In this document: positions 1 through 64,000 of the stretch, in pieces
Numbering within the stretch: position 1 is the first letter of the stretch
How the letters are laid out: each line of letters opens with the position of its first letter
NCBI RefSeq assembly: GCF_024228315.1
Contig: NZ_CP100456.1
Location: 1-64,000, forward strand
Length of the DNA stretch: 64,000 nucleotides
Direction: 5' to 3'
Source: Halomarina pelagica
GTDB taxonomy: Archaea; Halobacteriota; Halobacteria; Halobacteriales; Haloarculaceae
Made by a program: the position numbers and the translations under genes
The notes under the pieces: model-generated
Databases searched by the model: none
Seen by the model: the letters and a program-made list of their open reading frames with translations, nothing else
What the model was told of the DNA's origin: nothing

Positions 1-447
1 TGCGATGAGCAGATTGGTTCGTGGGCGACAGTCGTTGCGTTTACTCGCGTCAATATCGGGATCCACGATCAGTCCCTTGATCGCCGCTCTTACAGAGCAC
101 ACTACTCTGCTTAATGCATTACCCCCTGCTGACTCATTTTTCTAATTCATGCTTCTAACTCGCCCGGCTGATCTACCAACCTAATTTACGTACATAATCC
201 GTTTATCTATCCTATGTATCGGTGCCCTCTGGATGCCTCTGGGGGACTCCAAGTCTGTATTTCTCTCACGCCTCACTAGGACACATCATCTATCTACATA
301 ATACGTCTATATCGCTTTTCTACCAGTGGAATCCGAGTGGCGCATCTGAGTAACTCATCTAAATGCATCATCCGAATGAATTGGATCGCTGGATTAGGTG
401 AGTGTCTGACGCACCTTTATTATGTACTCGAACGATCTATCGGATAC
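1..447. other. AT-richer non-coding region upstream of parA
   Basis: No convincing gene is visible. The stretch is clearly richer in A and T than the rest of the window and contains recurring short words such as acataat and ctatctac, with a partly symmetric block ccctctggatgcctctggggg around 223-244. Its place directly before a ParA-type gene makes a promoter, centromere-like site or origin-adjacent region plausible, but no iteron array or ORB-like element could be identified by eye. Confidence 0.35.
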
Positions 448-1359
448 ATGCCTATCACGTATACGGTCTATTCGGAGTCCGGTGGCATCCACAAAACCAC
501 CTGGACCGCCAACCTCGCGGCGGCACACGCGCGACAGGGATTCGATGTACTCGTCATCGACCTCGACCACCAGGCTGCTAACCTCACCTACCTCCTCGAT
601 GTCGAGGAAGGCCGCGACGACCCCGACGCCGACAATCTCGTTCGACACGTCCTGGGCCGCCCCGGTGGCGACTTTGAAGATCTCATCCGCAGTACCGACG
701 AGGGCATCGACGTCCTCCCTGCTCACGACATGCTCGAGGAATTCACCGAACTTCTCCTCCAACGCGAACGCTTCGAGGAGAACATGGGCGACGACTTCAA
801 CCGCTACGAACAGCTCTACAACGTCCTCTGGAAGGAGAACGACGTCCAGAAGGACTACGACGTCGTCATCATCGATCCGAACGCCCGCGCCGAGATCATG
901 CTCTACAACGCCATTTACGCGACCCGCACCCTGGTCGCACCAACCAAGCCAGCCGGGAAGGGTAACAAGAGTCTGGATGGCCTGAGCGGCCTCCTCGAGA
1001 GCATGAGCGAACATCTCGGCATCGACGTCGGTGTCGCTGCCGTCATCCTCTCTGGCGCCGGCGGTACGAGCACCCACCGCCGCTACATCGATCAGATGGA
1101 AGATGAGTACGGTATCGCAGCCGCGATGGGGAAACGCGAAAGCATGATGGACGAGATGTGGGACGCACAGGGTACCGCATTCAAGGTCGTCGAGGAGGGC
1201 TGGCATAACGGTGAGAAGGGTACGCGCCGCCGTCGCGACCGTGAAGTCGAATCCCTCGAAACCATCCTCGAAATCGCCGGCTACCTCGCCGCCGAATTCG
1301 GCGTCGAACCACCTCACGAACCGACTCTCACCATCGAGGGTACGGAGGTGCTCTCCTAA
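448..1359 (+). CDS. ParA/Soj-family partition ATPase
   Basis: Deviant-Walker ATPase of the ParA/MinD superfamily, expected to help segregate a plasmid or secondary chromosome. The P-loop SGGIHKTT lies at residues 10-17, followed by the usual helix (TANLAAAHARQG) and the switch region DLDHQAANLTYLL; the second motif DVVIIDPNARAE corresponds to Walker B. The start is set at the ATG at 448, nine residues before the P-loop, because the 37 in-frame residues upstream have no family counterpart. About 303 aa, normal for the family. Its stop codon overlaps the ATG of the next gene, so the two are co-transcribed. The signature lysine before GG is Ser, and the usual second Gly of the loop is His. Confidence 0.85.
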   Translation: MPITYTVYSESGGIHKTTWTANLAAAHARQGFDVLVIDLDHQAANLTYLLDVEEGRDDPDADNLVRHVLGRPGGDFEDLIRSTDEGIDVLPAHDMLEEFTELLLQRERFEENMGDDFNRYEQLYNVLWKENDVQKDYDVVIIDPNARAEIMLYNAIYATRTLVAPTKPAGKGNKSLDGLSGLLESMSEHLGIDVGVAAVILSGAGGTSTHRRYIDQMEDEYGIAAAMGKRESMMDEMWDAQGTAFKVVEEGWHNGEKGTRRRRDREVESLETILEIAGYLAAEFGVEPPHEPTLTIEGTEVLS

Positions 1360-1904
1360 TGGCGGGTCTCAAGAAGGGCACCGGCACCCTCAATTTCGAG
1401 GAGGAAGCACCCGACGACGAGCACGAGGATCCCTCGGAACGGGAGTCCCAGCAGGAGTCGACCAGCACGACCGAGGCGCAGATCGAGTCTACAGACGCGT
1501 CGGAATCGACCGAGAAAACCGCCGAACAGGAACTAGCTTCTTCACAGGACGGGGACAGAGATTCAGAACCCCATGCCGATACAGCGACGGATTCTACCGC
1601 CTCGACAGCGACTCCCACAACACCACAATCCCCGGATTTCGACATGGATAGCCTCCCCTATCTCGTGCGGCGGCAGATGCGTGGCGCCGCAGTAAACGCG
1701 GACCGCACGAACCAGCTCCTCCTCGAAGTTCGCCCCTTCGTCAAGGACGACGAAGACACGTTCCTCGACGATCTCCGAGACCTCGTCGACGGCCCTGTCT
1801 ACAAGGGCGATGCCCGCGAGGCTGCGATGGTCGTCGCCCAGGAGAACCCCGAACTCGTCGCCGAGAAGCTCCGCGAATGGGGGATCGAGTACCTCGATAA
1901 GTAA
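1359..1904 (+). CDS. Small acidic partner of ParA (putative partition protein)
   Basis: 181 aa, starting one base inside the stop of parA (taATG). Residues 1-95 are low-complexity and rich in Glu, Ser, Thr and Asp, hence probably disordered. Residues ~96-181 are a folded-looking C-terminal part (PYLVRRQMRGAAVN ... EKLREWGIEYLDK). No HTH or ParB nuclease motif is recognisable. Small downstream partners like this are common after haloarchaeal ParA genes and presumably bind DNA or ParA. The role is inferred from position only. Confidence 0.65.
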   Translation: MAGLKKGTGTLNFEEEAPDDEHEDPSERESQQESTSTTEAQIESTDASESTEKTAEQELASSQDGDRDSEPHADTATDSTASTATPTTPQSPDFDMDSLPYLVRRQMRGAAVNADRTNQLLLEVRPFVKDDEDTFLDDLRDLVDGPVYKGDAREAAMVVAQENPELVAEKLREWGIEYLDK

Positions 1905-2014
1905 CACAGAGAACGACCAATGTCTCTCTCCGTCTAACCTGGTTGCCGGCTCTGGCTGTCCGTTAGATGTATCGTTCGACGCTGCATCGAAGAGGTACTG
2001 GCTAAACGTAGACG

Positions 2015-3151
2015 TTAGCAATCCAGCAGTGCTAACCGGACGGCGTCGGACATTCCGCTCACCCGGGCTGCGTGCTCCCACGATTCCTCTCGAATACCGT
2101 TCGTGACGTAGGCGAACCCCACGTTCAGTTCGGGGTCGCCCCATCCGAAGATACTCCCCAGTCCGGCGTGGCCGAACATCCGCTCCCGACTGAACGAGCC
2201 GAACATGTCGTTGGCCAGTCCGCCGGTCCAGAACCCCAGGGCGTATCTCGCTGGTCGAGACAGCGTGCCGTCCGACGCCGTTTCAGCGTGGGTGCGGGTC
2301 GCTTCGGCGACCGTCTCCTCGTCGAGAAGGCGCGTCCCGTCGAGTTCGCCACCGTTGGCAATACAGGCGTAGAACCGCGCCATATCCCGGGCCGTCCCGA
2401 TGCCGTTGGCCGCTGGAATCACTGCCCGCCGAACGGCTTCGTCATTGAACGCCTCGGCCGCCTCGGAGGCGGGAACACCGAGACCTTCGCCGGGACTGCG
2501 ACACCGGTCAAACTCCTCGAATCCGGCCAGGGTGGCGACGTCGTCCGCTTCGTCGTCGGCCAGCCCGATAGACGTTCGATTCATACCCAAGGGGTCGAAC
2601 ACGTGTTCTGCGACGTATTCGTCGACGTGTTGTCCGCTGAGTCGACGGACGAGTTCGCCGACGAGCCAGCCGTAGTTTAACGTGTGGTAGGCCGGTTGAT
2701 CGCCGGGCTCGAAGACCGGTTCGATCTCTTCCATCGCTTCGACGACCGCATTCCAGTCGCCCCACTTATCGGGTTGATCATCGAACTCGCCGTACGGGAC
2801 GCCGGCGGTGTGGCTGAGTACCTGCCGGATGGTGATCTCGGCCTTCTGCGTGCCGGCGTCGGCAAACTCCGGCCAGTGATCGACTACGGGGTCGTCGTAG
2901 CCGGCGTTGCCGTCCTCGATGAGCTGGTGCAAACCGACCCCCGCGTACGGTTTCGTACACGAGAAGATGAGATGACGCGTTTCGGATGTGGTCTCGTCGC
3001 CCTCCGGGCCGGTCGTTCCGCCCGCGACATCCACTACGAGATCACCGTCGACGTAGACGGCCAGTTGCGCGCCGTGGTGCAACCCGACGTTGAGGTGGCG
3101 GTCGAACTCCGCTTCGAGTTGTCGTCGGTCGCTGTCGGTGATCCCTGGCAT
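2015..3151 (-). CDS. Serine hydrolase, beta-lactamase/EstB-like family
   Basis: 378-aa protein of the class C beta-lactamase/penicillin-binding-protein-like esterase family. The nucleophile motif S-C-T-K lies at residues 64-67. LSHTAGVPYGEF (~113) and PAYHTLNYGWLVGE (~154) match the conserved substrate-pocket and Tyr regions, and the C-terminal GHAGLGSIFGWGDP resembles the third (H/K-x-G) motif. No signal peptide is visible, so it is probably cytoplasmic. The start is set at the ATG at 3151; an upstream non-ATG extension looks unlike the family. Such enzymes hydrolyse small esters or amides; the substrate cannot be deduced. It stands alone, convergent with the partition pair. Confidence 0.85.
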   Translation of the reverse strand: MPGITDSDRRQLEAEFDRHLNVGLHHGAQLAVYVDGDLVVDVAGGTTGPEGDETTSETRHLIFSCTKPYAGVGLHQLIEDGNAGYDDPVVDHWPEFADAGTQKAEITIRQVLSHTAGVPYGEFDDQPDKWGDWNAVVEAMEEIEPVFEPGDQPAYHTLNYGWLVGELVRRLSGQHVDEYVAEHVFDPLGMNRTSIGLADDEADDVATLAGFEEFDRCRSPGEGLGVPASEAAEAFNDEAVRRAVIPAANGIGTARDMARFYACIANGGELDGTRLLDEETVAEATRTHAETASDGTLSRPARYALGFWTGGLANDMFGSFSRERMFGHAGLGSIFGWGDPELNVGFAYVTNGIREESWEHAARVSGMSDAVRLALLDC

Positions 3152-3378
3152 ATCTATACCCACAACGGTACCGACGATAAGCATTTTCGCTTAAAAAGAT
3201 CGGGATACGACCACCCTCAGAACGCGGAGAGAGGATCTTCGGGAGATTGTGTGGCTTTACACGATTTATATTCGACTCTCGCCTACCGCTGTTCGGAAGC
3301 ATTCGGATGTACTATCGTTGCTCACGACGGCTACAGAGATCGCTGACTCCTCGAATACAGCGGAAACGCGGTGTGTCG

Positions 3379-4503
3379 CTACTGGCCGTTCAGGATGTCG
3401 TCGACGCGGCGAGCGGTCTCCTCCGCTTGGACGTCGTGATACGCCTGGTGGGTCGTCTCGACCGACTGGTGGCGCAGCGCCTCCTGGGCGAGTTCGGCTT
3501 GGCCCTCCGTGTATAGCTGGTGACCGAGGCCGCGACGGGCACCGTGCGGCTTGAGGTAGTCGCCGTCGATGGTGAGATCGGCCGCCTCGCAGAGGCGATT
3601 CATCACCGTCCGCGCACCCCGGACCGAGAGCGCGGGCGGCACCAGCTCGTACTCGCGCATCACTGCGAGCGGTCCCTGCTCGTCGAGCAGTTCCTCGACC
3701 CGTTGCTTCGGCAGTTCGTCGGCGAGCCCCTCTCGGACGGTGCGATAGAGCGACGGGCGGTGGAGCGAGGGGAAGACGGGCCACGCCTCTCCCGGGTCGA
3801 GCACGCGCTGATACCGGTCGAGGCGGCTTTGCGCGGCCGTCGGCAGAGGGGCTGACTGATACTTTCGCGTCTTCCCGAACACGCGCAGGACGCCACCGTC
3901 GAGGTCCACGTCGGCCCATCGCAAGCCCTCGCGCCGGTCGTCGGCGGGGTCGCGGAATACTTCGGCCCCGCGGACGCCCGAGAGGGCGAGCGTGTAGACG
4001 ATCGCGCGGTCGCGGAACGCCGGGAGTGGGTCGCCGCCTTCGTCGAGGACGGCGTCTACCTGTTGGTCGACGTAGCGGAGGATGGCCTGCCGGTCCGCTT
4101 TGGTCCAGAACTGTCGGTCGGGGTCACTCGTTATCTCGGGGAGTTCGTCGGTGGCTCCCCGCCACTGGGCGGGGTTGGTCGCGATGCGGTCGTCGCGCTG
4201 CCACCACGTGAACGACGCTCGGACGAAGGCGTAGTTCTTGTGTGCGGTGCGAGCGCTGAACCGCTCGCTAGGGCGATTGGCGCGGTCGCGGAGGAACTGG
4301 GCGTAGTAGCGGCAGTCGTGTTTGGTGACGTCGTCGACGGCCTGGATGTCGCCGTCCTCGCAGACGACGGCGGCGAACTCCTCGAGTGCCGATCGCACCG
4401 ATCGGCGGTAGTTGCCGGCGTCGATGCTGCGGAGGCGGGCGTCGATGGGCTCCCTGAGGGCCTCAACCCCTGGCGTACCGTCTGCCTGCGTGTCGGGTAC
4501 CAT
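3379..4503 (-). CDS. Tyrosine recombinase / phage-type integrase
   Basis: 374-aa site-specific recombinase of the XerC/XerD-like tyrosine recombinase family. An N-terminal SAM-like core-binding region (ALEEFAAVVCEDG ... DDVTKHDCRYYAQFLRDRAN) is followed by a catalytic domain with the first Arg in LSGVRGAEVF, a Lys in KTRKYQSAPL, the H-x-x-R box PHGARRGLGHQ, and a final His and Tyr nucleophile in LRHQSVETTHQAYHD. All catalytic residues are therefore present. The start is set at the ATG at 4503; earlier in-frame ATGs exist at 4533 and 4572. It could serve element integration or dimer resolution on the same replicon as the ParA pair. No att site was recognised nearby. Confidence 0.88.
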   Translation of the reverse strand: MVPDTQADGTPGVEALREPIDARLRSIDAGNYRRSVRSALEEFAAVVCEDGDIQAVDDVTKHDCRYYAQFLRDRANRPSERFSARTAHKNYAFVRASFTWWQRDDRIATNPAQWRGATDELPEITSDPDRQFWTKADRQAILRYVDQQVDAVLDEGGDPLPAFRDRAIVYTLALSGVRGAEVFRDPADDRREGLRWADVDLDGGVLRVFGKTRKYQSAPLPTAAQSRLDRYQRVLDPGEAWPVFPSLHRPSLYRTVREGLADELPKQRVEELLDEQGPLAVMREYELVPPALSVRGARTVMNRLCEAADLTIDGDYLKPHGARRGLGHQLYTEGQAELAQEALRHQSVETTHQAYHDVQAEETARRVDDILNGQ

Positions 4504-4643
4504 TCTGGGTTCACAGACGGAGTGGGGATGCATAAGGTCACTGCCGCGTACTGGATTACGCGGCAGTAACACCAGACACCACCGTTTCCGGAGAAAACAC
4601 GCGGTACAGGGCTCGTACCGGGTGAGTTAGAGCAGACGCTATT

Positions 4644-5318
4644 TCATAAACTGTATGATGCGATATAGAATACTGCGGGGCCACGGTCGAGTGAGAATGC
4701 AGGGTAGACAATCCGACCGAGATGCTCAGTGATCGCCGCAGCCCGATCAAGGACTGCCCGGTCATCGAGCGTCGATTCCGCCTCCAGCGCAGCCTGTGGC
4801 CTTGTATTCGGCGGCGCTCGCGGCACGGACACGCCTGCTTGCGCTGCTTTCCGCAGAATCGTCCGCGCAGCCGTCTCGATCGTATCTCTCAACTCGGCGG
4901 TGAACCGATTGCGCCAACTCTGCCACAGCGTCGATTGATCAGGGATTGTCTCGAACTCGAGTTGGCGACGGAGCGCCGGCTGCTGCTCAAGGTACTCCAC
5001 AAGTGCCGTCCCGTGGCGCCAGCCGTAGAGCGCTTTAAGCAGAAAGACACGGAACAATTGAGCCATCCCGTACTGCGTGGTGCCGGAATAGCGATCGTGG
5101 GGCTGGAACTCGACGTACGCTACCGGAAGGTGGTAGACGAAGCGATCGACCGAGCCGTGAGCGTCATGCTTGAACTAGATCGTCGCAACCGTCCTAATCT
5201 CCTCCTTGAGCGCGCCGAGCGCGTTGCGATCGTACAGCACTGTTGCGTCGGGTGCTGGCCAGTCGTGTGATGGAGTCGTCGCGATCGTCCGGAAGACCGC
5301 GCGTCGTGAGGCGGGCGT
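4644..5318 (-). pseudogene. Truncated transposase with an in-frame amber codon
   Basis: Reading the minus strand from an ATG at 5318 gives a transposase N-terminus that runs to ...EEIRTVATI, hits TAG at 5175-5177, and continues in the same frame as FKHDAHGSVDRFVYHLP ... YGMAQLFRVFLLKALYGWRHG ... to 4644. The second part has the helical DNA-binding look of haloarchaeal IS4/IS5-superfamily transposases, but the reading frame ends soon after SLDRG, before a DDE catalytic domain. The copy is thus doubly inactivated, by an internal stop and by loss of its 3' part. It lies just outside the intact IS element at 5566. Confidence 0.6.
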
Positions 5319-5346
5319 CGAGGGCATGTGCCGATGCTGACGCTCA

Positions 5347-5397
5347 CACCAACAAAACAGTGTTCACTTCCATCGCCTCAAGACAGTGCTGTTGGTG
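5347..5397. repeat. Inverted repeat CACCAACA/TGTTGGTG
   Basis: Arms CACCAACA (5347-5354) and TGTTGGTG (5390-5397) are perfect complements separated by 35 bases, just upstream of the broken transposase reading frame. This may be part of a terminal end of the degraded insertion sequence or simply a stem-loop; only the symmetry is seen. Confidence 0.35.
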
Positions 5398-5565
5398 CAA
5401 TCGCATCCACTCGGTCACTTTATACTCCGTGGAAGAACCGCTGGAGCGGCCAGATCTACGCTGCGATCGCTATGCATTGAGAACACCGCTCTCAACTACT
5501 GGAGTGGGGGAGACTGCTCGCTGAGTCAAGTGCATGACCTATTCGACGAACAGGCACTGTCTAGA

Positions 5566-6818
5566 TACTTGACTTCGCACGTTAGACGAACAGCACGTCG
5601 ATCTCCTGCATTAGCTGGTCGATGTTCCGGTGTTCACTGCTGAGTGCCCACGACAGAAGGTTCTGAACGGTTTCACGGAAGGAACGTTTGACGTCGTTAC
5701 GAAGCGAACTTGCTCGTGAAATCACCGTTCCTAGAGCGCTGTCTGCAATCCCGAGCTTCAGGAGGCTGTAGGCCAGCATCAGCAGGTGCCAGTGCCGACT
5801 GGCACCTGCGGCATGCCGGAGCTCGCAGGCTCCCAAACCGAGGTCTTGCTTGGTGTCTCTGAAGAACGTCTCGATTCGCCATCTCATCGCGTACAACACG
5901 ATGAGATGGCTCGCTTTTGCGTCGATTTTGTTCGAGACGATGTACTTCACGCTAGGTTTGTCTTCATCATCGTCACCCTCCGAGAAGTCGTCCGATTCTT
6001 TTTCGGTAATCAGGAGCTTCACCTCTCCAAGACGTGCAACGTCGCGTTTCTGCGTCCAGATGTGGTACGTTTCCTCACCAATCGTCCGCTTCACTTTACG
6101 AACGCGCTGGGCGAGCGCATCGACACGGATGCGCTCGCCCGCGTAGGTGACGCGAGTGTCGCTCTTGACTGCTGAGACCCACTGCTTGTGGTACGATTCG
6201 AGGTGCGTGACGAATGCTTCCGAGCAGTAGCTTATGTCAAAGAGATAGGTGTCCGCCGGGACACCTATCTCGATGAGTTCGTCGACAAGATCGATCGCTA
6301 ATTCGATTCGCGTCTTCGCGTTTTTCTCGTAGAGGCGGAAGCTGAGTGGGTACGTGGTTTTTTCGTCGGCGTAGAGAGCGTAGATGAGGTTTTGTCCCCA
6401 GATGTAGCCGCGTTTGGTGTGGTCGTAGAACTTCCCGACGTTAGGAATCCGTTTGCCAGTCTTGTGAGTGAAGGTGTCGTCGATGATGACGACACCTTCA
6501 CGACTCCATGCGGTTTCGTTGTGTGCTTGGAGGAGCGCGAGCCGTTCTCTGTTCAGCTGACCAGTGTCCCAGTTATACTCGGTGAGGAACTTGTTCAAGG
6601 CTCGTTCGCTTTTCGCTGGAAGAACGTGTATTGAGATGCCCTCGACGGTCTTGTTGCTGGCCGCAACAAGACCTGTGACGTAGGTTTTCGCATGGTGTTT
6701 CTGCCGCGTCGAAAAGCACTCTAACTCATCAATCGGAGCAGTGCAGGAGAGAAACGACGTGATCGGCAGCATCAGTCACTCTAGGTCACTGACCTCGATA
6801 AACGTGCGAAGTCAAGTA
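5566..6818 (-). mobile_element. Complete IS element, IS4-superfamily, 1253 bp
   Basis: The element is bounded by perfect 18-bp inverted repeats, TACTTGACTTCGCACGTT at 5566-5583 and its complement at 6801-6818. A single transposase gene fills almost the whole interval. No target-site duplication is obvious in the flanks (CTAGA on the left, AATAT on the right), so either the exact outer boundary differs by a base or two, or the flanks have recombined. Confidence 0.85.
5582..6772 (-). CDS. IS4-superfamily DDE transposase
   Basis: 396-aa transposase that occupies the IS element. The first catalytic Asp lies in VVIIDDTFTHKTGK (~residue 100) and the second in TYLFDISYCSE (~200). The third region, YAMRWRIETFFRDTK, shows the Y-x2-R-x3-E-x6-K signature (YREK) of the IS4 group. 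Overall similarity by eye is to IS701-like/IS4 haloarchaeal elements. The length is full and no frameshift is seen, so the copy may be active. The stop codon lies inside the left terminal repeat, as in compact insertion sequences. Confidence 0.85.
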   Translation of the reverse strand: MLPITSFLSCTAPIDELECFSTRQKHHAKTYVTGLVAASNKTVEGISIHVLPAKSERALNKFLTEYNWDTGQLNRERLALLQAHNETAWSREGVVIIDDTFTHKTGKRIPNVGKFYDHTKRGYIWGQNLIYALYADEKTTYPLSFRLYEKNAKTRIELAIDLVDELIEIGVPADTYLFDISYCSEAFVTHLESYHKQWVSAVKSDTRVTYAGERIRVDALAQRVRKVKRTIGEETYHIWTQKRDVARLGEVKLLITEKESDDFSEGDDDEDKPSVKYIVSNKIDAKASHLIVLYAMRWRIETFFRDTKQDLGLGACELRHAAGASRHWHLLMLAYSLLKLGIADSALGTVISRASSLRNDVKRSFRETVQNLLSWALSSEHRNIDQLMQEIDVLFV

Positions 6819-6884
6819 AATATACCACATCCACTGAGACCCCCGCCGGGCCACCGTCGGTGGTTGTGGCCGAGTTGTCCGCTC

Positions 6885-6925
6885 AGACCCACGACTGAAG
6901 TCGTGGACTTCCGCTCGAATCCTGT
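6885..6925. repeat. Solo IS200/IS605-type end hairpin
   Basis: The palindrome CCACGACTGAAGTCGTGG at ~6890-6907, followed by a pyrimidine-rich tail, is nearly identical to the hairpin at 50673-50692 at the end of a complete tnpB element in this window. No transposase gene is attached, so it is probably a remnant or a non-autonomous (PATE-like) end. Confidence 0.5.
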
Positions 6926-7017
6926 CACTCTCTGACGTCTGTGAGGTCGACGAGATCCGTGCGGTGCTGGCGAGAAGGTGATCGATGAGGAGGGGAGGAG
7001 GGCTGTACGCCGACGCG

Positions 7018-9189
<2,172 letters not shown>

Positions 9190-9487
9190 CTAACGGAGCG
9201 TTTGGCTATTAAGCCTGTTTGCTCTCTCCGATTGAATCGAGTAACGGCGCAGGAGTAAACTGGTTTACCGTGTCGTTCGCCGCTCTGCATTCCCCTCGAG
9301 ATTCACAGGCACGTGGGTCGATCCCACTTCTGTCGACTATCCATATTTCTACACTGATGTATTATATTTTATAGAATTGGTGTCGAATCGCCACAAACTG
9401 TGAGCGCACGTGTCCACTGGGGCAACCTCGGATGTGTGGGAAGGGCTTTGCGTGTTCGGGGCGAACGTCCACCGGGTCTACCACCGA

Positions 9488-10162
9488 ATGCTACAGCTCG
9501 CACGCACGATTGCCCTCGTCGGGCCGGATGGAAGCGGGAAAACCACACAGGCACAACTCCTCGTCGAGCGCCTGCAAGCGGCCGGCTACGACGCGCAGTA
9601 CGTTCATGCGCTATACTATCTGTCCGACAACATCCCCTGTGCAGACCGACTCCGGAGACGCCTCGGTCCACGGACAACGCGTACACGAGATCCGGGGACG
9701 TGTGGCCCATTCTACTCGGTTCGACGGGCACTGTTCGGGTTGTTTGGCGTTTGGTTCGCGCTACTCACGATCGGGATCGTCTCCGTCCGATTTCGCAATA
9801 GGAATCAAGTCGTGGTGTTCGACCGGTACTACCACCAGTTCTTCTACGACGTGTACGGGTCGGTAAGTCCCCTCCTTTCCGGTCTCCTTCCCCAACCGTG
9901 GCGGATGATTTACCTGGACGCTGACCTCACCACGGTCCAGACACGGATGGGAACTGACGATCGAGCGGTCGGTCGGATGTACTACGCCACCGTAATCGAA
10001 CTGTTCGACGAATGTGCAACCGATGGATGGCTGTCCTTCCGCGCAGAATTGCCGATCGAAACGCTTCACGAGCAGATCTTCGAGGCGATCCGGTATGATG
10101 TCGATAGAGACCGGCTCCTCTCCCGACAGCAGCGATCGGAGAAGAGCGACTCTCTGTTGTAG
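9488..10162 (+). CDS. Thymidylate-kinase-like P-loop protein
   Basis: 224-aa P-loop kinase resembling thymidylate kinases. The Walker A motif is GPDGSGKTT at residues ~11-19, followed by QAQLLVERLQAAG. The DR(Y/H) box is VVVFDRYYHQFFYD, and IYLDADLTTVQTRM resembles the strand before the lid. The start is set at the ATG at 9488, ten residues before the P-loop. A central segment FGLFGVWFALLTIGIVSV is unusually hydrophobic for dTMP kinase and suggests a divergent kinase rather than housekeeping Tmk. No functional partner is adjacent. An AT-rich TATA-like stretch lies near 9345-9375. Confidence 0.65.
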   Translation: MLQLARTIALVGPDGSGKTTQAQLLVERLQAAGYDAQYVHALYYLSDNIPCADRLRRRLGPRTTRTRDPGTCGPFYSVRRALFGLFGVWFALLTIGIVSVRFRNRNQVVVFDRYYHQFFYDVYGSVSPLLSGLLPQPWRMIYLDADLTTVQTRMGTDDRAVGRMYYATVIELFDECATDGWLSFRAELPIETLHEQIFEAIRYDVDRDRLLSRQQRSEKSDSLL

Positions 10163-10344
10163 GAGATCGTTGGTCGAGGGGCGGAGAGAACCTCGATGGT
10201 GATCGGCCTGTCGATCGCTCAGCGTAGCGAACGCAACGTATCGTCTCCCCGTGAATGTGAGGAGTGGGCTATCCTGCCTAGCGACTGGTTCATTCTGGAT
10301 TGGCCGCGAGAAGCGCAAGCGTTTGCTGCACAAATACGCTCGAT

Positions 10345-10518
10345 TCAGCACGCGCTGTTTATCAGCGGTTGGGATTCTTCTGCTTCAGCCTCATCGACGT
10401 GGAATGGTTGCGGGTCGAACTGCCGAGCAAACGCGATAATATCGTCTTTCGATGCCATACAGTCGCCGAACTCGAACGTTTCGCCGACCACACAGTCTTC
10501 GAAATAGTTCCTCTGCAT
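10345..10518 (-). pseudogene. MaoC-like dehydratase, N-terminal fragment
   Basis: From the ATG at 10518 the protein reads [18 protein letters not shown] ... [22 protein letters not shown], which is the conserved start of MaoC/hotdog-fold enoyl-CoA hydratase-like proteins. It then leaves the family and stops at about 57 residues, where a full enzyme has about 150. The catalytic half of the hotdog fold is missing. This is a decayed gene cut at its 3' side; the cause is not visible in the flanking 180 bases. Confidence 0.65.
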
Positions 10519-10648
10519 CTCGCACGCTCTTCCTGACACCTTATCGGTGAACCATCACGAACGTGATTCTTGATAGGGATGGGTGTGGGCTGCCGGTCAG
10601 CAACGGAGCTGCGGCGTGAAGCCCGCGGCCCGGGCGGCACCGACCGCC

Positions 10649-11121
10649 TTACTCCGCCTTCGGGACCTCCACCAGCCGGGCGAGGTTCTCCAGGGACATG
10701 CCCCAGCCCGTCGCGGCGTCCTCTTCGGGGATCGGCTTGGGGATACCCTCTTGCCGCACGGTCACCTCGGTCCCCCCTCGACCTCCTCGAGGGTGATGGT
10801 TACGGTCATCTCGCTCTGCATCTCGGGAGCATCCGTCTCGAATTTGTCTGTCTGGACGATGCGCTCGTGGGGCACCAGTTCCACGTACTCGCCACCGAAA
10901 CTGTGCTCGTCGCTCTTGTCGAGCGAGGTGAAGGTCCCGCGGTACGTTCCACCGACCTCGCCGTCGGCGTGGTCGTACGTGGCGGTGTAACCGGCCGGTG
11001 GGGAGAACTTCGCCAGGGCGTCTGCGTCCAGAAACGCGTTGTAGATGCGCTCGGCCGGCGCATCGATTACGCGGCTCACTTCGATGCTTCCCGTTTCCAG
11101 TTCGTCTGTTTGGTTGCTCAT
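10649..11121 (-). pseudogene. SRPBCC/AHSA1-type protein, frameshifted
   Basis: Reads MSNQTDELETGSIEVSRVID ... as a START/AHSA1-like domain, a small ligand-binding fold, for about 115 residues to LEEVEGG. There the frame is lost in a run of six G on the coding strand (plus-strand C run at about 10772-10777). Restoring one G continues as TEVTVRQEGIPKPIPEEDAATGWGMSLENLARLVEVPKAE, the normal family C-terminus, ending at the TAA at 10649. The start overlaps the stop of the upstream ArsR gene by 4 bp (ATGA). ArsR/SRPBCC pairs of this kind are a known arrangement. The shift is either a true mutation or a homopolymer sequencing error. Confidence 0.8.
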
Positions 11122-11453
11122 GACTGATCGTCTTCTTCGACTTGTTGGGCGATGGCCTCCAGTGTGTCCTCCCAGAAGATCCGGTACTGGACGATCCAGG
11201 AGAAGGCTTCGGACAGGGGCTTGCCCTGGAGCGCGCACCTGCGCACTCGGCCTTCGTGGGTCTGTCGGAGCAGTCCGGCGTCCTCCAGCACGCGCAGGTG
11301 TTGGCTGATCGCCGACAGGCTGACGTCGTGAGGTTCGGCCAGTTCACTCACGCTCTGTTCACCCTCGGCGAGCTGCTCGATGATCGAGCGCCGGGTGGGG
11401 TGGGAGAGGGCGGCGAAGACCGCGTCCAGATCAACGTCAGGATGCTTAAGCAT
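11118..11453 (-). CDS. ArsR-family winged-helix regulator
   Basis: 111-aa ArsR-type repressor. The winged helix spans residues ~10-80: FAALSHPTRRSIIEQLAEG, the recognition helix region VSLSAISQHLRVLEDAGLL, and the wing RQTHEGRVRRCAL. No metal-binding Cys pair is seen in the usual helix, so it may sense an organic signal. Its ATG sits inside the 14-bp palindrome GATGCTTAAGCATC, and a second palindrome with the same half-site lies 27 bases upstream; both look like autoregulatory operators. It is translationally coupled to the SRPBCC gene. The C-terminal segment IVQYRIFWEDTLEAI is typical of ArsR proteins paired with AHSA1 proteins. Confidence 0.88.
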   Translation of the reverse strand: MLKHPDVDLDAVFAALSHPTRRSIIEQLAEGEQSVSELAEPHDVSLSAISQHLRVLEDAGLLRQTHEGRVRRCALQGKPLSEAFSWIVQYRIFWEDTLEAIAQQVEEDDQS

Positions 11454-11495
11454 CTTCTAAACTATTGCGGGCAGCTTACTTAAGCATTTGCTTAA
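11441..11495. promoter_or_regulatory. Two palindromic operators at the arsR start
   Basis: GATGCTTAAGCATC (11441-11454) is a perfect 14-bp palindrome covering the arsR start codon. TTAAGCATTTGCTTAA (11480-11495) is a 7-2-7 perfect inverted repeat. Both contain the half-site TGCTTAA. Their position at the start of a repressor gene makes them strong candidates for binding sites of the ArsR protein itself. Confidence 0.6.
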
Positions 11496-11753
11496 TTGGG
11501 GTGCGTCGGGCCCAGGACCTTGAGAAGGATCGACGCGTCAGTATCTCTCCCGCGGTCCGGATTGACGCCCCTGGGCTACCGATCTCCACTGGCGAGGTGA
11601 CTGATCGAACCGTTTCGCCAATCTCTGTGGTGGGGATGCCCCCTCGAACTCAGTAGGCCTGTTCTATCAGTCTGATCGGATGGATCTGCACTATTGACTC
11701 CCGTCTATTCCCACGGTAGAAACGCTAAGCTCCTCGCCTCCCTACACCGCAAT

Positions 11754-12566
11754 ATGACTGTGGGAATCGACAACATCCAGTTTCTGGCCACGTCGGCCCA
11801 CCGCGTCGGCGTCCTCGAAACGTTGCGCGACGGACCGACCGATCGTCGAGAGCTGTGTGAGGCCACCGGGGCCTCCTCGCCGACCGTCGGACGGGTGCTC
11901 GCCGACTTCGAAGAGCGGCGGTGGCTCGTCAGGGACGGCCCCACCTACGGGCTGACCCCCCTCGGCGAGTACGTCACCGACCGATTTCTGGCTCTCCGGG
12001 ACGCAATGGAAATCGAAGAGAAGCTCCGCGACGTCTGGCAGTGGCTGCCGGTCGAGATGCCGGGCTTCTCCGTCGACCTCTTCGCCGACGCGGTGGTCTC
12101 CTACCCCGGGCCAGGGTATCCCTACGAGCCTGTCGAGCGGCTCGGCCAGCTCATCGCGTCGACCTCGTCGTTGCGCGGGTTCGACAACATTGTCTACAAG
12201 TCGAGCAACCTCGAGACGGCCTGCGGCGCGGTCCTCGAGGGAATGACGTTCGAGTACGTGTTCACGCCCGAGGCCCTGGAGGGAACGTTCGCCTGGAATC
12301 CGGACCGGATCATGGAGGTCGCCGCCTGCGAGAACGCGACCGTCCTCGTCCACGACCACCTCCCCGACGGCGACCGCTGCGGCCTCGGCATCGTGGACGA
12401 CCGGGCTGGCATCTGCTGCCACGACACTGCGACCGGGGCGCTCGTGGCGGTCATCGACACCGACGCCCCGGAGGCCCGTGACTGGGCTCTCTCGGTCTTC
12501 GAGCAGGTTCGCGCGGAGGCGACACCGGTAGACCCCACGGCCTTCGAATCCCGTGCACCGTCGTAA
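11754..12566 (+). CDS. Haloarchaeal HTH regulator with C-terminal sensor domain (FilR1-like)
   Basis: 270-aa putative transcription regulator. Residues ~1-85 form a winged HTH (FLATSAHRVGVLETLRDGPTDRRELCEATGASSPTVGRVLADFEERRWLV). The rest (VWQWLPVEMPGFSVDLFADAVVSYP ... FEYVFTPEALEGTF ... GLGIVDDRAGICCHDTATG) matches the ligand-binding half of the large haloarchaeal/methanogen FilR1-like family. The start is at the ATG at 11754, because the HTH begins directly after it. No effector can be deduced. It is divergent from the ArsR operon with about 300 bases between them. Confidence 0.78.
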   Translation: MTVGIDNIQFLATSAHRVGVLETLRDGPTDRRELCEATGASSPTVGRVLADFEERRWLVRDGPTYGLTPLGEYVTDRFLALRDAMEIEEKLRDVWQWLPVEMPGFSVDLFADAVVSYPGPGYPYEPVERLGQLIASTSSLRGFDNIVYKSSNLETACGAVLEGMTFEYVFTPEALEGTFAWNPDRIMEVAACENATVLVHDHLPDGDRCGLGIVDDRAGICCHDTATGALVAVIDTDAPEARDWALSVFEQVRAEATPVDPTAFESRAPS

Positions 12567-12721
12567 CACCCCTGGCGACGACCGCCGCCATCGGACTGGC
12601 AAACCGTCAGCCGAGCCTCTCACGTAGCAAGCATCTGGCCTACCCGGGATTTCAGGGCGTGAAATCCTGCACGCGGCATCATCACTTCCCTCCGGCGCGT
12701 ACGTTTACCGAGAGACGAACC

Positions 12722-13912
12722 ATGACCGAACGACACAACACCGTCGTCATCGGCGGCGGCCAGGCCGGACTGGCGACCGGGTACTACCTACAGCAGCACG
12801 ACCAGGACTTCGTCATCCTCGACGCGGGCGACCGCGTCGGCGACGCATGGCGGGCCCGCTGGGACTCCCTCCGAGTGTTCACGCCCGCTCGCTACTCGAG
12901 CCTGCCAGGGATGGACCTTCCGGGCTCGCCGTACGCCTTCCCCACGAAGGACGAGGTGGCCGACTACTTGGAGACCTACGCCCAGCGGTTCGACCTGCCC
13001 GTCGAACTCGGCGTGCGTGTGGACGGGCTAGAACGGAGCGGCGATGGCTTCCTCGTGAGCGCCGGCGATCGGCGGTTCGAGGCGGACAACGTCGTGGTGG
13101 CGATGGCGAGCTATCAGGTCCCGAAGATTCCGGATTTCGCGTCGGAGCTCTCCGACGACGTCATCCAGCTGCACACGAGCGGCTACCGCAACCCGGATCA
13201 GCTCCAGGACGGCGACGTGCTCGTCGTCGGGGCGGGCAACTCCGGTGCCGAGATCGCCCTCGACGTCGCCGGCGCTTTGCGCCGGCTGCAAGCGAGACGC
13301 TCCGCGTCTCGCCCTGTCGCCGACGGACACGAGACGTGGCTGTCGGGCCGGGACGTCGGCCACGTGCCGTTCCGCATCGACTCGTGGGTCGGCCGTCACC
13401 TTGGGGTCCCGTTCGTGATGCGCGTGCTCTTCCACCGGATCTTCACGACGGGGACGCCGATCGGGCGCCGTATCCGCCCGAAGGTACTCGCACAGGGCGG
13501 CCCGCTGGTGCGCACGAAGCCGAGCGACTTGGCCGCGGCCGGCGTCGAGCGGGTGCCTCGCACGACCGGCGTTCGCGACGGTCGCCCCGTCGTCGGGGAT
13601 GACGACGTTCTCGACGTCATGAACGTCATCTGGTGTACTGGCTTCCGCCCTGACTTTTCGTGGATCGACCTCCCGATCTTCGACGGGAAGGAACGGCCCA
13701 AGGAGCCCGTCCACGTGCGCGGCGTCGTCCCGAACGAGCCAGGACTGTACTTCGTCGGCCTATTCTTCCTGTACGCGATGACGTCGGGACTGTTCACCGG
13801 CGTCGGCAGGGATGCAAAGTACGTCGTCGACCACCTGACGTCGACGGCGCGGCAGCAGCAGCCCCGTCCGAGCTATACCGGATCGGCGGACGGACTCCTA
13901 CAGCAGTCGTAG
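12722..13912 (+). CDS. NAD(P)/FAD-dependent oxidoreductase (CzcO/flavin-monooxygenase-like)
   Basis: 396-aa two-dinucleotide-binding flavoprotein. The FAD-binding GGGQAGLATGYYL is at residues ~11-23, and the second Rossmann motif VVGAGNSGAEIALDVAG near 170 would bind NAD(P)H. The segment GDAWRARWDSLRVFTPARYSSLPGM is typical of the CzcO/YUC-like branch, whose members oxidise small organic molecules or reduce flavin. A C-terminal hydrophobic stretch (GLYFVGLFFLYAMTSGLF) is normal for the family. The start is the ATG at 12722, seven residues before the first motif. No operon partner is visible, and the substrate is unknown. Confidence 0.85.
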   Translation: MTERHNTVVIGGGQAGLATGYYLQQHDQDFVILDAGDRVGDAWRARWDSLRVFTPARYSSLPGMDLPGSPYAFPTKDEVADYLETYAQRFDLPVELGVRVDGLERSGDGFLVSAGDRRFEADNVVVAMASYQVPKIPDFASELSDDVIQLHTSGYRNPDQLQDGDVLVVGAGNSGAEIALDVAGALRRLQARRSASRPVADGHETWLSGRDVGHVPFRIDSWVGRHLGVPFVMRVLFHRIFTTGTPIGRRIRPKVLAQGGPLVRTKPSDLAAAGVERVPRTTGVRDGRPVVGDDDVLDVMNVIWCTGFRPDFSWIDLPIFDGKERPKEPVHVRGVVPNEPGLYFVGLFFLYAMTSGLFTGVGRDAKYVVDHLTSTARQQQPRPSYTGSADGLLQQS

Positions 13913-14295
13913 TCGAGTTCGGCGTCAGTCCCGAGTCCGAGAACGGCCAGTCTCGCGAACGTCGCCATCTCACACGGTCTAACTCGTCCTCCCGTGGAGT
14001 TGGATCATCCGCGGTGACCGAGACGCCCTCTGTATCTTGCACACGATTCGTATCAGCTGCAGAGGGTTCCACCAAGGCCGTGGAAACGTATCTCGAAACC
14101 CTGTCACCGTGGCTTTTCGCTGGCGGCCGAAATTGCTTGCTCAACCCCGATTCCCTGCCGCTAACCAGCCGTTCGAGCGCGGTCGTGTCGGACTCGTGTG
14201 GCGGTATCTGGAAGCTCTGGAAATCACACGCCGTCGCGAGGACAATTGCAGATGAGATCTCTACGGGGAACAGTGTACAAGGAGCACCTGCGTTT
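13913..14295. other. Intergenic stretch, no gene seen
   Basis: 383 bases between the flavoprotein and the exporter permease, which converge on it. Open frames here are short, have no recognisable motif and show no consistent codon bias. It may hold the terminators of both transcription units, but no strong hairpin was recognised. Confidence 0.4.
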
Positions 14296-15135
14296 TTATC
14301 GTTCCTTGTGGTACAGATGGAGTGACAACGGTGCGAACACGACGACGATGACCGCAGAGGCGATGAGTACCCACGTCACGTCCGCGAGGGCGACGCCGCC
14401 GTGCATGAGGCCGCGAGTGGCGTCGACGAGGTGCGTGACGGGATTGACGCCGACCACGGTCTGGAGCCACGTCGGCATGGTCGCCGGGTCGACGAAGATG
14501 TTGCTCACGAACGTGAGCGGGAAGAGCAGGAGGAAGCTCGTCGTCATGACGGATTCTGGTGTGTCGACGAGGAGGCCGACGACGATCCAGATCCACGAGA
14601 GGCTGAACGCGAAGACGAGCACCAGCGCGAGCGCACCGAGCACGCCCACGATGCCAGCCCCGGGGCGGAAGCCAAGGACGACACCGAGCCCGACGACCAT
14701 GATCGCCGCCATCGAGTATCGCAGCACGTCGCCGAGGAGCGCTCCGACCAGCGGCGCGGGCTGCCAGATCGGGAGCGACTGGAACCGGTCGAACAGGCCC
14801 TCGTCGATGTCCGTGTTGAGACCGACGCCCGTGTAGACGGTGATGAAGACGATCGCCTGTACGAGGATTCCCGGTAGCAGGAATTGGATGTACTGCTGTG
14901 GGGACCCCGCGAGAGCGCCCCCGAACAGGAACGTGAACAGCAACGTGGACATGAGCGGGAACGCCGTGACGTCGAAGAGCTGGAACGGCACGTGCTTGAT
15001 CTTCAGGAGCGCTCGCCACCCGAGAGTGATCGAGGCGGAGACCGGTCCCGAACGAGGTGGTCGTTCGATCCGGGAGAAAACATCGCCGAGGTCCTCCTCC
15101 GCGACGGTGGTCGAGGGAGTGGTCCCGTCGCTCAT
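14296..15135 (-). CDS. ABC-2 type exporter permease (DrrB-like)
   Basis: 279-aa membrane protein of the ABC-2 permease family. About six hydrophobic spans are visible: [99 protein letters not shown] and [20 protein letters not shown]. The [17 protein letters not shown]...[14 protein letters not shown] region is the conserved C-terminal signature of DrrB/NodJ-type exporters. Its ATG overlaps the stop of the ATPase gene by 4 bp (15132-15135), so the two form one exporter. Substrates of relatives are hydrophobic drugs, lipids or polysaccharides; here unknown. Confidence 0.88.
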
Positions 15136-16298
15136 GCAACCACCTCCTCGCCCGTCTCCTCGACGGGTTGCCCCGTGAGTGCCAGGAAGACCTCGTCGAG
15201 GCTCGCCTGCCCGAGCGAGAATTCATCGACGTGTACACCGGCGTCCGCGAGCGCCGTCAGCACTACTGCCACGTCCCCGTTGTGCGGAACGCTCGCCGAG
15301 AGGGCATCCCGGTCGGTTCCGTTGTGGACCGGCACCCCGAGGAGGTCCCGCAGGAGAGCTTCGGCCTCCTCGCGACGGCCAGGGTCTCGGAGTCGAATAT
15401 GGAGGGTACTGGCACCCACGGCGGCTTTCAGCTCACGGCTCGTGCCCTCGGCGATCACGCGCCCGTCGTCGATGACGGCGAGGCGATCGGCGAGGCGGTC
15501 GGCCTCGTCGAGGTACTGCGTCGTAAGGAGTACGGTGGTTCCCTCGGCGGCGATGGCCCGGATGATGGCCCAGACCTGATTTCGGCTGCGCGGGTCGAGA
15601 CCCGTCGTCGGTTCGTCGAGAAACAGCACGTCCGGCGTGACGACGAGGCTCGCGGCGACGTCGAGTCGCCGCCGCATACCACCGGAGTACGTCCGGACCT
15701 GGCGCGTCGCAGCGTCGTCGAGGCCGAAGGCCGTGAGTAGTTCGTCGGCGCGGTTCGTCGCGTTGCGCCAGGAGAACCCGAGGAGGCGTCCCACGAGGAC
15801 GAGGTTCTCACGTCCGGTGAGGTCCTCGTCGACCGAGGCGTACTGGCCCGTGAGACTCACCGTGGCGCGAACGTCGGCCGCGTCCCGGACGACGTCGTGG
15901 CCGAGGACGGTGGCGGTACCCGCGTCCGGGCGGAGCAACGTCGCGAGCATCCGAATCGTCGTGGTCTTGCCGGCACCGTTAGGCCCCAGGAGTCCGTACA
16001 CGGAGCCTCGGGGGATCCGAAGGTCGACGCCGTCCACGGCGCGCGTGTCTCCGAACGCTTTGGTCAGACCGTTGGTTTCGATCGCGAGGTCCAGTTTGTC
16101 GTTAGCCTTCTCACGAGTTCGGTCGCGATCGGCAGTGAGTGACGACGACGGATCATCTTCTCTCGCTTCGACCGACGTCGTCTCTGCAGGATGTTGTGGT
16201 GTCCCAGGATCAGCAGCGTGTCGCGGTGGTTCCCGTCCACTCATTCGCTCACCTCCACTGGCTCTTCCACGTGAGTACGGTTGCTCATAGCTCTCCAT
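15132..16298 (-). CDS. ABC exporter ATP-binding protein (DrrA-like)
   Basis: ATPase subunit of an ABC-2 exporter, about 388 aa from the ATG at 16298 (another ATG at 16244 is possible). An acidic, low-complexity leader of about 80 residues precedes the ATPase domain. That domain shows Walker [11 protein letters not shown]-loop [14 protein letters not shown], signature [15 protein letters not shown], Walker [13 protein letters not shown] and the H-loop position as TTQYLDEAD, where the switch His is Gln. The DrrA-type C-terminal domain ends [22 protein letters not shown]-like ggtatatgc lies 30-37 bases before the 16298 start on the minus strand, which favours that start. Coupled to the permease gene by a 4-bp overlap. 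Confidence 0.87.
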
Positions 16299-16698
16299 CT
16301 CCTCACTGCTCTCACACCTCCTGAGAGCATATACCCGAGCCATGAGTGGGGCGAAAGTGATCAACCCGTCCCCGATCAGTGTCTTTCCGCTATCCCAGAA
16401 CTGGACGATGTTTGCGTGGGAAACTCTAGAGTTTCGAGTACTAGCTCTCGATGCTCACGAGAGATGGATCGAGCAGGAGCGCGCGGTGATTCCGTTCGAC
16501 TCTTTGAGAGACCGGTATTCATCGGAACTCGTTATGAGATCGGTAGCGATCGATGTAACGGACGACCGCAAAACCCGTGCTCAACCCTCTACTCGGTAAT
16601 ACGCATCAAACGAGCTGCTGAACGGAGGACGCATACGCAGCACGCCGGACAGCTGGTTAGGACGAATCGCCAGGAGACTGATACAGAGACTGGTACGA
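16299..16698. other. Intergenic stretch, no gene seen
   Basis: 400 bases between the exporter promoter and the end of the Rossmann protein gene. A short frame at 16342-16599 (+) has no motif and poor haloarchaeal codon character, so it was not called. The left part holds the TATA-like element of the exporter operon at about 16327-16335. Confidence 0.4.
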
Positions 16699-17343
16699 TC
16701 AGTCGGTAGGACGGATCGCGTTTTCGATGGGGGTGTCGCCGCCGAAGAGTCTGATCGTTTCGCCGACCGTCTCCTCGTTTGCGAGACAGGCGACGACCGT
16801 CTGGGCGACATCGGCGCGCGGAATCGCATCCCCATCCTCGCCGCGGTAGTCGAAGGCCGCCGAAACGTGTCCTGTCCCCGCTTCGTCAGTGAGCGTCGTC
16901 GGTCGAAGAATCGTGGCATCGAGCGGGGACCGTTCGAGATAGTCGTCGGCACATCGCTTCGCCACCCGATATGGGCGGAGTGCTTCCGGTTCGGCCAGCG
17001 GTTCGCTCGCGCTGTACGCACTGATTATAACGAACCGGTCGATGCCGTGCTCGACGCACGCGTCGATACTCCGTCGCGCTCCCCAGAGGTCGATCAGAAG
17101 CGTCTCGTCCCAGCCGGTATCCCCGCCGGAGCCGGCCGTGAACACGACGGCGTCGGCTCCCCGGAGTGCCGGCGCGAACTCCCCTTCGAGATCGCCCAAC
17201 CGTGGTTCGCCGCCGCGTTCGCGGACGGTATCGAACTGTGATTCGTCCCGCACGACCCCGATAGGGTCGTGTCCAGCGTCCGCAAGTCGGGAAACCAGTT
17301 CGCGGCCGATTCCACCGTTCGCACCGATAACTGCGACTTGCAT
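16699..17343 (-). CDS. NAD(P)-binding Rossmann protein (NmrA/atypical SDR type)
   Basis: 214-aa atypical short-chain dehydrogenase. The N-terminal glycine motif AVIGANGGIGRELVSRL (residues ~4-20) binds NAD(P). AVVFTAGSGG and RFVIISAYSASEP are the following strands, and PYRVAKRCADDYLERSPLDATILRPTTLTD is the YxxxK-like segment with the substrate loop. Relatives (NmrA, flavin reductase/BLVRB-like) bind NAD(P)H as redox sensors or reduce small molecules. The start is the ATG at 17343, three residues before the first strand. The gene stands alone; no regulator is next to it. Confidence 0.85.
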   Translation of the reverse strand: MQVAVIGANGGIGRELVSRLADAGHDPIGVVRDESQFDTVRERGGEPRLGDLEGEFAPALRGADAVVFTAGSGGDTGWDETLLIDLWGARRSIDACVEHGIDRFVIISAYSASEPLAEPEALRPYRVAKRCADDYLERSPLDATILRPTTLTDEAGTGHVSAAFDYRGEDGDAIPRADVAQTVVACLANEETVGETIRLFGGDTPIENAIRPTD

Positions 17344-17488
17344 CGTGTACTGTCTTAACACACGTTGTCTCAATAGGTGCTGTGGTCGACGAACGCCAAT
17401 CGACGAAATGACTCCTCGATATGCACTCTCGCGTCAGCACGCTTGACGCCACACTCCGTGAGATGATCTCGATCCCCGCGGTGGTGAT

Positions 17489-17926
17489 TCACAAACGGCC
17501 GCTTCCGACGTACGCGAGACCGAGACCGCCGATAACGATCAGAACTCCCTGCACGACCTCTGGAACCGGGATGAGATGCTCTCCGAACGATCCGATCAGC
17601 ACGAACGCCACGGCGATCATCGCGGGAAACGGATGCGAGATCGATTGCTCAATCAGCACTCGGAGCGACCAGTAGCTCATCTCCAGTGCGGACGCGACAG
17701 TCGCTCCAAGCGGGCGGTTCCCATCCGGATTCTCGGCCGGTTCGAACCGGTCGAACTCGTCGACGCTGACGGTGATGACTTCACCAGTGTTGGCCCGCTG
17801 CCCTTCGGCATTGCCGACTCGAAGCAGCGTCACTGCTTCGTTGGTCGTACCGACGACGCGGTATGTTCCCTCTCGATAGTCGGCGTCGATCGGACGGTAG
17901 TGGTCGTACGTCGAAGGTGAGTACAT
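17489..17926 (-). CDS. Conserved haloarchaeal membrane protein, unknown function
   Basis: 145 aa from the ATG at 17926. Residues ~1-75 are soluble and acidic (DADYREGTYRVVGTTNEAVTLLRVGN ... GEVITVSVDEFDRFEPAENPDG). Two transmembrane helices follow, FPAMIAVAFVLIGSFGEHLI and VVQGVLIVIGGLGLAYVG. The soluble part looks like a small beta-rich domain facing one side of the membrane. I do not recognise a named family. It is divergent from phoD across about 240 bases. Confidence 0.65.
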   Translation of the reverse strand: MYSPSTYDHYRPIDADYREGTYRVVGTTNEAVTLLRVGNAEGQRANTGEVITVSVDEFDRFEPAENPDGNRPLGATVASALEMSYWSLRVLIEQSISHPFPAMIAVAFVLIGSFGEHLIPVPEVVQGVLIVIGGLGLAYVGSGRL

Positions 17927-18164
17927 TCCTGCGTGGTGGTTTCTCGATGGGGTAGATAAATCTGAGCGGCGGCGATTCGAGGGGCTATCGGTGGTATCGT
18001 GTTTCGGGTCGTGAATACCCATGAACTCTATTTTCAAGCATTGATACAATTCGCTCCAACGGGAGTCTTTCTACTACCTGACCGTACCTATTTCTCCTTA
18101 TCAACCATATTAATACATACTAGAAATATATGGAATTATCGTGTCGGCTACCAGGCGGTGAGGT

Positions 18165-20087
18165 GTGGAAGACAACTCAGCCCACCCACTCGACAGCACC
18201 CGACGCGAATTCCTTCGAAAGGCAGTCACGACCGCGACGGTCGCCGGTATCGGCGCATCGAGCACCGGAGTCGGTGCCGCCGCGGAGAACGACGGCCGGG
18301 GCCCACTCACAGGCGATCCGTTCACTCTCGGCGTCGCCTCTGGTGATCCGCTACCGGATTCCGTCGTCCTGTGGACTCGCCTCGCGCCCGACCCGCTCGC
18401 CGAAACCGGTGGAATGCCCGACCGCCAGGTGCCGGTGCAGTGGGAGATCGCGACCGACGAGGACATGGACGATATCGTTGGGAGGGGCACCGCGAAGGCG
18501 CGTCCTGAATACGCCCACTCCGTCCATATCGACGTCAAGGGATTGGAGGCCGACACGGAGTACTACTATCAGTTCCGCGTCGGTCCCGACCGAAGCCCGG
18601 TCGGGAGAACCAAAACGGCTCCCGCGGAGGGAGCTGACGTCGACGAACTCAGGTTCGCCTTCACCTCCTGTCAGCACTACCCGTCGGGGTACTACACCGC
18701 ACACGACCACCTCGCGGACGAGGACCTCGATCTGGCGATCCAACTGGGTGACTACATCTACGAAGGAGGGTCACAGGGCTCGCTCGACCGCGGTCACGAG
18801 CCGTCCCGCGAGATCGAGACGCTGAGTGACTACCGAATTCGACAGGCGCAGTACAAAACGGATTCGAACCTCCAGAACGCCCACGCCGCGTTCCCCTGGC
18901 TCGTGACGTGGGACGACCACGAGGTCGAAAACAACTACGCCGACGCGACCTCCGAGAACAACGCCCCGACGCAGGAGTTCCTCGAACGCCGGGCGAACGC
19001 CTACCAGGCGTATTTCGAACACCAGCCGCTGCGTCCCTCGCGGATGCCCGACGGCCCGAACCTGCCGCTCTATCGGCGCTTCACGTTCGGCGACTTGGCC
19101 GAGTTCAACGTCCTCGACACTCGGCAGTACCGCGACGACCAGGTCGATTCCGCCGAGGAAGCTGACGATCCGGGGCGGACCATTCTCGGCGACGAACAGG
19201 AGAACTGGCTGGTCGACGGGTTGAACGACTCCACGTCCCGATGGAACGTCCTCGCGCAGCAGGTTCCGTTCGCCGCGACCGACGAGAACCCGAACCCGGA
19301 CGTGCGGAACTTCGGTGGCGGTGATAAGTGGGACGGATACCGGGCCGACCGGGAGCGACTGCTCGATGTCATGGCCGCTGATTCGGACCTGAACCCGGTC
19401 GTCATCACCGGCGATGTCCACCGCAACTACGCGTACAACCTCAAAGCCGACTTTTCGGACCCTGACTCCGAGACGGTCGGCACCGAGTACGTCTGCACCT
19501 CGCTCTCCTCGTTCGGCGATGGATCCGGGATCACCCAGTACGGGCCGTCGCTCGGTGAACCCTGGCAGCGCTTCTTCAACGACAGCCGGGGCTACGTCCG
19601 CTGTACGATCACGCCGGAGCAGTGGCAGACCGACTATCGGGCCGTCTCGACCGTCGAGAAGTCCGAGGCCGCTGTACGTACGATCGCCACGTTCACGACC
19701 GACGCCGGCGATCCCGGTGCGAACCTGGCGTCCGACCGCCCCGCCCGACCCGAACAGTCGGCCGTCGAGATCACCGAGATCAACCCGGACCAGAACGGCG
19801 ATCTCAACAACGAGTTCGTGACGGTCAAAAATACGGGCGACGCTGCGATCGACTTCACGGGGTTCATCCTCAGCTTCGAAGCAGGGAGCCAGAACTACAC
19901 GTTCGGTGACTTCACTCTCGACGCGGGCCAGACGGTTACGGTCCGGAACGGGAGCGGCGAGGACACCGAATCGACGCTCTATGCCGACTTCGGTGGCCCG
20001 GTGCTGAACAACAGCAACCCGGACACGGTGCTCGTCGCCAACGACGACGGGATCGTCCTCGCCGAAGCGTCGTACGCGCCGGTCTAG
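18165..20087 (+). CDS. phoD: PhoD-family alkaline phosphatase with C-terminal lamin-tail-like domain
   Basis: 640-aa secreted phosphatase/phosphodiesterase. A TAT signal (STRREFLRKAVTTATVAGIG) is followed by the N-terminal PhoD domain and then the metallophosphatase core, with metal-site motifs FTSCQHYPSGY, IQLGDYIYEGG, WDDHEVENNYAD and VVITGDVHRNYA. After residue ~540 a separate domain begins (AVEITEINPDQNGDLNNEFVTVKNTG ... NNSNPDTVLVANDDG), which looks like a lamin-tail beta-sandwich found on exported nucleases and phosphatases. The start is a GTG at 18165. Product exported folded via TAT; it should release phosphate from phosphodiesters outside the cell. An AT-rich promoter (attaatacatac) lies about 45-55 bases upstream. 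Confidence 0.92.
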   Translation: MEDNSAHPLDSTRREFLRKAVTTATVAGIGASSTGVGAAAENDGRGPLTGDPFTLGVASGDPLPDSVVLWTRLAPDPLAETGGMPDRQVPVQWEIATDEDMDDIVGRGTAKARPEYAHSVHIDVKGLEADTEYYYQFRVGPDRSPVGRTKTAPAEGADVDELRFAFTSCQHYPSGYYTAHDHLADEDLDLAIQLGDYIYEGGSQGSLDRGHEPSREIETLSDYRIRQAQYKTDSNLQNAHAAFPWLVTWDDHEVENNYADATSENNAPTQEFLERRANAYQAYFEHQPLRPSRMPDGPNLPLYRRFTFGDLAEFNVLDTRQYRDDQVDSAEEADDPGRTILGDEQENWLVDGLNDSTSRWNVLAQQVPFAATDENPNPDVRNFGGGDKWDGYRADRERLLDVMAADSDLNPVVITGDVHRNYAYNLKADFSDPDSETVGTEYVCTSLSSFGDGSGITQYGPSLGEPWQRFFNDSRGYVRCTITPEQWQTDYRAVSTVEKSEAAVRTIATFTTDAGDPGANLASDRPARPEQSAVEITEINPDQNGDLNNEFVTVKNTGDAAIDFTGFILSFEAGSQNYTFGDFTLDAGQTVTVRNGSGEDTESTLYADFGGPVLNNSNPDTVLVANDDGIVLAEASYAPV

Positions 20088-20393
20088 GCCCGATAACGGG
20101 GGGACGTCTATCCTTTCTCTCTGAAACGAGAGGTCCATTCTATGGGTCGTATAATAGATTAGGTTGGTGCTACATCTCGACGCCTAATCTCACTAGATAA
20201 TTCGAACGAGTTCGTCATCGAGTTTGAGGGGGACGTAGCCGAACGTCACCTGTCCGACCGACGAACGGGCCAACGTCGGGATCCCACCGTGCGAATTCCT
20301 CTGCGGGCGAAGCCGTGACTCGACCCATCCAGTACTGCTATTCGACGACTTGCTCGCTTCTCGAACTACGCGACGAGACAGTGTCTCTGTGGG
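20088..20393. other. Intergenic stretch with inverted repeats
   Basis: 306 bases between two convergent genes. A small hairpin CTCTCTGAAACGAGAG occurs near 20117-20132. A perfect 8-bp inverted repeat AGATTAGG (20156-20163) / CCTAATCT (20183-20190) follows. Either could be part of a transcription end for phoD. No gene is visible. Confidence 0.4.
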
Positions 20394-21629
20394 TTAGAGA
20401 TCCCCGTTGATGATATTCGAGAGTCGCTCGCGATCGAACAACTGTCGTTCCTCGGGGAAATCCGGGTAGGGGTCGCCCGCTCGATACTCCGGCCATTCTC
20501 CGAACTGCTCCGGGTAGACCTGTTTGCCGATCATTTCCATCTGGAAGAGGTTCATGATCGGACCCTGATACCGAATTCCGTGCGGGTAGAACCGATCGTT
20601 CTTGATCGCAGAGAGGTTCTTTCCGACGGAATGACTCTTGATCGTCTCACGGGCTTGGCCGACGGGATATTCTTCCGTCATTCCCCAGAGGTTCAAGATG
20701 ACGTCCGGATCGGCTTCGAGCATCTCCTCGTATCCAAACGACGACCAGAGGCCGTCCCACTCTCGGTCGGCGAACACGTCGTTTAATTCGAACGGGCGGG
20801 AGTCAGCCAACCAGAAGCCGGGGTCGTTGAGGTGATACGCATAGAAGGTATCATTGGTGAAGTTAAGCCGCGTAACCGTCGGTCGTTCGCTCTTCGGGGG
20901 GAGGTTGCTCTCTATCTCCTCGATCACCTCGGTGTGCAGGTCCACGAGTGCCTCGTATCGTTCCTGCTCCCGGAAGATCTGAGCGAACCTCTCGAAGATC
21001 TCCCACAGCGTATAGTACTCGTACGTTTCCTGGTGCGCCTTCGGGGGAGTGCCATGGGAGCCGCTGTAGGTATTGCCGAACCACGGGCCGACGTTCTGGC
21101 TGATTTCATCGATGTCGGCTTGCTCCCAGCCCTTCGTCGTGGTGAGATACACGGGATCCACCAGGTGGATGTCGCGATCGAGTTCGTACAACCGTTCTTT
21201 CGTCATTGGCGGCCATGATCGCAACGATTCAACAGCATCCCAGTCGGGGGTGGTGACGTCCAGTTCCCCGCAGAACGTCCCTAGCGTATCTCTGGTCATC
21301 GTAGCATACCATGTCTCCTGGACCAGGTCACCGAACCCGAGTGCAGTGGCCATGTCTGCAAAGTGCTGGAAGACGACGAAGAGATCCTTCGGCGGACGCT
21401 CGAACTCCAGCGTCCCGACCGGAGACATGGTGACGGAATACGAGTTCTCCGTGGCCGTATCCTGGGATGCGGCACCCGTCTTTGTATCCGCTGGATCGGG
21501 TCCGCCTGTCGATCCCGACTCGTCCTGTCCCGTACAGCCTGCGAGTAGCCCCCCGCCGATGACCGCGCCACCGTATTTTGCGAACTCTCGGCGCGTCGGT
21601 GATCCACGAGGTTCGGCGTCGTAACCCAT
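20394..21629 (-). CDS. Iron(siderophore)-type ABC substrate-binding lipoprotein
   Basis: 411-aa substrate-binding protein of the FepB/BtuF-like type 3 fold. It has a TAT plus lipobox leader (TRREFAKYGGAVIGGGLLAGC), so it is expected to be anchored to the outer face of the membrane. The mature part is acidic. Segments such as WPPMTKERLYELDRDIHLVDP and EMLEADPDVILNLWG fit the two-lobe fold. The start is the ATG at 21629. A perfect palindrome of iron-regulator type lies immediately upstream, which supports an iron-related ligand. No permease or ATPase gene is adjacent, so it must use a transporter encoded elsewhere. Confidence 0.82.
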   Translation of the reverse strand: MGYDAEPRGSPTRREFAKYGGAVIGGGLLAGCTGQDESGSTGGPDPADTKTGAASQDTATENSYSVTMSPVGTLEFERPPKDLFVVFQHFADMATALGFGDLVQETWYATMTRDTLGTFCGELDVTTPDWDAVESLRSWPPMTKERLYELDRDIHLVDPVYLTTTKGWEQADIDEISQNVGPWFGNTYSGSHGTPPKAHQETYEYYTLWEIFERFAQIFREQERYEALVDLHTEVIEEIESNLPPKSERPTVTRLNFTNDTFYAYHLNDPGFWLADSRPFELNDVFADREWDGLWSSFGYEEMLEADPDVILNLWGMTEEYPVGQARETIKSHSVGKNLSAIKNDRFYPHGIRYQGPIMNLFQMEMIGKQVYPEQFGEWPEYRAGDPYPDFPEERQLFDRERLSNIINGDL

Positions 21630-21632
21630 AGA

Positions 21633-21648
21633 TTTAGGCAAGCCTAAA
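21633..21648. promoter_or_regulatory. DtxR/SirR-like iron box
   Basis: TTTAGGCAAGCCTAAA is a perfect 7-2-7 palindrome, ending 4 bases before the ATG of the substrate-binding protein and lying between that start and a TATA-like CTTAACC (minus strand, ~21653-21659). The sequence has the layout of boxes bound by DtxR/IdeR/SirR iron repressors. Repression when iron is plentiful is inferred. Confidence 0.65.
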
Positions 21649-21690
21649 CTATGGTTAAGTGTTCCGATACCTCTCCGGTCGTATTCGGCG

Positions 21691-21873
21691 CTATGGAATC
21701 CACAGGCGGCGTAACTGAATATCCTTTGGAGTCACGGTCCTCTCGTGAACTCGCTCGTATTGCGGGTCGGCATCGAAACGTGAGAGTACGTCGCCTACTT
21801 CTCCTGTGAGAGACACCACGTTTCCGTTGGAACCCGTTACGACGTATCCTGATGATGCTGCCCTTACTATCAC
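21691..21873 (-). CDS. Possible small protein, unknown
   Basis: 60 aa with a GTG start at 21873 (MIVRAASSGYVVTGSNGNVVSLTG ... PKDIQLRRLWIP). The composition is plausible for a small beta-rich protein, but no family is recognised and the start is weak. It may be a chance reading frame. Confidence 0.25.
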   Translation of the reverse strand: MIVRAASSGYVVTGSNGNVVSLTGEVGDVLSRFDADPQYERVHERTVTPKDIQLRRLWIP

Positions 21874-22070
21874 AGTATCAACAGATTGGAGCGAGTGTTT
21901 GGTAAGAGGAGATCGCTACTCGATCGACTCTACTTCTGGAAGTTCTGGAAGTGACCCCTCTAGCATTATACCAGTCGCCGTGTAAGCGGTCACGTAGACG
22001 ATCGCCGAGACGCGCGCCCTCCCCGACGAGTTCGTCCGTAAGAAGTCCTCTGGAATCGCGTCGCGATCAG

Positions 22071-22241
22071 TTACTGGTAGTTTCTGCTACCGTGGTCGGC
22101 GCGCGTCGGCTGAGTTCGGCCGTGGCACGCCAGTTCGTGGGCGTTCATGCGACGCGCGAGGTCGGCCGAGGAGTCTGTGAGGACGTACGTCTCGCACTGC
22201 GTACACTTGTCGACGTAGACCGTGGGATCGGTTTCGTTCAT
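22071..22241 (-). CDS. Small zinc-finger protein
   Basis: 56 aa from the ATG at 22241. It contains C-T-Q-C near residue 14 and an H/C pair in NAHELACH, spaced like a single C2H2/C2HC zinc finger. The rest is short and hydrophilic. Micro-proteins of this sort are abundant in haloarchaea and usually have no assigned role. It is divergent from the fusion regulator gene, separated by about 260 bases. Confidence 0.5.
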   Translation of the reverse strand: MNETDPTVYVDKCTQCETYVLTDSSADLARRMNAHELACHGRTQPTRADHGSRNYQ

Positions 22242-22504
22242 CGCGCGCATTTGGTGCGCCGACGTGGAAACGGGACGGCCTGCGAGAGCAGGCGACACGA
22301 ACGGCAGGTACGGCCGTCTATCCACGGTAGAGATCCTCTATCGTCGGGTCCCGTTCGAGCGTTTCGGAGGACTACGACCGGCCTACCCGTCGACGGTGCA
22401 TCGATTCGCACGACCTGCCAGGTACTCTTCGAGAGGGCGTCGGGCTATCCGGGCGTACGCGTTCGTCGGTAAGATATTTGCCTCTGGGTCGCAAGCATCG
22501 GTCG

Positions 22505-23787
22505 ATGCAGATACGTGAGTGTCCGGTGCTCGCGGCGGAGGACCGCAAATTAGTCGAGCGCCTGTCGCTAGGGCTTGGCGGGGGAACGGCGCGCGTCCTC
22601 GCTTATTTGCTCCTTCGCGAACAGCTACCGGCATTCACCGCCGAGCCGGCGACCCGCCTCGAGATCCGACTCGGAACGGGAGATAGTCGGAGCGTGGTAT
22701 CGACGGCCCTGAACACCCTCTTGGAGCGGGACCTCGTCTCCGAGTCGACCGTCCAACGAGAGACGCGCGGTCGTCCACCGAAGGCGTGGCGACCGCGTAC
22801 CGACGTGTCCGAATCGGTTCGGCGCGCGTACGCCACTCACGCGACCGAACTCCTCAGCCGCGCGCTGGCGGTCGCCGAGACGATGACCGACCGAGTGCGG
22901 GGCAGAAACGGGTCAGGGGGTTCAGGGGACTACGATCCTCTCACGGTCGGGCTGAACTGGCGTCCGAACGTCCTCCACGCGCCGTTGTTCGCCGCCCACG
23001 AGCGAAACGAGTACGAGAACTGGGGACTCCCCATCCGGTTCCAGTCGTTCGAGGGCTCCGGACGGGCGCTCGAAGCGATGCTCGTCGGCGAGGCCGACGT
23101 GGTGGTCGCGGGCGCCGCGACGACCGTCCGCGCGCTCGAGGACGGCGCACCGCTCGTCCCGCTCGCACCGCTGTTCCAGCGGGCGATGGCGGTGCTCTAC
23201 ACGACGCGGGACGTATTCGGGGACCCGCTCGACAGCATCGAACGATTACGCGGGCGTCGTATCGGGATGCCGGCGGACGCCGAGACCGGACTACTGGTCC
23301 GGCTCTTCCTCTCGCAGTCGGGACTGCTCGACGACACGACCGTCGTCGACGTCGACGGCGAGGAGCGGGCGGCGCTTCGCTCCCGACGTGCGGACGTTGT
23401 TACCGGAACGTTCGCCGATCCACGATCCCTCGAAGCCGACGGGGCGACCGTCGACGTCCTCCCGATCGCCGACCACTTCCCGATATACGGCCCGACGCTG
23501 GTGACGACGGCGGGAACGGTACGGGAGCGTTCGGAATCCCTGGAGCGATTCCTCGCCGGCACGCTCGTGGGATATGAGACGGCCGTCACGTCGCCGGCTG
23601 ACGCCGTCAGGGCGGTCGTAGGATCGGACGCGGACGCCGTCGAGCGTGGCCGTCGGGACCTCGCGGACGCCGTCGACGAGTTCGGGGCGAGTAAAGCCGT
23701 CGAGGATCACGGGTGGGGGTGGCACAGTGCCGAGGAGTGGCAGCGACTCGCCATGGCGCTTCGGCACGCCGAACTCCTCAGCGCCGC

Positions 23788-23791
<4 letters not shown>
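22505..23791 (+). CDS. HTH regulator fused to an NMT1/THI5-like substrate-binding domain
   Basis: 428-aa fusion. Residues ~1-105 form a winged HTH (GGGTARVLAYLLLREQ ... LGTGDSRSVVSTALNTLLERDLVSEST ... RGRPPKAWRP). From ~145 onward the protein is a type 2 periplasmic-binding fold of the NMT1/THI5 class: VGLNWRPNVLHAPLFAAHERNEYENWGLP, VVVAGAATTVRALEDG, and near the end DHGWGWHSAEEWQRL. The same landmarks occur in the lipoprotein at 26092-27171. No signal peptide is present, so this binding domain is intracellular and probably senses the imported ligand. Its stop overlaps the ATPase start (ATGA), which places the sensor first in the transporter operon. Confidence 0.82.
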
Positions 23792-24524
<733 letters not shown>

Positions 24525-24528
<4 letters not shown>

Positions 24529-25322
24529 ACGCCGCTGAGCGCGTTCCCGCGGCCGGACTGGTGCTCCCCACCGTCGCGCTCGGCGTCGGCGTTCTGCTGT
24601 GGTGGCTCGCGGCTACGGCGTTCGCGCTTCCGTCGTATCTCCTTCCGTCACCCGTAAGCGTCACCGCGCGACTCGCCGCCGACCCGAGGCTGTACGCGGT
24701 GAACGCGTGGATCACGCTCCAGCGCATCCTCGTCGGCGGGGGGATCGGGATACTGAGCGGAGCCACACTGGCGGTGCTTATCGCCCACATCCCCCTGCTG
24801 CGTCGGACCCTGGTCCCGTACCTGGTGGCCGCTCGCGTCCTGCCGAAGATCGCCATCGCGCCGGTGTTGCTCATCTATCTCGGAACGGGGCCCACGACGG
24901 GAGTCGTGTTCGTGGCGCTCATCGCGTTCTTCCCGATGGTCGTGAGTACGGTCGCCGGACTCGACAGCGTCCCGACGGGCTACCTCGACCTGCTTGCGTC
25001 GATCGACGCCGGTCCGCTCGCGACGTTCGTCCACCTCCGCCTCCCGCACGCGCTCCCGGATGCCTTCGCGGGGGTGAAGCAGTCGGCGACGCTGGCAGTC
25101 GTCGGTGCTGTCATCGCCGAGTGGGTCGTCTCGACCGACGGCCTCGGCGCGTTGATCCTGATCGCGCTCGAGAACCTCCAGACAGATACCATGCTCGCGG
25201 CGCTACTCGTCCTCCTCCTCGAGGGGCTAGTGCTCTACGGAGCGATCGTCGCCGTTGAACGTCGCGTCGTGTGGGCTCAGCGCGACCTCGAGCGTCGCTC
25301 GAACCAGGCAGGGACCAGGTAG
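24525..25322 (+). CDS. ABC importer permease (SsuC/TauC type), first copy
   Basis: 265-aa inner-membrane permease with about six hydrophobic helices, beginning GLVLPTVALGVGVLLWWLAATAFALP. The cytoplasmic EAA-like loop reads GYLDLLASIDAGPLATFVHLRLPHALPDAFAGVKQSATLAVVGAV, as in the BPD_transp_1 family. Its start overlaps the ATPase stop by 4 bp. Its 3' end overlaps by 46 bp the 3' end of the second permease on the other strand. The two permeases may form a heterodimeric channel. Confidence 0.9.
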
Positions 25323-26086
25323 AACACCAACCCGAGCGCCGCGAGCACGGACAGGGCGGCGTAGGTCTGTGCCGTCTGCAGGCGCGTGGACGTGACGAAC
25401 ACCCGATACCCCAGCCCGTCGGTGAGCGTGACGAACTCGGCGACGACGGCACCGATGACCGACAGCGCGGCGGCGAGCTTGACCCCAGCGAAGACGCTAG
25501 GGGCGGCGGCCGGAACACGAACCCGGAAGAACGTCTGCCAGGGGGACGCCGCGACGGACCGCGCCAGGTCGAGGTACTCCCGGGGAACCGCGCGCAGGCC
25601 CCCGGCCGAGGCGATCGCCACAGGGAACTGCGTCAGCGTCGTCACCAGTAACGCCCGGGCGGGGATCCCTCGCCCGAACCAGAGGAACAGGAGCGGTGCG
25701 ATGGCGACGAGCGGTGTGATGCGAAGGCCGACGACGTACGGACGGACGACCGCCTCGACGGTCCGGGAGGCGGTCATCCCGAACGCGAGGGCGAGGCCGA
25801 GGCTCACGCCGCCGGCGAGGCCGAGCGCCGCGGTGAGGCCAGTGACGAACGCGTCGCCGAACAGCGGTCGCCAGGTCGCGACGAGGGCGACGCCGACGTC
25901 GAGCGGCGAGGGGAGGACGACCGTTGGCACGGTCAGAAGGACCGTTGCGAGCTGCCACGTGCCGAGGAGAACGACGAACGCGGCGAGTGCCGGTCGGTAC
26001 TCATCGAGGTGCGCGCTGTCGATACGGTCACCGATACCTCGCGTGCGTCGCCCGTCCGTGGTCCGCTCGCGTCGACGCTCGATCAC
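25277..26086 (-). CDS. ABC importer permease (SsuC/TauC type), second copy
   Basis: About 269 aa from a GTG at 26086, chosen because it lies 5 bases after the stop of the upstream lipoprotein gene; no ATG is available nearby. The hydrophobic helices and EAA loop (EYLDLARSVAASPWQTFFRVRVPAAAPSVFAGVKLAAALSVIGAVV) match the first permease, so the two are paralogues. Transcribed with the substrate-binding lipoprotein and convergent with the other half of the same transporter. The reading frame extends further upstream through the lipoprotein gene, but that part is a shadow. Confidence 0.85.
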   Translation of the reverse strand: MIERRRERTTDGRRTRGIGDRIDSAHLDEYRPALAAFVVLLGTWQLATVLLTVPTVVLPSPLDVGVALVATWRPLFGDAFVTGLTAALGLAGGVSLGLALAFGMTASRTVEAVVRPYVVGLRITPLVAIAPLLFLWFGRGIPARALLVTTLTQFPVAIASAGGLRAVPREYLDLARSVAASPWQTFFRVRVPAAAPSVFAGVKLAAALSVIGAVVAEFVTLTDGLGYRVFVTSTRLQTAQTYAALSVLAALGLVFYLVPAWFERRSRSR

Positions 26087-26091
26087 AGCGA

Positions 26092-27171
26092 TCAGGACTC
26101 CGAAACCGTCTCGGCGTACGAGACGATGTACTCGTAGTCGGTGTCGATGTAGTCGTTGGTCCAGACGCTGCTCGGATCGACGGAACCGCCGAGCAGGTCC
26201 GCACCGTGCAGCGCTTCGTACGTCGTCCGCCAGGGCTTCGGCGCACTCCACCCCCACCCCTTCGTTCGAACCGTGTCCGAGAGCATGAACGCCGAGCTCA
26301 TCAACTTCCACTTATCCAGCTGCTGCTCCCGAGATTCGGCCAACACCGGCACCGCATCCACGAGGTGATCGATCGCCGCCTCGGGGTGGCGATGCGCCCA
26401 CGTGGCTCCGCGAGCGGTGGCTCGAACGAACGCACGAACCATCTCCGAGCGATCACGTGCGAATCGCTTACTCGTGGCGATAACGTGTCCGTACGAGGGG
26501 ATCACCGACGCAACCGGGACGGAGTCGATGGTGTACCCCTGATGTCGCGCGGCGACGACGTCGCCGAAGACGCCGCCGGCGGCGTCGATCCGGCCGGAGA
26601 GCAGCCGTTGGACCGTGTCGTATCCCGTGTCGACCAGTTCGACGCTACGCAGGACGCCCTTCCGCTCGAGCATGAGCTTCGAGAGTAGGCGTACCATGCC
26701 CGGTCCGGTGCCGAGGGTCTTTCCCTCCAGTTGCTCGACGGCCGTGAACCTCGCGCCGAAGTTCTCGCGGGCGGTGAACAACACCACCGGGCTCCGCTGC
26801 ATCACGACGCCCACCGAGAGCGGCGAGAGTTCGCGACTGTTGACGTTGAGCACCTGGTCCGCGCTCGTGATCGCGAAGTTCGTGTTTCCGAGGCCGGCCT
26901 GCTTGGCCGCGAAGTCGGACCCCTGCCCGCTCTCGACATCGGCGAGTGCGAGGCCCTGGTCCTCGTAGAATCCCTCTCCCTTCGCGGCGTAATATGGGGC
27001 GTGGAGGCCGTTCGGTTTCCAGTTCAACAACAGCGAGATATCAGTCGTCTCTGTCCGTTTCCCGCCAGACGACGTCCGCTTCCCCGATCGATCGGCCGTC
27101 AATTCGCCCACGCATCCCGCCCCCAGCGCGAGGCCCGCGGTCGAGAGAAACGCCCGCCGTGATCGATTCAT
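26092..27171 (-). CDS. NMT1/THI5-like substrate-binding lipoprotein
   Basis: 359-aa exported binding protein. Leader MNRSRRAFLSTAGLALGAGCVG carries a TAT twin-Arg and a lipobox Cys. The mature part begins LLLNWKPNGLHAPYYAAKGEGFYEDQGL, the hallmark of the NMT1/THI5 class that binds thiamine-pyrimidine precursors, riboflavin-like or aromatic/sulfonate ligands. It ends GWGWSAPKPWRTTYEALHGADLLGGSVDPSSVWTNDYID. It shares these landmarks with the intracellular regulator at 22505 and the soluble protein at 42034. TATA-like atatataaac (minus strand) lies about 55 bases upstream. The exact ligand cannot be told from sequence. Confidence 0.88.
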   Translation of the reverse strand: MNRSRRAFLSTAGLALGAGCVGELTADRSGKRTSSGGKRTETTDISLLLNWKPNGLHAPYYAAKGEGFYEDQGLALADVESGQGSDFAAKQAGLGNTNFAITSADQVLNVNSRELSPLSVGVVMQRSPVVLFTARENFGARFTAVEQLEGKTLGTGPGMVRLLSKLMLERKGVLRSVELVDTGYDTVQRLLSGRIDAAGGVFGDVVAARHQGYTIDSVPVASVIPSYGHVIATSKRFARDRSEMVRAFVRATARGATWAHRHPEAAIDHLVDAVPVLAESREQQLDKWKLMSSAFMLSDTVRTKGWGWSAPKPWRTTYEALHGADLLGGSVDPSSVWTNDYIDTDYEYIVSYAETVSES

Positions 27172-27256
27172 TGACTACTGGTAGCTATTGACGTGAGGTA
27201 ATAAATAATACGGGACTATGTTTATATATGGTTCCGCCAGCACCGGGGATACCGAC

Positions 27257-27550
27257 TCACTTCACCGACAGCCCTCCGTCGGCGCGTGCGCCGGTGAACT
27301 CGAGTTCGATCTCGAGTTCACCTTCGTTCTGGCTCACGAACTCCACTTCGACTTCGATCGGTTCCCTGTACTCGAACGGGACCTCCCAGTCGGCGCTCGA
27401 GATGGTCAGGTGCGTGTCGTCCTCGATCTGATCGGCGAGTTCGCGGAGGAACGTCGCGGTCGCCCGACGGGACAGGTGCACTTCGCGCTCGAAGTACCCG
27501 TCGGTCACGACGGTTCGTCCGTCCCGGCTCTCGCCCGGCAAGTTGGCCAT
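27257..27550 (-). CDS. Amphi-Trp domain protein
   Basis: 97-aa small protein. The core is SRRATATFLRELADQIED, followed by HLTISSADWEVPFEYREPIEVEVEFVSQNEGELEIELEF. The single Trp in an alternating amphipathic strand and the acidic C-terminal strand are characteristic of the amphi-Trp family, whose function is not established. The start is set at the second ATG (27550), which fits the family N-terminus. Divergent from the ArsR gene at 27655. Confidence 0.75.
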   Translation of the reverse strand: MANLPGESRDGRTVVTDGYFEREVHLSRRATATFLRELADQIEDDTHLTISSADWEVPFEYREPIEVEVEFVSQNEGELEIELEFTGARADGGLSVK

Positions 27551-27654
27551 GGCCACCGTTCACGCCGACTACCGATAATCATTGCGTGACGATGACAGAC
27601 GAACTGCCGTGGGGACGAGTTATCTTCTTGTGAAGTGCAACGTATGCATACGGT

Positions 27655-27957
27655 ATGTCGCTGTTCGACGTCCTCGGAAGCAAGGCGCGTCTCCGGATCC
27701 TCCAGGAGATCTCATCGCGTCCACGATACGTTTCCGAGCTGGCCGAGCAGGTCGGTATGGACGGGAAGACGGCCGTTCACCACCTCTCGGTGCTGGAGGA
27801 GGCCGACCTCGTCGAGAGTTACCGGGTCGGCCGTCGGAAGTACTACCGACTCGTCAAGGTCGTCGAACTGCGCGCGATCCCCCGACCCGATCGAACGTTC
27901 GTCCTTCACGCCCAGGACGCGGAACCGGACCACCCCGGCGACACCGACACCGTGTAG
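27655..27957 (+). CDS. ArsR-type winged-helix regulator
   Basis: 100-aa DNA-binding protein: LFDVLGSKARLRILQEISSRPRYVSELAEQVGMDGKTAVHHLSVLEEADLVESYRVGRRKYYRL is a complete ArsR/HTH_20-type winged helix. No Cys or His metal site is present. The short acidic tail (PDHPGDTDTV) is unremarkable. It lies 65 bases upstream of, and in the same direction as, the cation-exchanger-like gene, so it may regulate that gene or its paralogue. Confidence 0.85.
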   Translation: MSLFDVLGSKARLRILQEISSRPRYVSELAEQVGMDGKTAVHHLSVLEEADLVESYRVGRRKYYRLVKVVELRAIPRPDRTFVLHAQDAEPDHPGDTDTV

Positions 27958-28022
27958 ATCTCTTCACCGTATGGAGCTATTCGATCCGTAACCTATAGTT
28001 GCGAAGCCGGAGTGCACGGAAT

Positions 28023-29171
28023 ATGGCCCGTGCTATCATTAATCACTTACAGCGAGGGATCGCCGTGCTTCTGGTCCTCCTGCTGCTGACGTCGGGGGGT
28101 GTCGTCGCGCAGGAGCACGGTTCCGAGGGGGTGACTCAGGGGGAGGAAGAGCCTATCCTGACCGGTATACCCGCGGTGGTTGTGTTCGTCGCGGGTGCGG
28201 GATTGCTCATCGTCAGCGCCGAGAAGTTCATCGGCTATCTGGTGAAGACCGCTAACGGACTCGACGTCTCGTTGTTCCTGCTGGCGGTCGTGTTCACGGG
28301 AATCGAGTTCGACGATGCGATCCTCGGGATTACGACGAACCTCGAAGATCTCGGCGGCGTCGCACTCGGAACCGCGCTCGGAACCGCGCTCTCGCTGACC
28401 GGCGTGACGCTCGCACTCGCCGCCATTCTCGTCCCGTTCGACGCAGACGTACCGAAGGACTATCTCGTTCTGTTCGCACTGTCACCGCTCGTTCTCGTCC
28501 CGTTTGCGGTACTGGGCACCGTGACGGTCGTCCACGGTGTCGTTCTCGTTACGCTCTATTTGCTCGTCCTCGCATACGTTATCTATCGAGAGATAGGGAG
28601 CACGACGCCGGTGTTTCGGGACGCGGAGGTCACGAAGATCGTCGACGGCGGCCAGTTCCGGACGCTCTCGACGGAACTTCCCTTCGTCCCCGATCGGGAA
28701 CTTTCGGGCTGGACGTGGTTCGGCCTGTCCGTCGTCTCTCTTCTAGGTATCATCGTCGCGGCCGAGAGCATGGCGCTCGCCACCGAGGGCATCGTGACGG
28801 GCTACGGCGTCGAGGGGACCGTGTTCGGTGCGACCGTTGCTACCGCCGTTCTGACGCTTGAGGACGTCTTTCTCACCGTCGAACCGGTCCGTCGGGGGGT
28901 TCCGGAGATCGGTATCGGAAACGTCATCGGGAGCGTCCTGTTTTCGGTAACGGCGAACGTCGGGGTCATCGCACTCGTCGGCGACGTCGTCGTCGATCCG
29001 AACGTCCTCTCCTGGCACCTGCCGATGCTCGTCGTCTCGACCGCACTCGCGGCGTACTTCGCGCACACGGGTCGGATGACATCACGTCACGGGTATCTCC
29101 TTCTCGGGCTCTACGTCTGTTATTGGGCCGTCAGCCTGGTGGTCTTCGGCGGTATCCCGGTCGATCTATGA
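28023..29171 (+). CDS. Sodium/calcium exchanger-like membrane protein, copy 1
   Basis: 382-aa integral membrane protein of the Ca2+/cation antiporter (CaCA) superfamily. An N-terminal hydrophobic segment (GIAVLLVLLLLTSGGVVAQ) may be a cleaved signal or first helix, and about ten more helices follow. The second alpha-repeat is recognisable as VLTLEDVFLTVEPVRRGVPEIGIGNVIGSVLFS. The first (FTGIEFDDAILGITTNLEDLGGVALGTALGTAL) is degenerate, lacking the usual G-T-S-x-P-E and G-N-x-x-G-S-N. Ion specificity may thus differ. The ATG at 28023 is chosen over earlier in-frame codons. Its stop overlaps the stop of the convergent paralogue by 6 bp. Confidence 0.75.
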   Translation: MARAIINHLQRGIAVLLVLLLLTSGGVVAQEHGSEGVTQGEEEPILTGIPAVVVFVAGAGLLIVSAEKFIGYLVKTANGLDVSLFLLAVVFTGIEFDDAILGITTNLEDLGGVALGTALGTALSLTGVTLALAAILVPFDADVPKDYLVLFALSPLVLVPFAVLGTVTVVHGVVLVTLYLLVLAYVIYREIGSTTPVFRDAEVTKIVDGGQFRTLSTELPFVPDRELSGWTWFGLSVVSLLGIIVAAESMALATEGIVTGYGVEGTVFGATVATAVLTLEDVFLTVEPVRRGVPEIGIGNVIGSVLFSVTANVGVIALVGDVVVDPNVLSWHLPMLVVSTALAAYFAHTGRMTSRHGYLLLGLYVCYWAVSLVVFGGIPVDL

Positions 29172-30215
29172 AAGGAGGTTCGCCCCCCAGTAAGCGGCGT
29201 ACACTGCGAGCAGCACCGCACCCTCGGGTCGACCGATCCGTCCGCGGACGAGCATCCCCGCGACGAGACCGAGCGCGAGGAGGAAAAACGGCCAGTGGAC
29301 CGTGAACACCGTACCTGTCGTGTCGATCGGTCTAACCAGCGCAATGACGCCCGCGTTCGCCGTCACGAAAAACAGCATGCTACCGACGATGTTCCCCACG
29401 CCGAGGTGCGGCTGTCCCCGACGGACCGGTTCGACGGTGAGAAACAGTTCCTCGAGCGATGCGATAAAACTCATCACGGTCGCGCCGAACGCGAGCCCGG
29501 TAATGCCGATAACGCCGAGTATGGTCTGTGCACCGGAGACGGCGAGTTCCGACCCGACGGTCATGCCGCCCACCGCGAGGACCGCGACGCCGAGTCGATA
29601 CCATCCCTCGTGGTCGGCCCGGAACGACTCGAGCCGTCCGATCTCGAGGTCAAAGTCGAGGTCGAGGTCGAGGAACTCACCGTCGTCGTCCACCTCCTTT
29701 CCCCCGTCGAGTGCCTGAGCCTCCTCGATTTCCTCCGCGCTCAGATATCGCGTGCTCGACCGCCGTTCGAGTACGTACACGGCCGCGAGCAACGGTAGGT
29801 AAGCGACAGTAAGCAGGAGACCATCGGTGTGCGTGAGCGTTCCGTCGAGCGCAAGAGCGAGAAGCAGCGCCGGTGCACCGAGCATCATCAGGAGGTAGGA
29901 TCGCGGTACAGTCGTCTCGAACGGCGTAAGCACCCCCGCGAGCCCGACGGCCGCACCGAGGATGAAGAGCGCCTCACCGAAGACCGTGCCCAGCGCGAGG
30001 CCCGGAAGCCCATCGAGTACCGCCACGAAGCCGAGCACCGCGTTCTCGAGATCGGTTCCGGCCAGAAACACCGTCAAGAAGAACCCGGAGATGCCGAGCG
30101 CGAGCGCGCTCTCCGCGACCGCCTCGATGAACGTCTCGACGCTCCCGATGACCAGTCCGATACCGATCACGAAGGAGACGAGACCGACGATCACGGCTGG
30201 CGCGTCGAACGGCAT
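29166..30215 (-). CDS. Sodium/calcium exchanger-like membrane protein, copy 2
   Basis: 349-aa paralogue of the preceding protein. It has about ten hydrophobic helices and a central soluble acidic loop (EEIEEAQALDGGKEVDDDGEFLDLDLDFDLEIG). The second alpha-repeat SFIASLEELFLTVEPVRRGQPHLGVGNIVGSMLFF is well kept. The first (FLAGTDLENAVLGFVAVLDGLPGLALGTVFGEALF) is altered in the same places as in copy 1. The start is the ATG at 30215. Two convergent genes of one family could supply a heterodimeric transporter or two affinities. Confidence 0.75.
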   Translation of the reverse strand: MPFDAPAVIVGLVSFVIGIGLVIGSVETFIEAVAESALALGISGFFLTVFLAGTDLENAVLGFVAVLDGLPGLALGTVFGEALFILGAAVGLAGVLTPFETTVPRSYLLMMLGAPALLLALALDGTLTHTDGLLLTVAYLPLLAAVYVLERRSSTRYLSAEEIEEAQALDGGKEVDDDGEFLDLDLDFDLEIGRLESFRADHEGWYRLGVAVLAVGGMTVGSELAVSGAQTILGVIGITGLAFGATVMSFIASLEELFLTVEPVRRGQPHLGVGNIVGSMLFFVTANAGVIALVRPIDTTGTVFTVHWPFFLLALGLVAGMLVRGRIGRPEGAVLLAVYAAYWGANLLS

Positions 30216-30351
30216 GAGTGGACCACTCACGCGTTATCGATATATACCATTCGACGCGCCGACCGACGATCGGGGACCACATACCCATTTGTGCGAACTG
30301 TGACCGACGGGCATACTTATGCTTCGGCCGCCGGTACTTGGTCCACATCGA

Positions 30352-31197
30352 ATGAACGTCCCTGGCGAAGTCGCTCGACTACGGCGTCCGGAGTACACGG
30401 GGGAGAATCGCTGCGTCCCGTGTACGGTGCTGAACGTGCTCGTCGCCGGCGTGCTTGCCGCGATCATCGGACTCGTGAGCCACCCTGGATTCGGACTTGT
30501 CGCCTTCAGCGTCTCCGCGCTCGTCATCTACCTGCGCGGGTACCTCGTACCGGGGACGCCGACGCTCACACGGCGCTACTTCCCGCCGTGGGTGCTCCGT
30601 CTGTTCGGGAAGGACCCTCTCGAGGGGAGACGCGCTGTCGACGAGCCGGCGAGAACGACGGCGGACGGGGACGTCGAAACGGAGTCTCTGTTCACTGCTG
30701 GGGTCTTGGCTGAGACGGACGCGGACGGGGTCGAACTCACGGCGACGTTCCGCGAGACGTGGAGTGAACGGATGGCGACGGTCCACGAACGGGGCGTCGA
30801 AGTGAACGACGTGCGTGTGATGTTCGACGCCGACACCGTCACTCGCCACGGGGATCGATCGTTCGTCGTCGACGGTAACGCGTCGATCAGGTGGGACTCG
30901 GTCGCCGCGCTCGTCGCGGACGTCGCCGCGACGGAAATTCTCCGGGAGTGCGTCGACTGGTCCGCGTTCGACCGGGACCGACGGCGGTCCGTCCTGCTGA
31001 GCCTACGACTGTTCCTCCGAAACTGTCCGGCCTGTGACGGCGCGCTGTCCGTGACGGAGGAACGCGTCGATCCCTGCTGTCAGAAACCCCACCTCGTCGC
31101 CGAGTCCGTCTGTCGAGACTGCGGAGCGGTGGTCGCCGACGCGGCCGCCGTGGACCGCGAAGGCGTCGCGTCCGTCCGGACGAACCTGCTCGGTTGA
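30352..31197 (+). CDS. Membrane-anchored zinc-ribbon-like protein, unknown function
   Basis: 281 aa from the ATG at 30352. Residues ~15-60 contain a C-x-x-C (NRCVPCTVLN) and a hydrophobic hairpin (VLVAGVLAAIIGLVSHPGFGLVAFSVSALVIYLRGYLV). The middle is soluble and acidic. The C-terminus has four Cys in two pairs (NCPACDG ... VCRDCGAV) plus DPCC, consistent with a zinc ribbon. No named family is recognised. It is divergent from the exchanger copy 2 and 100 bases upstream of the ferredoxin gene. Confidence 0.6.
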   Translation: MNVPGEVARLRRPEYTGENRCVPCTVLNVLVAGVLAAIIGLVSHPGFGLVAFSVSALVIYLRGYLVPGTPTLTRRYFPPWVLRLFGKDPLEGRRAVDEPARTTADGDVETESLFTAGVLAETDADGVELTATFRETWSERMATVHERGVEVNDVRVMFDADTVTRHGDRSFVVDGNASIRWDSVAALVADVAATEILRECVDWSAFDRDRRRSVLLSLRLFLRNCPACDGALSVTEERVDPCCQKPHLVAESVCRDCGAVVADAAAVDREGVASVRTNLLG

Positions 31198-31299
31198 ACG
31201 ACGGGGCGCTCGCAACCATCGACCGCCGGGAGGGGGCGCGCCGCCGAGAGCCGTCCGAGGACACCGACGACTAAGTACGACCGTGGCGATAGTCAACGT

Positions 31300-31785
31300 A
31301 TGACGTCCGATCAGCAGCTTCCGAACATCAAGGTAGGACGGGACGCCGCCCGCGACGCCGAGTGGGAGGGAGAGGAGGAGGAAACCGCCACAGTCGAGTA
31401 CCTCAACTACCGAGTACTCGAGAGGCACGGCTGGGACGTGGACGACGACGACCTCTTCGAGAAGGCGGCGGCGGCTGATCTGGACGACGTCGACTACGGA
31501 ACGCTCGAGGTCGGCGAGTATCGGTACATTCTCGACGCCGCCGAGGACGCCGGATACGCATGGCCGTTCGAGTGCCGAGCCGCCTCGTGTGCAAACTGCT
31601 GTGCCTTCCTCGTCGAGGGTGAGATCGATATGGACATGAACCTGTTTCTGACCGACGAGGAGGTCGAGGAGATGGGTCTCCGGTTAACGTGCGTAGGGAC
31701 GCCCGGCACCGAGGAGGTGAAACTCATCTACAACGTCAGGAGCCACGACTACCTTCAGACGGTCGTCGGAAAACGCGAAGTGTGA
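31300..31785 (+). CDS. 2Fe-2S ferredoxin, module copy A
   Basis: 161-aa plant-type 2Fe-2S ferredoxin with the haloarchaeal N-terminal extension ([25 protein letters not shown]). Cluster ligands are Cys92, Cys97 and Cys100 ([10 protein letters not shown]) and a fourth in RLTCVG near 136. Very acidic, cytoplasmic. It closely matches the ferredoxin at 50004-50495, including EYLNYR, DDDxLFEKAA and [10 protein letters not shown]-type segments. Likely electron acceptor for the AOR at 38023 and perhaps for other oxidation steps of the module. Transcribed alone, convergent with the coiled-coil gene. Confidence 0.9.
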
Positions 31786-31795
31786 TCCGAGGACG

Positions 31796-32260
31796 TCAGG
31801 ACGACCGTTCGATGGCCTCCTCGAGGCGTTCGTCGGGGGTCATGTTCATTACTAGCTGGTCCTCCTGGTAGCGCTGAGCGTGCGTAAGATCGAGGTCCTC
31901 TCCGTCGAGGGCGTCGAGGATCGCCGCGAGCAACAGCGCGTGCGTGTCGAGCCGATCCTCGAGTTCGTTGATGTTGTTGAACGCCTTCTCGGCGAACCCC
32001 GTGAGCGAGTCGGAGAACTCGGAGAGGCTCTCCTGACTCTGTTTGATCTTGCGCTCGTTCAGGCTGATCCGCGTGAAGTTGTCGACCTCCTCCAGCGTCC
32101 GTTCGAGGTCCGCGATCTCTTGCTCAAGCGACGCGACGCGCTCGTCGATGAGTCGCCTGATCAGGTCCTCCATCGTGACTTCGGCCTCCGATTCGGAGTC
32201 AGCGATGGACGCGTCGGCCGGCGCTTCCGGTGTGCGTCTCTGAGGCATCGGCGTCGTCAT
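31796..32260 (-). CDS. Coiled-coil protein, unknown function
   Basis: 154 aa from the ATG at 32260. Residues ~28-110 have strong heptad character (MEDLIRRLIDERVASLEQEIADLERTLEEVDNFTRISLNERKIKQSQES ... INELEDRLDTHALLLAAILDAL), so it is expected to form a helical oligomer. No enzymatic or DNA-binding motif is seen. It follows the quinoprotein gene by about 100 bases on the same strand and is probably in its operon. A homologous gene is not visible beside copy B, so it may be a variable accessory. Confidence 0.65.
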   Translation of the reverse strand: MTTPMPQRRTPEAPADASIADSESEAEVTMEDLIRRLIDERVASLEQEIADLERTLEEVDNFTRISLNERKIKQSQESLSEFSDSLTGFAEKAFNNINELEDRLDTHALLLAAILDALDGEDLDLTHAQRYQEDQLVMNMTPDERLEEAIERSS

Positions 32261-32363
32261 GTGGTGACACGCAGCACGGATGGACAAATAGTTTTGGGTC
32301 GAAGCGACGAACGTACTGGCATTAGACAGTTATCCCGTCGAAAAAACGCGTGGGAGACCTCCG

Positions 32364-34076
32364 TTACGCCGCCATCGAGAAGATGAGGAGTCTATCGTCG
32401 CGCTTCCCCCGGCGGAGCCAGCCGCTACCTCCGACCTGGATGGCGATGTACTGCTTCTCGGTGCCGGGGTCGTACCAGCTCATGGGACTGGCAGAGAGCG
32501 GCGTGTCGCCGCAGTCGAACTCCCAGACGCGCTCGCCCGTCTCTCCGTCGTAGGCGATAAGGTTGCCGTTCTGCGTGCCGGCGAACACGAGGCCAGTCGC
32601 GGTCGCCATCGAACCACCCCAGAGGTAGGTGTCGCTGTCGATCCAGTCGCGCCAGACGCGCTCGCCGGTCGCCGGATCGAGCGCGACGATGGAGGCGATG
32701 TGGCCGTTGTACTCGTCGGGCATCGCCTCGGTCTCGTCCTCGAGGATACCGCCCCAGTACTTCTTGCCCTCCTCGAACTCCTCGAACCGCCACCACGCCT
32801 CCTGGGCGTTGTTGTGCATCTTGTAGTAGATGAGGCCGGTCTCGGGGCTGTAGGCCGGGGGCTGCCAGTCGTTGCCGCCCATCCCGCCGGGCATGAACGT
32901 CCCACGCCTGCCCTCGTCGATGTGCGGGATCATCCGGAACATGTTGAGCTGCTGGACGCCCGGTTCGCTCCGTTCGATGAGTTCGCCGGTCTCGGCGTCG
33001 ACCGTGTACGCCCAGCCCGTCTTCCCGGCGTCGACGACGACGTCCTTGGTCTGGTTGCGGTGGGCGATCTCGAGGTCCTTGATGAACACGCGGGGGCAGG
33101 CCGAGTCGTAGTCCCAGACGTCGTGGGGCGACTCCTGGTGGAACCAGAGGCGTTCGCCGGTTTCCGCGTCGAGACACAGCGTACCGCAGGTGTTGCGGTT
33201 CGGTCCCGGTCGGACCGACCCGTCGAAGTCGGGACCGGGGTTCCCGACCGGCAGGTACAGCCGATTTCGCTCCTCGTCTAGCGTGGCCGTCATCCAGTTG
33301 GTTCCGGCCGCCTGGTTGATGCTATCGCCGACCCACTCCCCCTCCGGACAGGTGTGGGTGAACCACTTCTGCTCGCCCGTCTCGGTGTCGAGCGCCGTGT
33401 GGAACCCGCGGACGCCGTACTCGCCGCCGGCGCTCCCCGTGTAGAGCGTCCCGTCGTGGACGATGGGTGCCCACGTCGCGGAGTAGCCCCGCTCGTGGTC
33501 AGCAGTGCTCGTGTACCACACCTCCTCCCCGGTGTAGCGGTCGAGCGCGATGACCCCCGAATCGAGGGTGCACATGAAGATCTTGTCGCCGTAGACGGCG
33601 ACGCCACGATTGTTGTCGTCGCAGCAGAGCACGACGTCCGACGGTACGGCGTACGTGTAGCTCCAGAGGACGTCGCCCTCGCGCGGGTCGATGGCCTTCA
33701 CGTGGTTCGGCCCGTTCGACTGATACATCACCGGCGGATCGCCGGGGACTACCAACGGCGTCCCCTCCATGCTCGACCCGGAGCCGACCCGCATCTCGTG
33801 TTCCAGTTCGAGATCGTCGATGTTCTCGGGTGTGATGACGTCGGCGGTCGTGTAGCGGTGCTGTTCGTAGTTCCCCCCGTACATCAACCAGCACTCCGCG
33901 TTCTCACCGGAGTTGCTCAACATCTCCTGCGTGACGTCCTTCTCGGGAATGCGGTCGATGTCGTGCTGGTGGGTGACCGACTTCTCGGGTGCGCCGAGCA
34001 CCCGGTAGCCGTTGTCTGTCTCTCGAACGACGGTGTCCTGTGCGGCCTGAACGGCCCTGTCTTCCTCTATTGACAT
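32364..34076 (-). CDS. PQQ-type quinoprotein alcohol dehydrogenase, module copy A
   Basis: 570-aa eight-bladed propeller related to PQQ methanol/ethanol dehydrogenases. The adjacent Cys pair 151-152 (VLCCDDNNRG) matches the vicinal disulfide above PQQ. Glu219 (GGEYGVRG), Asn279 (VGNPGPDFDG) and Asp322 (HDVWDYDSA) match the metal ligands and catalytic base. The further Asp324, giving Asp-Tyr-Asp, is the signature of lanthanide-dependent XoxF/PedH enzymes. The N-terminus has no hydrophobic or twin-Arg leader, although relatives are periplasmic. It starts 6 bases after protein X (35000-34083) and is clearly co-transcribed with it. Expected reaction: alcohol to aldehyde. No PQQ biosynthesis genes are in the window. 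Confidence 0.87.
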   Translation of the reverse strand: MSIEEDRAVQAAQDTVVRETDNGYRVLGAPEKSVTHQHDIDRIPEKDVTQEMLSNSGENAECWLMYGGNYEQHRYTTADVITPENIDDLELEHEMRVGSGSSMEGTPLVVPGDPPVMYQSNGPNHVKAIDPREGDVLWSYTYAVPSDVVLCCDDNNRGVAVYGDKIFMCTLDSGVIALDRYTGEEVWYTSTADHERGYSATWAPIVHDGTLYTGSAGGEYGVRGFHTALDTETGEQKWFTHTCPEGEWVGDSINQAAGTNWMTATLDEERNRLYLPVGNPGPDFDGSVRPGPNRNTCGTLCLDAETGERLWFHQESPHDVWDYDSACPRVFIKDLEIAHRNQTKDVVVDAGKTGWAYTVDAETGELIERSEPGVQQLNMFRMIPHIDEGRRGTFMPGGMGGNDWQPPAYSPETGLIYYKMHNNAQEAWWRFEEFEEGKKYWGGILEDETEAMPDEYNGHIASIVALDPATGERVWRDWIDSDTYLWGGSMATATGLVFAGTQNGNLIAYDGETGERVWEFDCGDTPLSASPMSWYDPGTEKQYIAIQVGGSGWLRRGKRDDRLLIFSMAA

Positions 34077-34082
34077 TCTCGA

Positions 34083-37393
<3,311 letters not shown>

Positions 37394-37484
37394 GCCCCTC
37401 GCGGGATCCCCCTCTTCGCGCTTCTCGACTGCCACGTCCACCACGCGAACGGCGGTCACGACGAACGTGCCCGGCGGACCGGCG

Positions 37485-37910
37485 TCACTCCTCCACGACG
37501 TCGTGGGTGAGCAGCGTCCGGTCGACCGTCTGCGGGTCGTAGGTGACGACTTCGAGCAAATTGCCGTCGGGATCGAGAAAGTAGAACCCCTCGAAGTCGC
37601 CCCAGTCGTAGGGACCCTGGTTGGGGAACTGCCCGTCGAGTTCCGCGATCAGCGCCTCGTACGCCGTGCGATCGGTCTCGAACGCGACGTGCGCCTTGTC
37701 GAGGGGGTGATCGAGGTCCGCCTCTTTCCAGTTTGCCGCACGGCCCGTCGCCGCCAGCGTCACGACGGTGTCGCCGGCCCGGAACATCGCGTGCTCGCCC
37801 CGGAAGTCCTCCGGCGGCCGGAGCAGTTCGAGGTCGAGCACGTCGCGGTAGAACCGAAAACACGCTTCGAGGTCGTCGACGTCGACGTTGATGTGATCGA
37901 CGGCGTCCAT
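37485..37910 (-). CDS. VOC (glyoxalase/dioxygenase) superfamily protein
   Basis: 141-aa metal-binding VOC-fold protein with two beta-alpha-beta-beta-beta modules. The candidate metal ligands are His6 (DAVDHINVDV), His in LDKAHVAFET (~75) and Glu in GNLLEVVTYD (~120), in the typical strand positions. Functions in the family include glyoxalase I, extradiol dioxygenase and fosfomycin-type resistance; no exact one can be assigned. The start is the ATG at 37910. It converges with the CDC48-type gene and is divergent from the AOR gene. Confidence 0.85.
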   Translation of the reverse strand: MDAVDHINVDVDDLEACFRFYRDVLDLELLRPPEDFRGEHAMFRAGDTVVTLAATGRAANWKEADLDHPLDKAHVAFETDRTAYEALIAELDGQFPNQGPYDWGDFEGFYFLDPDGNLLEVVTYDPQTVDRTLLTHDVVEE

Positions 37911-38022
37911 GCGGAGAGGCCTGCGCGTCGACGTAAAGAACTTTTGCCGGGAGAGAGAAACCGATCCGCGATGGTGAATATCTAGCACCGTTTTATGCGC
38001 TGGCAGTCGCTCTCTCGAACCG

Positions 38023-39684
38023 ATGCTACACGCCCGGGGGCGACTACTGACCGTGGACGTGGGAGCGAGGACGACCGAGGAGACAGCGATCGACGAGGTG
38101 CTCGCGTCGTACGTCGGGGGCCGCGGCGTCGGGACGAAACTCGCGCACGACCGCATCCCGTTCGACGCCGATCCCTTCGGTTCCGAGAACCGACTGTTTT
38201 TCGCGACGGGACCGATGCAGGCGTCGAACATGAGTTTCACGGGGCGGATGTCCTGTACGGGCGTCTCGCCGCTGACCGACGGCCTGCTCTCCTCGAACGC
38301 CGGCGGGTTCCTCTCGCGGAACTTTCTGGCGACGGGCTACGCGGTTGTGGAGGTTGCGGGCGCGAGCGATGAACTCGTGGGGATCCACGTCGCCGACGAG
38401 GGGGTGAAATTCGAGTCGGTACCCGAGTTGGCCGGGGGAGTCGTCCCGGACGTCACGGCGCACGTCGCGGAGACGCGCGACCTCGGCCCCGAGCACGTCG
38501 CCTGCATCGGTCCGGCCGGCGAGAATCACGTGCGGTTCGCTTCGATCATGACGAGCAAGTCGCGGGCGTTCGGCCGCGGCGGTCTCGGGGCCGTCCTCGG
38601 TGCGAAGAACGTGAAGTTCATCACTTTCGACGGGAGCGTCGAACGCGCGCTCGATCCCCACTCCGTCGCCACGGAAATACACCGGGAGGCCGCCGCCTCC
38701 GACAGCGTCATGAAGCGGCAGGGGACGGCGGGGCTGACGACGTACGCCGATCAGGTGGGGGCGCTCCCGACGCGGTACTTCTCGGAACTCTCGTTCGAGG
38801 GAGTCGAGGGCATCAGCGGGGATCGGGTGGCGGAGAAGAAGTATAGGAAGGGCACCTGTTCTGCGTGCGCGTTCGCGTGCAAACTCCCGACGTGCGACGA
38901 GGCGAGCGGCCTCGAGACGGAGGGACCCGAGTACGAGACGGTGATGGCCTTCGGCTCGAACGCCGGGATCGACGACGTGACCGCCGTCATGCGGTCGAAC
39001 GAACTGTGCGATCGGCTCGGTATGGACACCATCTCCTGTGGGGACGTCGTGTCCGCGTACCTCGCAAGCGAGGACGCGTTCGGGGACGCCGACCTGATCC
39101 ACGCCCTCGTCGAGGACATCGCCTACCGGGAGGGCGTCGGCGACCTGCTCGCGGAGGGGATCGACCGCGTTCACGGGGAACTGGGCGTCGAGAACTGGTC
39201 CGTGAAGGGTATGGAGTTCGCCGCCCACGACGGTCGAACGCTAAACGGCCAGGGCCTCTCGTTCGCCACCGCGAACCGCGGGGCGGATCACCTCTACGGG
39301 AGCATGTACGTCTACGAGTACCCGCTCGTCTCCCCCGAGGCGGCCCTCGACCGGGAGGGCCTCGACGGTAAGCCCGAACGACTCGTGGAGAGAGAGAACC
39401 ACAACGCGGTGCTCGATTCGGGCATCGTCTGCCGCTTCTCGCGCGACGTGGTGGCCGACGAGCGCCTCGAAACCCTACTCGATGCCGATTACGGGGAGTT
39501 GCTCGCGCTCGGTGCACGGATCGTCGACCTGGAACGTCACTTCAACAACCGGCGCGGGTTCGACCGCGCGGACGACGCGCTCCCCTACGACCTGCCGGGC
39601 TTCGAGGCGGCGCTCGACGCCTACTACAAGGCCCGGGGATGGAACGCGGACGGGACAGTTCCGTCCGAACGGATCGAGGAGTGA
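38023..39684 (+). CDS. aor: Aldehyde ferredoxin oxidoreductase, module copy A
   Basis: 553-aa tungsten-pterin enzyme oxidising aldehydes to carboxylates with ferredoxin as acceptor. The N-terminal AOR domain has GGRGVGTKL and SFTGRMSCTGVSPLTDGLLSSNAGGFLSRN, and the pterin-contact segments (GPAGENHVRFASIM, SRAFGRGGLGAVLGAKNVK) are present. Cys279, Cys282 and Cys286 (CSACAFACK) and a fourth Cys in SGIVCRFSR bind the 4Fe-4S cluster. It is about 90 residues shorter than copy B, with a shorter C-terminal end. Cytoplasmic. A TATA-like tttta sits about 25-30 bases upstream of the ATG. Confidence 0.92.
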   Translation: MLHARGRLLTVDVGARTTEETAIDEVLASYVGGRGVGTKLAHDRIPFDADPFGSENRLFFATGPMQASNMSFTGRMSCTGVSPLTDGLLSSNAGGFLSRNFLATGYAVVEVAGASDELVGIHVADEGVKFESVPELAGGVVPDVTAHVAETRDLGPEHVACIGPAGENHVRFASIMTSKSRAFGRGGLGAVLGAKNVKFITFDGSVERALDPHSVATEIHREAAASDSVMKRQGTAGLTTYADQVGALPTRYFSELSFEGVEGISGDRVAEKKYRKGTCSACAFACKLPTCDEASGLETEGPEYETVMAFGSNAGIDDVTAVMRSNELCDRLGMDTISCGDVVSAYLASEDAFGDADLIHALVEDIAYREGVGDLLAEGIDRVHGELGVENWSVKGMEFAAHDGRTLNGQGLSFATANRGADHLYGSMYVYEYPLVSPEAALDREGLDGKPERLVERENHNAVLDSGIVCRFSRDVVADERLETLLDADYGELLALGARIVDLERHFNNRRGFDRADDALPYDLPGFEAALDAYYKARGWNADGTVPSERIEE

Positions 39685-39720
39685 CGGCCGTCAGCCGTTC
39701 GGTCCCGCGGGCGGCGTCCG

Positions 39721-40068
39721 TCACGGGCGCTTCGTCGCCCACCGCGGCTCGTCGCGCGGCGGGCTAAGCACGCCGACACCGACAGCCGGTTCGTTGCCCC
39801 GGTTCTCCGCCCCGTGTAGCTCGTCGCTCGAAAACGCATACGAATCCCCCGGTTCGAGGAGGTGCTCCCCGTCCTCGAGGACGGTCGTCAGTGTCCCGCT
39901 GATGACGAAGCCGATCTGCTCGTTGTGATGGCGGTGTGCCGGGAGCGTCGCACCCGGTTCGACCTGCCAGAACTTCATCGACGCTCGGTCACCCGCCGCG
40001 AGGTCGGCCAGATAGACCCCGTCGGCGACCTCGTGCGGTTCCCGGTCGTTCTTGCTAACGTAGTCCAT
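39721..40068 (-). CDS. Single-domain cupin protein
   Basis: 115-aa cupin. Metal-ligand pattern H-x-H-x-x-x-x-x-x-G in PAHRHHNEQIGFVISGTL and the second-motif PGDSYAFSSDELHG give a complete beta-barrel site. Cupins of this size act as small-molecule binders, isomerases or dioxygenases, or stabilise ligands for neighbouring enzymes. It is divergent from the three-gene substrate-binding cluster across a strongly palindromic 86-base gap, which suggests shared control. Substrate unknown. Confidence 0.85.
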   Translation of the reverse strand: MDYVSKNDREPHEVADGVYLADLAAGDRASMKFWQVEPGATLPAHRHHNEQIGFVISGTLTTVLEDGEHLLEPGDSYAFSSDELHGAENRGNEPAVGVGVLSPPRDEPRWATKRP

Positions 40069-40105
40069 GGCGCTACCCGTCGTGAGCCTATCAGCGACTG
40101 CTTAT

Positions 40106-40124
40106 AAATAATCTTGCATTATTT
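40106..40124. promoter_or_regulatory. AT-rich palindrome between cupin and PBP operon
   Basis: AAATAATCTTGCATTATTT has perfect 7-base arms around CTTGC and lies midway between the divergent starts at 40068 and 40155. It overlaps TATA-like sequence for both directions, so it could be an operator controlling both genes or simply paired promoters. Confidence 0.45.
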
Positions 40125-40154
40125 TTATGTAGTTATGATTTTACCCTACTAGTC

Positions 40155-41051
40155 ATGCCAGACAATGGCAAACTCCGTCTGTTCCACCTTCCGTTCTCGT
40201 TCATGCTCCCCCAGCACGTGGCGGGCGATCGAGGGTACTTCGCGGACGAGGGGATCGAGGTCGAGATCGTCGAGCGCGATCGCGAGAGCGTTGATTGGAA
40301 GTACATCCCGGCGGAGGAGACGCTAACGGGCGACTACGACATGGATCTCTATCCGATCTGTAAGTGGGAGTCGCTCAAGCGGACGTGGGACATGGATGAC
40401 GGTCGAGTCGTCGGCGCGGGTACGTTCGCCGACCAGCCGTACACGGTCTACGTCCGACCCGAGAGCGACGTCGAGGAGCCGTCCGACCTCGCGGGCGTGC
40501 CGGTGGGCGTGAACCGTCGGACCGGTCAGGAGTACACCGTCATCCGAGCGCTCGAGGAACACGTTCCCCCCGAGGCGGTCATACTCGAACACCACGGAAT
40601 GCCGACTGATCGGTTGCGAGCGCTCCGCGACGGCGAGGTCAAGGCGGTCTCCCTGCTCGAACCGCAGAGCACGCTGGCCGAGCACCTCGGATTCAGGGCC
40701 GTCCTCCGGTTCGAGAACCACATGGGTATCGTCGCGGCCGAGGAGGTGGACGCCGAGACGCTCGACGCGTTCATGCGAGCGTACGCCCGGGCGGTCGGGG
40801 CGATCAACGACGACCCCGACGCCTTCCGCGAGGAGTACCTCGCCATGCTCGACGCCGACGCCGACGTCGCGCCCGACTTGTTCGAGGGCGTCGATCGCGA
40901 GGCACTGCTCGCGAGCATCGAAGTGCCGACCTACGAGCCGCCCGAACCGGCCGACCGTGCGGAACTCGGGGCACACCTCGAGTGGATGAAACGCCGACAG
41001 CTCGTCGACGAGAACGCGGACATCGACGCCATCGTGGGGCCAGCGCGATGA
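40155..41051 (+). CDS. Substrate-binding-fold protein without signal peptide (PBP 1)
   Basis: 298-aa type 2 periplasmic-binding-like fold related to NMT1/THI5 proteins: LRLFHLPFSFMLPQHVAGDRGYFADEGIEVEIVE at the start, then PYTVYVRPESDVEEPSDLAGVPVGVNRRTGQEYTVI as the hinge region. No TAT motif, hydrophobic leader or lipobox is present, so it should stay in the cytoplasm. It opens a three-gene set in which each gene overlaps the next. Alternatives to transport include a ligand carrier, or an enzyme of the kind seen in PBP-fold decarboxylases such as 4,5-dihydroxyphthalate decarboxylase. Confidence 0.75.
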   Translation: MPDNGKLRLFHLPFSFMLPQHVAGDRGYFADEGIEVEIVERDRESVDWKYIPAEETLTGDYDMDLYPICKWESLKRTWDMDDGRVVGAGTFADQPYTVYVRPESDVEEPSDLAGVPVGVNRRTGQEYTVIRALEEHVPPEAVILEHHGMPTDRLRALRDGEVKAVSLLEPQSTLAEHLGFRAVLRFENHMGIVAAEEVDAETLDAFMRAYARAVGAINDDPDAFREEYLAMLDADADVAPDLFEGVDREALLASIEVPTYEPPEPADRAELGAHLEWMKRRQLVDENADIDAIVGPAR

Positions 41052-42034
41052 GCGTCGAAGACCAGCAGGCGGCGCTCGACGCCGTCCACGACAACCCGGC
41101 GGGCCTGCCGGTGATGCGCGCCCGCTTCGAGCACAACGGCAGCCCGCGGTACATGCTCTACGCGATCAAGCGTCTCGGGCTGGATCACGACCACGGATTC
41201 CACCTCGACGTGCGGCTCGTCTCCGACGAACTCGAGGGCGGCATGGAGACCGTCGAGGCCCGCCTCCAGGACGGCGACGCCGACCTCATCGACATCGACT
41301 ACATCTCGACGGCCCGCGAACGAAGCGAGGGGGCCGCCATCGTCGCGATCCACCCCTACGGCCGGACCGTCGGTGGGCTCGTCGCCCCCGACGACACCGA
41401 CATCGAGGGGCTGACCGACCTTACAGACCACCGAATCGGCGTCGTCCGCCGGCTCGACAAGAACTGGATCCTGACGCGGGCCGCCTGCCGGGAGTACCAC
41501 GGGTTCGACCCCGACATCGAGGCCACGCCGGTGGAGGCCGGGTCCAAGGTCGGCCTGACGGATCTGCTGTACGACGGCGAGGTCGACGCGATCCTCCAGT
41601 TCTGGCCCATCGTCCCCGAGATAACCGAACGCGGGCCGTACCGGGAAGTGCTGCCGATGGCCGAGTTGGTCCAGCGCCTCTCGCGCATCGACGACCGGCT
41701 CCCGATCTCGACGTTCCTGACGAGCGAGTCGTTCCTCGCGGAGCACCCAGAGACGGTGAGTAGCTTCAGGGGGGCCTACCGCGCCGTCGTCGATCGACTC
41801 GTCGACGACGACGACCTCTGGGAGGAGATCGGCGAGCGGCTGATGACCTACGACGACCCGGCGATCGTCCGCGCGGTCCGCGACGGATGGCGGGACATGG
41901 TCGTCCGGGACTGGGACGCGGAGACGATAGCGGGGATGGAGCGGCTGTTCGATCACCTGCTCGAGGTCGCCGGCGCGGACGCCCTCGGCGTCGATCGCAT
42001 CCCGGACGGTACGTTCCGGCCGGAGGCCAAGTGA
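41048..42034 (+). CDS. Substrate-binding-fold protein without signal peptide (PBP 2)
   Basis: 328-aa protein of the same broad fold, starting inside the stop of PBP 1 (ATGA). Typical segments are RYMLYAIKRLGLDHDHGFHLDVRLVSDELEGG, GDADLIDIDYISTARERSEG, and GLTDLTDHRIGVVRRLDKNWIL. No export signal. The HTEL-like lobe residues of classical transport SBPs are not recognisable. The position between two other PBP-fold genes and the absence of any permease within 13 kb argue against a conventional importer component. Confidence 0.72.
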   Translation: MSVEDQQAALDAVHDNPAGLPVMRARFEHNGSPRYMLYAIKRLGLDHDHGFHLDVRLVSDELEGGMETVEARLQDGDADLIDIDYISTARERSEGAAIVAIHPYGRTVGGLVAPDDTDIEGLTDLTDHRIGVVRRLDKNWILTRAACREYHGFDPDIEATPVEAGSKVGLTDLLYDGEVDAILQFWPIVPEITERGPYREVLPMAELVQRLSRIDDRLPISTFLTSESFLAEHPETVSSFRGAYRAVVDRLVDDDDLWEEIGERLMTYDDPAIVRAVRDGWRDMVVRDWDAETIAGMERLFDHLLEVAGADALGVDRIPDGTFRPEAK

Positions 42035-43014
42035 TGGAGACGGTCACCTTCCAGCTGAACTGGGAACCCAACGGCTTCCAGGCTCCGTACTTCCTCGCCC
42101 GGTCGCGGGGGTTCTACGAGGAGGAGGGGATCGACGTGCAGTTCCTCGAGGGGCACGGGTCGCCGTTCGCGGCCGAGCAGGCCGCCCGCGGTCGCGCTGA
42201 CGTCGCACTCGCGGGCGCGAGCGCCGTCCTCGCGAAGCAGAGCGAGGGGTTCGACCCGCTAGCCGTGGCCGCGGTGACGAAGAAGACGCCGGCGGCCATC
42301 TACACCCTCCGAGACGTCTTCGGCGAACCCCTCGAACGCCCCGAACAGTTGGCCGGTCGAACCGTCGCCCCGTCCGCGACGAAGACGCGCATCCTCGCGG
42401 CGCAGTATCTGGAGGACGCGGACGTCCGCGACCGGGTGGAGCTGCTGCCGGTGGACCCGAACACCCACCACCGCGTCCAGCACAAACTCCTCGATGGGAC
42501 GGTCGACGCCGCGGTCGGCGTCGTCACGAACGGGAACGAACTCGAACGCGAGTACGATCGCGCGGCCGACGAACTCCACATCGGCGACCACCTGGGCGTC
42601 TACGGCATGACGCTCGTGACCAACCGGGCGTTCGCGTCCGATAACGCCGACGCGGTTCGCTCGTTCCTGCGGGCGACAGCTCACGGGTGGGCGGCGTCGA
42701 CTAACGACCCGGCGGCGGCGATCGAAACCCTCGTCGCTCGCAACGCGACGCTCGAACGCCGCAGACCAATCGAGACCCACAAGTTCGAGGTCGCCGCCGA
42801 GAACCTGCAGTTCACCGATCACGTCCGGACGGCCGGCTGGGGGGCCCACGACGTCGACCGGTGGCGTCGGCTCGGGTCGATGCTCTCCGCGACCGACCTG
42901 CTCGACGGGACGATCGACCCCGACGCGGCGTGGACGAACGAGTACCTCGACTCGGACGCCGACGTCGTCGGTCGGTACGCCGACCGCATCGGTCGAGGGC
43001 GGGGCGAAGGGTGA
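42034..43014 (+). CDS. NMT1/THI5-like protein without signal peptide (PBP 3)
   Basis: 326 aa, starting at TGATG overlapping the previous stop. It is clearly an NMT1/THI5-class protein: FQLNWEPNGFQAPYFLARSRGFYEEEGIDVQF at the start, ADVALAGASAVLAKQSEG, and AAWTNEYLDSDADVVGRYAD at the end. These parallel the lipoprotein at 26092 and the sensor domain at 22505 almost segment by segment, but the signal peptide is missing: residue 1 directly precedes the first beta strand. The protein is therefore probably a soluble binder or enzyme acting on the same kind of ligand inside the cell. Confidence 0.78.
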   Translation: METVTFQLNWEPNGFQAPYFLARSRGFYEEEGIDVQFLEGHGSPFAAEQAARGRADVALAGASAVLAKQSEGFDPLAVAAVTKKTPAAIYTLRDVFGEPLERPEQLAGRTVAPSATKTRILAAQYLEDADVRDRVELLPVDPNTHHRVQHKLLDGTVDAAVGVVTNGNELEREYDRAADELHIGDHLGVYGMTLVTNRAFASDNADAVRSFLRATAHGWAASTNDPAAAIETLVARNATLERRRPIETHKFEVAAENLQFTDHVRTAGWGAHDVDRWRRLGSMLSATDLLDGTIDPDAAWTNEYLDSDADVVGRYADRIGRGRGEG

Positions 43015-43020
43015 CGGGCG

Positions 43021-43284
43021 ATGACGCCGCCACCCGCGTTCGCCGTCCTGTCCGCCGTCGCTCTCATCATCGCCGTTGGATGGGGTTGTTGGACGGTCCT
43101 GCGGCCCGGCGGATTCGACCGAGTCGAGGATGATACGGCCGATGCGGTTCCTCGCTCGACCCCGCGGTGGGCACGCGGGGTGAGCGTGGCCTGTCCCCAG
43201 TGCGGCGTCGAGAACGACACCGCCACGGTCTACTGCGTCGGCTGTCGCGCCCAACTCTCCCCGGAGTGGCTCACCGAGTGGTGA
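43021..43284 (+). CDS. Small membrane-anchored zinc-ribbon protein
   Basis: 87 aa. One N-terminal helix (FAVLSAVALIIAVGWGCWTVL) followed by a soluble part with two C-x-x-C pairs (VACPQCGVEND ... VYCVGCRAQLS), a compact zinc ribbon. It starts 6 bases after PBP 3 and is probably in the same operon. Haloarchaea have many such proteins; function unknown. Confidence 0.72.
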   Translation: MTPPPAFAVLSAVALIIAVGWGCWTVLRPGGFDRVEDDTADAVPRSTPRWARGVSVACPQCGVENDTATVYCVGCRAQLSPEWLTEW

Positions 43285-43412
43285 GCCACGCTCTCGCCAC
43301 CGGTCTGCTTCGATCTACCCCGTAATCCGCCCGACCGAGGCGACGATCGCGGCCTCCACCCGGAGGAGATTTCAACTCGAATATTATTTTTTATAATGCA
43401 TAAAGTATACCG

Positions 43413-43441
43413 GGCTCACCGTACTCTCGAACGAGTGAGCC
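43413..43441. promoter_or_regulatory. Inverted repeat just before a start codon
   Basis: GGCTCAC (43413-43419) and GTGAGCC (43435-43441) are perfect complements; the intervening segment contains a smaller CTCGAACGAG palindrome. The right arm ends one base before the ATG at 43442. A TATA-like ttttttataatg lies 20 bases upstream of the left arm. An operator or a 5' hairpin that masks the start are both possible. Confidence 0.45.
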
Positions 43442-43741
43442 ATGTCTGACCAAACCACGGACGACTTCCTCATCCTGCGCGAGCTCGACGAACCGATCAC
43501 ACGGGAGGAGTTGGCCGCCGCGGCGGACGCATCGGGGGAGACGCTGTCGGAACTCCGGGACGAGGGCGTCGAGATCCGGTGGGTAGAATCCGAGGTGCTG
43601 ACCGACGGCGACGACTGGGTCGTGGGGACGTTCTGTCACTACCGTGCAGAGGACGAGGACGCCGTGTACGAACACGCCGACCGGGCCGGCCTGCCGGCCA
43701 CGAAGGTGACGAAGCGGGGCGAACCCCTGTCCGGCGAGTAG
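43442..43741 (+). CDS. DUF4242/SCO4226-like small protein
   Basis: 99 aa. The pattern LRELDEPITREELAAAADASGETLSEL ... IRWVESEVLTDGDDWVVGTFCHYRAEDEDAVYEHADRAGLPATKV matches the ferredoxin-fold DUF4242 family, a member of which (SCO4226) binds nickel. Cys and His in FCHYRAED and the following H are the likely metal or active residues. It lies between the PBP cluster and a methyltransferase and has its own promoter with an inverted repeat. Confidence 0.7.
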   Translation: MSDQTTDDFLILRELDEPITREELAAAADASGETLSELRDEGVEIRWVESEVLTDGDDWVVGTFCHYRAEDEDAVYEHADRAGLPATKVTKRGEPLSGE

Positions 43742-43865
43742 GGGGCGCAGCGGGCGTTCCGGCCCGGGTCGTCGAACTGCCGGTGCCCGGTATCGCGATC
43801 GTCACCGCCCGGCGAGCCGCGATCGGCGTGCAACGCTAAGACGCGGGCGGACGAACCGTCGAACC

Positions 43866-44606
43866 ATGCCCTACTACTTCGGGGTCTACCACTGGCGGCG
43901 ACGCCTTCGGGCGATCGTCCTCGGCGCGCTCGGAGTCGCCGTCGCCACGGCCCTCGCCGTCGGCTCCCGGTCGCGATTCCGCCGCCTGCTCGCCGTCGGC
44001 CTCGCGCTCTGGGGGGGACGGACGGGCTGGCGAGCGGCGTCCAGGCTCGCTCGACCGGCGCCGTGGCGGCTCGACCGGGGGAAGTACGAGGCGTTCGCGG
44101 CCGAACTCCCGCTTGACGCGGCCGACCGCGTGCTCGACGTCGGGTGCGGGACGGGTCGCTCGCTGGTCGGGATGGCCCCCGCGCTCGATTCGGCCGCGAC
44201 CGTCGTCGGCCTGGACGTGTTCGACGATCGGGTCATCCTCGGTAACGCCCCGACGCTCGCCGCGCGGAACGCGTCGCGGGCCGGTCTCGACGCGGCGGTC
44301 GTCCGCGGCGACGCGGCCCGACTCCCCGTCGCGGACGGCTCGATCGACGTCGTGACCGCCTGTCGGATGCTCCACGACCTGCCGGCTCCCGCGGCGCGAC
44401 GGGCGCTGGCGGAAGCGCACCGCGCGTGCGCTCCGGACGGTACCCTCGGCGTGCTCGAACTGCCCATCACGCACGACGGGTCGACCGACCCGGCGACCTA
44501 CTGGCGCGAGCTCGTCACCGAGGCCGGGTTCACCGTCACGACCGTCACCGAACTCGAACTCGAACGCGAGCGGGGGCGGTACGTCGTCGTCGTCGCCGAG
44601 CCGTGA
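43866..44606 (+). CDS. Class I SAM-dependent methyltransferase with membrane anchor
   Basis: 246 aa. The N-terminal ~55 residues contain hydrophobic segments (AIVLGALGVAVATALAVGS, LLAVGLALWGGRTGW) that would tether it to the membrane. The methyltransferase domain starts with DRVLDVGCGTGRSLVGMAPAL, followed by VVGLDVFDDR, VVRGDAARLPVADGSIDVVTACRMLHDL and DGTLGVLELP. All SAM-binding motifs are present. The acceptor is unknown; related haloarchaeal enzymes act on lipids or quinones. Confidence 0.82.
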   Translation: MPYYFGVYHWRRRLRAIVLGALGVAVATALAVGSRSRFRRLLAVGLALWGGRTGWRAASRLARPAPWRLDRGKYEAFAAELPLDAADRVLDVGCGTGRSLVGMAPALDSAATVVGLDVFDDRVILGNAPTLAARNASRAGLDAAVVRGDAARLPVADGSIDVVTACRMLHDLPAPAARRALAEAHRACAPDGTLGVLELPITHDGSTDPATYWRELVTEAGFTVTTVTELELERERGRYVVVVAEP

Positions 44607-44949
44607 CCGCGGCGGGATTCGGGCAACGGCCGTCCGGTCGCCGGCCTCGAGACGAACCGCCTCGCCGCCGGTAACCTCAGGAGTATCTACGGCGCGTGCA
44701 GCGAAAACGGCGATGTTGGCAAGCCGAGTCTGATCGCAGTGTCGGCTCGACGAACTCCATTAATCGTCCTCTCACCGCCACGAGTACGTCGATCATAGGT
44801 GGTGGTATTAGACACCACTATTTGACGCGGGGATTCTCCGCAACTAACCATGTACTTCGGCGTATTGGGATTAGAAAATCCGATAAGAATGGCCATCTAT
44901 CGGTAGTAGTAACATTTAATACCGGGGCTTCGGTGTGGTTACACGCTTC
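44607..44949. other. Long leader upstream of module copy B
   Basis: 343 bases without a gene. It contains the inverted repeat GTGGT (44802-44806) / ACCAC (44814-44818) within a near-symmetric 25-base block, and a TATA-like catttaatacc about 30 bases before the ATG of protein X copy B. It probably carries the promoter and control sites of the X-quinoprotein operon. Confidence 0.45.
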
Positions 44950-45876
44950 ATGGTAGGGTCCTACAAACCCCAGATAACCGCTCGGGACAGAGAGCAGTTA
45001 GCGGTCGAACTCGGTGCCGATACGTCGGTGACCGATAGCACGCTGACACTCACTGAACTCCGGGATACGGTCGGCGCAGAGACAGATCCAGCGTTCGCTT
45101 CGATGGGTAAGGCCATCCGCGCTGATCTGCGAGGGCAGTTAGATGCCGATCGTATCCAGGCTGGACTATCGGGGCTGGAAGCGCAACTCGCGCGTGCCTC
45201 GGAGGTACGCGCAGTGGGTATCCCCGAACGATTCGGACCTGGCGACGCTGGCGTCCAAAAACTCTACCGCGAACTCATCGATCCGGTCTGGGGGACATAC
45301 GACCACCTCGTGGACGTCGGGTTCTTCGAGAGCCTCTCGGATAACCTCCCGGCGTTTACACCAGAACACATCGATCGTACCGCCCGCGGGTTAGTCACGG
45401 CGGATCTGTTGACGGCCGGACTGGTCGACTGTGGATTCGACGAGCGTGAGCGCACGGCGTTGATGATGGACGTGGTCAACAACGACACACGTCTCTCTCG
45501 GTGGGTCCCGACGCAGGACATCCCGGAGGGAGTCGAGTTCGACGTGGATTACGTCCCGCCACTGTACCATCGAGCGATCGGCGGAGGGTTACTCTGGATC
45601 AAATCTCTCGACCGACACCTGGTACAGAAGCGGATCCTTCTCACCGAGGACATCCTCGATGACGCCTTCTGGCGAGCGAAGGCGATACTCGGGGGGGCCG
45701 ACTCGTTCCTGCGCGCCGTCAACGACGTGGCCGCCGACGGATCCGAGTTGACCGACGAACAGTTGATCGCCGGCGTGAGCGGTGGTGCGGCCATCGCAAT
45801 CGTCAACCAGGAGGAACTGATGCGGGAAGCGTACTGGATAACCGAGGAGAAACGCGCGCCGAGCAAAGCGAGATAG
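44950..45876 (+). CDS. Protein X, copy B: unrecognised quinoprotein partner
   Basis: 308-aa paralogue of the protein at 34083-35000. Conserved landmarks in the same order are LYRELIDPVWGTYDHLVDVGFFES, MMDVVNNDTRLSRWVPT, VDYVPPLYHRAIGGGLLWI, QKRILLTEDILDDAFW, IVNQEELMREAYWITEEKRAPSKAR. As in copy A, no signal peptide and no known domain. The start is set at the ATG at 44950, matching copy A in length. The quinoprotein gene follows 31 bases downstream. Recurrence of the pair in both copies is the best evidence that X works with the quinoprotein. Confidence 0.8.
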   Translation: MVGSYKPQITARDREQLAVELGADTSVTDSTLTLTELRDTVGAETDPAFASMGKAIRADLRGQLDADRIQAGLSGLEAQLARASEVRAVGIPERFGPGDAGVQKLYRELIDPVWGTYDHLVDVGFFESLSDNLPAFTPEHIDRTARGLVTADLLTAGLVDCGFDERERTALMMDVVNNDTRLSRWVPTQDIPEGVEFDVDYVPPLYHRAIGGGLLWIKSLDRHLVQKRILLTEDILDDAFWRAKAILGGADSFLRAVNDVAADGSELTDEQLIAGVSGGAAIAIVNQEELMREAYWITEEKRAPSKAR

Positions 45877-45907
45877 CACACGACAATACCAATCAACAGA
45901 TCCAACC

Positions 45908-47632
45908 ATGGCAACAGGAGAACGAGACAACGAGGCAGTCAGGGCCGCGAGCGAGACCATCGTCGAAGAGACCGAACTCGGGTACCAGGTATTCAACGCA
46001 CCGGACGAACCGGTCCTCGACCAGCACGATACCGATCGCATCCCCCGGTTCGACGTCACCCAGGAGATGCTGACCGAGGGCGGCGACGACCCCACAAACT
46101 GGTTGATGTTCGGGAACAACTACGAGGCACATCGTCACACCACCGCCGACGTCATCACCAAGGACAACGTCGACCGACTCGAATTAGAGTACGAGATGGA
46201 GGTGGGTGCCAACTCCAGCATGGAGGGCTCACCGATCATCGTTCCCGGTGATCCACCGGTGATGTACCAGGCCAACGGGCCGAGCCACGTGAAGGCGATT
46301 GACGCCCGCGAGGGGGAGATCCTCTGGGCGTACACCTATCCTGCTCCGGAGGACGCGGTGCTCTGCTGTGACGACAACAACCGCGGCGTCGCCGTCTGGA
46401 AGGACAAGGTCTACATGACTTCCCTCGACTCCGGCGTGCAGGCGCTCGACCGCTACACCGGCGAGGAGGTGTGGTACGTCTCGACGGCGGATTACAAGGA
46501 GGGATACTCCGCGACGTGGGCACCCATCATTTACGACGGAATCCTGTTCACCGGTAGTGCGGGTGGGGAGTACGGCGTTCGGGGGTTCCACTGCGCCATC
46601 GACGCCGAGACCGGCGAAGAACTCTGGCGACTCGAAACGTGTCCGGAGGAGGAGTACGTCGGTGACAGTATCAAGCAGTCCGGCGGGACGAACTGGATGA
46701 CTCCGACACTCGATACCGAGCGCGAACTCCTGTACTTCAACGTCGGTAATCCGAGTCCGGACTTCAACGGGACGGTCCGACCGGGACCGAATCGGAACAC
46801 CTGCTCGACACTCTGCGTCGACCCCAGGTCGGGCGAGATCCTGTGGGCGCACCAGGAGTCCGCCCACGACATCTGGGACTACGACTCCGCAAATATGCGG
46901 ATGCTCATCCGGGACGTGGAGATCGACCACCTAGACTATCGGGGTGACATCGTCTACAACGCCGGAAAGACTTCCTGGACGTACACGATGGATCCAGACA
47001 GTGGCGATCTGCTGATCCGTGGTGAGCCACTCACCCAACAGATCAACTTCATGCGGCTCGTTCCGCACGTCGAGGAAGAGCGCGAGTACGTGATGCTCCC
47101 CGGCCTGCTCGGCGGTGTCGACTGGCAGCCCGCCTCGTACTGTCCGGAAACCGGCCTCTGTTACCACAAGGTCCTCAACACCCCCCATTCAGTGAAGTGG
47201 CAGAACGAGGAATACAGACCCGGTGAGAAGTTCTGGGGCGGCGTCGTCGACGTCGAACCGGACGAGGAGGACATCCCGGAGGAATACAACGGGCACATCA
47301 GCTGTATCGCGGCGGTCGATCCCACGACGGGACGGGTCAAATGGCGCGACTGGATCGACAGTGACCGCTATCTGTGGGGCGGAACCATGTCCACCGCCAC
47401 GGGACTTCTGTTCGCCGGTACACAGAACGGCGACCTGATCGCCTACGACGGCGAAACCGGCGACCGCCTCTGGGAGTTCGACCTCTCCGATAAGGCGATC
47501 GCCGGAGATCCGGTCAGCTGGTACGATCCCGAGACCGAGAAGCAGTACGTCGCCATCCAAATCGGTGGTAGCGGGTTCGTCGGTCGGGGACCGCGCGGCG
47601 ACCGGCTCGCGGTCTTCTCGCTGAAGAAGTAG
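45908..47632 (+). CDS. PQQ-type quinoprotein alcohol dehydrogenase, module copy B
   Basis: 574-aa paralogue of the protein at 32364-34076. The Cys pair 153-154 (VLCCDDNNRG), Glu221 (GGEYGVRG), Asn281 (VGNPSPDFNG), Asp324 and Asp326 (HDIWDYDSA) preserve the PQQ disulfide, metal ligands, catalytic Asp and the extra lanthanide-type Asp. The N-terminus (MATGERDNEAVRAASETIVE) is acidic and has no export signal. Eight tryptophan-docking propeller repeats are visible (e.g. DAREGEILWAY, DRYTGEEVWYV, DAETGEELWRL, DGETGDRLWEF). Full length, no disruption. Alcohol oxidation is expected; the substrate cannot be assigned. Confidence 0.87.
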   Translation: MATGERDNEAVRAASETIVEETELGYQVFNAPDEPVLDQHDTDRIPRFDVTQEMLTEGGDDPTNWLMFGNNYEAHRHTTADVITKDNVDRLELEYEMEVGANSSMEGSPIIVPGDPPVMYQANGPSHVKAIDAREGEILWAYTYPAPEDAVLCCDDNNRGVAVWKDKVYMTSLDSGVQALDRYTGEEVWYVSTADYKEGYSATWAPIIYDGILFTGSAGGEYGVRGFHCAIDAETGEELWRLETCPEEEYVGDSIKQSGGTNWMTPTLDTERELLYFNVGNPSPDFNGTVRPGPNRNTCSTLCVDPRSGEILWAHQESAHDIWDYDSANMRMLIRDVEIDHLDYRGDIVYNAGKTSWTYTMDPDSGDLLIRGEPLTQQINFMRLVPHVEEEREYVMLPGLLGGVDWQPASYCPETGLCYHKVLNTPHSVKWQNEEYRPGEKFWGGVVDVEPDEEDIPEEYNGHISCIAAVDPTTGRVKWRDWIDSDRYLWGGTMSTATGLLFAGTQNGDLIAYDGETGDRLWEFDLSDKAIAGDPVSWYDPETEKQYVAIQIGGSGFVGRGPRGDRLAVFSLKK

Positions 47633-47695
47633 GCGAGCGTACCCTCCCGTTTCGACCGGCCGGCCGCACGCCACGAGTGAGCACACAAGAGTACC

Positions 47696-48079
47696 ATGAC
47701 CCCAAAAGATATCAGCGCGATCGGCAATCTGGAGCGGGCAGTTCGCGATGAACCGACGATCCTTCACAGCGCGCGAGATCAAATCGAACGGCAACTGACC
47801 GGCGACGATCCATCCCAGCAACTGGACGCCGGACGGGCGCTCCGGGCCGCGGCCGAACACGACCCCCAACTCGTCGAACCGTACCTCGGCCCTCTCGTCG
47901 GACTCCTCGATACGGAGCACGGCTCGCTCCAGCTCTCGGGTGCGATCGGTGTCGCGGAACTCGCCACGCTCGACCCTGAACATCCGGAGATCGTCGACGC
48001 AGTACCGCGACTCATCGAGGTTCTAGACGAGACGGTCGCGCCGACCGTCGAAGAGGCGACTCTCCGGGCACTGACGTGA
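47696..48079 (+). CDS. HEAT-repeat-like helical protein, possibly truncated by an IS
   Basis: 127 aa of alpha-helical repeats (AGRALRAAAEHDPQLVEPYLGPLVGLLDTEHGSLQLSGAIGVAELATLDPEHPEIVDAVPRLIEVLDETVAPTVEEATLRALT). The Pro-Leu spacing resembles HEAT or armadillo-like haloarchaeal repeats used for protein contacts. The frame stops inside a repeat, right at the left end of an IS200/IS605 element (palindrome at 48098-48110), so the original gene was probably longer. It is the third gene after X and the quinoprotein on the same strand. Confidence 0.6.
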   Translation: MTPKDISAIGNLERAVRDEPTILHSARDQIERQLTGDDPSQQLDAGRALRAAAEHDPQLVEPYLGPLVGLLDTEHGSLQLSGAIGVAELATLDPEHPEIVDAVPRLIEVLDETVAPTVEEATLRALT

Positions 48080-48208
48080 ATTTCGAGCGCAAGCCTCGCC
48101 CTTCAGGGCGGGGTCAAGCGGTAGGCCCGGCCGGACAGTCCACCGACGATGGCAGGGCCGGGGGTCGACCGGAACACTTACCGCCCATGCTAACTATAGT
48201 ATACACGC

Positions 48209-48604
48209 ATGGTGAACAGCACCCGTCACGCTGTCTACGAACTCTACTACCACGTAGTATTCATCCCGAAGTACCGGGAACAGCGCCTCACGGGTGCGAC
48301 CGCCGACCGGCTTCACTCCATCTTCGAGGAAATCTGCGACGACAAGGACCTCGAACTGGTCGAAGCCGAAATCATGCCCGACCACGTTCACTTGTTCATC
48401 GGCAGCCCGCCGAAGAACGCCCCGTCGCTCATCGTCAACTGGGTGAAGGGAATTTCCGCCCGGTGGTACAATGAGCGGTCCAACGACCGTATCAAGTGGA
48501 CGCGCTCGTACTACGTTGGGACTGCCGGCAGCGTCTCGAAAGACGCCGTCGAGCAGTACATCCGCGAGCAGAAGGACAAACAGGACGGGGAGTGGACCGC
48601 GTGA
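48209..48604 (+). CDS. tnpA: TnpA, Y1 HUH transposase
   Basis: 131-aa single-strand transposase of the IS200/IS605 family. It has the HUH pair in [10 protein letters not shown] (residues ~59-68) and the catalytic Tyr in EQYIREQKD (~118). The family core [11 protein letters not shown] and [12 protein letters not shown] is present and the length is normal, so the protein is likely active. It shares four bases with tnpB. Confidence 0.92.
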
Positions 48605-49890
48605 GGCGCGTTAACTCCTTCACTGTGGTACCGCGCTCCGACGCCGACGAGGAACTGCTTCAACGACTGTTGGACGCCTCTGCTTCCCTGTGGAATCAAC
48701 TCACCTACGAGCGCCGACAGAACGTCACCGACCCCGACATCGACAAGTCGGTGTGGGAGACCGAGGACTACCGCAAGCAATACGTCGGTGTTCTCGGGAG
48801 CGCCACCGCCCAACAGGTGATTCGCAAGAACACCGAAGCGTGGCGGTCGTTCTTCGTCCTGAAAGAGAAAGGCGAAGCCAACGGCCTTCCGGGCTACTGG
48901 GGCAACGAGGAAGAGGGCCGGGAGTTGCGGACCTACATCCGCAACGACCAGTACACGCTCCAGTGGGGCGACCGTTCGACCATCGAACTCACAGTCGGCA
49001 GCGACCTCAAGGACGAGTACGATATGGGCTACCGCGAACGGCTCACGCTCGACGTTCGTGGGAAACCGAAGTGGTCGGGCGATCAAGGCCGGCTGGAACT
49101 GTACTACGACGAGTTGAGCGACCAATACAGGGCCATTCAACCTGTCACCACGGACGATTCTCGACAGGACTCACCATTAGCCGACGAGACGGCTGCTCTG
49201 GATATTGGTGCGAACAACATCGTTGCCTGTACGACCACGACCGGCCAGCAGTATCTGTACGAGGGACGCGACCTCTTCGAGCGGTTCCGCGAGACGACCC
49301 GCCGAATCGCCGAACACCAGTCGAAGGTGAAGCGCGAAGAGGGGCGGTACACGTCGAAGCGGATTCGACGCCTGTACCGACGCCGGACGCGACGGCGCGA
49401 CCACGCCATGGACGCGCTTGCCCGCAACCTCTTCGAGCGACTGTACGAAGAAGGGGTTTCGACAGTGTACGTCGGAGACCTCACCGACGTACTCGACACG
49501 CACTGGTCGGTGCGGGCGAACGCCAAGACGCACAACTTCTGGGCGTTCCGCGCGTTCATCGACCGGCTGGCGTGCACCGCCGAGGAGTTCGGCATCACTG
49601 TCGAAGTTCGCCCCGAAGCGTGGACCAGCCAGACGTGTCCACAGTGCGGCTCGACGGAGGGCACGACTCGGCACCAAGACACGCTCACCTGTTCGTGCGG
49701 CTTTGAGGGCCACGCGGACCTCACGGCGTCGGAGACGTTCCTCCGACGGCACGAAACAGACGTACCACGGCCGATGGCACGGCCCGTGTGCCTCAAGTGG
49801 GACGACCACCGATGGTCGGCGTCACCACGCGCTCACCGTCCCAACGAGGAGCATACACACCCGCAAGTTACCGCCGGGGACTCGGCATAG
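48601..49890 (+). CDS. tnpB: TnpB-like protein with altered RuvC centre (element 1)
   Basis: 429 aa from the GTG at 48601, which overlaps the tnpA stop. The N-terminal helical domain ([18 protein letters not shown]) and the RuvC-like domain are complete. Asp201 lies in ALDIGANN, the zinc finger has CPQCG/CSCG pairs, and GHADLTAS holds the last Asp. At the second RuvC position, where typical TnpB proteins have E-D-L, this protein reads [10 protein letters not shown], so Gly292 replaces the metal-binding Glu. Typical TnpB is a guide-RNA-directed nuclease that helps the element persist; this copy may be weak or inactive as a nuclease, or belong to a lineage using another acidic residue (Asp293 is adjacent). 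Confidence 0.85.
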
Positions 49891-49905
49891 CCGAACCCCC
49901 ACGGT

Positions 49906-49945
<40 letters not shown>

Positions 49946-50003
49946 CCACGCAGACCCTTCGACGCCTGTACACTACCCAACCCTGACTCGGCGATCGCCT
50001 CGC

Positions 50004-50495
50004 TCAATCGTCGGATCCGGACGCCGTGTCGCCCTCGTGCCCAGGGTTTCGGCTCTTCGCTACCTCCGGGGCGGCGTTAAAAATGATTCGAAGGGTATCG
50101 GTCTCGGGCTTACAGACGCAAGTGAGTCGCATATCTCGCTCTTCGACCTCCTCATCGCTGAGTACCAGGTTCATGTCCATCTGTGCCTCACCACCCTTCA
50201 GAATACCTGTACAGACGTTACAGGTGCCCGACCGGCACTGCGAGGCCCACTTGAGATCGTTGGCTTCGGCGGACCGAAGCAACGTCTCGTCGCGGTCGAC
50301 GTCCATCTTGCCGTAATTCAGGTCGTTCAGGTCGAGCGCAGCTGCCTTTTCGAAGAGTTCGTCGTCGTCGATACTCCAACCGTTCTCGACGACCGTTCGG
50401 TAGTTGAGGTACTCAACCTCCGCCGGCGGTAGATCCTCCTTCTCTTCCTCGGCCTGCTCGACTCCCGGACCGACCGCAGGGAGCTGAATGTCCAT
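50004..50495 (-). CDS. 2Fe-2S ferredoxin, module copy B
   Basis: 163-aa ferredoxin homologous to the one at 31300. The N-terminal part shows EVEYLNYRTVVENGWSIDDDELFEKAA. The cluster ligands are Cys87, Cys92 and Cys95 (QCRSGTCNVC), with a fourth Cys in RLTCVC near 130. It is very acidic and cytoplasmic, with a short disordered tail. The start is the ATG at 50495. It lies between two transposons, on the strand opposite to the other genes of copy B; probable electron acceptor of the AOR at 52382. Confidence 0.9.
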   Translation of the reverse strand: MDIQLPAVGPGVEQAEEEKEDLPPAEVEYLNYRTVVENGWSIDDDELFEKAAALDLNDLNYGKMDVDRDETLLRSAEANDLKWASQCRSGTCNVCTGILKGGEAQMDMNLVLSDEEVEERDMRLTCVCKPETDTLRIIFNAAPEVAKSRNPGHEGDTASGSDD

Positions 50496-50599
50496 GTCAC
50501 TGGGTTGCACGGAGCGCAATTAAATTTTTGCCACGTACGGCCACTCAGTCGTAAATTGTAATCTCCACAGTCGGGTACTGTTATGGAAGTTGCAAGGCT

Positions 50600-50633
50600 A
50601 AAACTTGCCCTTCAGGGCGGGGAGGATGTCAAC
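50600..50633. repeat. Solo IS200/IS605 right-end hairpin
   Basis: GCCCTTCAGGGC followed by GGGGAGGATGTCAA reproduces the right end of the element at 48085-49940 (hairpin plus AGGATGTCAA), but no transposase gene precedes it. It is a remnant or non-autonomous end, a few dozen bases from the next element. Confidence 0.55.
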
Positions 50634-50679
50634 TCGACGAGATGCGATCGATATCACTTCCACGTGACTTCTCCCACGA

Positions 50680-51852
50680 CTAAAGTCGTGGGTTTCCCTC
50701 ACTGAGGGTCAGGCCCACGTCGTCTGGGGAGTTCGCAGGTTCCATCTCGCCGTTGGTTCCCTTGAGTACGACCTGCGTTTCGGGCTGAGCCACAACAGCC
50801 CCCACCGTCGATAGCGGACTCTGAATGTTCTTACCGACGGCTCGTTTACCAATGTTCGTCGCCCCGTTCTTATCGCCGTTGTCGTCCAGTCCACAGTCGT
50901 GGCACTCGACTCGACCCTGCACCTCCCGACTCGTGTTCTGCGACCCACATCGCCAACACGTCACAGACGTGTCGTACTCCTTCACCGGGATACACTCACG
51001 TCCATCGAGATGGGCTTTGTACGTGAGGATGTTCGCCAGCTTTGCGTACGGCATCTTGTGGGTCTTGTCGTTCACGTACCGGCCTTTGTCGTTGTCGAAG
51101 CGCACCCCGGTCATATCGCCGAACACGATGACGGCGTTGCGTTCACGAGCGCGAGCAACGAGGGTGTTCGCCACCTGATGCAACTCGTGTTCGACTGTTC
51201 GGGGTTCCTTGTCACCGAGGCGTTCGATGACCTGTGCCCCTGAACGAACCTTCGCCTTCCCGATTGACTTGCAAAGTTGTTTGTAGTGTTCCCGAACGCG
51301 CCGAACTTCCGCACCGTGGAACTGCGTATCTCGGTCGGAGAGGAACGTGCTGACGGCTATCCACTTCGCCCCCATATCGACGGCGAGAACGTCGTCGTAC
51401 TCGTCTGCGACGGCCACAGACCGCTTGCAGACGAGGTGAACGTACCACTCACCGCCTCGGTGGACGAGTTCCGAGTCGCGGATGCACTCGTCGGTGAGCA
51501 GGTGTGTGTCCTTCTCGGGGACGTGGACGGGTACCCAGATGCTATCTCCTCGTTCTCGCTCGGGGTTGTAGACGGGGAGTTTGAACCACCACGACGAGAT
51601 GACGGTATCCTCGTCGTGGTCGATGGTGATGCAGTCGTTGCGGAGAACGACGGGTTGTTCGGTGCCCTCTCGTGGGTTCTTGTTCGACCAGACTTTGCCC
51701 GCCTGTTGTTTGGTGGCGGAGTAGAGGTTCGCGTCGTCGTCACCGTGAACGGCGTCTTGGAACGCGGTGTATTCGCGATCGACGAGTCGGGCTTTCCGCT
51801 CGGTGAGCGAGTGGAGTGTGACCCGTACCGTGGTAGTGACTTCGCGTTGCAT
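50680..51852 (-). CDS. tnpB: TnpB-like protein with altered RuvC centre (element 2)
   Basis: 390-aa TnpB-family protein. RuvC Asp159 lies in LAVDMGAKW. The zinc finger is CWRCGSQNTS ... VECHDCGLDDN, and GDKNGATNIG supplies the third acidic site. The second site reads VIVFGDMTGVR (residues 241-251) with Gly245 in place of the usual Glu, the same change as in the TnpB at 48601, although the two proteins are otherwise dissimilar. The N-terminus (MQREVTTTVRVTLHSLTERK) is family-like, and no frameshift is present. Guide-RNA nuclease function is uncertain for this reason. Confidence 0.83.
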   Translation of the reverse strand: MQREVTTTVRVTLHSLTERKARLVDREYTAFQDAVHGDDDANLYSATKQQAGKVWSNKNPREGTEQPVVLRNDCITIDHDEDTVISSWWFKLPVYNPERERGDSIWVPVHVPEKDTHLLTDECIRDSELVHRGGEWYVHLVCKRSVAVADEYDDVLAVDMGAKWIAVSTFLSDRDTQFHGAEVRRVREHYKQLCKSIGKAKVRSGAQVIERLGDKEPRTVEHELHQVANTLVARARERNAVIVFGDMTGVRFDNDKGRYVNDKTHKMPYAKLANILTYKAHLDGRECIPVKEYDTSVTCWRCGSQNTSREVQGRVECHDCGLDDNGDKNGATNIGKRAVGKNIQSPLSTVGAVVAQPETQVVLKGTNGEMEPANSPDDVGLTLSEGNPRL

Positions 51853-51853
51853 C

Positions 51854-52138
51854 CTATTGTCCTGTCTGTGCTTCGATGTACTCCTCGATGGTCTGACTCG
51901 CCACCTCGCCCGCGCTGGAGACGAAGTACGAGCGTGTCCATAGCGATGGGAGGCCGAAGTCGAACTCCTCGCGGAGGTTCCGAGAGGTGTGGCCCTTGAC
52001 CTGTTGCATTATCTTATTCGGGGCGAGTTTTGGGTCGCCCGTGATGAACAGGTGTACGTGGTCGGGCTGGATTGCCAGTCGGAGGATGTCGAGGTCGAGT
52101 TCGTCGGCTTTCTCCTCGATTTCGTGTAAGAATGCATC
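51854..52138 (-). pseudogene. TnpA (IS200/IS605), N-terminally truncated
   Basis: The minus strand reads DAFLHEIEEKADELDLDILRLAI ... [15 protein letters not shown] ... WTRSYFVSSAGEVASQTIEEYIEAQTGQ and stops one base before tnpB. The HUH pair (PDHVHLF) and the Tyr (EEYIEAQ) are kept. The first ~45 residues of a normal TnpA are absent, and a stop lies upstream in frame. No start codon is available. The break coincides with the start of the repeat-rich leader of the AOR gene. Confidence 0.75.
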
Positions 52139-52150
52139 TGTGGATGGAAC

Positions 52151-52379
52151 ATTACGTTACCAGCGACGGCAGAATCTACACCGCCCTCTACGTAACTCTC
52201 TTCGTCCGATGTTACGTTACAAAATCTCGCGAAGGGGAGTGCCAGATTATGTATTACTACAAAATCGAGTCTCGAGCATATTATCTACGTCCACGACTGC
52301 ATTACGTAACCGATTCAGGTTACTATCTCTGGGAAACTCATAACACCGGTCGGGTACTGTATATCCATGGTACGTTAAC
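52151..52379. promoter_or_regulatory. Cluster of TACGTWAC repeats before AOR copy B
   Basis: The 240-base leader contains TACGTTAC at 52153-52160, TACGTAAC at 52189-52196, TACGTTAC at 52213-52220 and TACGTAAC at 52303-52310, plus the variant TACGTTAAC at 52371-52379, directly before the ATG. Several extend to the palindrome GTTACGTAAC or close to it. Such a cluster is not seen in front of other genes here and looks like multiple sites for one regulator, perhaps the HTH protein at 56192. Confidence 0.6.
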
Positions 52380-52381
52380 TC

Positions 52382-54316
52382 ATGACTGAACTCGGCGGCT
52401 TCCAGGATCACGTAGCACGCATCGACCTCTCGTCGGGCGAGGTGAACTACGAGGGAATCGACGAAGAGGACGCGAAACAGTACCTCGGGGCGCGCGGGCT
52501 CGGGGTGAAGTACGTCTTCGACCAGGGGCCGGATGTGGATCCGCTCGGGCCGGAGAACCTGCTGGCGTTCACGAACGGGCCGCTCACGGGGACGCAGGTG
52601 GTGATGAGCGGGCGCATCGCCGTCTGCACGAAATCGCCGCTCACCGGCACCGTGACGGACTCCCACCACGGGGGCTGGTCGGGCGCGCGCCTGAAGTGGG
52701 CCGGCTTCGACGGCCTGCTCTTCGAGGGGCAGGCCGAAGAGCCCGTCTACGCCGTCGTCGAGGACGGCGAGGTCGAACTCCGCGACGCGTCTCATCTGTG
52801 GGGTAGGGACTTCCATGAAGTCCGCGATACCTTAGAGGAGGAGTGTGAGGGAAGTTACGGCAAGAATTTGTCCGTGATGGGCATCGGTCAGGCGGGCGAG
52901 AACGGCGTCAAGTTCGCCTGCATCATGAACGAGGACGACCGCGCCTCCGGGCGCGGCGGCACGGGCTGCGTGATGGGCTCGAAGAACCTGAAGGCAATCG
53001 TCGTAAAATCTAACACAAAAATGCCGAAGCCGGCGGACCCGGAGACCTTCCGCACGGGCCACCAGCAGGCCATGCAGGTCATCCAGGAGTCGGAGGTCAC
53101 CGCGCCCAACGAGGGCGGCCTCTCGCTCTACGGCACCAACGTCCTCATGAACATTAGCGAGGAGATGGACGGCCTCCCAACGAAAAACGGGAGGTACACC
53201 TCGACAGGATCCTATAGCGACGACGAGGGCGTCGAGATCGACGCCGAACACGTCTCGGGCGAGAACGTCCGCGAGAACATCCTCGTGGACGAGCCGACCT
53301 GTCACTCCTGTCCGGTCGCCTGCAAGAAGGAAGTCGAGGTCTCCACCAGCCACAAGGGCGAGGACATGAACGTCCGGATGGAGTCCTACGAGTACGAGTC
53401 GGCGTGGGCACTCGGCCCCAACTCCGGTCATACGGATCGGGACGACATCGCGGTCATGATCGACCGGTGTAACGACCACGGCATGGATACCATCGAGACG
53501 GGCAACATCATGGCGATGGCGATGGAGATGACCGAGGAGGGCACGTTCGACGACCTCGGCGAGGGGATCGACTGGGGTAATTCAGAGGCCATGATCGAGT
53601 TGGTGACGAAGATCGCGACTCGCGAGACGAAACTGGCCGAGCATCTCGGCGAGGGGCAGAGACACATGGTCGATCGGTTCGATGCGGAGAACAACTCGCT
53701 GGCGGTGAAGGGACAAGCCATCGCGGCGTACGACCCGCGCTGCATGAAGGGGATGGGGATCGGGTACGCCACCTCGAACCGCGGGGCGTGTCACCTGCGC
53801 GGGTACACGCCGGCGGCGGAGATCCTCGGCATCCCCGAGAAGGTCGACCCCTACGAGTGGCGCGGCAAGGGCGAACTCTGCGCCACCTTCCAGGACATGC
53901 ACGCGATCAGCGACTCCTTCGACATCTGCAAGTTCAACGCCTTCGCGGAGGGCGTCGAGGAGTACGTCCTGCAGTACAACGGCATGACCGGCCTCGACGT
54001 GAGCGAGGAGGAACTCATGCAGGCCGGCGAGCGCGTCTACAACCTCGAACGGTACTACAACAACCTCAACGGCTTCGACGCCGACGACGACTCCCTGCCC
54101 GCACGCTTCCTCGAGGGCGGCATCCCCGGCCAGGGCGCGAGCGAGGGGCAGTACTGCGAGCTCGAGGAGATGAAGGAGGAGTACTACGACCACCGCGGCT
54201 GGGTCGACGGCGTGGTCAGCGAGGAGAAACTCGACGAACTCGGTATCGACGTCGGTCCCGGAACCGGCGTCAGCCTGAACGACCGCGGTAGCGCAGCTGC
54301 CCCTTCCGACGACTGA
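52382..54316 (+). CDS. aor: Aldehyde ferredoxin oxidoreductase, module copy B
   Basis: 644-aa full-length AOR. The pterin-binding N-domain shows LGARGLGVKYVFDQG and GRIAVCTKSPLTGTVTDSHHGGWSGARLKWAG. Central motifs are IGQAGENGVKFACIMNEDDRASGRGGTGCVMGSKNLKA. The 4Fe-4S ligands are Cys307, Cys310 and Cys314 (CHSCPVACK) and a fourth in FDICKFNAF. Expected reaction: aldehyde + ferredoxin(ox) to carboxylate in the cytoplasm. It is closer in length to classical tungsten AORs than copy A and may differ in substrate. The ATG at 52382 is preceded by the TACGTWAC repeats; the aldehyde dehydrogenase gene follows on the same strand after 147 bases. Confidence 0.95.
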   Translation: MTELGGFQDHVARIDLSSGEVNYEGIDEEDAKQYLGARGLGVKYVFDQGPDVDPLGPENLLAFTNGPLTGTQVVMSGRIAVCTKSPLTGTVTDSHHGGWSGARLKWAGFDGLLFEGQAEEPVYAVVEDGEVELRDASHLWGRDFHEVRDTLEEECEGSYGKNLSVMGIGQAGENGVKFACIMNEDDRASGRGGTGCVMGSKNLKAIVVKSNTKMPKPADPETFRTGHQQAMQVIQESEVTAPNEGGLSLYGTNVLMNISEEMDGLPTKNGRYTSTGSYSDDEGVEIDAEHVSGENVRENILVDEPTCHSCPVACKKEVEVSTSHKGEDMNVRMESYEYESAWALGPNSGHTDRDDIAVMIDRCNDHGMDTIETGNIMAMAMEMTEEGTFDDLGEGIDWGNSEAMIELVTKIATRETKLAEHLGEGQRHMVDRFDAENNSLAVKGQAIAAYDPRCMKGMGIGYATSNRGACHLRGYTPAAEILGIPEKVDPYEWRGKGELCATFQDMHAISDSFDICKFNAFAEGVEEYVLQYNGMTGLDVSEEELMQAGERVYNLERYYNNLNGFDADDDSLPARFLEGGIPGQGASEGQYCELEEMKEEYYDHRGWVDGVVSEEKLDELGIDVGPGTGVSLNDRGSAAAPSDD

Positions 54317-54463
54317 TCGCGCTTCCCTGGTCGAGGGCGGACCGTGCGCTTTCCGTGCTGGGACGCGCATCCGAGCGTGGATACGGCGCTCACCCGAGCT
54401 TCGAAGGAGCGTCTATTTCTGGGGAAAGAACTATGCCGACGCCTTGCCACAGAGTGACAATCA

Positions 54464-55984
54464 GTGACTCCAGACCCACAATCGTCAGACCGTGGCGCTC
54501 TCGAGATCGCCGAACGCCACGAACGGGCAGCCAGCGAGCTGATACGAGAAACGGAACTACAGCTCTACATCGACGGGGTATGGGTAGACAGCATTGGTGA
54601 TGCACGGTTTGACGTCCGTGATCCGACGACAGGCATACGACTCGCGATGGCACAGGCGGGGAATGCTGCGGACATAGAGCGCGCTGTGACGGCCGCGTGG
54701 CGCGGTTACGAGACGTGGAAGACGAAGTCCCCTGCCGAACGGCAGACGATCCTTACCGAGATCTCGGACCGCGTCGAGGCCCGGGCTGAGGAGTTCGCCC
54801 GACTCGACTCGCTCGACAACGGAAAGCCGATCACGGAAGCCCGAGGAGACATCGAACTCGTCGTCGACCACTTTCGATACTTCGCGGGGGCGGCCCGAAC
54901 GTTGGAGGGGAAGACGGTCCCCGTCGGTCGCGATCAACACGTCGAGACTATCCGCGAGCCGTACGGGGTCGTAGGACAGATCATACCGTGGAACTTCCCC
55001 CTACTGATGGCGACCTGGAAACTCGCTCCGGCGCTGGCGGCGGGGAACGCCGTGGTGTTGAAACCGGCCGAGGAGACGCCACTGTCGTTGATGGAGTTCG
55101 TCCACGAGGTAGGTGATCTTCTCCCGGCCGGGGCGCTGAACGTCGTCACGGGATACGGACCGGAGGCGGGAGCGTCACTCGTCGAACATCCGCGCGTCAG
55201 CAAGATCGCATTTACGGGGTCGACGGAGGTCGGCCGCGGCGTCATGAAAGGTGCCGCGAATAATCTGACGGATATCTCACTGGAGCTAGGAGGGAAGAGT
55301 CCGCTCATCGTCTTTCCCGACGCAGACGTGAATCGGGCCGTCGATGTGGCGATCGACGCGATGTTCTATAACGCGGGGGAGTGTTGCTGTGCGGGAACGC
55401 GGCTGTTCGTGCACGACATGCTCCGCGAGCAGTTCGTCGAGGAATTCGCCGCCGCCGCAGAGGCACTCGTGGTGGGCGATCCGCTCTTGGAGAAGACGGA
55501 CATCGGACCGAAGATCTCGGCCACGCAGGTCGAGCGAACCGAACAGTACATCAAACTCGCTACTGAGGTGGGTGGTCAGGTTGTAACCGGCGGTGGCCGA
55601 CCGACCGATGACCGACTCGGGCGAGGGAATTTCGTCCTCCCGACGGTGATCGAGCGCGCCCCCCACGAGGCGCGCGCTGCACAGGAGGAGATATTCGGGC
55701 CGGTCGAGCTCGTCTTCGGCTGGAATAGCTACGACCGACTCATCGAGCAGGTCAACGACGTAAAATTCGGACTGGCCGCCGGTATCGTCACCGACGATCT
55801 CACGACAGCCCGTCGAGCAGCCCGAGACATCGAGGTAGGGAACGTCTGGGTGAACCAGTACAACGAGTTCCCGGCCGGCCAACCATTCGGCGGGTACAAA
55901 CAGTCCGGAATCGGTAGAGAGACGGCCCGTGAAACTATCGAGGCGTACACTCGAACGAAGACCATCAACTTCAGAGTCGGGTGA
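54464..55984 (+). CDS. NAD(P)-dependent aldehyde dehydrogenase
   Basis: 506-aa ALDH superfamily enzyme. The cofactor region IIPWNFPLLMATWKLAPALAAGN and LKPAEETPLS, the switch FTGSTEVGRGVM, the general base Glu274 (ISLELGGKSP) and the nucleophile Cys308 in NAGECCCAGTRLFV are all present. Residues ~1-35 form an extra acidic N-terminal helix. The start is a GTG at 54464. It oxidises aldehydes to acids with NAD(P)+, which overlaps with the AOR reaction. Placed after AOR copy B, it gives the locus both a ferredoxin-linked and a nicotinamide-linked aldehyde exit. Confidence 0.93.
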   Translation: MTPDPQSSDRGALEIAERHERAASELIRETELQLYIDGVWVDSIGDARFDVRDPTTGIRLAMAQAGNAADIERAVTAAWRGYETWKTKSPAERQTILTEISDRVEARAEEFARLDSLDNGKPITEARGDIELVVDHFRYFAGAARTLEGKTVPVGRDQHVETIREPYGVVGQIIPWNFPLLMATWKLAPALAAGNAVVLKPAEETPLSLMEFVHEVGDLLPAGALNVVTGYGPEAGASLVEHPRVSKIAFTGSTEVGRGVMKGAANNLTDISLELGGKSPLIVFPDADVNRAVDVAIDAMFYNAGECCCAGTRLFVHDMLREQFVEEFAAAAEALVVGDPLLEKTDIGPKISATQVERTEQYIKLATEVGGQVVTGGGRPTDDRLGRGNFVLPTVIERAPHEARAAQEEIFGPVELVFGWNSYDRLIEQVNDVKFGLAAGIVTDDLTTARRAARDIEVGNVWVNQYNEFPAGQPFGGYKQSGIGRETARETIEAYTRTKTINFRVG

Positions 55985-56191
55985 AGCGATCGTAGAGGAC
56001 CGAAACGTATCGCGAATCGACCCCCGGTGGTACGCGATCGGCCACCTCGCGCCTCCAGAAATCGCCAGGACCGAGAACGCCGGAATTCATGCCACTGATC
56101 CGATCGACGGTGGAGACGCCAGCGATGGCGCGTTACCGTCGCTCCAGGGAAATCGTTATGTACTGCGTTCACATCTCTTTTCGTACTGCTA

Positions 56192-56809
56192 ATGGGTGTG
56201 TCCGACGACGAATTCGACGCTGATCTCTCTCCGAGAGACATCATTCTTCTGAAACTTAGGATCAAGCACCCGACCGCACCGGTTCGAGAGTTGCGCGATA
56301 TCCTCGAAGAAGAGTACGGCATCTCGTTATCTCACAATCGGGTTAACGAGCTACTTCGCGAACTGGAAGGCGAAGAGGTCTTTCGCACGGAGACAGTCCC
56401 GAACAGACAACTCTTTCAGTACCATCTCTTCCGTATCGCCTTTCACTATCCGAACTTCGAGGCGAAGTGGGAGGACTGCTACTGGGATCTCGTCGAGGAC
56501 CCTCACGTTGTTCTCTTCGCGAACGCCGACGATTACTATTATTGGACGTTAGTAACGCAGTTCAACGATGATCGCGAGGCAGAACGATGGGTCCACTACT
56601 TTTTCAAAAAACACGGTGAACTCATCGCTCAGTTCGATAACACGAAGCTTCCGACGGTTCACAAGTTCTACACCGATGGGAACATCCTCGATGAGCGGCT
56701 CTGGGAATCAGACGAGGGGCGTCGGTATCTCGAACATGCACAGGACGATGACGAGGCCGTCGAATCGATGTCGACCATGCCTCCCCACGAGAACGATCTC
56801 GACAACTAG
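56192..56809 (+). CDS. Winged-HTH transcription regulator, haloarchaeal type
   Basis: 205 aa. An N-terminal winged HTH at residues ~13-70 (SPRDIILLKLRIKHPTAPVRELRDILEEEYGISLSHNRVNELLRELEGEEVFRTETV) is followed by an unclassified domain rich in aromatic residues (FQYHLFRIAFHYPNFEAKWEDCYWDLVEDPHVVLFANADDYYYWTLVTQF). The C-terminus is a short acidic tail. The second domain may bind a ligand or mediate dimerisation. It is the last gene of copy B, on the same strand as AOR and ALDH, and the likeliest local regulator of the module. Confidence 0.75.
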   Translation: MGVSDDEFDADLSPRDIILLKLRIKHPTAPVRELRDILEEEYGISLSHNRVNELLRELEGEEVFRTETVPNRQLFQYHLFRIAFHYPNFEAKWEDCYWDLVEDPHVVLFANADDYYYWTLVTQFNDDREAERWVHYFFKKHGELIAQFDNTKLPTVHKFYTDGNILDERLWESDEGRRYLEHAQDDDEAVESMSTMPPHENDLDN

Positions 56810-56900
56810 GCCTGACAGCCCCCTCCATCTCCTCGCACGACGCTCCGTGAAACTACCTAAGGGGCGATAGCGGTGGCTCGACAGGGTTCCTACCGAGTCG

Positions 56901-57092
56901 TTACTCCGGTAGAGTGCAATGGTCGATCTTTCGACTCCCACAGCTCGGACAGACGAGCGTCCCCTTCTCGGGCGTACCAACTTCGCGCCGAGGGACGGTT
57001 ACGCCACACTCCTCACACGTTATCTGTGCGCGCCATGCTGGGTCCACGTCGGCGCTAGCACGGGGGAGCCGATAGCGATCATCCCGTCTCAT
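56901..57092 (-). CDS. Small zinc-ribbon protein
   Basis: 63 aa from the ATG at 57092: two C-x-x-C pairs in ITCEECGVTVPRREVG ... TLVCPSCGSRKIDH form a rubredoxin-like zinc ribbon. The reading frame continues upstream to 57242 without a known motif, so a longer 113-aa form is possible. Function unknown. It ends 92 bases from the regulator gene and converges with it. Confidence 0.5.
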   Translation of the reverse strand: MRRDDRYRLPRASADVDPAWRAQITCEECGVTVPRREVGTPEKGTLVCPSCGSRKIDHCTLPE

Positions 57093-57621
57093 CACGTGCG
57101 ATGGGTTCGTACTCAGACAACATATACCATGCTGTCGTTTCGTGTCGCGGTATCCGAAGCGCCGTTCGGCATGCTCCGCGCGGATGTACTGAACAACCGG
57201 CTCTGACCGACTTGACACGGTTTCAGAGTCGGACGGGGTCACCTGTCGCTAGATAAACAAGGTGGCGCGGTGGTTAGCAAGGCGGTGTCGGTATCTAGAC
57301 AGAACCGGACTGTGAAGCGGGCTCTCAGTAGTGTCGGGACGGCCGCATTTGGCTTTAATCGAGGGCGCTCCGCCTCCTTCCTCAGCGAACGGCGACGCCG
57401 CGAACAGGGAGGGATACAGCGCCCGCACAGTTCACGTTCACTGTCTGAATATCATTATTATCCGTACGGTCTAATTAGATAGTAAGGCGTTCACCACGCT
57501 TCCGACGGTGTTCAAACGCGACAAGAAGCGTGCATCGGAGGTTGTGGCACGAGTGTCCAACTGGGAGGAATGGGACACTCCGAACCCAACGCCTGCGGAG
57601 ATGCCGGATATACGGTCAGTG
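57093..57621. other. Stretch with decayed insertion-sequence pieces
   Basis: No intact gene is seen. A segment at ~57378-57421 (ccttcctcagcgaacgg ... gagggatacagcgcc) repeats, with changes, the end of the tnpB element at ~58889-58941, so it is probably a left-end remnant. At 57471-57634 (+) a frame reads KAFTTLPTVFKRDKKRASEVV ... NPTPAEMPDIRSV without a start codon and may be the C-terminal scrap of a lost gene. Confidence 0.4.
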
Positions 57622-58960
57622 ACATCCTCCCCGCCGTAACCGGCGGGGCTTCCCACCCAGTGGGATTCCGGCAATGCCGTAGGTTTCAGTCCGAGTACGC
57701 CGAGAGCGTCATCTGTGCGGGTTTCGCACTCGACTCTCGGTGGACTGTGGCGGTGTCACGACCGCTCCCATCCCGAGGCGAGTCATCGCGTTCCGGTTTC
57801 CAAGGAACGCTCTCTCCCCACGGGTTTGCGCGACTGGCGACTTTCGCCGCCGCGTTGATATCCGCGTGAAACTCCGTTACGTGGCAGTCGTCGTGCGGAC
57901 AGACGAACGCCGCTTGCGTACGTCGCCGCCCGATTCGGTTGCAGGCGTGGCACGTCTGGCTTGTGTACGCCGGGTTGACGTACTCGACGCGAATCCCCGC
58001 CTCTGTCGCTTTATCCTCGATACGACCCTGTAGCCGGGCGAACGCCCACGCGTGCAGGCGGCGGTTCATGAACTTGCCGTAGTCAAGGCGCTCGCGGATG
58101 TACGAGAGGTCCTCCATGACGATGACGGGGGTCTCGAACTGTCGGGCGTATTCAACAGCGCGCCGAGACGCCTGCTCGACAATATCCGTGAGCGCGTTCT
58201 GGTAGTGGGCGAACCGTTCGTCGATCCGCCACTCGGCGGCGTCACGCTGTTGCAATCGCCGGAGCGTCGTGAACATCACCTTGCGGAGGTGTCGCGCTCG
58301 ACTGCCACTTTCGAGTATCGGCTTCGTCGGCGTGTTGCGTTTGAGGGCACAGCCCGTAATCAACGCAGATTCGCCGATATCGAAGCCGATGTACGTCTCG
58401 TCGCCGTCCGTTTCGGGTTCTGAAACCTCGTAGTGGACGGCGACGTGAAGCACCCAGCTACTTCGGTTCTGCTGTAGTCGAATCTCGCCAGCTTTGGCGT
58501 CTCCGTTGAGCAGGTCAGACCACAACGGTTCTTGGTCCGGGTTCAACCGGAGCGGAATCCAGAAGTTCGTCCCTCTACCGGGTTGAGGGACGTTCCAGCA
58601 AATCTCGTAGTGTCGAGATTCGTCCCGGTCGAACTTCGCGGCTTGATTCGTGAGTCGTAGTGGGTGTTCATCGTCCAACTCGCGGGCGTTGTACGTCTTG
58701 CGGAGCTTCGGAACGTAGCTGCACAGAGCAGCCTTTGCCTGATACGGGAGGTCGAACGGCGTCACCACATCGCTGACGCCCCCCATCGTATCCGCCCCTG
58801 AATCAAACGCATCGGCCAACGCTTCGCGGTAGGTGGCAAGAAGGCGACGAAGGCGAAGCTCCTTACCTGAATTGAGGCGCAAAGGCCCCTTCCTCAACGA
58901 GCGACCGAAGGGAGCGAGTAGGGAGGGGATACAGCGCCGCACGAGTATCGAACATCTTCG
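57622..58960 (-). mobile_element. IS605-type element, tnpB only
   Basis: The right end lies at ~57622-57650 on the minus strand as hairpin ccccgccggttacggcgggg followed by aggatgtc, like the other elements here. The left end holds inverted blocks (CCCCTTCCTC ... GGGAGGGG) at ~58887-58928. Only tnpB is present, so mobility would depend on a TnpA from elsewhere. Confidence 0.7.
57686..58942 (-). CDS. tnpB: TnpB, RNA-guided nuclease family (element 3)
   Basis: About 418 aa from the GTG at 58942. The start is uncertain because no ATG is near LRLNSGKELRLRRLLATYREAL, where the family normally begins. RuvC motifs are intact: GFDIGESALITG, then VIVMEDLSYIRERL with the canonical Glu-Asp, and EFHADINAA with the last Asp. 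Zinc-finger pairs lie in CHACNRIG and CPHDDCHV. Thus, unlike elements 1 and 2, this TnpB keeps the full metal site and is probably an active nuclease. It belongs to a long haloarchaeal subgroup with the YDLPYQAKAAL-type N-domain. Confidence 0.85.
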   Translation of the reverse strand: MRRCIPSLLAPFGRSLRKGPLRLNSGKELRLRRLLATYREALADAFDSGADTMGGVSDVVTPFDLPYQAKAALCSYVPKLRKTYNARELDDEHPLRLTNQAAKFDRDESRHYEICWNVPQPGRGTNFWIPLRLNPDQEPLWSDLLNGDAKAGEIRLQQNRSSWVLHVAVHYEVSEPETDGDETYIGFDIGESALITGCALKRNTPTKPILESGSRARHLRKVMFTTLRRLQQRDAAEWRIDERFAHYQNALTDIVEQASRRAVEYARQFETPVIVMEDLSYIRERLDYGKFMNRRLHAWAFARLQGRIEDKATEAGIRVEYVNPAYTSQTCHACNRIGRRRTQAAFVCPHDDCHVTEFHADINAAAKVASRANPWGESVPWKPERDDSPRDGSGRDTATVHRESSAKPAQMTLSAYSD

Positions 58961-59026
58961 ACACTCGGCCCACAGGCCCACGCAACCGCAACAACTATAC
59001 GCACAGGTACGTATAGTGCGTACATA

Positions 59027-59146
59027 GTGAGGCGGAAGAACATCACCATCCGCGAAGACCAAGCCGAGTGGGTTGAGGAGAACCACCTCAATCTCTCGTC
59101 GTTTGTTCGCGGGAAACTTGACGAACTTATTGAAGAACGCTCGTGA
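59027..59146 (+). CDS. Small ribbon-helix-helix-like protein overlapping tnpB
   Basis: 39 aa with a GTG start at 59027: a basic strand (RRKNITIREDQ) then two helices (AEWVEENHLN and SSFVRGKLDELIEE), the layout of a minimal ribbon-helix-helix DNA-binding protein of the antitoxin/repressor type. Its stop overlaps the tnpB start as GTGA, so translation is coupled. An orphan paralogue is at 60491. It may control tnpB expression or transposition; this is inferred from position and fold only. Confidence 0.65.
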   Translation: MRRKNITIREDQAEWVEENHLNLSSFVRGKLDELIEERS

Positions 59147-60366
59147 ACTACAACTACAGGTATCGGCTTCGACCGTCAGACGCCCACCACGAACAGTTAG
59201 CGTGGACGGTCGATACCTGTAGACAGGTCTACAACCACTTCCTCCACCGACTCAACCGTACCGACGACACGTCGGCGTACTCCGAGCAGAAACTCCTGCC
59301 GGGCCTCAAGAAGTGGTGGAACGACCTGAAAAGCGTTCACTCGAAGGTTCTTCAGAAAGTCGTGCAGCGGTTGTATGACAACCTCTCGACGCTCCGTGGC
59401 CGCAAAAAGAACGGCTACCGGGTCGGTCGGTTGAAGTGGAAGGCACCGGGCGAGTACCGCAGTTTCACCTACAGTCAATCCGGCTTCAAGCTCAAGAACA
59501 CGAGCGGTCGGACGCGACTGTGGCTCTCGAAGCTCGGCGAGATCCCCATCACCTTCCACCGCGACTTGCCAACCGACGCCGAGATAAAGACCGTCACGGT
59601 CAAACGCGAACCGACTGGCTACTGGTACGCTATCCTCGGCGTCGAAACGCCCGATAACCCCCCCGCAAAACCGGAGGCTCCGAAGAAGTGCGTCGGTATC
59701 GACGTTGGCATACTCAAGTACGCCCACGACACCGACGGCACCGCCGTCGAATCGCTCGACCTGTCCGCCGAACGCGAGCGGTTGGAACGTGCACAACGCA
59801 ACCTCTCGCGAAAACAGCACGGGTCTGCGAACTGGGAGGAACAACGCCGCGTCGTGGCACGAAGGTACGCTGACCTCAAGCAGAAGCGTCGTGACTTCTT
59901 ACATAAACTCTCGAACTACTACGCTCGGGAGTACGACCTCGTAGCGGTCGAGGACCTTGACGCCGCCGGACTGGTCGAACTGCCCGGTAACTCACGAAAC
60001 CGGGCAGGGGCGGCGTGGGGGACGTTCCTACGGATGCTCGAATACAAATGCGAGCGCGAAGGGACGCACTTCATCGCCGTGAATCCGCGCGGAACGACCA
60101 AGGAGTGCGCGTCCTGCGGCGTCTCGACGGACAAGCCGCTGTGGGTGCGTGAACACTCGTGTCCTGCCTGCGGGTTCGAGGCGGACAGGGACGCGAACGC
60201 GGCGTGGAACATCCTTTCTCGCGGTCTTTCCGATGTAGGAGTGGTTCACTCCGAAGAAACGCCTGTGGAGACTGCGCTCCCTACGGGAACCGATTCGGTT
60301 CCTGCAAAGCGCGTCGTGGAAGCAGGAAGCCCCGCCCTCAAGCGCGAGCCGTCAGGCGAGCGGTAG
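59143..60366 (+). CDS. tnpB: TnpB, RNA-guided nuclease family (element 4)
   Basis: 407 aa from a GTG at 59143. N-terminal YRYRLRPSDAHHEQLAWTVDTCRQVYNHFL is typical of TnpB. RuvC residues are intact: GIDVGILKYA, VAVEDLDAAGL with the canonical Glu-Asp, and FEADRDANAAWNI. The zinc finger is CASCGVSTDK ... SCPACGF. Unlike the first two elements it should be a competent nuclease. It is translationally coupled to the small RHH-like gene. Confidence 0.9.
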   Translation: MNYNYRYRLRPSDAHHEQLAWTVDTCRQVYNHFLHRLNRTDDTSAYSEQKLLPGLKKWWNDLKSVHSKVLQKVVQRLYDNLSTLRGRKKNGYRVGRLKWKAPGEYRSFTYSQSGFKLKNTSGRTRLWLSKLGEIPITFHRDLPTDAEIKTVTVKREPTGYWYAILGVETPDNPPAKPEAPKKCVGIDVGILKYAHDTDGTAVESLDLSAERERLERAQRNLSRKQHGSANWEEQRRVVARRYADLKQKRRDFLHKLSNYYAREYDLVAVEDLDAAGLVELPGNSRNRAGAAWGTFLRMLEYKCEREGTHFIAVNPRGTTKECASCGVSTDKPLWVREHSCPACGFEADRDANAAWNILSRGLSDVGVVHSEETPVETALPTGTDSVPAKRVVEAGSPALKREPSGER

Positions 60367-60477
60367 GGTGGGGTAGTTCACCCTGTGTCGGGGGGGCAAA
60401 AGTGGCTTCGAGCGTCTTCGTCACCGTCTCTGCCATACACATCATACATCACATACACGCTTAAGTATACCGATCAT

Positions 60478-60675
60478 GTAGTGTAGTGTGATGCACCGGA
60501 AGCAGATCACGATTCGAGAAGATCAAGAGGAGTGGATCAGTGAGCAACACATCAACCTCTCAAGTCTCGTTAGAGAGTGTATTGACGAACGTATGGAATC
60601 CAGTTCTGCTGACTAACGGTGGCTGTGTAATGGAGCGTACGCGATTCACGCCCGCCCTACAGGGCGGGTTTCTCT
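60478..60675 (+). mobile_element. Mini-element: RHH-like gene plus end hairpin, tnpB lost
   Basis: An RHH-like gene (60491-60616) resembling the one before tnpB at 59027 is followed after 34 bases by the perfect palindrome CCCGCCCTACAGGGCGGG (60651-60668). It looks like an internally deleted form of the element 4 type, in which the left gene and right end remain. The palindrome could also act as the terminator of the convergent TrmB gene. Confidence 0.45.
60491..60616 (+). CDS. Orphan ribbon-helix-helix-like protein
   Basis: 41 aa from the ATG at 60491. RKQITIREDQEEWISEQ and NLSSLVRECIDERM match the strand and two helices of the protein at 59027 (shared ITIREDQ and NLSS(F/L)VR segments). No tnpB follows. 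It may still repress the neighbouring element's tnpB in trans, or be a relic. Confidence 0.6.
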   Translation: MHRKQITIREDQEEWISEQHINLSSLVRECIDERMESSSAD

Positions 60676-60681
60676 CGCTGT

Positions 60682-62904
60682 TTAAAGATAGTCGAAGAAG
60701 GAATCGTACTCGGCGACGAAGGAGCGGAGTTCGTCCTTGCCAGGGACCTCGTTGTGGCGCATGAAGTAACTCGCTACGCTGTTGCCGAGAATGAGCACCG
60801 CACCGTCGGATAGGCCTTCTGCGAGTGCGAGCGAGACACCGCTGACGAAGTGCTCGTCTACGTTCTGCATCTGACGCGGTTTGACCACCTGCGGAACTCG
60901 CGCGGTCAGCACCTCCGCTCCGTTGGCGAGCGTCGCCTCCCTGAACGAGTGCATGATGTACCGGGAGACGTCGAGTTCGTCCCGGACCTGTTCGACGGTC
61001 GGCGTCGATTCGTCCCCCGATCGCCCGTCTAGCAGGTCGCGAAAGCGGCGCGTCTGCTTCCGGTTTGCCGTCACCGTCACCGGAGCAACGTTGTCAAACG
61101 CGGCGAGAGCATCGTATCCGCGTTTGACGGTCGTATCGTCGAACCGTTCGATGGCCCCCGGCGAGAAGTGCACGTTCTCCGGCGGTGAACGAAGCGTCGG
61201 CCAGAGGTCGTTTTCGAGGCCCTGGAGGATTGACGGGAGTTGCGGCGTCGAGTAGAGCGTCCCGAGCGACAGCACCGGTGTCCCGTCGAGATACTCCGCG
61301 AGTTCCTCGACGCCGACGTGATCCAAAATGGTCTCCCAATCCAGCGGTGAGAGGTTTGGCTCGGTAAACAAGAGTTTCCGGTCGTCGAATCGAACGTAGT
61401 CGGTGTAGGTGCTCTCGCCGACGCTCACCAGCGTCTGGTTACTGAACTCGCGTCCGAACACGGTGTGGACCGGTGTTCCAAGATGGCCGATAAGCGTGAC
61501 GTCGTAGTCCAGTCTGTCGAAGACTCTACCGACGTGCGCGACGTGCCCTCCGGCCTCTATCTTCGTTTGTCGCCACTCGACGCGAGGTGCACTCTCGCTC
61601 GCCTCGAAGGCGATGAGCGATTCTTTGAATTCGTCGAACCGACCGACGCGCTCGTATCGATCTTCGGACCAATCACCCACGATCTCGCGCATCCGGTCGA
61701 CGAACGCGTCGAAGCCGACGACTATCGACCGTGCTCCGAATTCGTGCGGGAGTTCGTCGAGACACGTCTCAAGGTGGGATTCGGTCTCTTCGTCGAGCCG
61801 ATCGCGCTGCTCACCTTCGTACCGAAGCGTCAATGAGTGCGCGCTGTAGTCTTCGATCCGCGTTCCGAGTCCGCCAACGGTAACCAGTGAGGAATCGACA
61901 GCATCACCGTCGTCGTGAACGTCGATCGTGAGTGACGCCCGGAGATCGTACTCCGTGTAGTAGTAACCGGCGAGAACACCCCGTTTCTGTACCTCCTCTC
62001 CGGTCGTGGTGTCGTATCCGTGAAACTCGACCTCCAGAGTGGTGAGCGGCCGACTATCGCTCAGCATTTCGAGGTCGGAGAGGCAATCTCGGAGGCGCAG
62101 GTACTCCTTGGGGAGCGTTGGTGACTGTGAGCGGCCCGAGAGGGGTCGCGCGAACGGCCACACGGACGCAGAGACGAATCGATCGAGTACGAGCGCGAGA
62201 TTGGGATTGGTGATGTAGTAACCCTGCTGTTCGTCCGTCCCCCGTGCCGTCGATTCGCGGGTCCAGTAGAGGCCCCGTTTTCGATCCACCGTCACGGCGA
62301 AGTCCTCTGTCGACGTCACTCCGCGGATGGCATCAACCGTATCGGGTATCGAGTACTCGAGGCTCACGCGCTCGTTGTCTTCGGCGTCCGGTTCGATGTC
62401 GGAGACGATGAGCCGAACGTGCTGTTCGTCGCGATCCTCGAGAAGGGGTAGGACGGCGTCGAGGTCACCGAGCGGACACAAGAGCAAGATGTCGCGTTCA
62501 GCGTTTCGGACGAGACTGGTGATGTACTTCCGTATTGTAGCGTCGCTCTTGAACAGCGCGACACCGTTCTCCACGTTCTCGACGGTTTCGTGGAGTTCTT
62601 CGAGGTACTTTTCCGCCCGATCCAAACGATTGTGAACCTCCGAGAGGGCCTCTGACGGATCGATCGCGTAGGCTTTTCGCGGATAGTCGTCTATCATCTC
62701 GACGAAGCCCTGTTCACGGAGCGTCTCTACTGTGTCGTATACACGTTGCTTCGGTACATCACTCGTTTTCGCGAGTTCGCTCATCGTCTGGAACCCGCCC
62801 TGGACGAGCGCGAGGTATACCTTCGATTCGTATTCCGAGAGCCCGATGTTCTTCTGAAGCGTATCGCGCAGCAGGGCGAACTTCGCTTCCTCTTCTGAAT
62901 TCAT
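60682..62904 (-). CDS. TrmB-family regulator fused to a ribokinase/ADP-kinase-like domain
   Basis: 740 aa. Residues ~18-75 are a TrmB winged HTH (IGLSEYESKVYLALVQGGFQTMSELAKTSDVPKQRVYDTVETLREQGFV), followed by a coiled-coil linker and the PLD-like TrmB sugar-sensing part (VRNAERDILLLCPLGDLDAV, ~132-230). From ~391 the protein continues as a carbohydrate-kinase-like fold: SIVVGFDAFVDRM, the di-glycine IEAGGHVAHVGRVFDRLDYDVTLIGHLG (~449-476), and VDEHFVSGVSLALAEGLSDGA (~682) at the place of the kinase catalytic Asp loop. Usual TrmB proteins stop after ~340 residues. It is divergent from the GH32 gene by 130 bases and probably controls it. Confidence 0.85.
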   Translation of the reverse strand: MNSEEEAKFALLRDTLQKNIGLSEYESKVYLALVQGGFQTMSELAKTSDVPKQRVYDTVETLREQGFVEMIDDYPRKAYAIDPSEALSEVHNRLDRAEKYLEELHETVENVENGVALFKSDATIRKYITSLVRNAERDILLLCPLGDLDAVLPLLEDRDEQHVRLIVSDIEPDAEDNERVSLEYSIPDTVDAIRGVTSTEDFAVTVDRKRGLYWTRESTARGTDEQQGYYITNPNLALVLDRFVSASVWPFARPLSGRSQSPTLPKEYLRLRDCLSDLEMLSDSRPLTTLEVEFHGYDTTTGEEVQKRGVLAGYYYTEYDLRASLTIDVHDDGDAVDSSLVTVGGLGTRIEDYSAHSLTLRYEGEQRDRLDEETESHLETCLDELPHEFGARSIVVGFDAFVDRMREIVGDWSEDRYERVGRFDEFKESLIAFEASESAPRVEWRQTKIEAGGHVAHVGRVFDRLDYDVTLIGHLGTPVHTVFGREFSNQTLVSVGESTYTDYVRFDDRKLLFTEPNLSPLDWETILDHVGVEELAEYLDGTPVLSLGTLYSTPQLPSILQGLENDLWPTLRSPPENVHFSPGAIERFDDTTVKRGYDALAAFDNVAPVTVTANRKQTRRFRDLLDGRSGDESTPTVEQVRDELDVSRYIMHSFREATLANGAEVLTARVPQVVKPRQMQNVDEHFVSGVSLALAEGLSDGAVLILGNSVASYFMRHNEVPGKDELRSFVAEYDSFFDYL

Positions 62905-63003
62905 TGGTCGATCTGTGTCCTGCGTGGTGTTCGTGGTATCGCTTCTTCAATGGCGGTATGCTTTCGAGTAAACCGGGGTAGGTAGCCAGAGCGGATAAAC
63001 TCT

Positions 63004-63010
63004 TATATAT
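63004..63010 (+). promoter_or_regulatory. TATA box of the GH32 fusion gene
   Basis: TATATAT lies 25-31 bases before the ATG at 63035, the spacing expected for a leaderless or near-leaderless archaeal transcript. Confidence 0.6.
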
Positions 63011-63028
63011 TACTCACTGGAGTGGTGA

Positions 63029-64000
<972 letters not shown>

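Follow-up and report, generated by a model that had tools for sequence, protein, structure and literature searches.

A quinoprotein dehydrogenase and its helical partner in Halobacteria: probable neighbour-borne Tat export and a putatively cytoplasmic clade

The window analysed here, the whole stretch of 64,000 nucleotides from Halomarina pelagica, encodes two quinoprotein alcohol dehydrogenases (QDH1 and QDH2) that we read as members of a haloarchaeal module, formerly co-exported, which turned cytoplasmic in the clade to which they belong and runs there on scavenged PQQ. To this whole reading we assign a probability of roughly 0.6. It would make QDH1 and QDH2 cytoplasmic D-x-D (lanthanide-type) enzymes, each produced with an obligate helical partner. 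In most haloarchaeal relatives the folded enzyme would leave the cell on the Tat signal of the partner or of an adjoining blue-copper protein, which, where present, is the likely electron acceptor outside. The window's clade would have lost both Tat signals and the copper protein, and its enzymes would probably oxidise alcohol in the cytoplasm, handing the aldehyde product to neighbouring aldehyde ferredoxin oxidoreductases, with electrons passing to 2Fe-2S ferredoxins, and to an aldehyde dehydrogenase. The evidence was computed as fold and residues, partner linkage, the pattern of Tat gain and loss, pqq absence and gene neighbourhood; the cytoplasmic location, alcohol substrate, identity of the quinone and metal, and import routes are predictions from it.

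The common view places PQQ and lanthanide alcohol dehydrogenases in the bacterial periplasm. If our reading is correct, the obligate partner, the neighbour-borne Tat export and the cytoplasmic clade show that quinoprotein chemistry can be relocated, and they raise the questions of how PQQ, and possibly a lanthanide, is supplied to the cytoplasm of a cell unable to make PQQ and of which acceptor takes the electrons of the enzyme there. The analysis adds to the initial annotation a paired gene without known family, a history of Tat signals and a ferredoxin/aldehyde-oxidoreductase neighbourhood, and it puts forward the partner as a new protein family, together with candidate PQQ and metal transporters. 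The literature searched, thin on subscription journals, yielded no description of haloarchaeal PQQ dehydrogenases, the module, the partner family, the Tat shifts or the cytoplasmic clade.

Class, active site and metal of QDH1 and QDH2

QDH1 (positions 32364..34076, minus strand; an intact ORF of 570 aa) and its paralogue QDH2 (45908..47632, plus strand; 574 aa, 63% identical), both without a signal peptide, match PF01011 with E-values of 7.9e-59 and 3.5e-53; the 4.6-Mb genome has no further PF01011 gene. Their scores of 380 and 384 bits against TIGR03075 lie under its curated cut-off of 480 bits, so we place them by sequence as a divergent branch of the PQQ alcohol dehydrogenases (methanol/ethanol family, TIGR03075/PF01011). 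The AlphaFold model of QDH1 (pLDDT 89.3) is an eight-bladed propeller that matches PedH, XoxF and MxaF, the nearest solved fold being the lanthanide enzyme PedH (6ZCV, Foldseek E 6e-47), followed by XoxF. Assignment to the D-x-D type PQQ alcohol dehydrogenases with a PedH/XoxF fold is thus supported by sequence and model, and PQQ binding and alcohol oxidation are predicted. The QDH genes evolve under purifying selection (dN/dS ∼0.07-0.11), and the closest named genome is that of Halomarina halobia PSR21 (97% identity).

The initial annotation had credited both proteins with the Cys-Cys pair, Glu, Asn and catalytic Asp of PQQ alcohol dehydrogenases and with the second Asp that marks lanthanide enzymes; all of these are present, along with a Trp, and coincide with their counterparts in an alignment with PedH (6ZCV/6ZCW), the second Asp falling on that of the PedH motif WDFDG. 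The QDH1 residues, encoded on the minus strand, are the Cys151-Cys152 pair (33621..33626), Glu219 (33420..33422) and Asn279 (33240..33242) at metal ligand positions, Trp261, Asp322-Tyr-Asp324 (33105..33113), where the catalytic Asp is joined by the second one characteristic of lanthanide enzymes, and Lys352. Their equivalents in QDH2 are Cys153-Cys154, Glu221, Asn281, Trp263, the D-Y-D motif at residues 324-326 (46877..46885, plus strand) and Lys354. The Lys replaces an Arg of MxaF and XoxF and is also found in the quinohaemoprotein 1YIQ. Across the haloarchaeal copies, Arg157 is conserved in 101/101, Trp261, Asp322, Asp324 and Lys352 in 100/100 (one gap each), Asn279 in 99/101, Glu219 in 90/101 and the Cys pair in 69/101; within the window's clade every one of these positions is kept in 36/36. 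The invariance of Asp322, Asp324 and Lys352 in all alignable copies argues that the second Asp is not there by chance.

An Asp two residues past the catalytic Asp is the sequence mark of the lanthanide subgroup (XoxF/PedH/ExaF), and by the field's rule its invariance indicates at least facultative lanthanide use, although it is an indicator, not proof, and some D-x-D enzymes are predicted to be facultative (PMC11996626). We therefore regard lanthanide use by QDH1 and QDH2 as likely on sequence grounds. The most serious competitor, which we consider a tangible if lesser possibility, is that both are PQQ dehydrogenases that use calcium in vivo. It would fit the sodium/calcium-family exchangers linked to the module (24/97 loci within ∼6 kb, and within ∼10 kb in 10/12 module genomes compared by coordinates), the Lys at the Arg331 position shared with 1YIQ and the status of the second Asp as an indicator, and it has to contend with the strict conservation of that residue. 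Free calcium is normally very low in the cytoplasm, which favours a tighter-binding metal.

Among characterized enzymes, PedH of Pseudomonas putida shares with the QDHs the propeller fold, Cys-Cys pair, Glu, Asn, Trp and D-x-D, but it is only ∼28% identical, periplasmic and bacterial, has Arg where they have Lys, and lacks such a partner gene. XoxF-type lanthanide methanol dehydrogenases (6DAM, 4MAE) share the fold and the D-x-D metal motif; they are exported and pass electrons to a c-type cytochrome, whereas the QDHs are accompanied by a helical partner, with no cytochrome and no pqq genes. Since marine heterotrophic Thaumarchaeota were earlier reported to have D-Y-D-bearing PQQ dehydrogenases, complete with signal peptides, as well as a PQQ synthase (PMC7300363), the occurrence of such enzymes in an archaeon is not new in itself. 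Those enzymes resemble the QDHs in being archaeal and PQQ-type, some with D-Y-D, but they have no Cys pair, mostly carry signal peptides or membrane segments, and come from genomes that encode PQQ synthase.

The partner gene and the history of export

Partner 1 (34083..35000, minus strand; 305 aa) lies 6 bp upstream of QDH1, and partner 2 (44950..45876, plus strand; 55% identical to partner 1) lies 31 bp upstream of QDH2. The predicted structure of partner 1 is all-helical (pLDDT 87.6). The family has no Pfam or NCBIfam match, its best E-value in a profile search against the PDB is 0.26, and fold comparison gave a best E of 0.53 with Foldseek against the PDB and a best Z of 6.6 with VIA-align, which is in the chance range for helical proteins. 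Signal-less partners also gave hits to a phosphoribosyltransferase model, but these were weak and lacked other support, and we discounted them.

The distribution of the two genes was examined in a sample of one genome per species. Of 146 genomes from the host's family, nine carry the dehydrogenase and exactly those nine carry the partner, and among 391 Halobacteria genomes the dehydrogenase occurs in 69 and the partner in 70, which include all 69. The odd genome holds decayed remnants of both genes (contig C1 of genome G298, positions 1281353-1282345, locus L227), as if the module had been lost as a unit. In 102 copies examined, the dehydrogenase is immediately downstream of the partner on the same strand, save for one divergent exception (L231, contig C35 of genome G057) whose two genes run on different strands and which lacks the Cys pair. 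The partner was not found at any of 71 bacterial loci. Judged from sequence, then, it is a new protein family and an obligate companion of the dehydrogenase.

The absence of export signals claimed for both enzymes holds: neither N-terminus has a hydrophobic stretch, and neither reading frame could accommodate a twin-Arg signal, that of QDH1 having only two codons upstream of its ATG. A hydrophobic N-terminus is found in 0/101 haloarchaeal dehydrogenases vs 51/71 bacterial relatives. A signal peptide of its own is usual for a member of this family, not defining, as signal-less actinobacterial members exist, so the family membership of QDH1 and QDH2 stands.

Many partners, by contrast with those in the window, start with a twin-arginine motif (D/E-RRxFLKxLG) followed by an Ala/Gly/Val stretch, and the NCBI Tat model TIGR01409 matches 24/29 partners with the RRxFLK motif and 0/28 without it. 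The motif is present in 38/38 partners of the grade outside the loss clades, a grade delimited partly by this same motif; clade counts are not independent events, and two losses on the tree are the fair count. Partners 1 and 2 do not carry it, partner 2 not even in an extended frame. Two state changes suffice to explain the Tat pattern both on the dehydrogenase tree, in which the haloarchaeal clade is monophyletic, and on a partner tree from which the signal region was left out; both are quick trees with SH-aLRT support only. On this sequence evidence the partner is ancestrally Tat-bearing, with two losses.

Where the partner lacks a signal, two clades have a Tat signal on the gene that follows the dehydrogenase (21/21 and 6/6 copies), and by motif that gene mostly encodes a plastocyanin-type blue-copper protein (21/21 and 4/6). 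We accordingly dropped the rule that a partner without a Tat motif means a cytoplasmic enzyme. Taking partner and next gene together, a Tat motif accompanies 65/65 dehydrogenases outside the window's clade vs 0/36 inside it; one apparent next-gene match inside (L230, PRRRMDAGRA) has no hydrophobic stretch and is false. Several dehydrogenases, all with a Tat partner, end in PGF-CTERM-like surface tails and, being signal-less themselves, are expected to be exported along with another protein. Co-export on a neighbour's Tat signal is, as read from these sequences, the ancestral habit of the haloarchaeal family. As a separate observation, a Tat-signal blue-copper domain is fused to a GSDH-type (PF07995) sugar dehydrogenase domain at L165:8955-11099 and in similar genes (L161-L168), an arrangement convergent with the exported quinoprotein modules.

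Location of the window's clade and its neighbourhood

For the location of the enzymes the initial annotation had offered two options, cytoplasm or export with another protein. The second stands as the ancestral habit, and its loss from the window's clade favours the cytoplasm for QDH1 and QDH2: in none of the clade's 36 copies does the partner or the gene that follows show a Tat motif or a hydrophobic segment, and no blue-copper gene adjoins. Its enzymes also carry more cysteines beyond the pair (4.17 per enzyme vs 1.13 in the Tat-partner group; p 4e-9 for free cysteines against all others), in the direction set by signal-less actinobacterial enzymes (6.2) vs exported bacterial enzymes (2.6). 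Free-cysteine content is nonetheless an unclean marker of location, given a sister clade in the Natrialbaceae that has no partner Tat motif, an exported copper neighbour and intermediate cysteines (3.0), and whose location appears ambiguous.

The genes around the module differ as well. A haloarchaeal-type 2Fe-2S ferredoxin and a CDC48-type ATPase each stand beside 29/36 copies of the window's clade and 0/65 others. In the window these are ferredoxin 1 (31300..31785, plus strand; best PDB match 1E0Z), ferredoxin 2 near QDH2 (50004..50510, minus strand) and a CDC48-type AAA ATPase divergent from partner 1 (34982..37393, plus strand), whose listed GTG start overlaps partner 1 and whose true start is probably downstream. 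On the island, QDH1 and QDH2 are each accompanied by a separate ferredoxin and a separate aldehyde ferredoxin oxidoreductase (38023..39684 and 52382..54316, both plus strand), together with one aldehyde dehydrogenase (PF00171; 54464..55984, plus strand), although an aldehyde ferredoxin oxidoreductase lies within ∼6 kb of only 10/36 copies of the clade. A coiled-coil-like conserved protein downstream of QDH1 (31796..32287, minus strand) occurs only beside copies without a partner Tat motif (19 loci). Within the island, transposase-like genes flank ferredoxin 2: on one side a short tnpA-like gene that overlaps with a TnpB-like gene (48209-49890), on the other a further TnpB-like gene (50680-51852).

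We consider the lost signals, the ferredoxin/CDC48/aldehyde-oxidoreductase neighbourhood and the extra cysteines to be independent signs that favour a cytoplasmic enzyme. Speaking against it, the two vicinal Cys, which form a disulfide in exported relatives, are kept in 36/36 copies although the compartment should be reducing. The retention of this pair, typical of exported enzymes, would suit an enzyme that is still exported, by another co-export partner or a non-classical route, and acts at the cell surface; every relative outside the clade does come with a Tat motif, be it the partner's or the next gene's, and a hitchhiking partner may be encoded anywhere in the genome. Such continued export nevertheless seems unlikely to us in view of 36 copies that have no signal on the partner or next gene and no blue-copper gene alongside, show linkage to genes for ferredoxin, CDC48 and aldehyde oxidoreductase, and hold more free cysteines.

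Within the preferred cytoplasmic reading, the ferredoxin counts as a neighbour by synteny and does not belong to the operon. The potential of haloarchaeal ferredoxin is too low for direct electron uptake from PQQ, and on these redox grounds, which are general knowledge, we set it aside as the direct acceptor of the QDHs; more likely it serves the aldehyde oxidoreductase.

PQQ supply and candidate transporters

No PQQ biosynthesis gene was found near QDH1 or QDH2, as the initial annotation had noted, and the genome-wide search that it had proposed found neither PqqC nor PqqE anywhere in the genome. At the cut-off, PqqC is absent from all 391 Halobacteria (0/391); PqqC and PqqE are both missing from 41 module genomes and both present in 3/3 bacterial controls. 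PqqE alone is a poor marker, with radical-SAM relatives matching everywhere below cut-off, and we relied on PqqC and the bacterial positive controls. The simplest reading is scavenged PQQ, because the pqq genes are missing yet the cofactor-site residues are invariant in the window's clade and the QDH genes under purifying selection, and the QDH enzymes probably work on PQQ from outside the cell. PQQ import is well documented in Gram-negative bacteria, many bacteria running PQQ enzymes on scavenged PQQ (PMC12124388); no archaeal PQQ importer was found in the literature searched.

A bolder version, of which we are rather doubtful, would have a lanthanide-charged quinoprotein oxidise alcohol in the cytoplasm in coupling with the aldehyde ferredoxin oxidoreductases, using a quinone from outside the PqqA-E pathway: either PQQ brought in by a dedicated importer on the island or another quinone made by a different route with the partner's help. 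It is quite improbable, by our estimate, that the proteins are 'empty' quinoproteins whose propeller is kept as a scaffold or sensor with no PQQ bound, like the acidobacterial TIGR04528 group (acido-empty-quinoprotein group A), since the lack of PqqC and PqqE in every module genome tested and a weak TIGR04528 similarity (268 and 262 bits, far under the curated cut-off of 650 and thus outside that group) are set against a stronger TIGR03075 match (380 bits), conservation without exception of all named PQQ- and metal-ligand positions in the window's clade, linkage to aldehyde oxidoreductases and the use of scavenged PQQ by many bacteria (PMC12124388).

Signal-less PQQ dehydrogenases in actinobacterial operons resemble the QDHs in their D-x-D, many free cysteines and dedicated upstream gene, but they form a separate branch of the tree, the upstream gene belongs to an unrelated family (PF23509, MSMEG_3727_PQQ-assoc), and apparent pqqB/C/D/E genes follow directly. 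At seven such loci (L070, L072, L076, L077, L083, L087, L105) the dehydrogenase stands behind a ∼150-aa PF23509-type gene (tested in L077), and apparent pqq genes, recognised by eye, follow in most of them. These loci may represent another PQQ system, cytoplasmic or co-exported, that is independent of the haloarchaeal one.

For the scavenged PQQ of the preferred reading, the linked ABC importer and NMT1-type proteins are a candidate route into the cell. In the window they comprise an ATPase (23713..24528, plus strand), linked to the module in many genomes, a permease (24525..25322, plus strand), a second permease (25277-26311, minus strand) and an NMT1/THI5-type substrate-binding lipoprotein (26092..27171, minus strand) with its own Tat signal (RRAFLSTAGLALGAGC); NMT1-type binding proteins accompany the module at 39/98 loci and ABC permeases at 29/98. 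Two sodium/calcium exchanger family proteins (PF01699; 27999..29171, plus strand, a possible metal transporter for the enzyme, and 29166..30230, minus strand) are candidates for the metal supply, this pair being the one that recurs near the module in the genomes compared by coordinates. Adjoining the ABC importer, and of the same ligand family, a gene at 22505-23791 joins a DNA-binding-like N-terminal part to an NMT1/THI5 substrate-binding domain, a make-up that suggests a sensor of whatever the importer brings in. Three successive genes (40155-41051, 40982-42034 and 41887-43014) encode NMT1/SsuA-like binding proteins that have no signal peptide; these are conserved beside module copies without a partner Tat motif and may be cytoplasmic binding proteins or enzymes.
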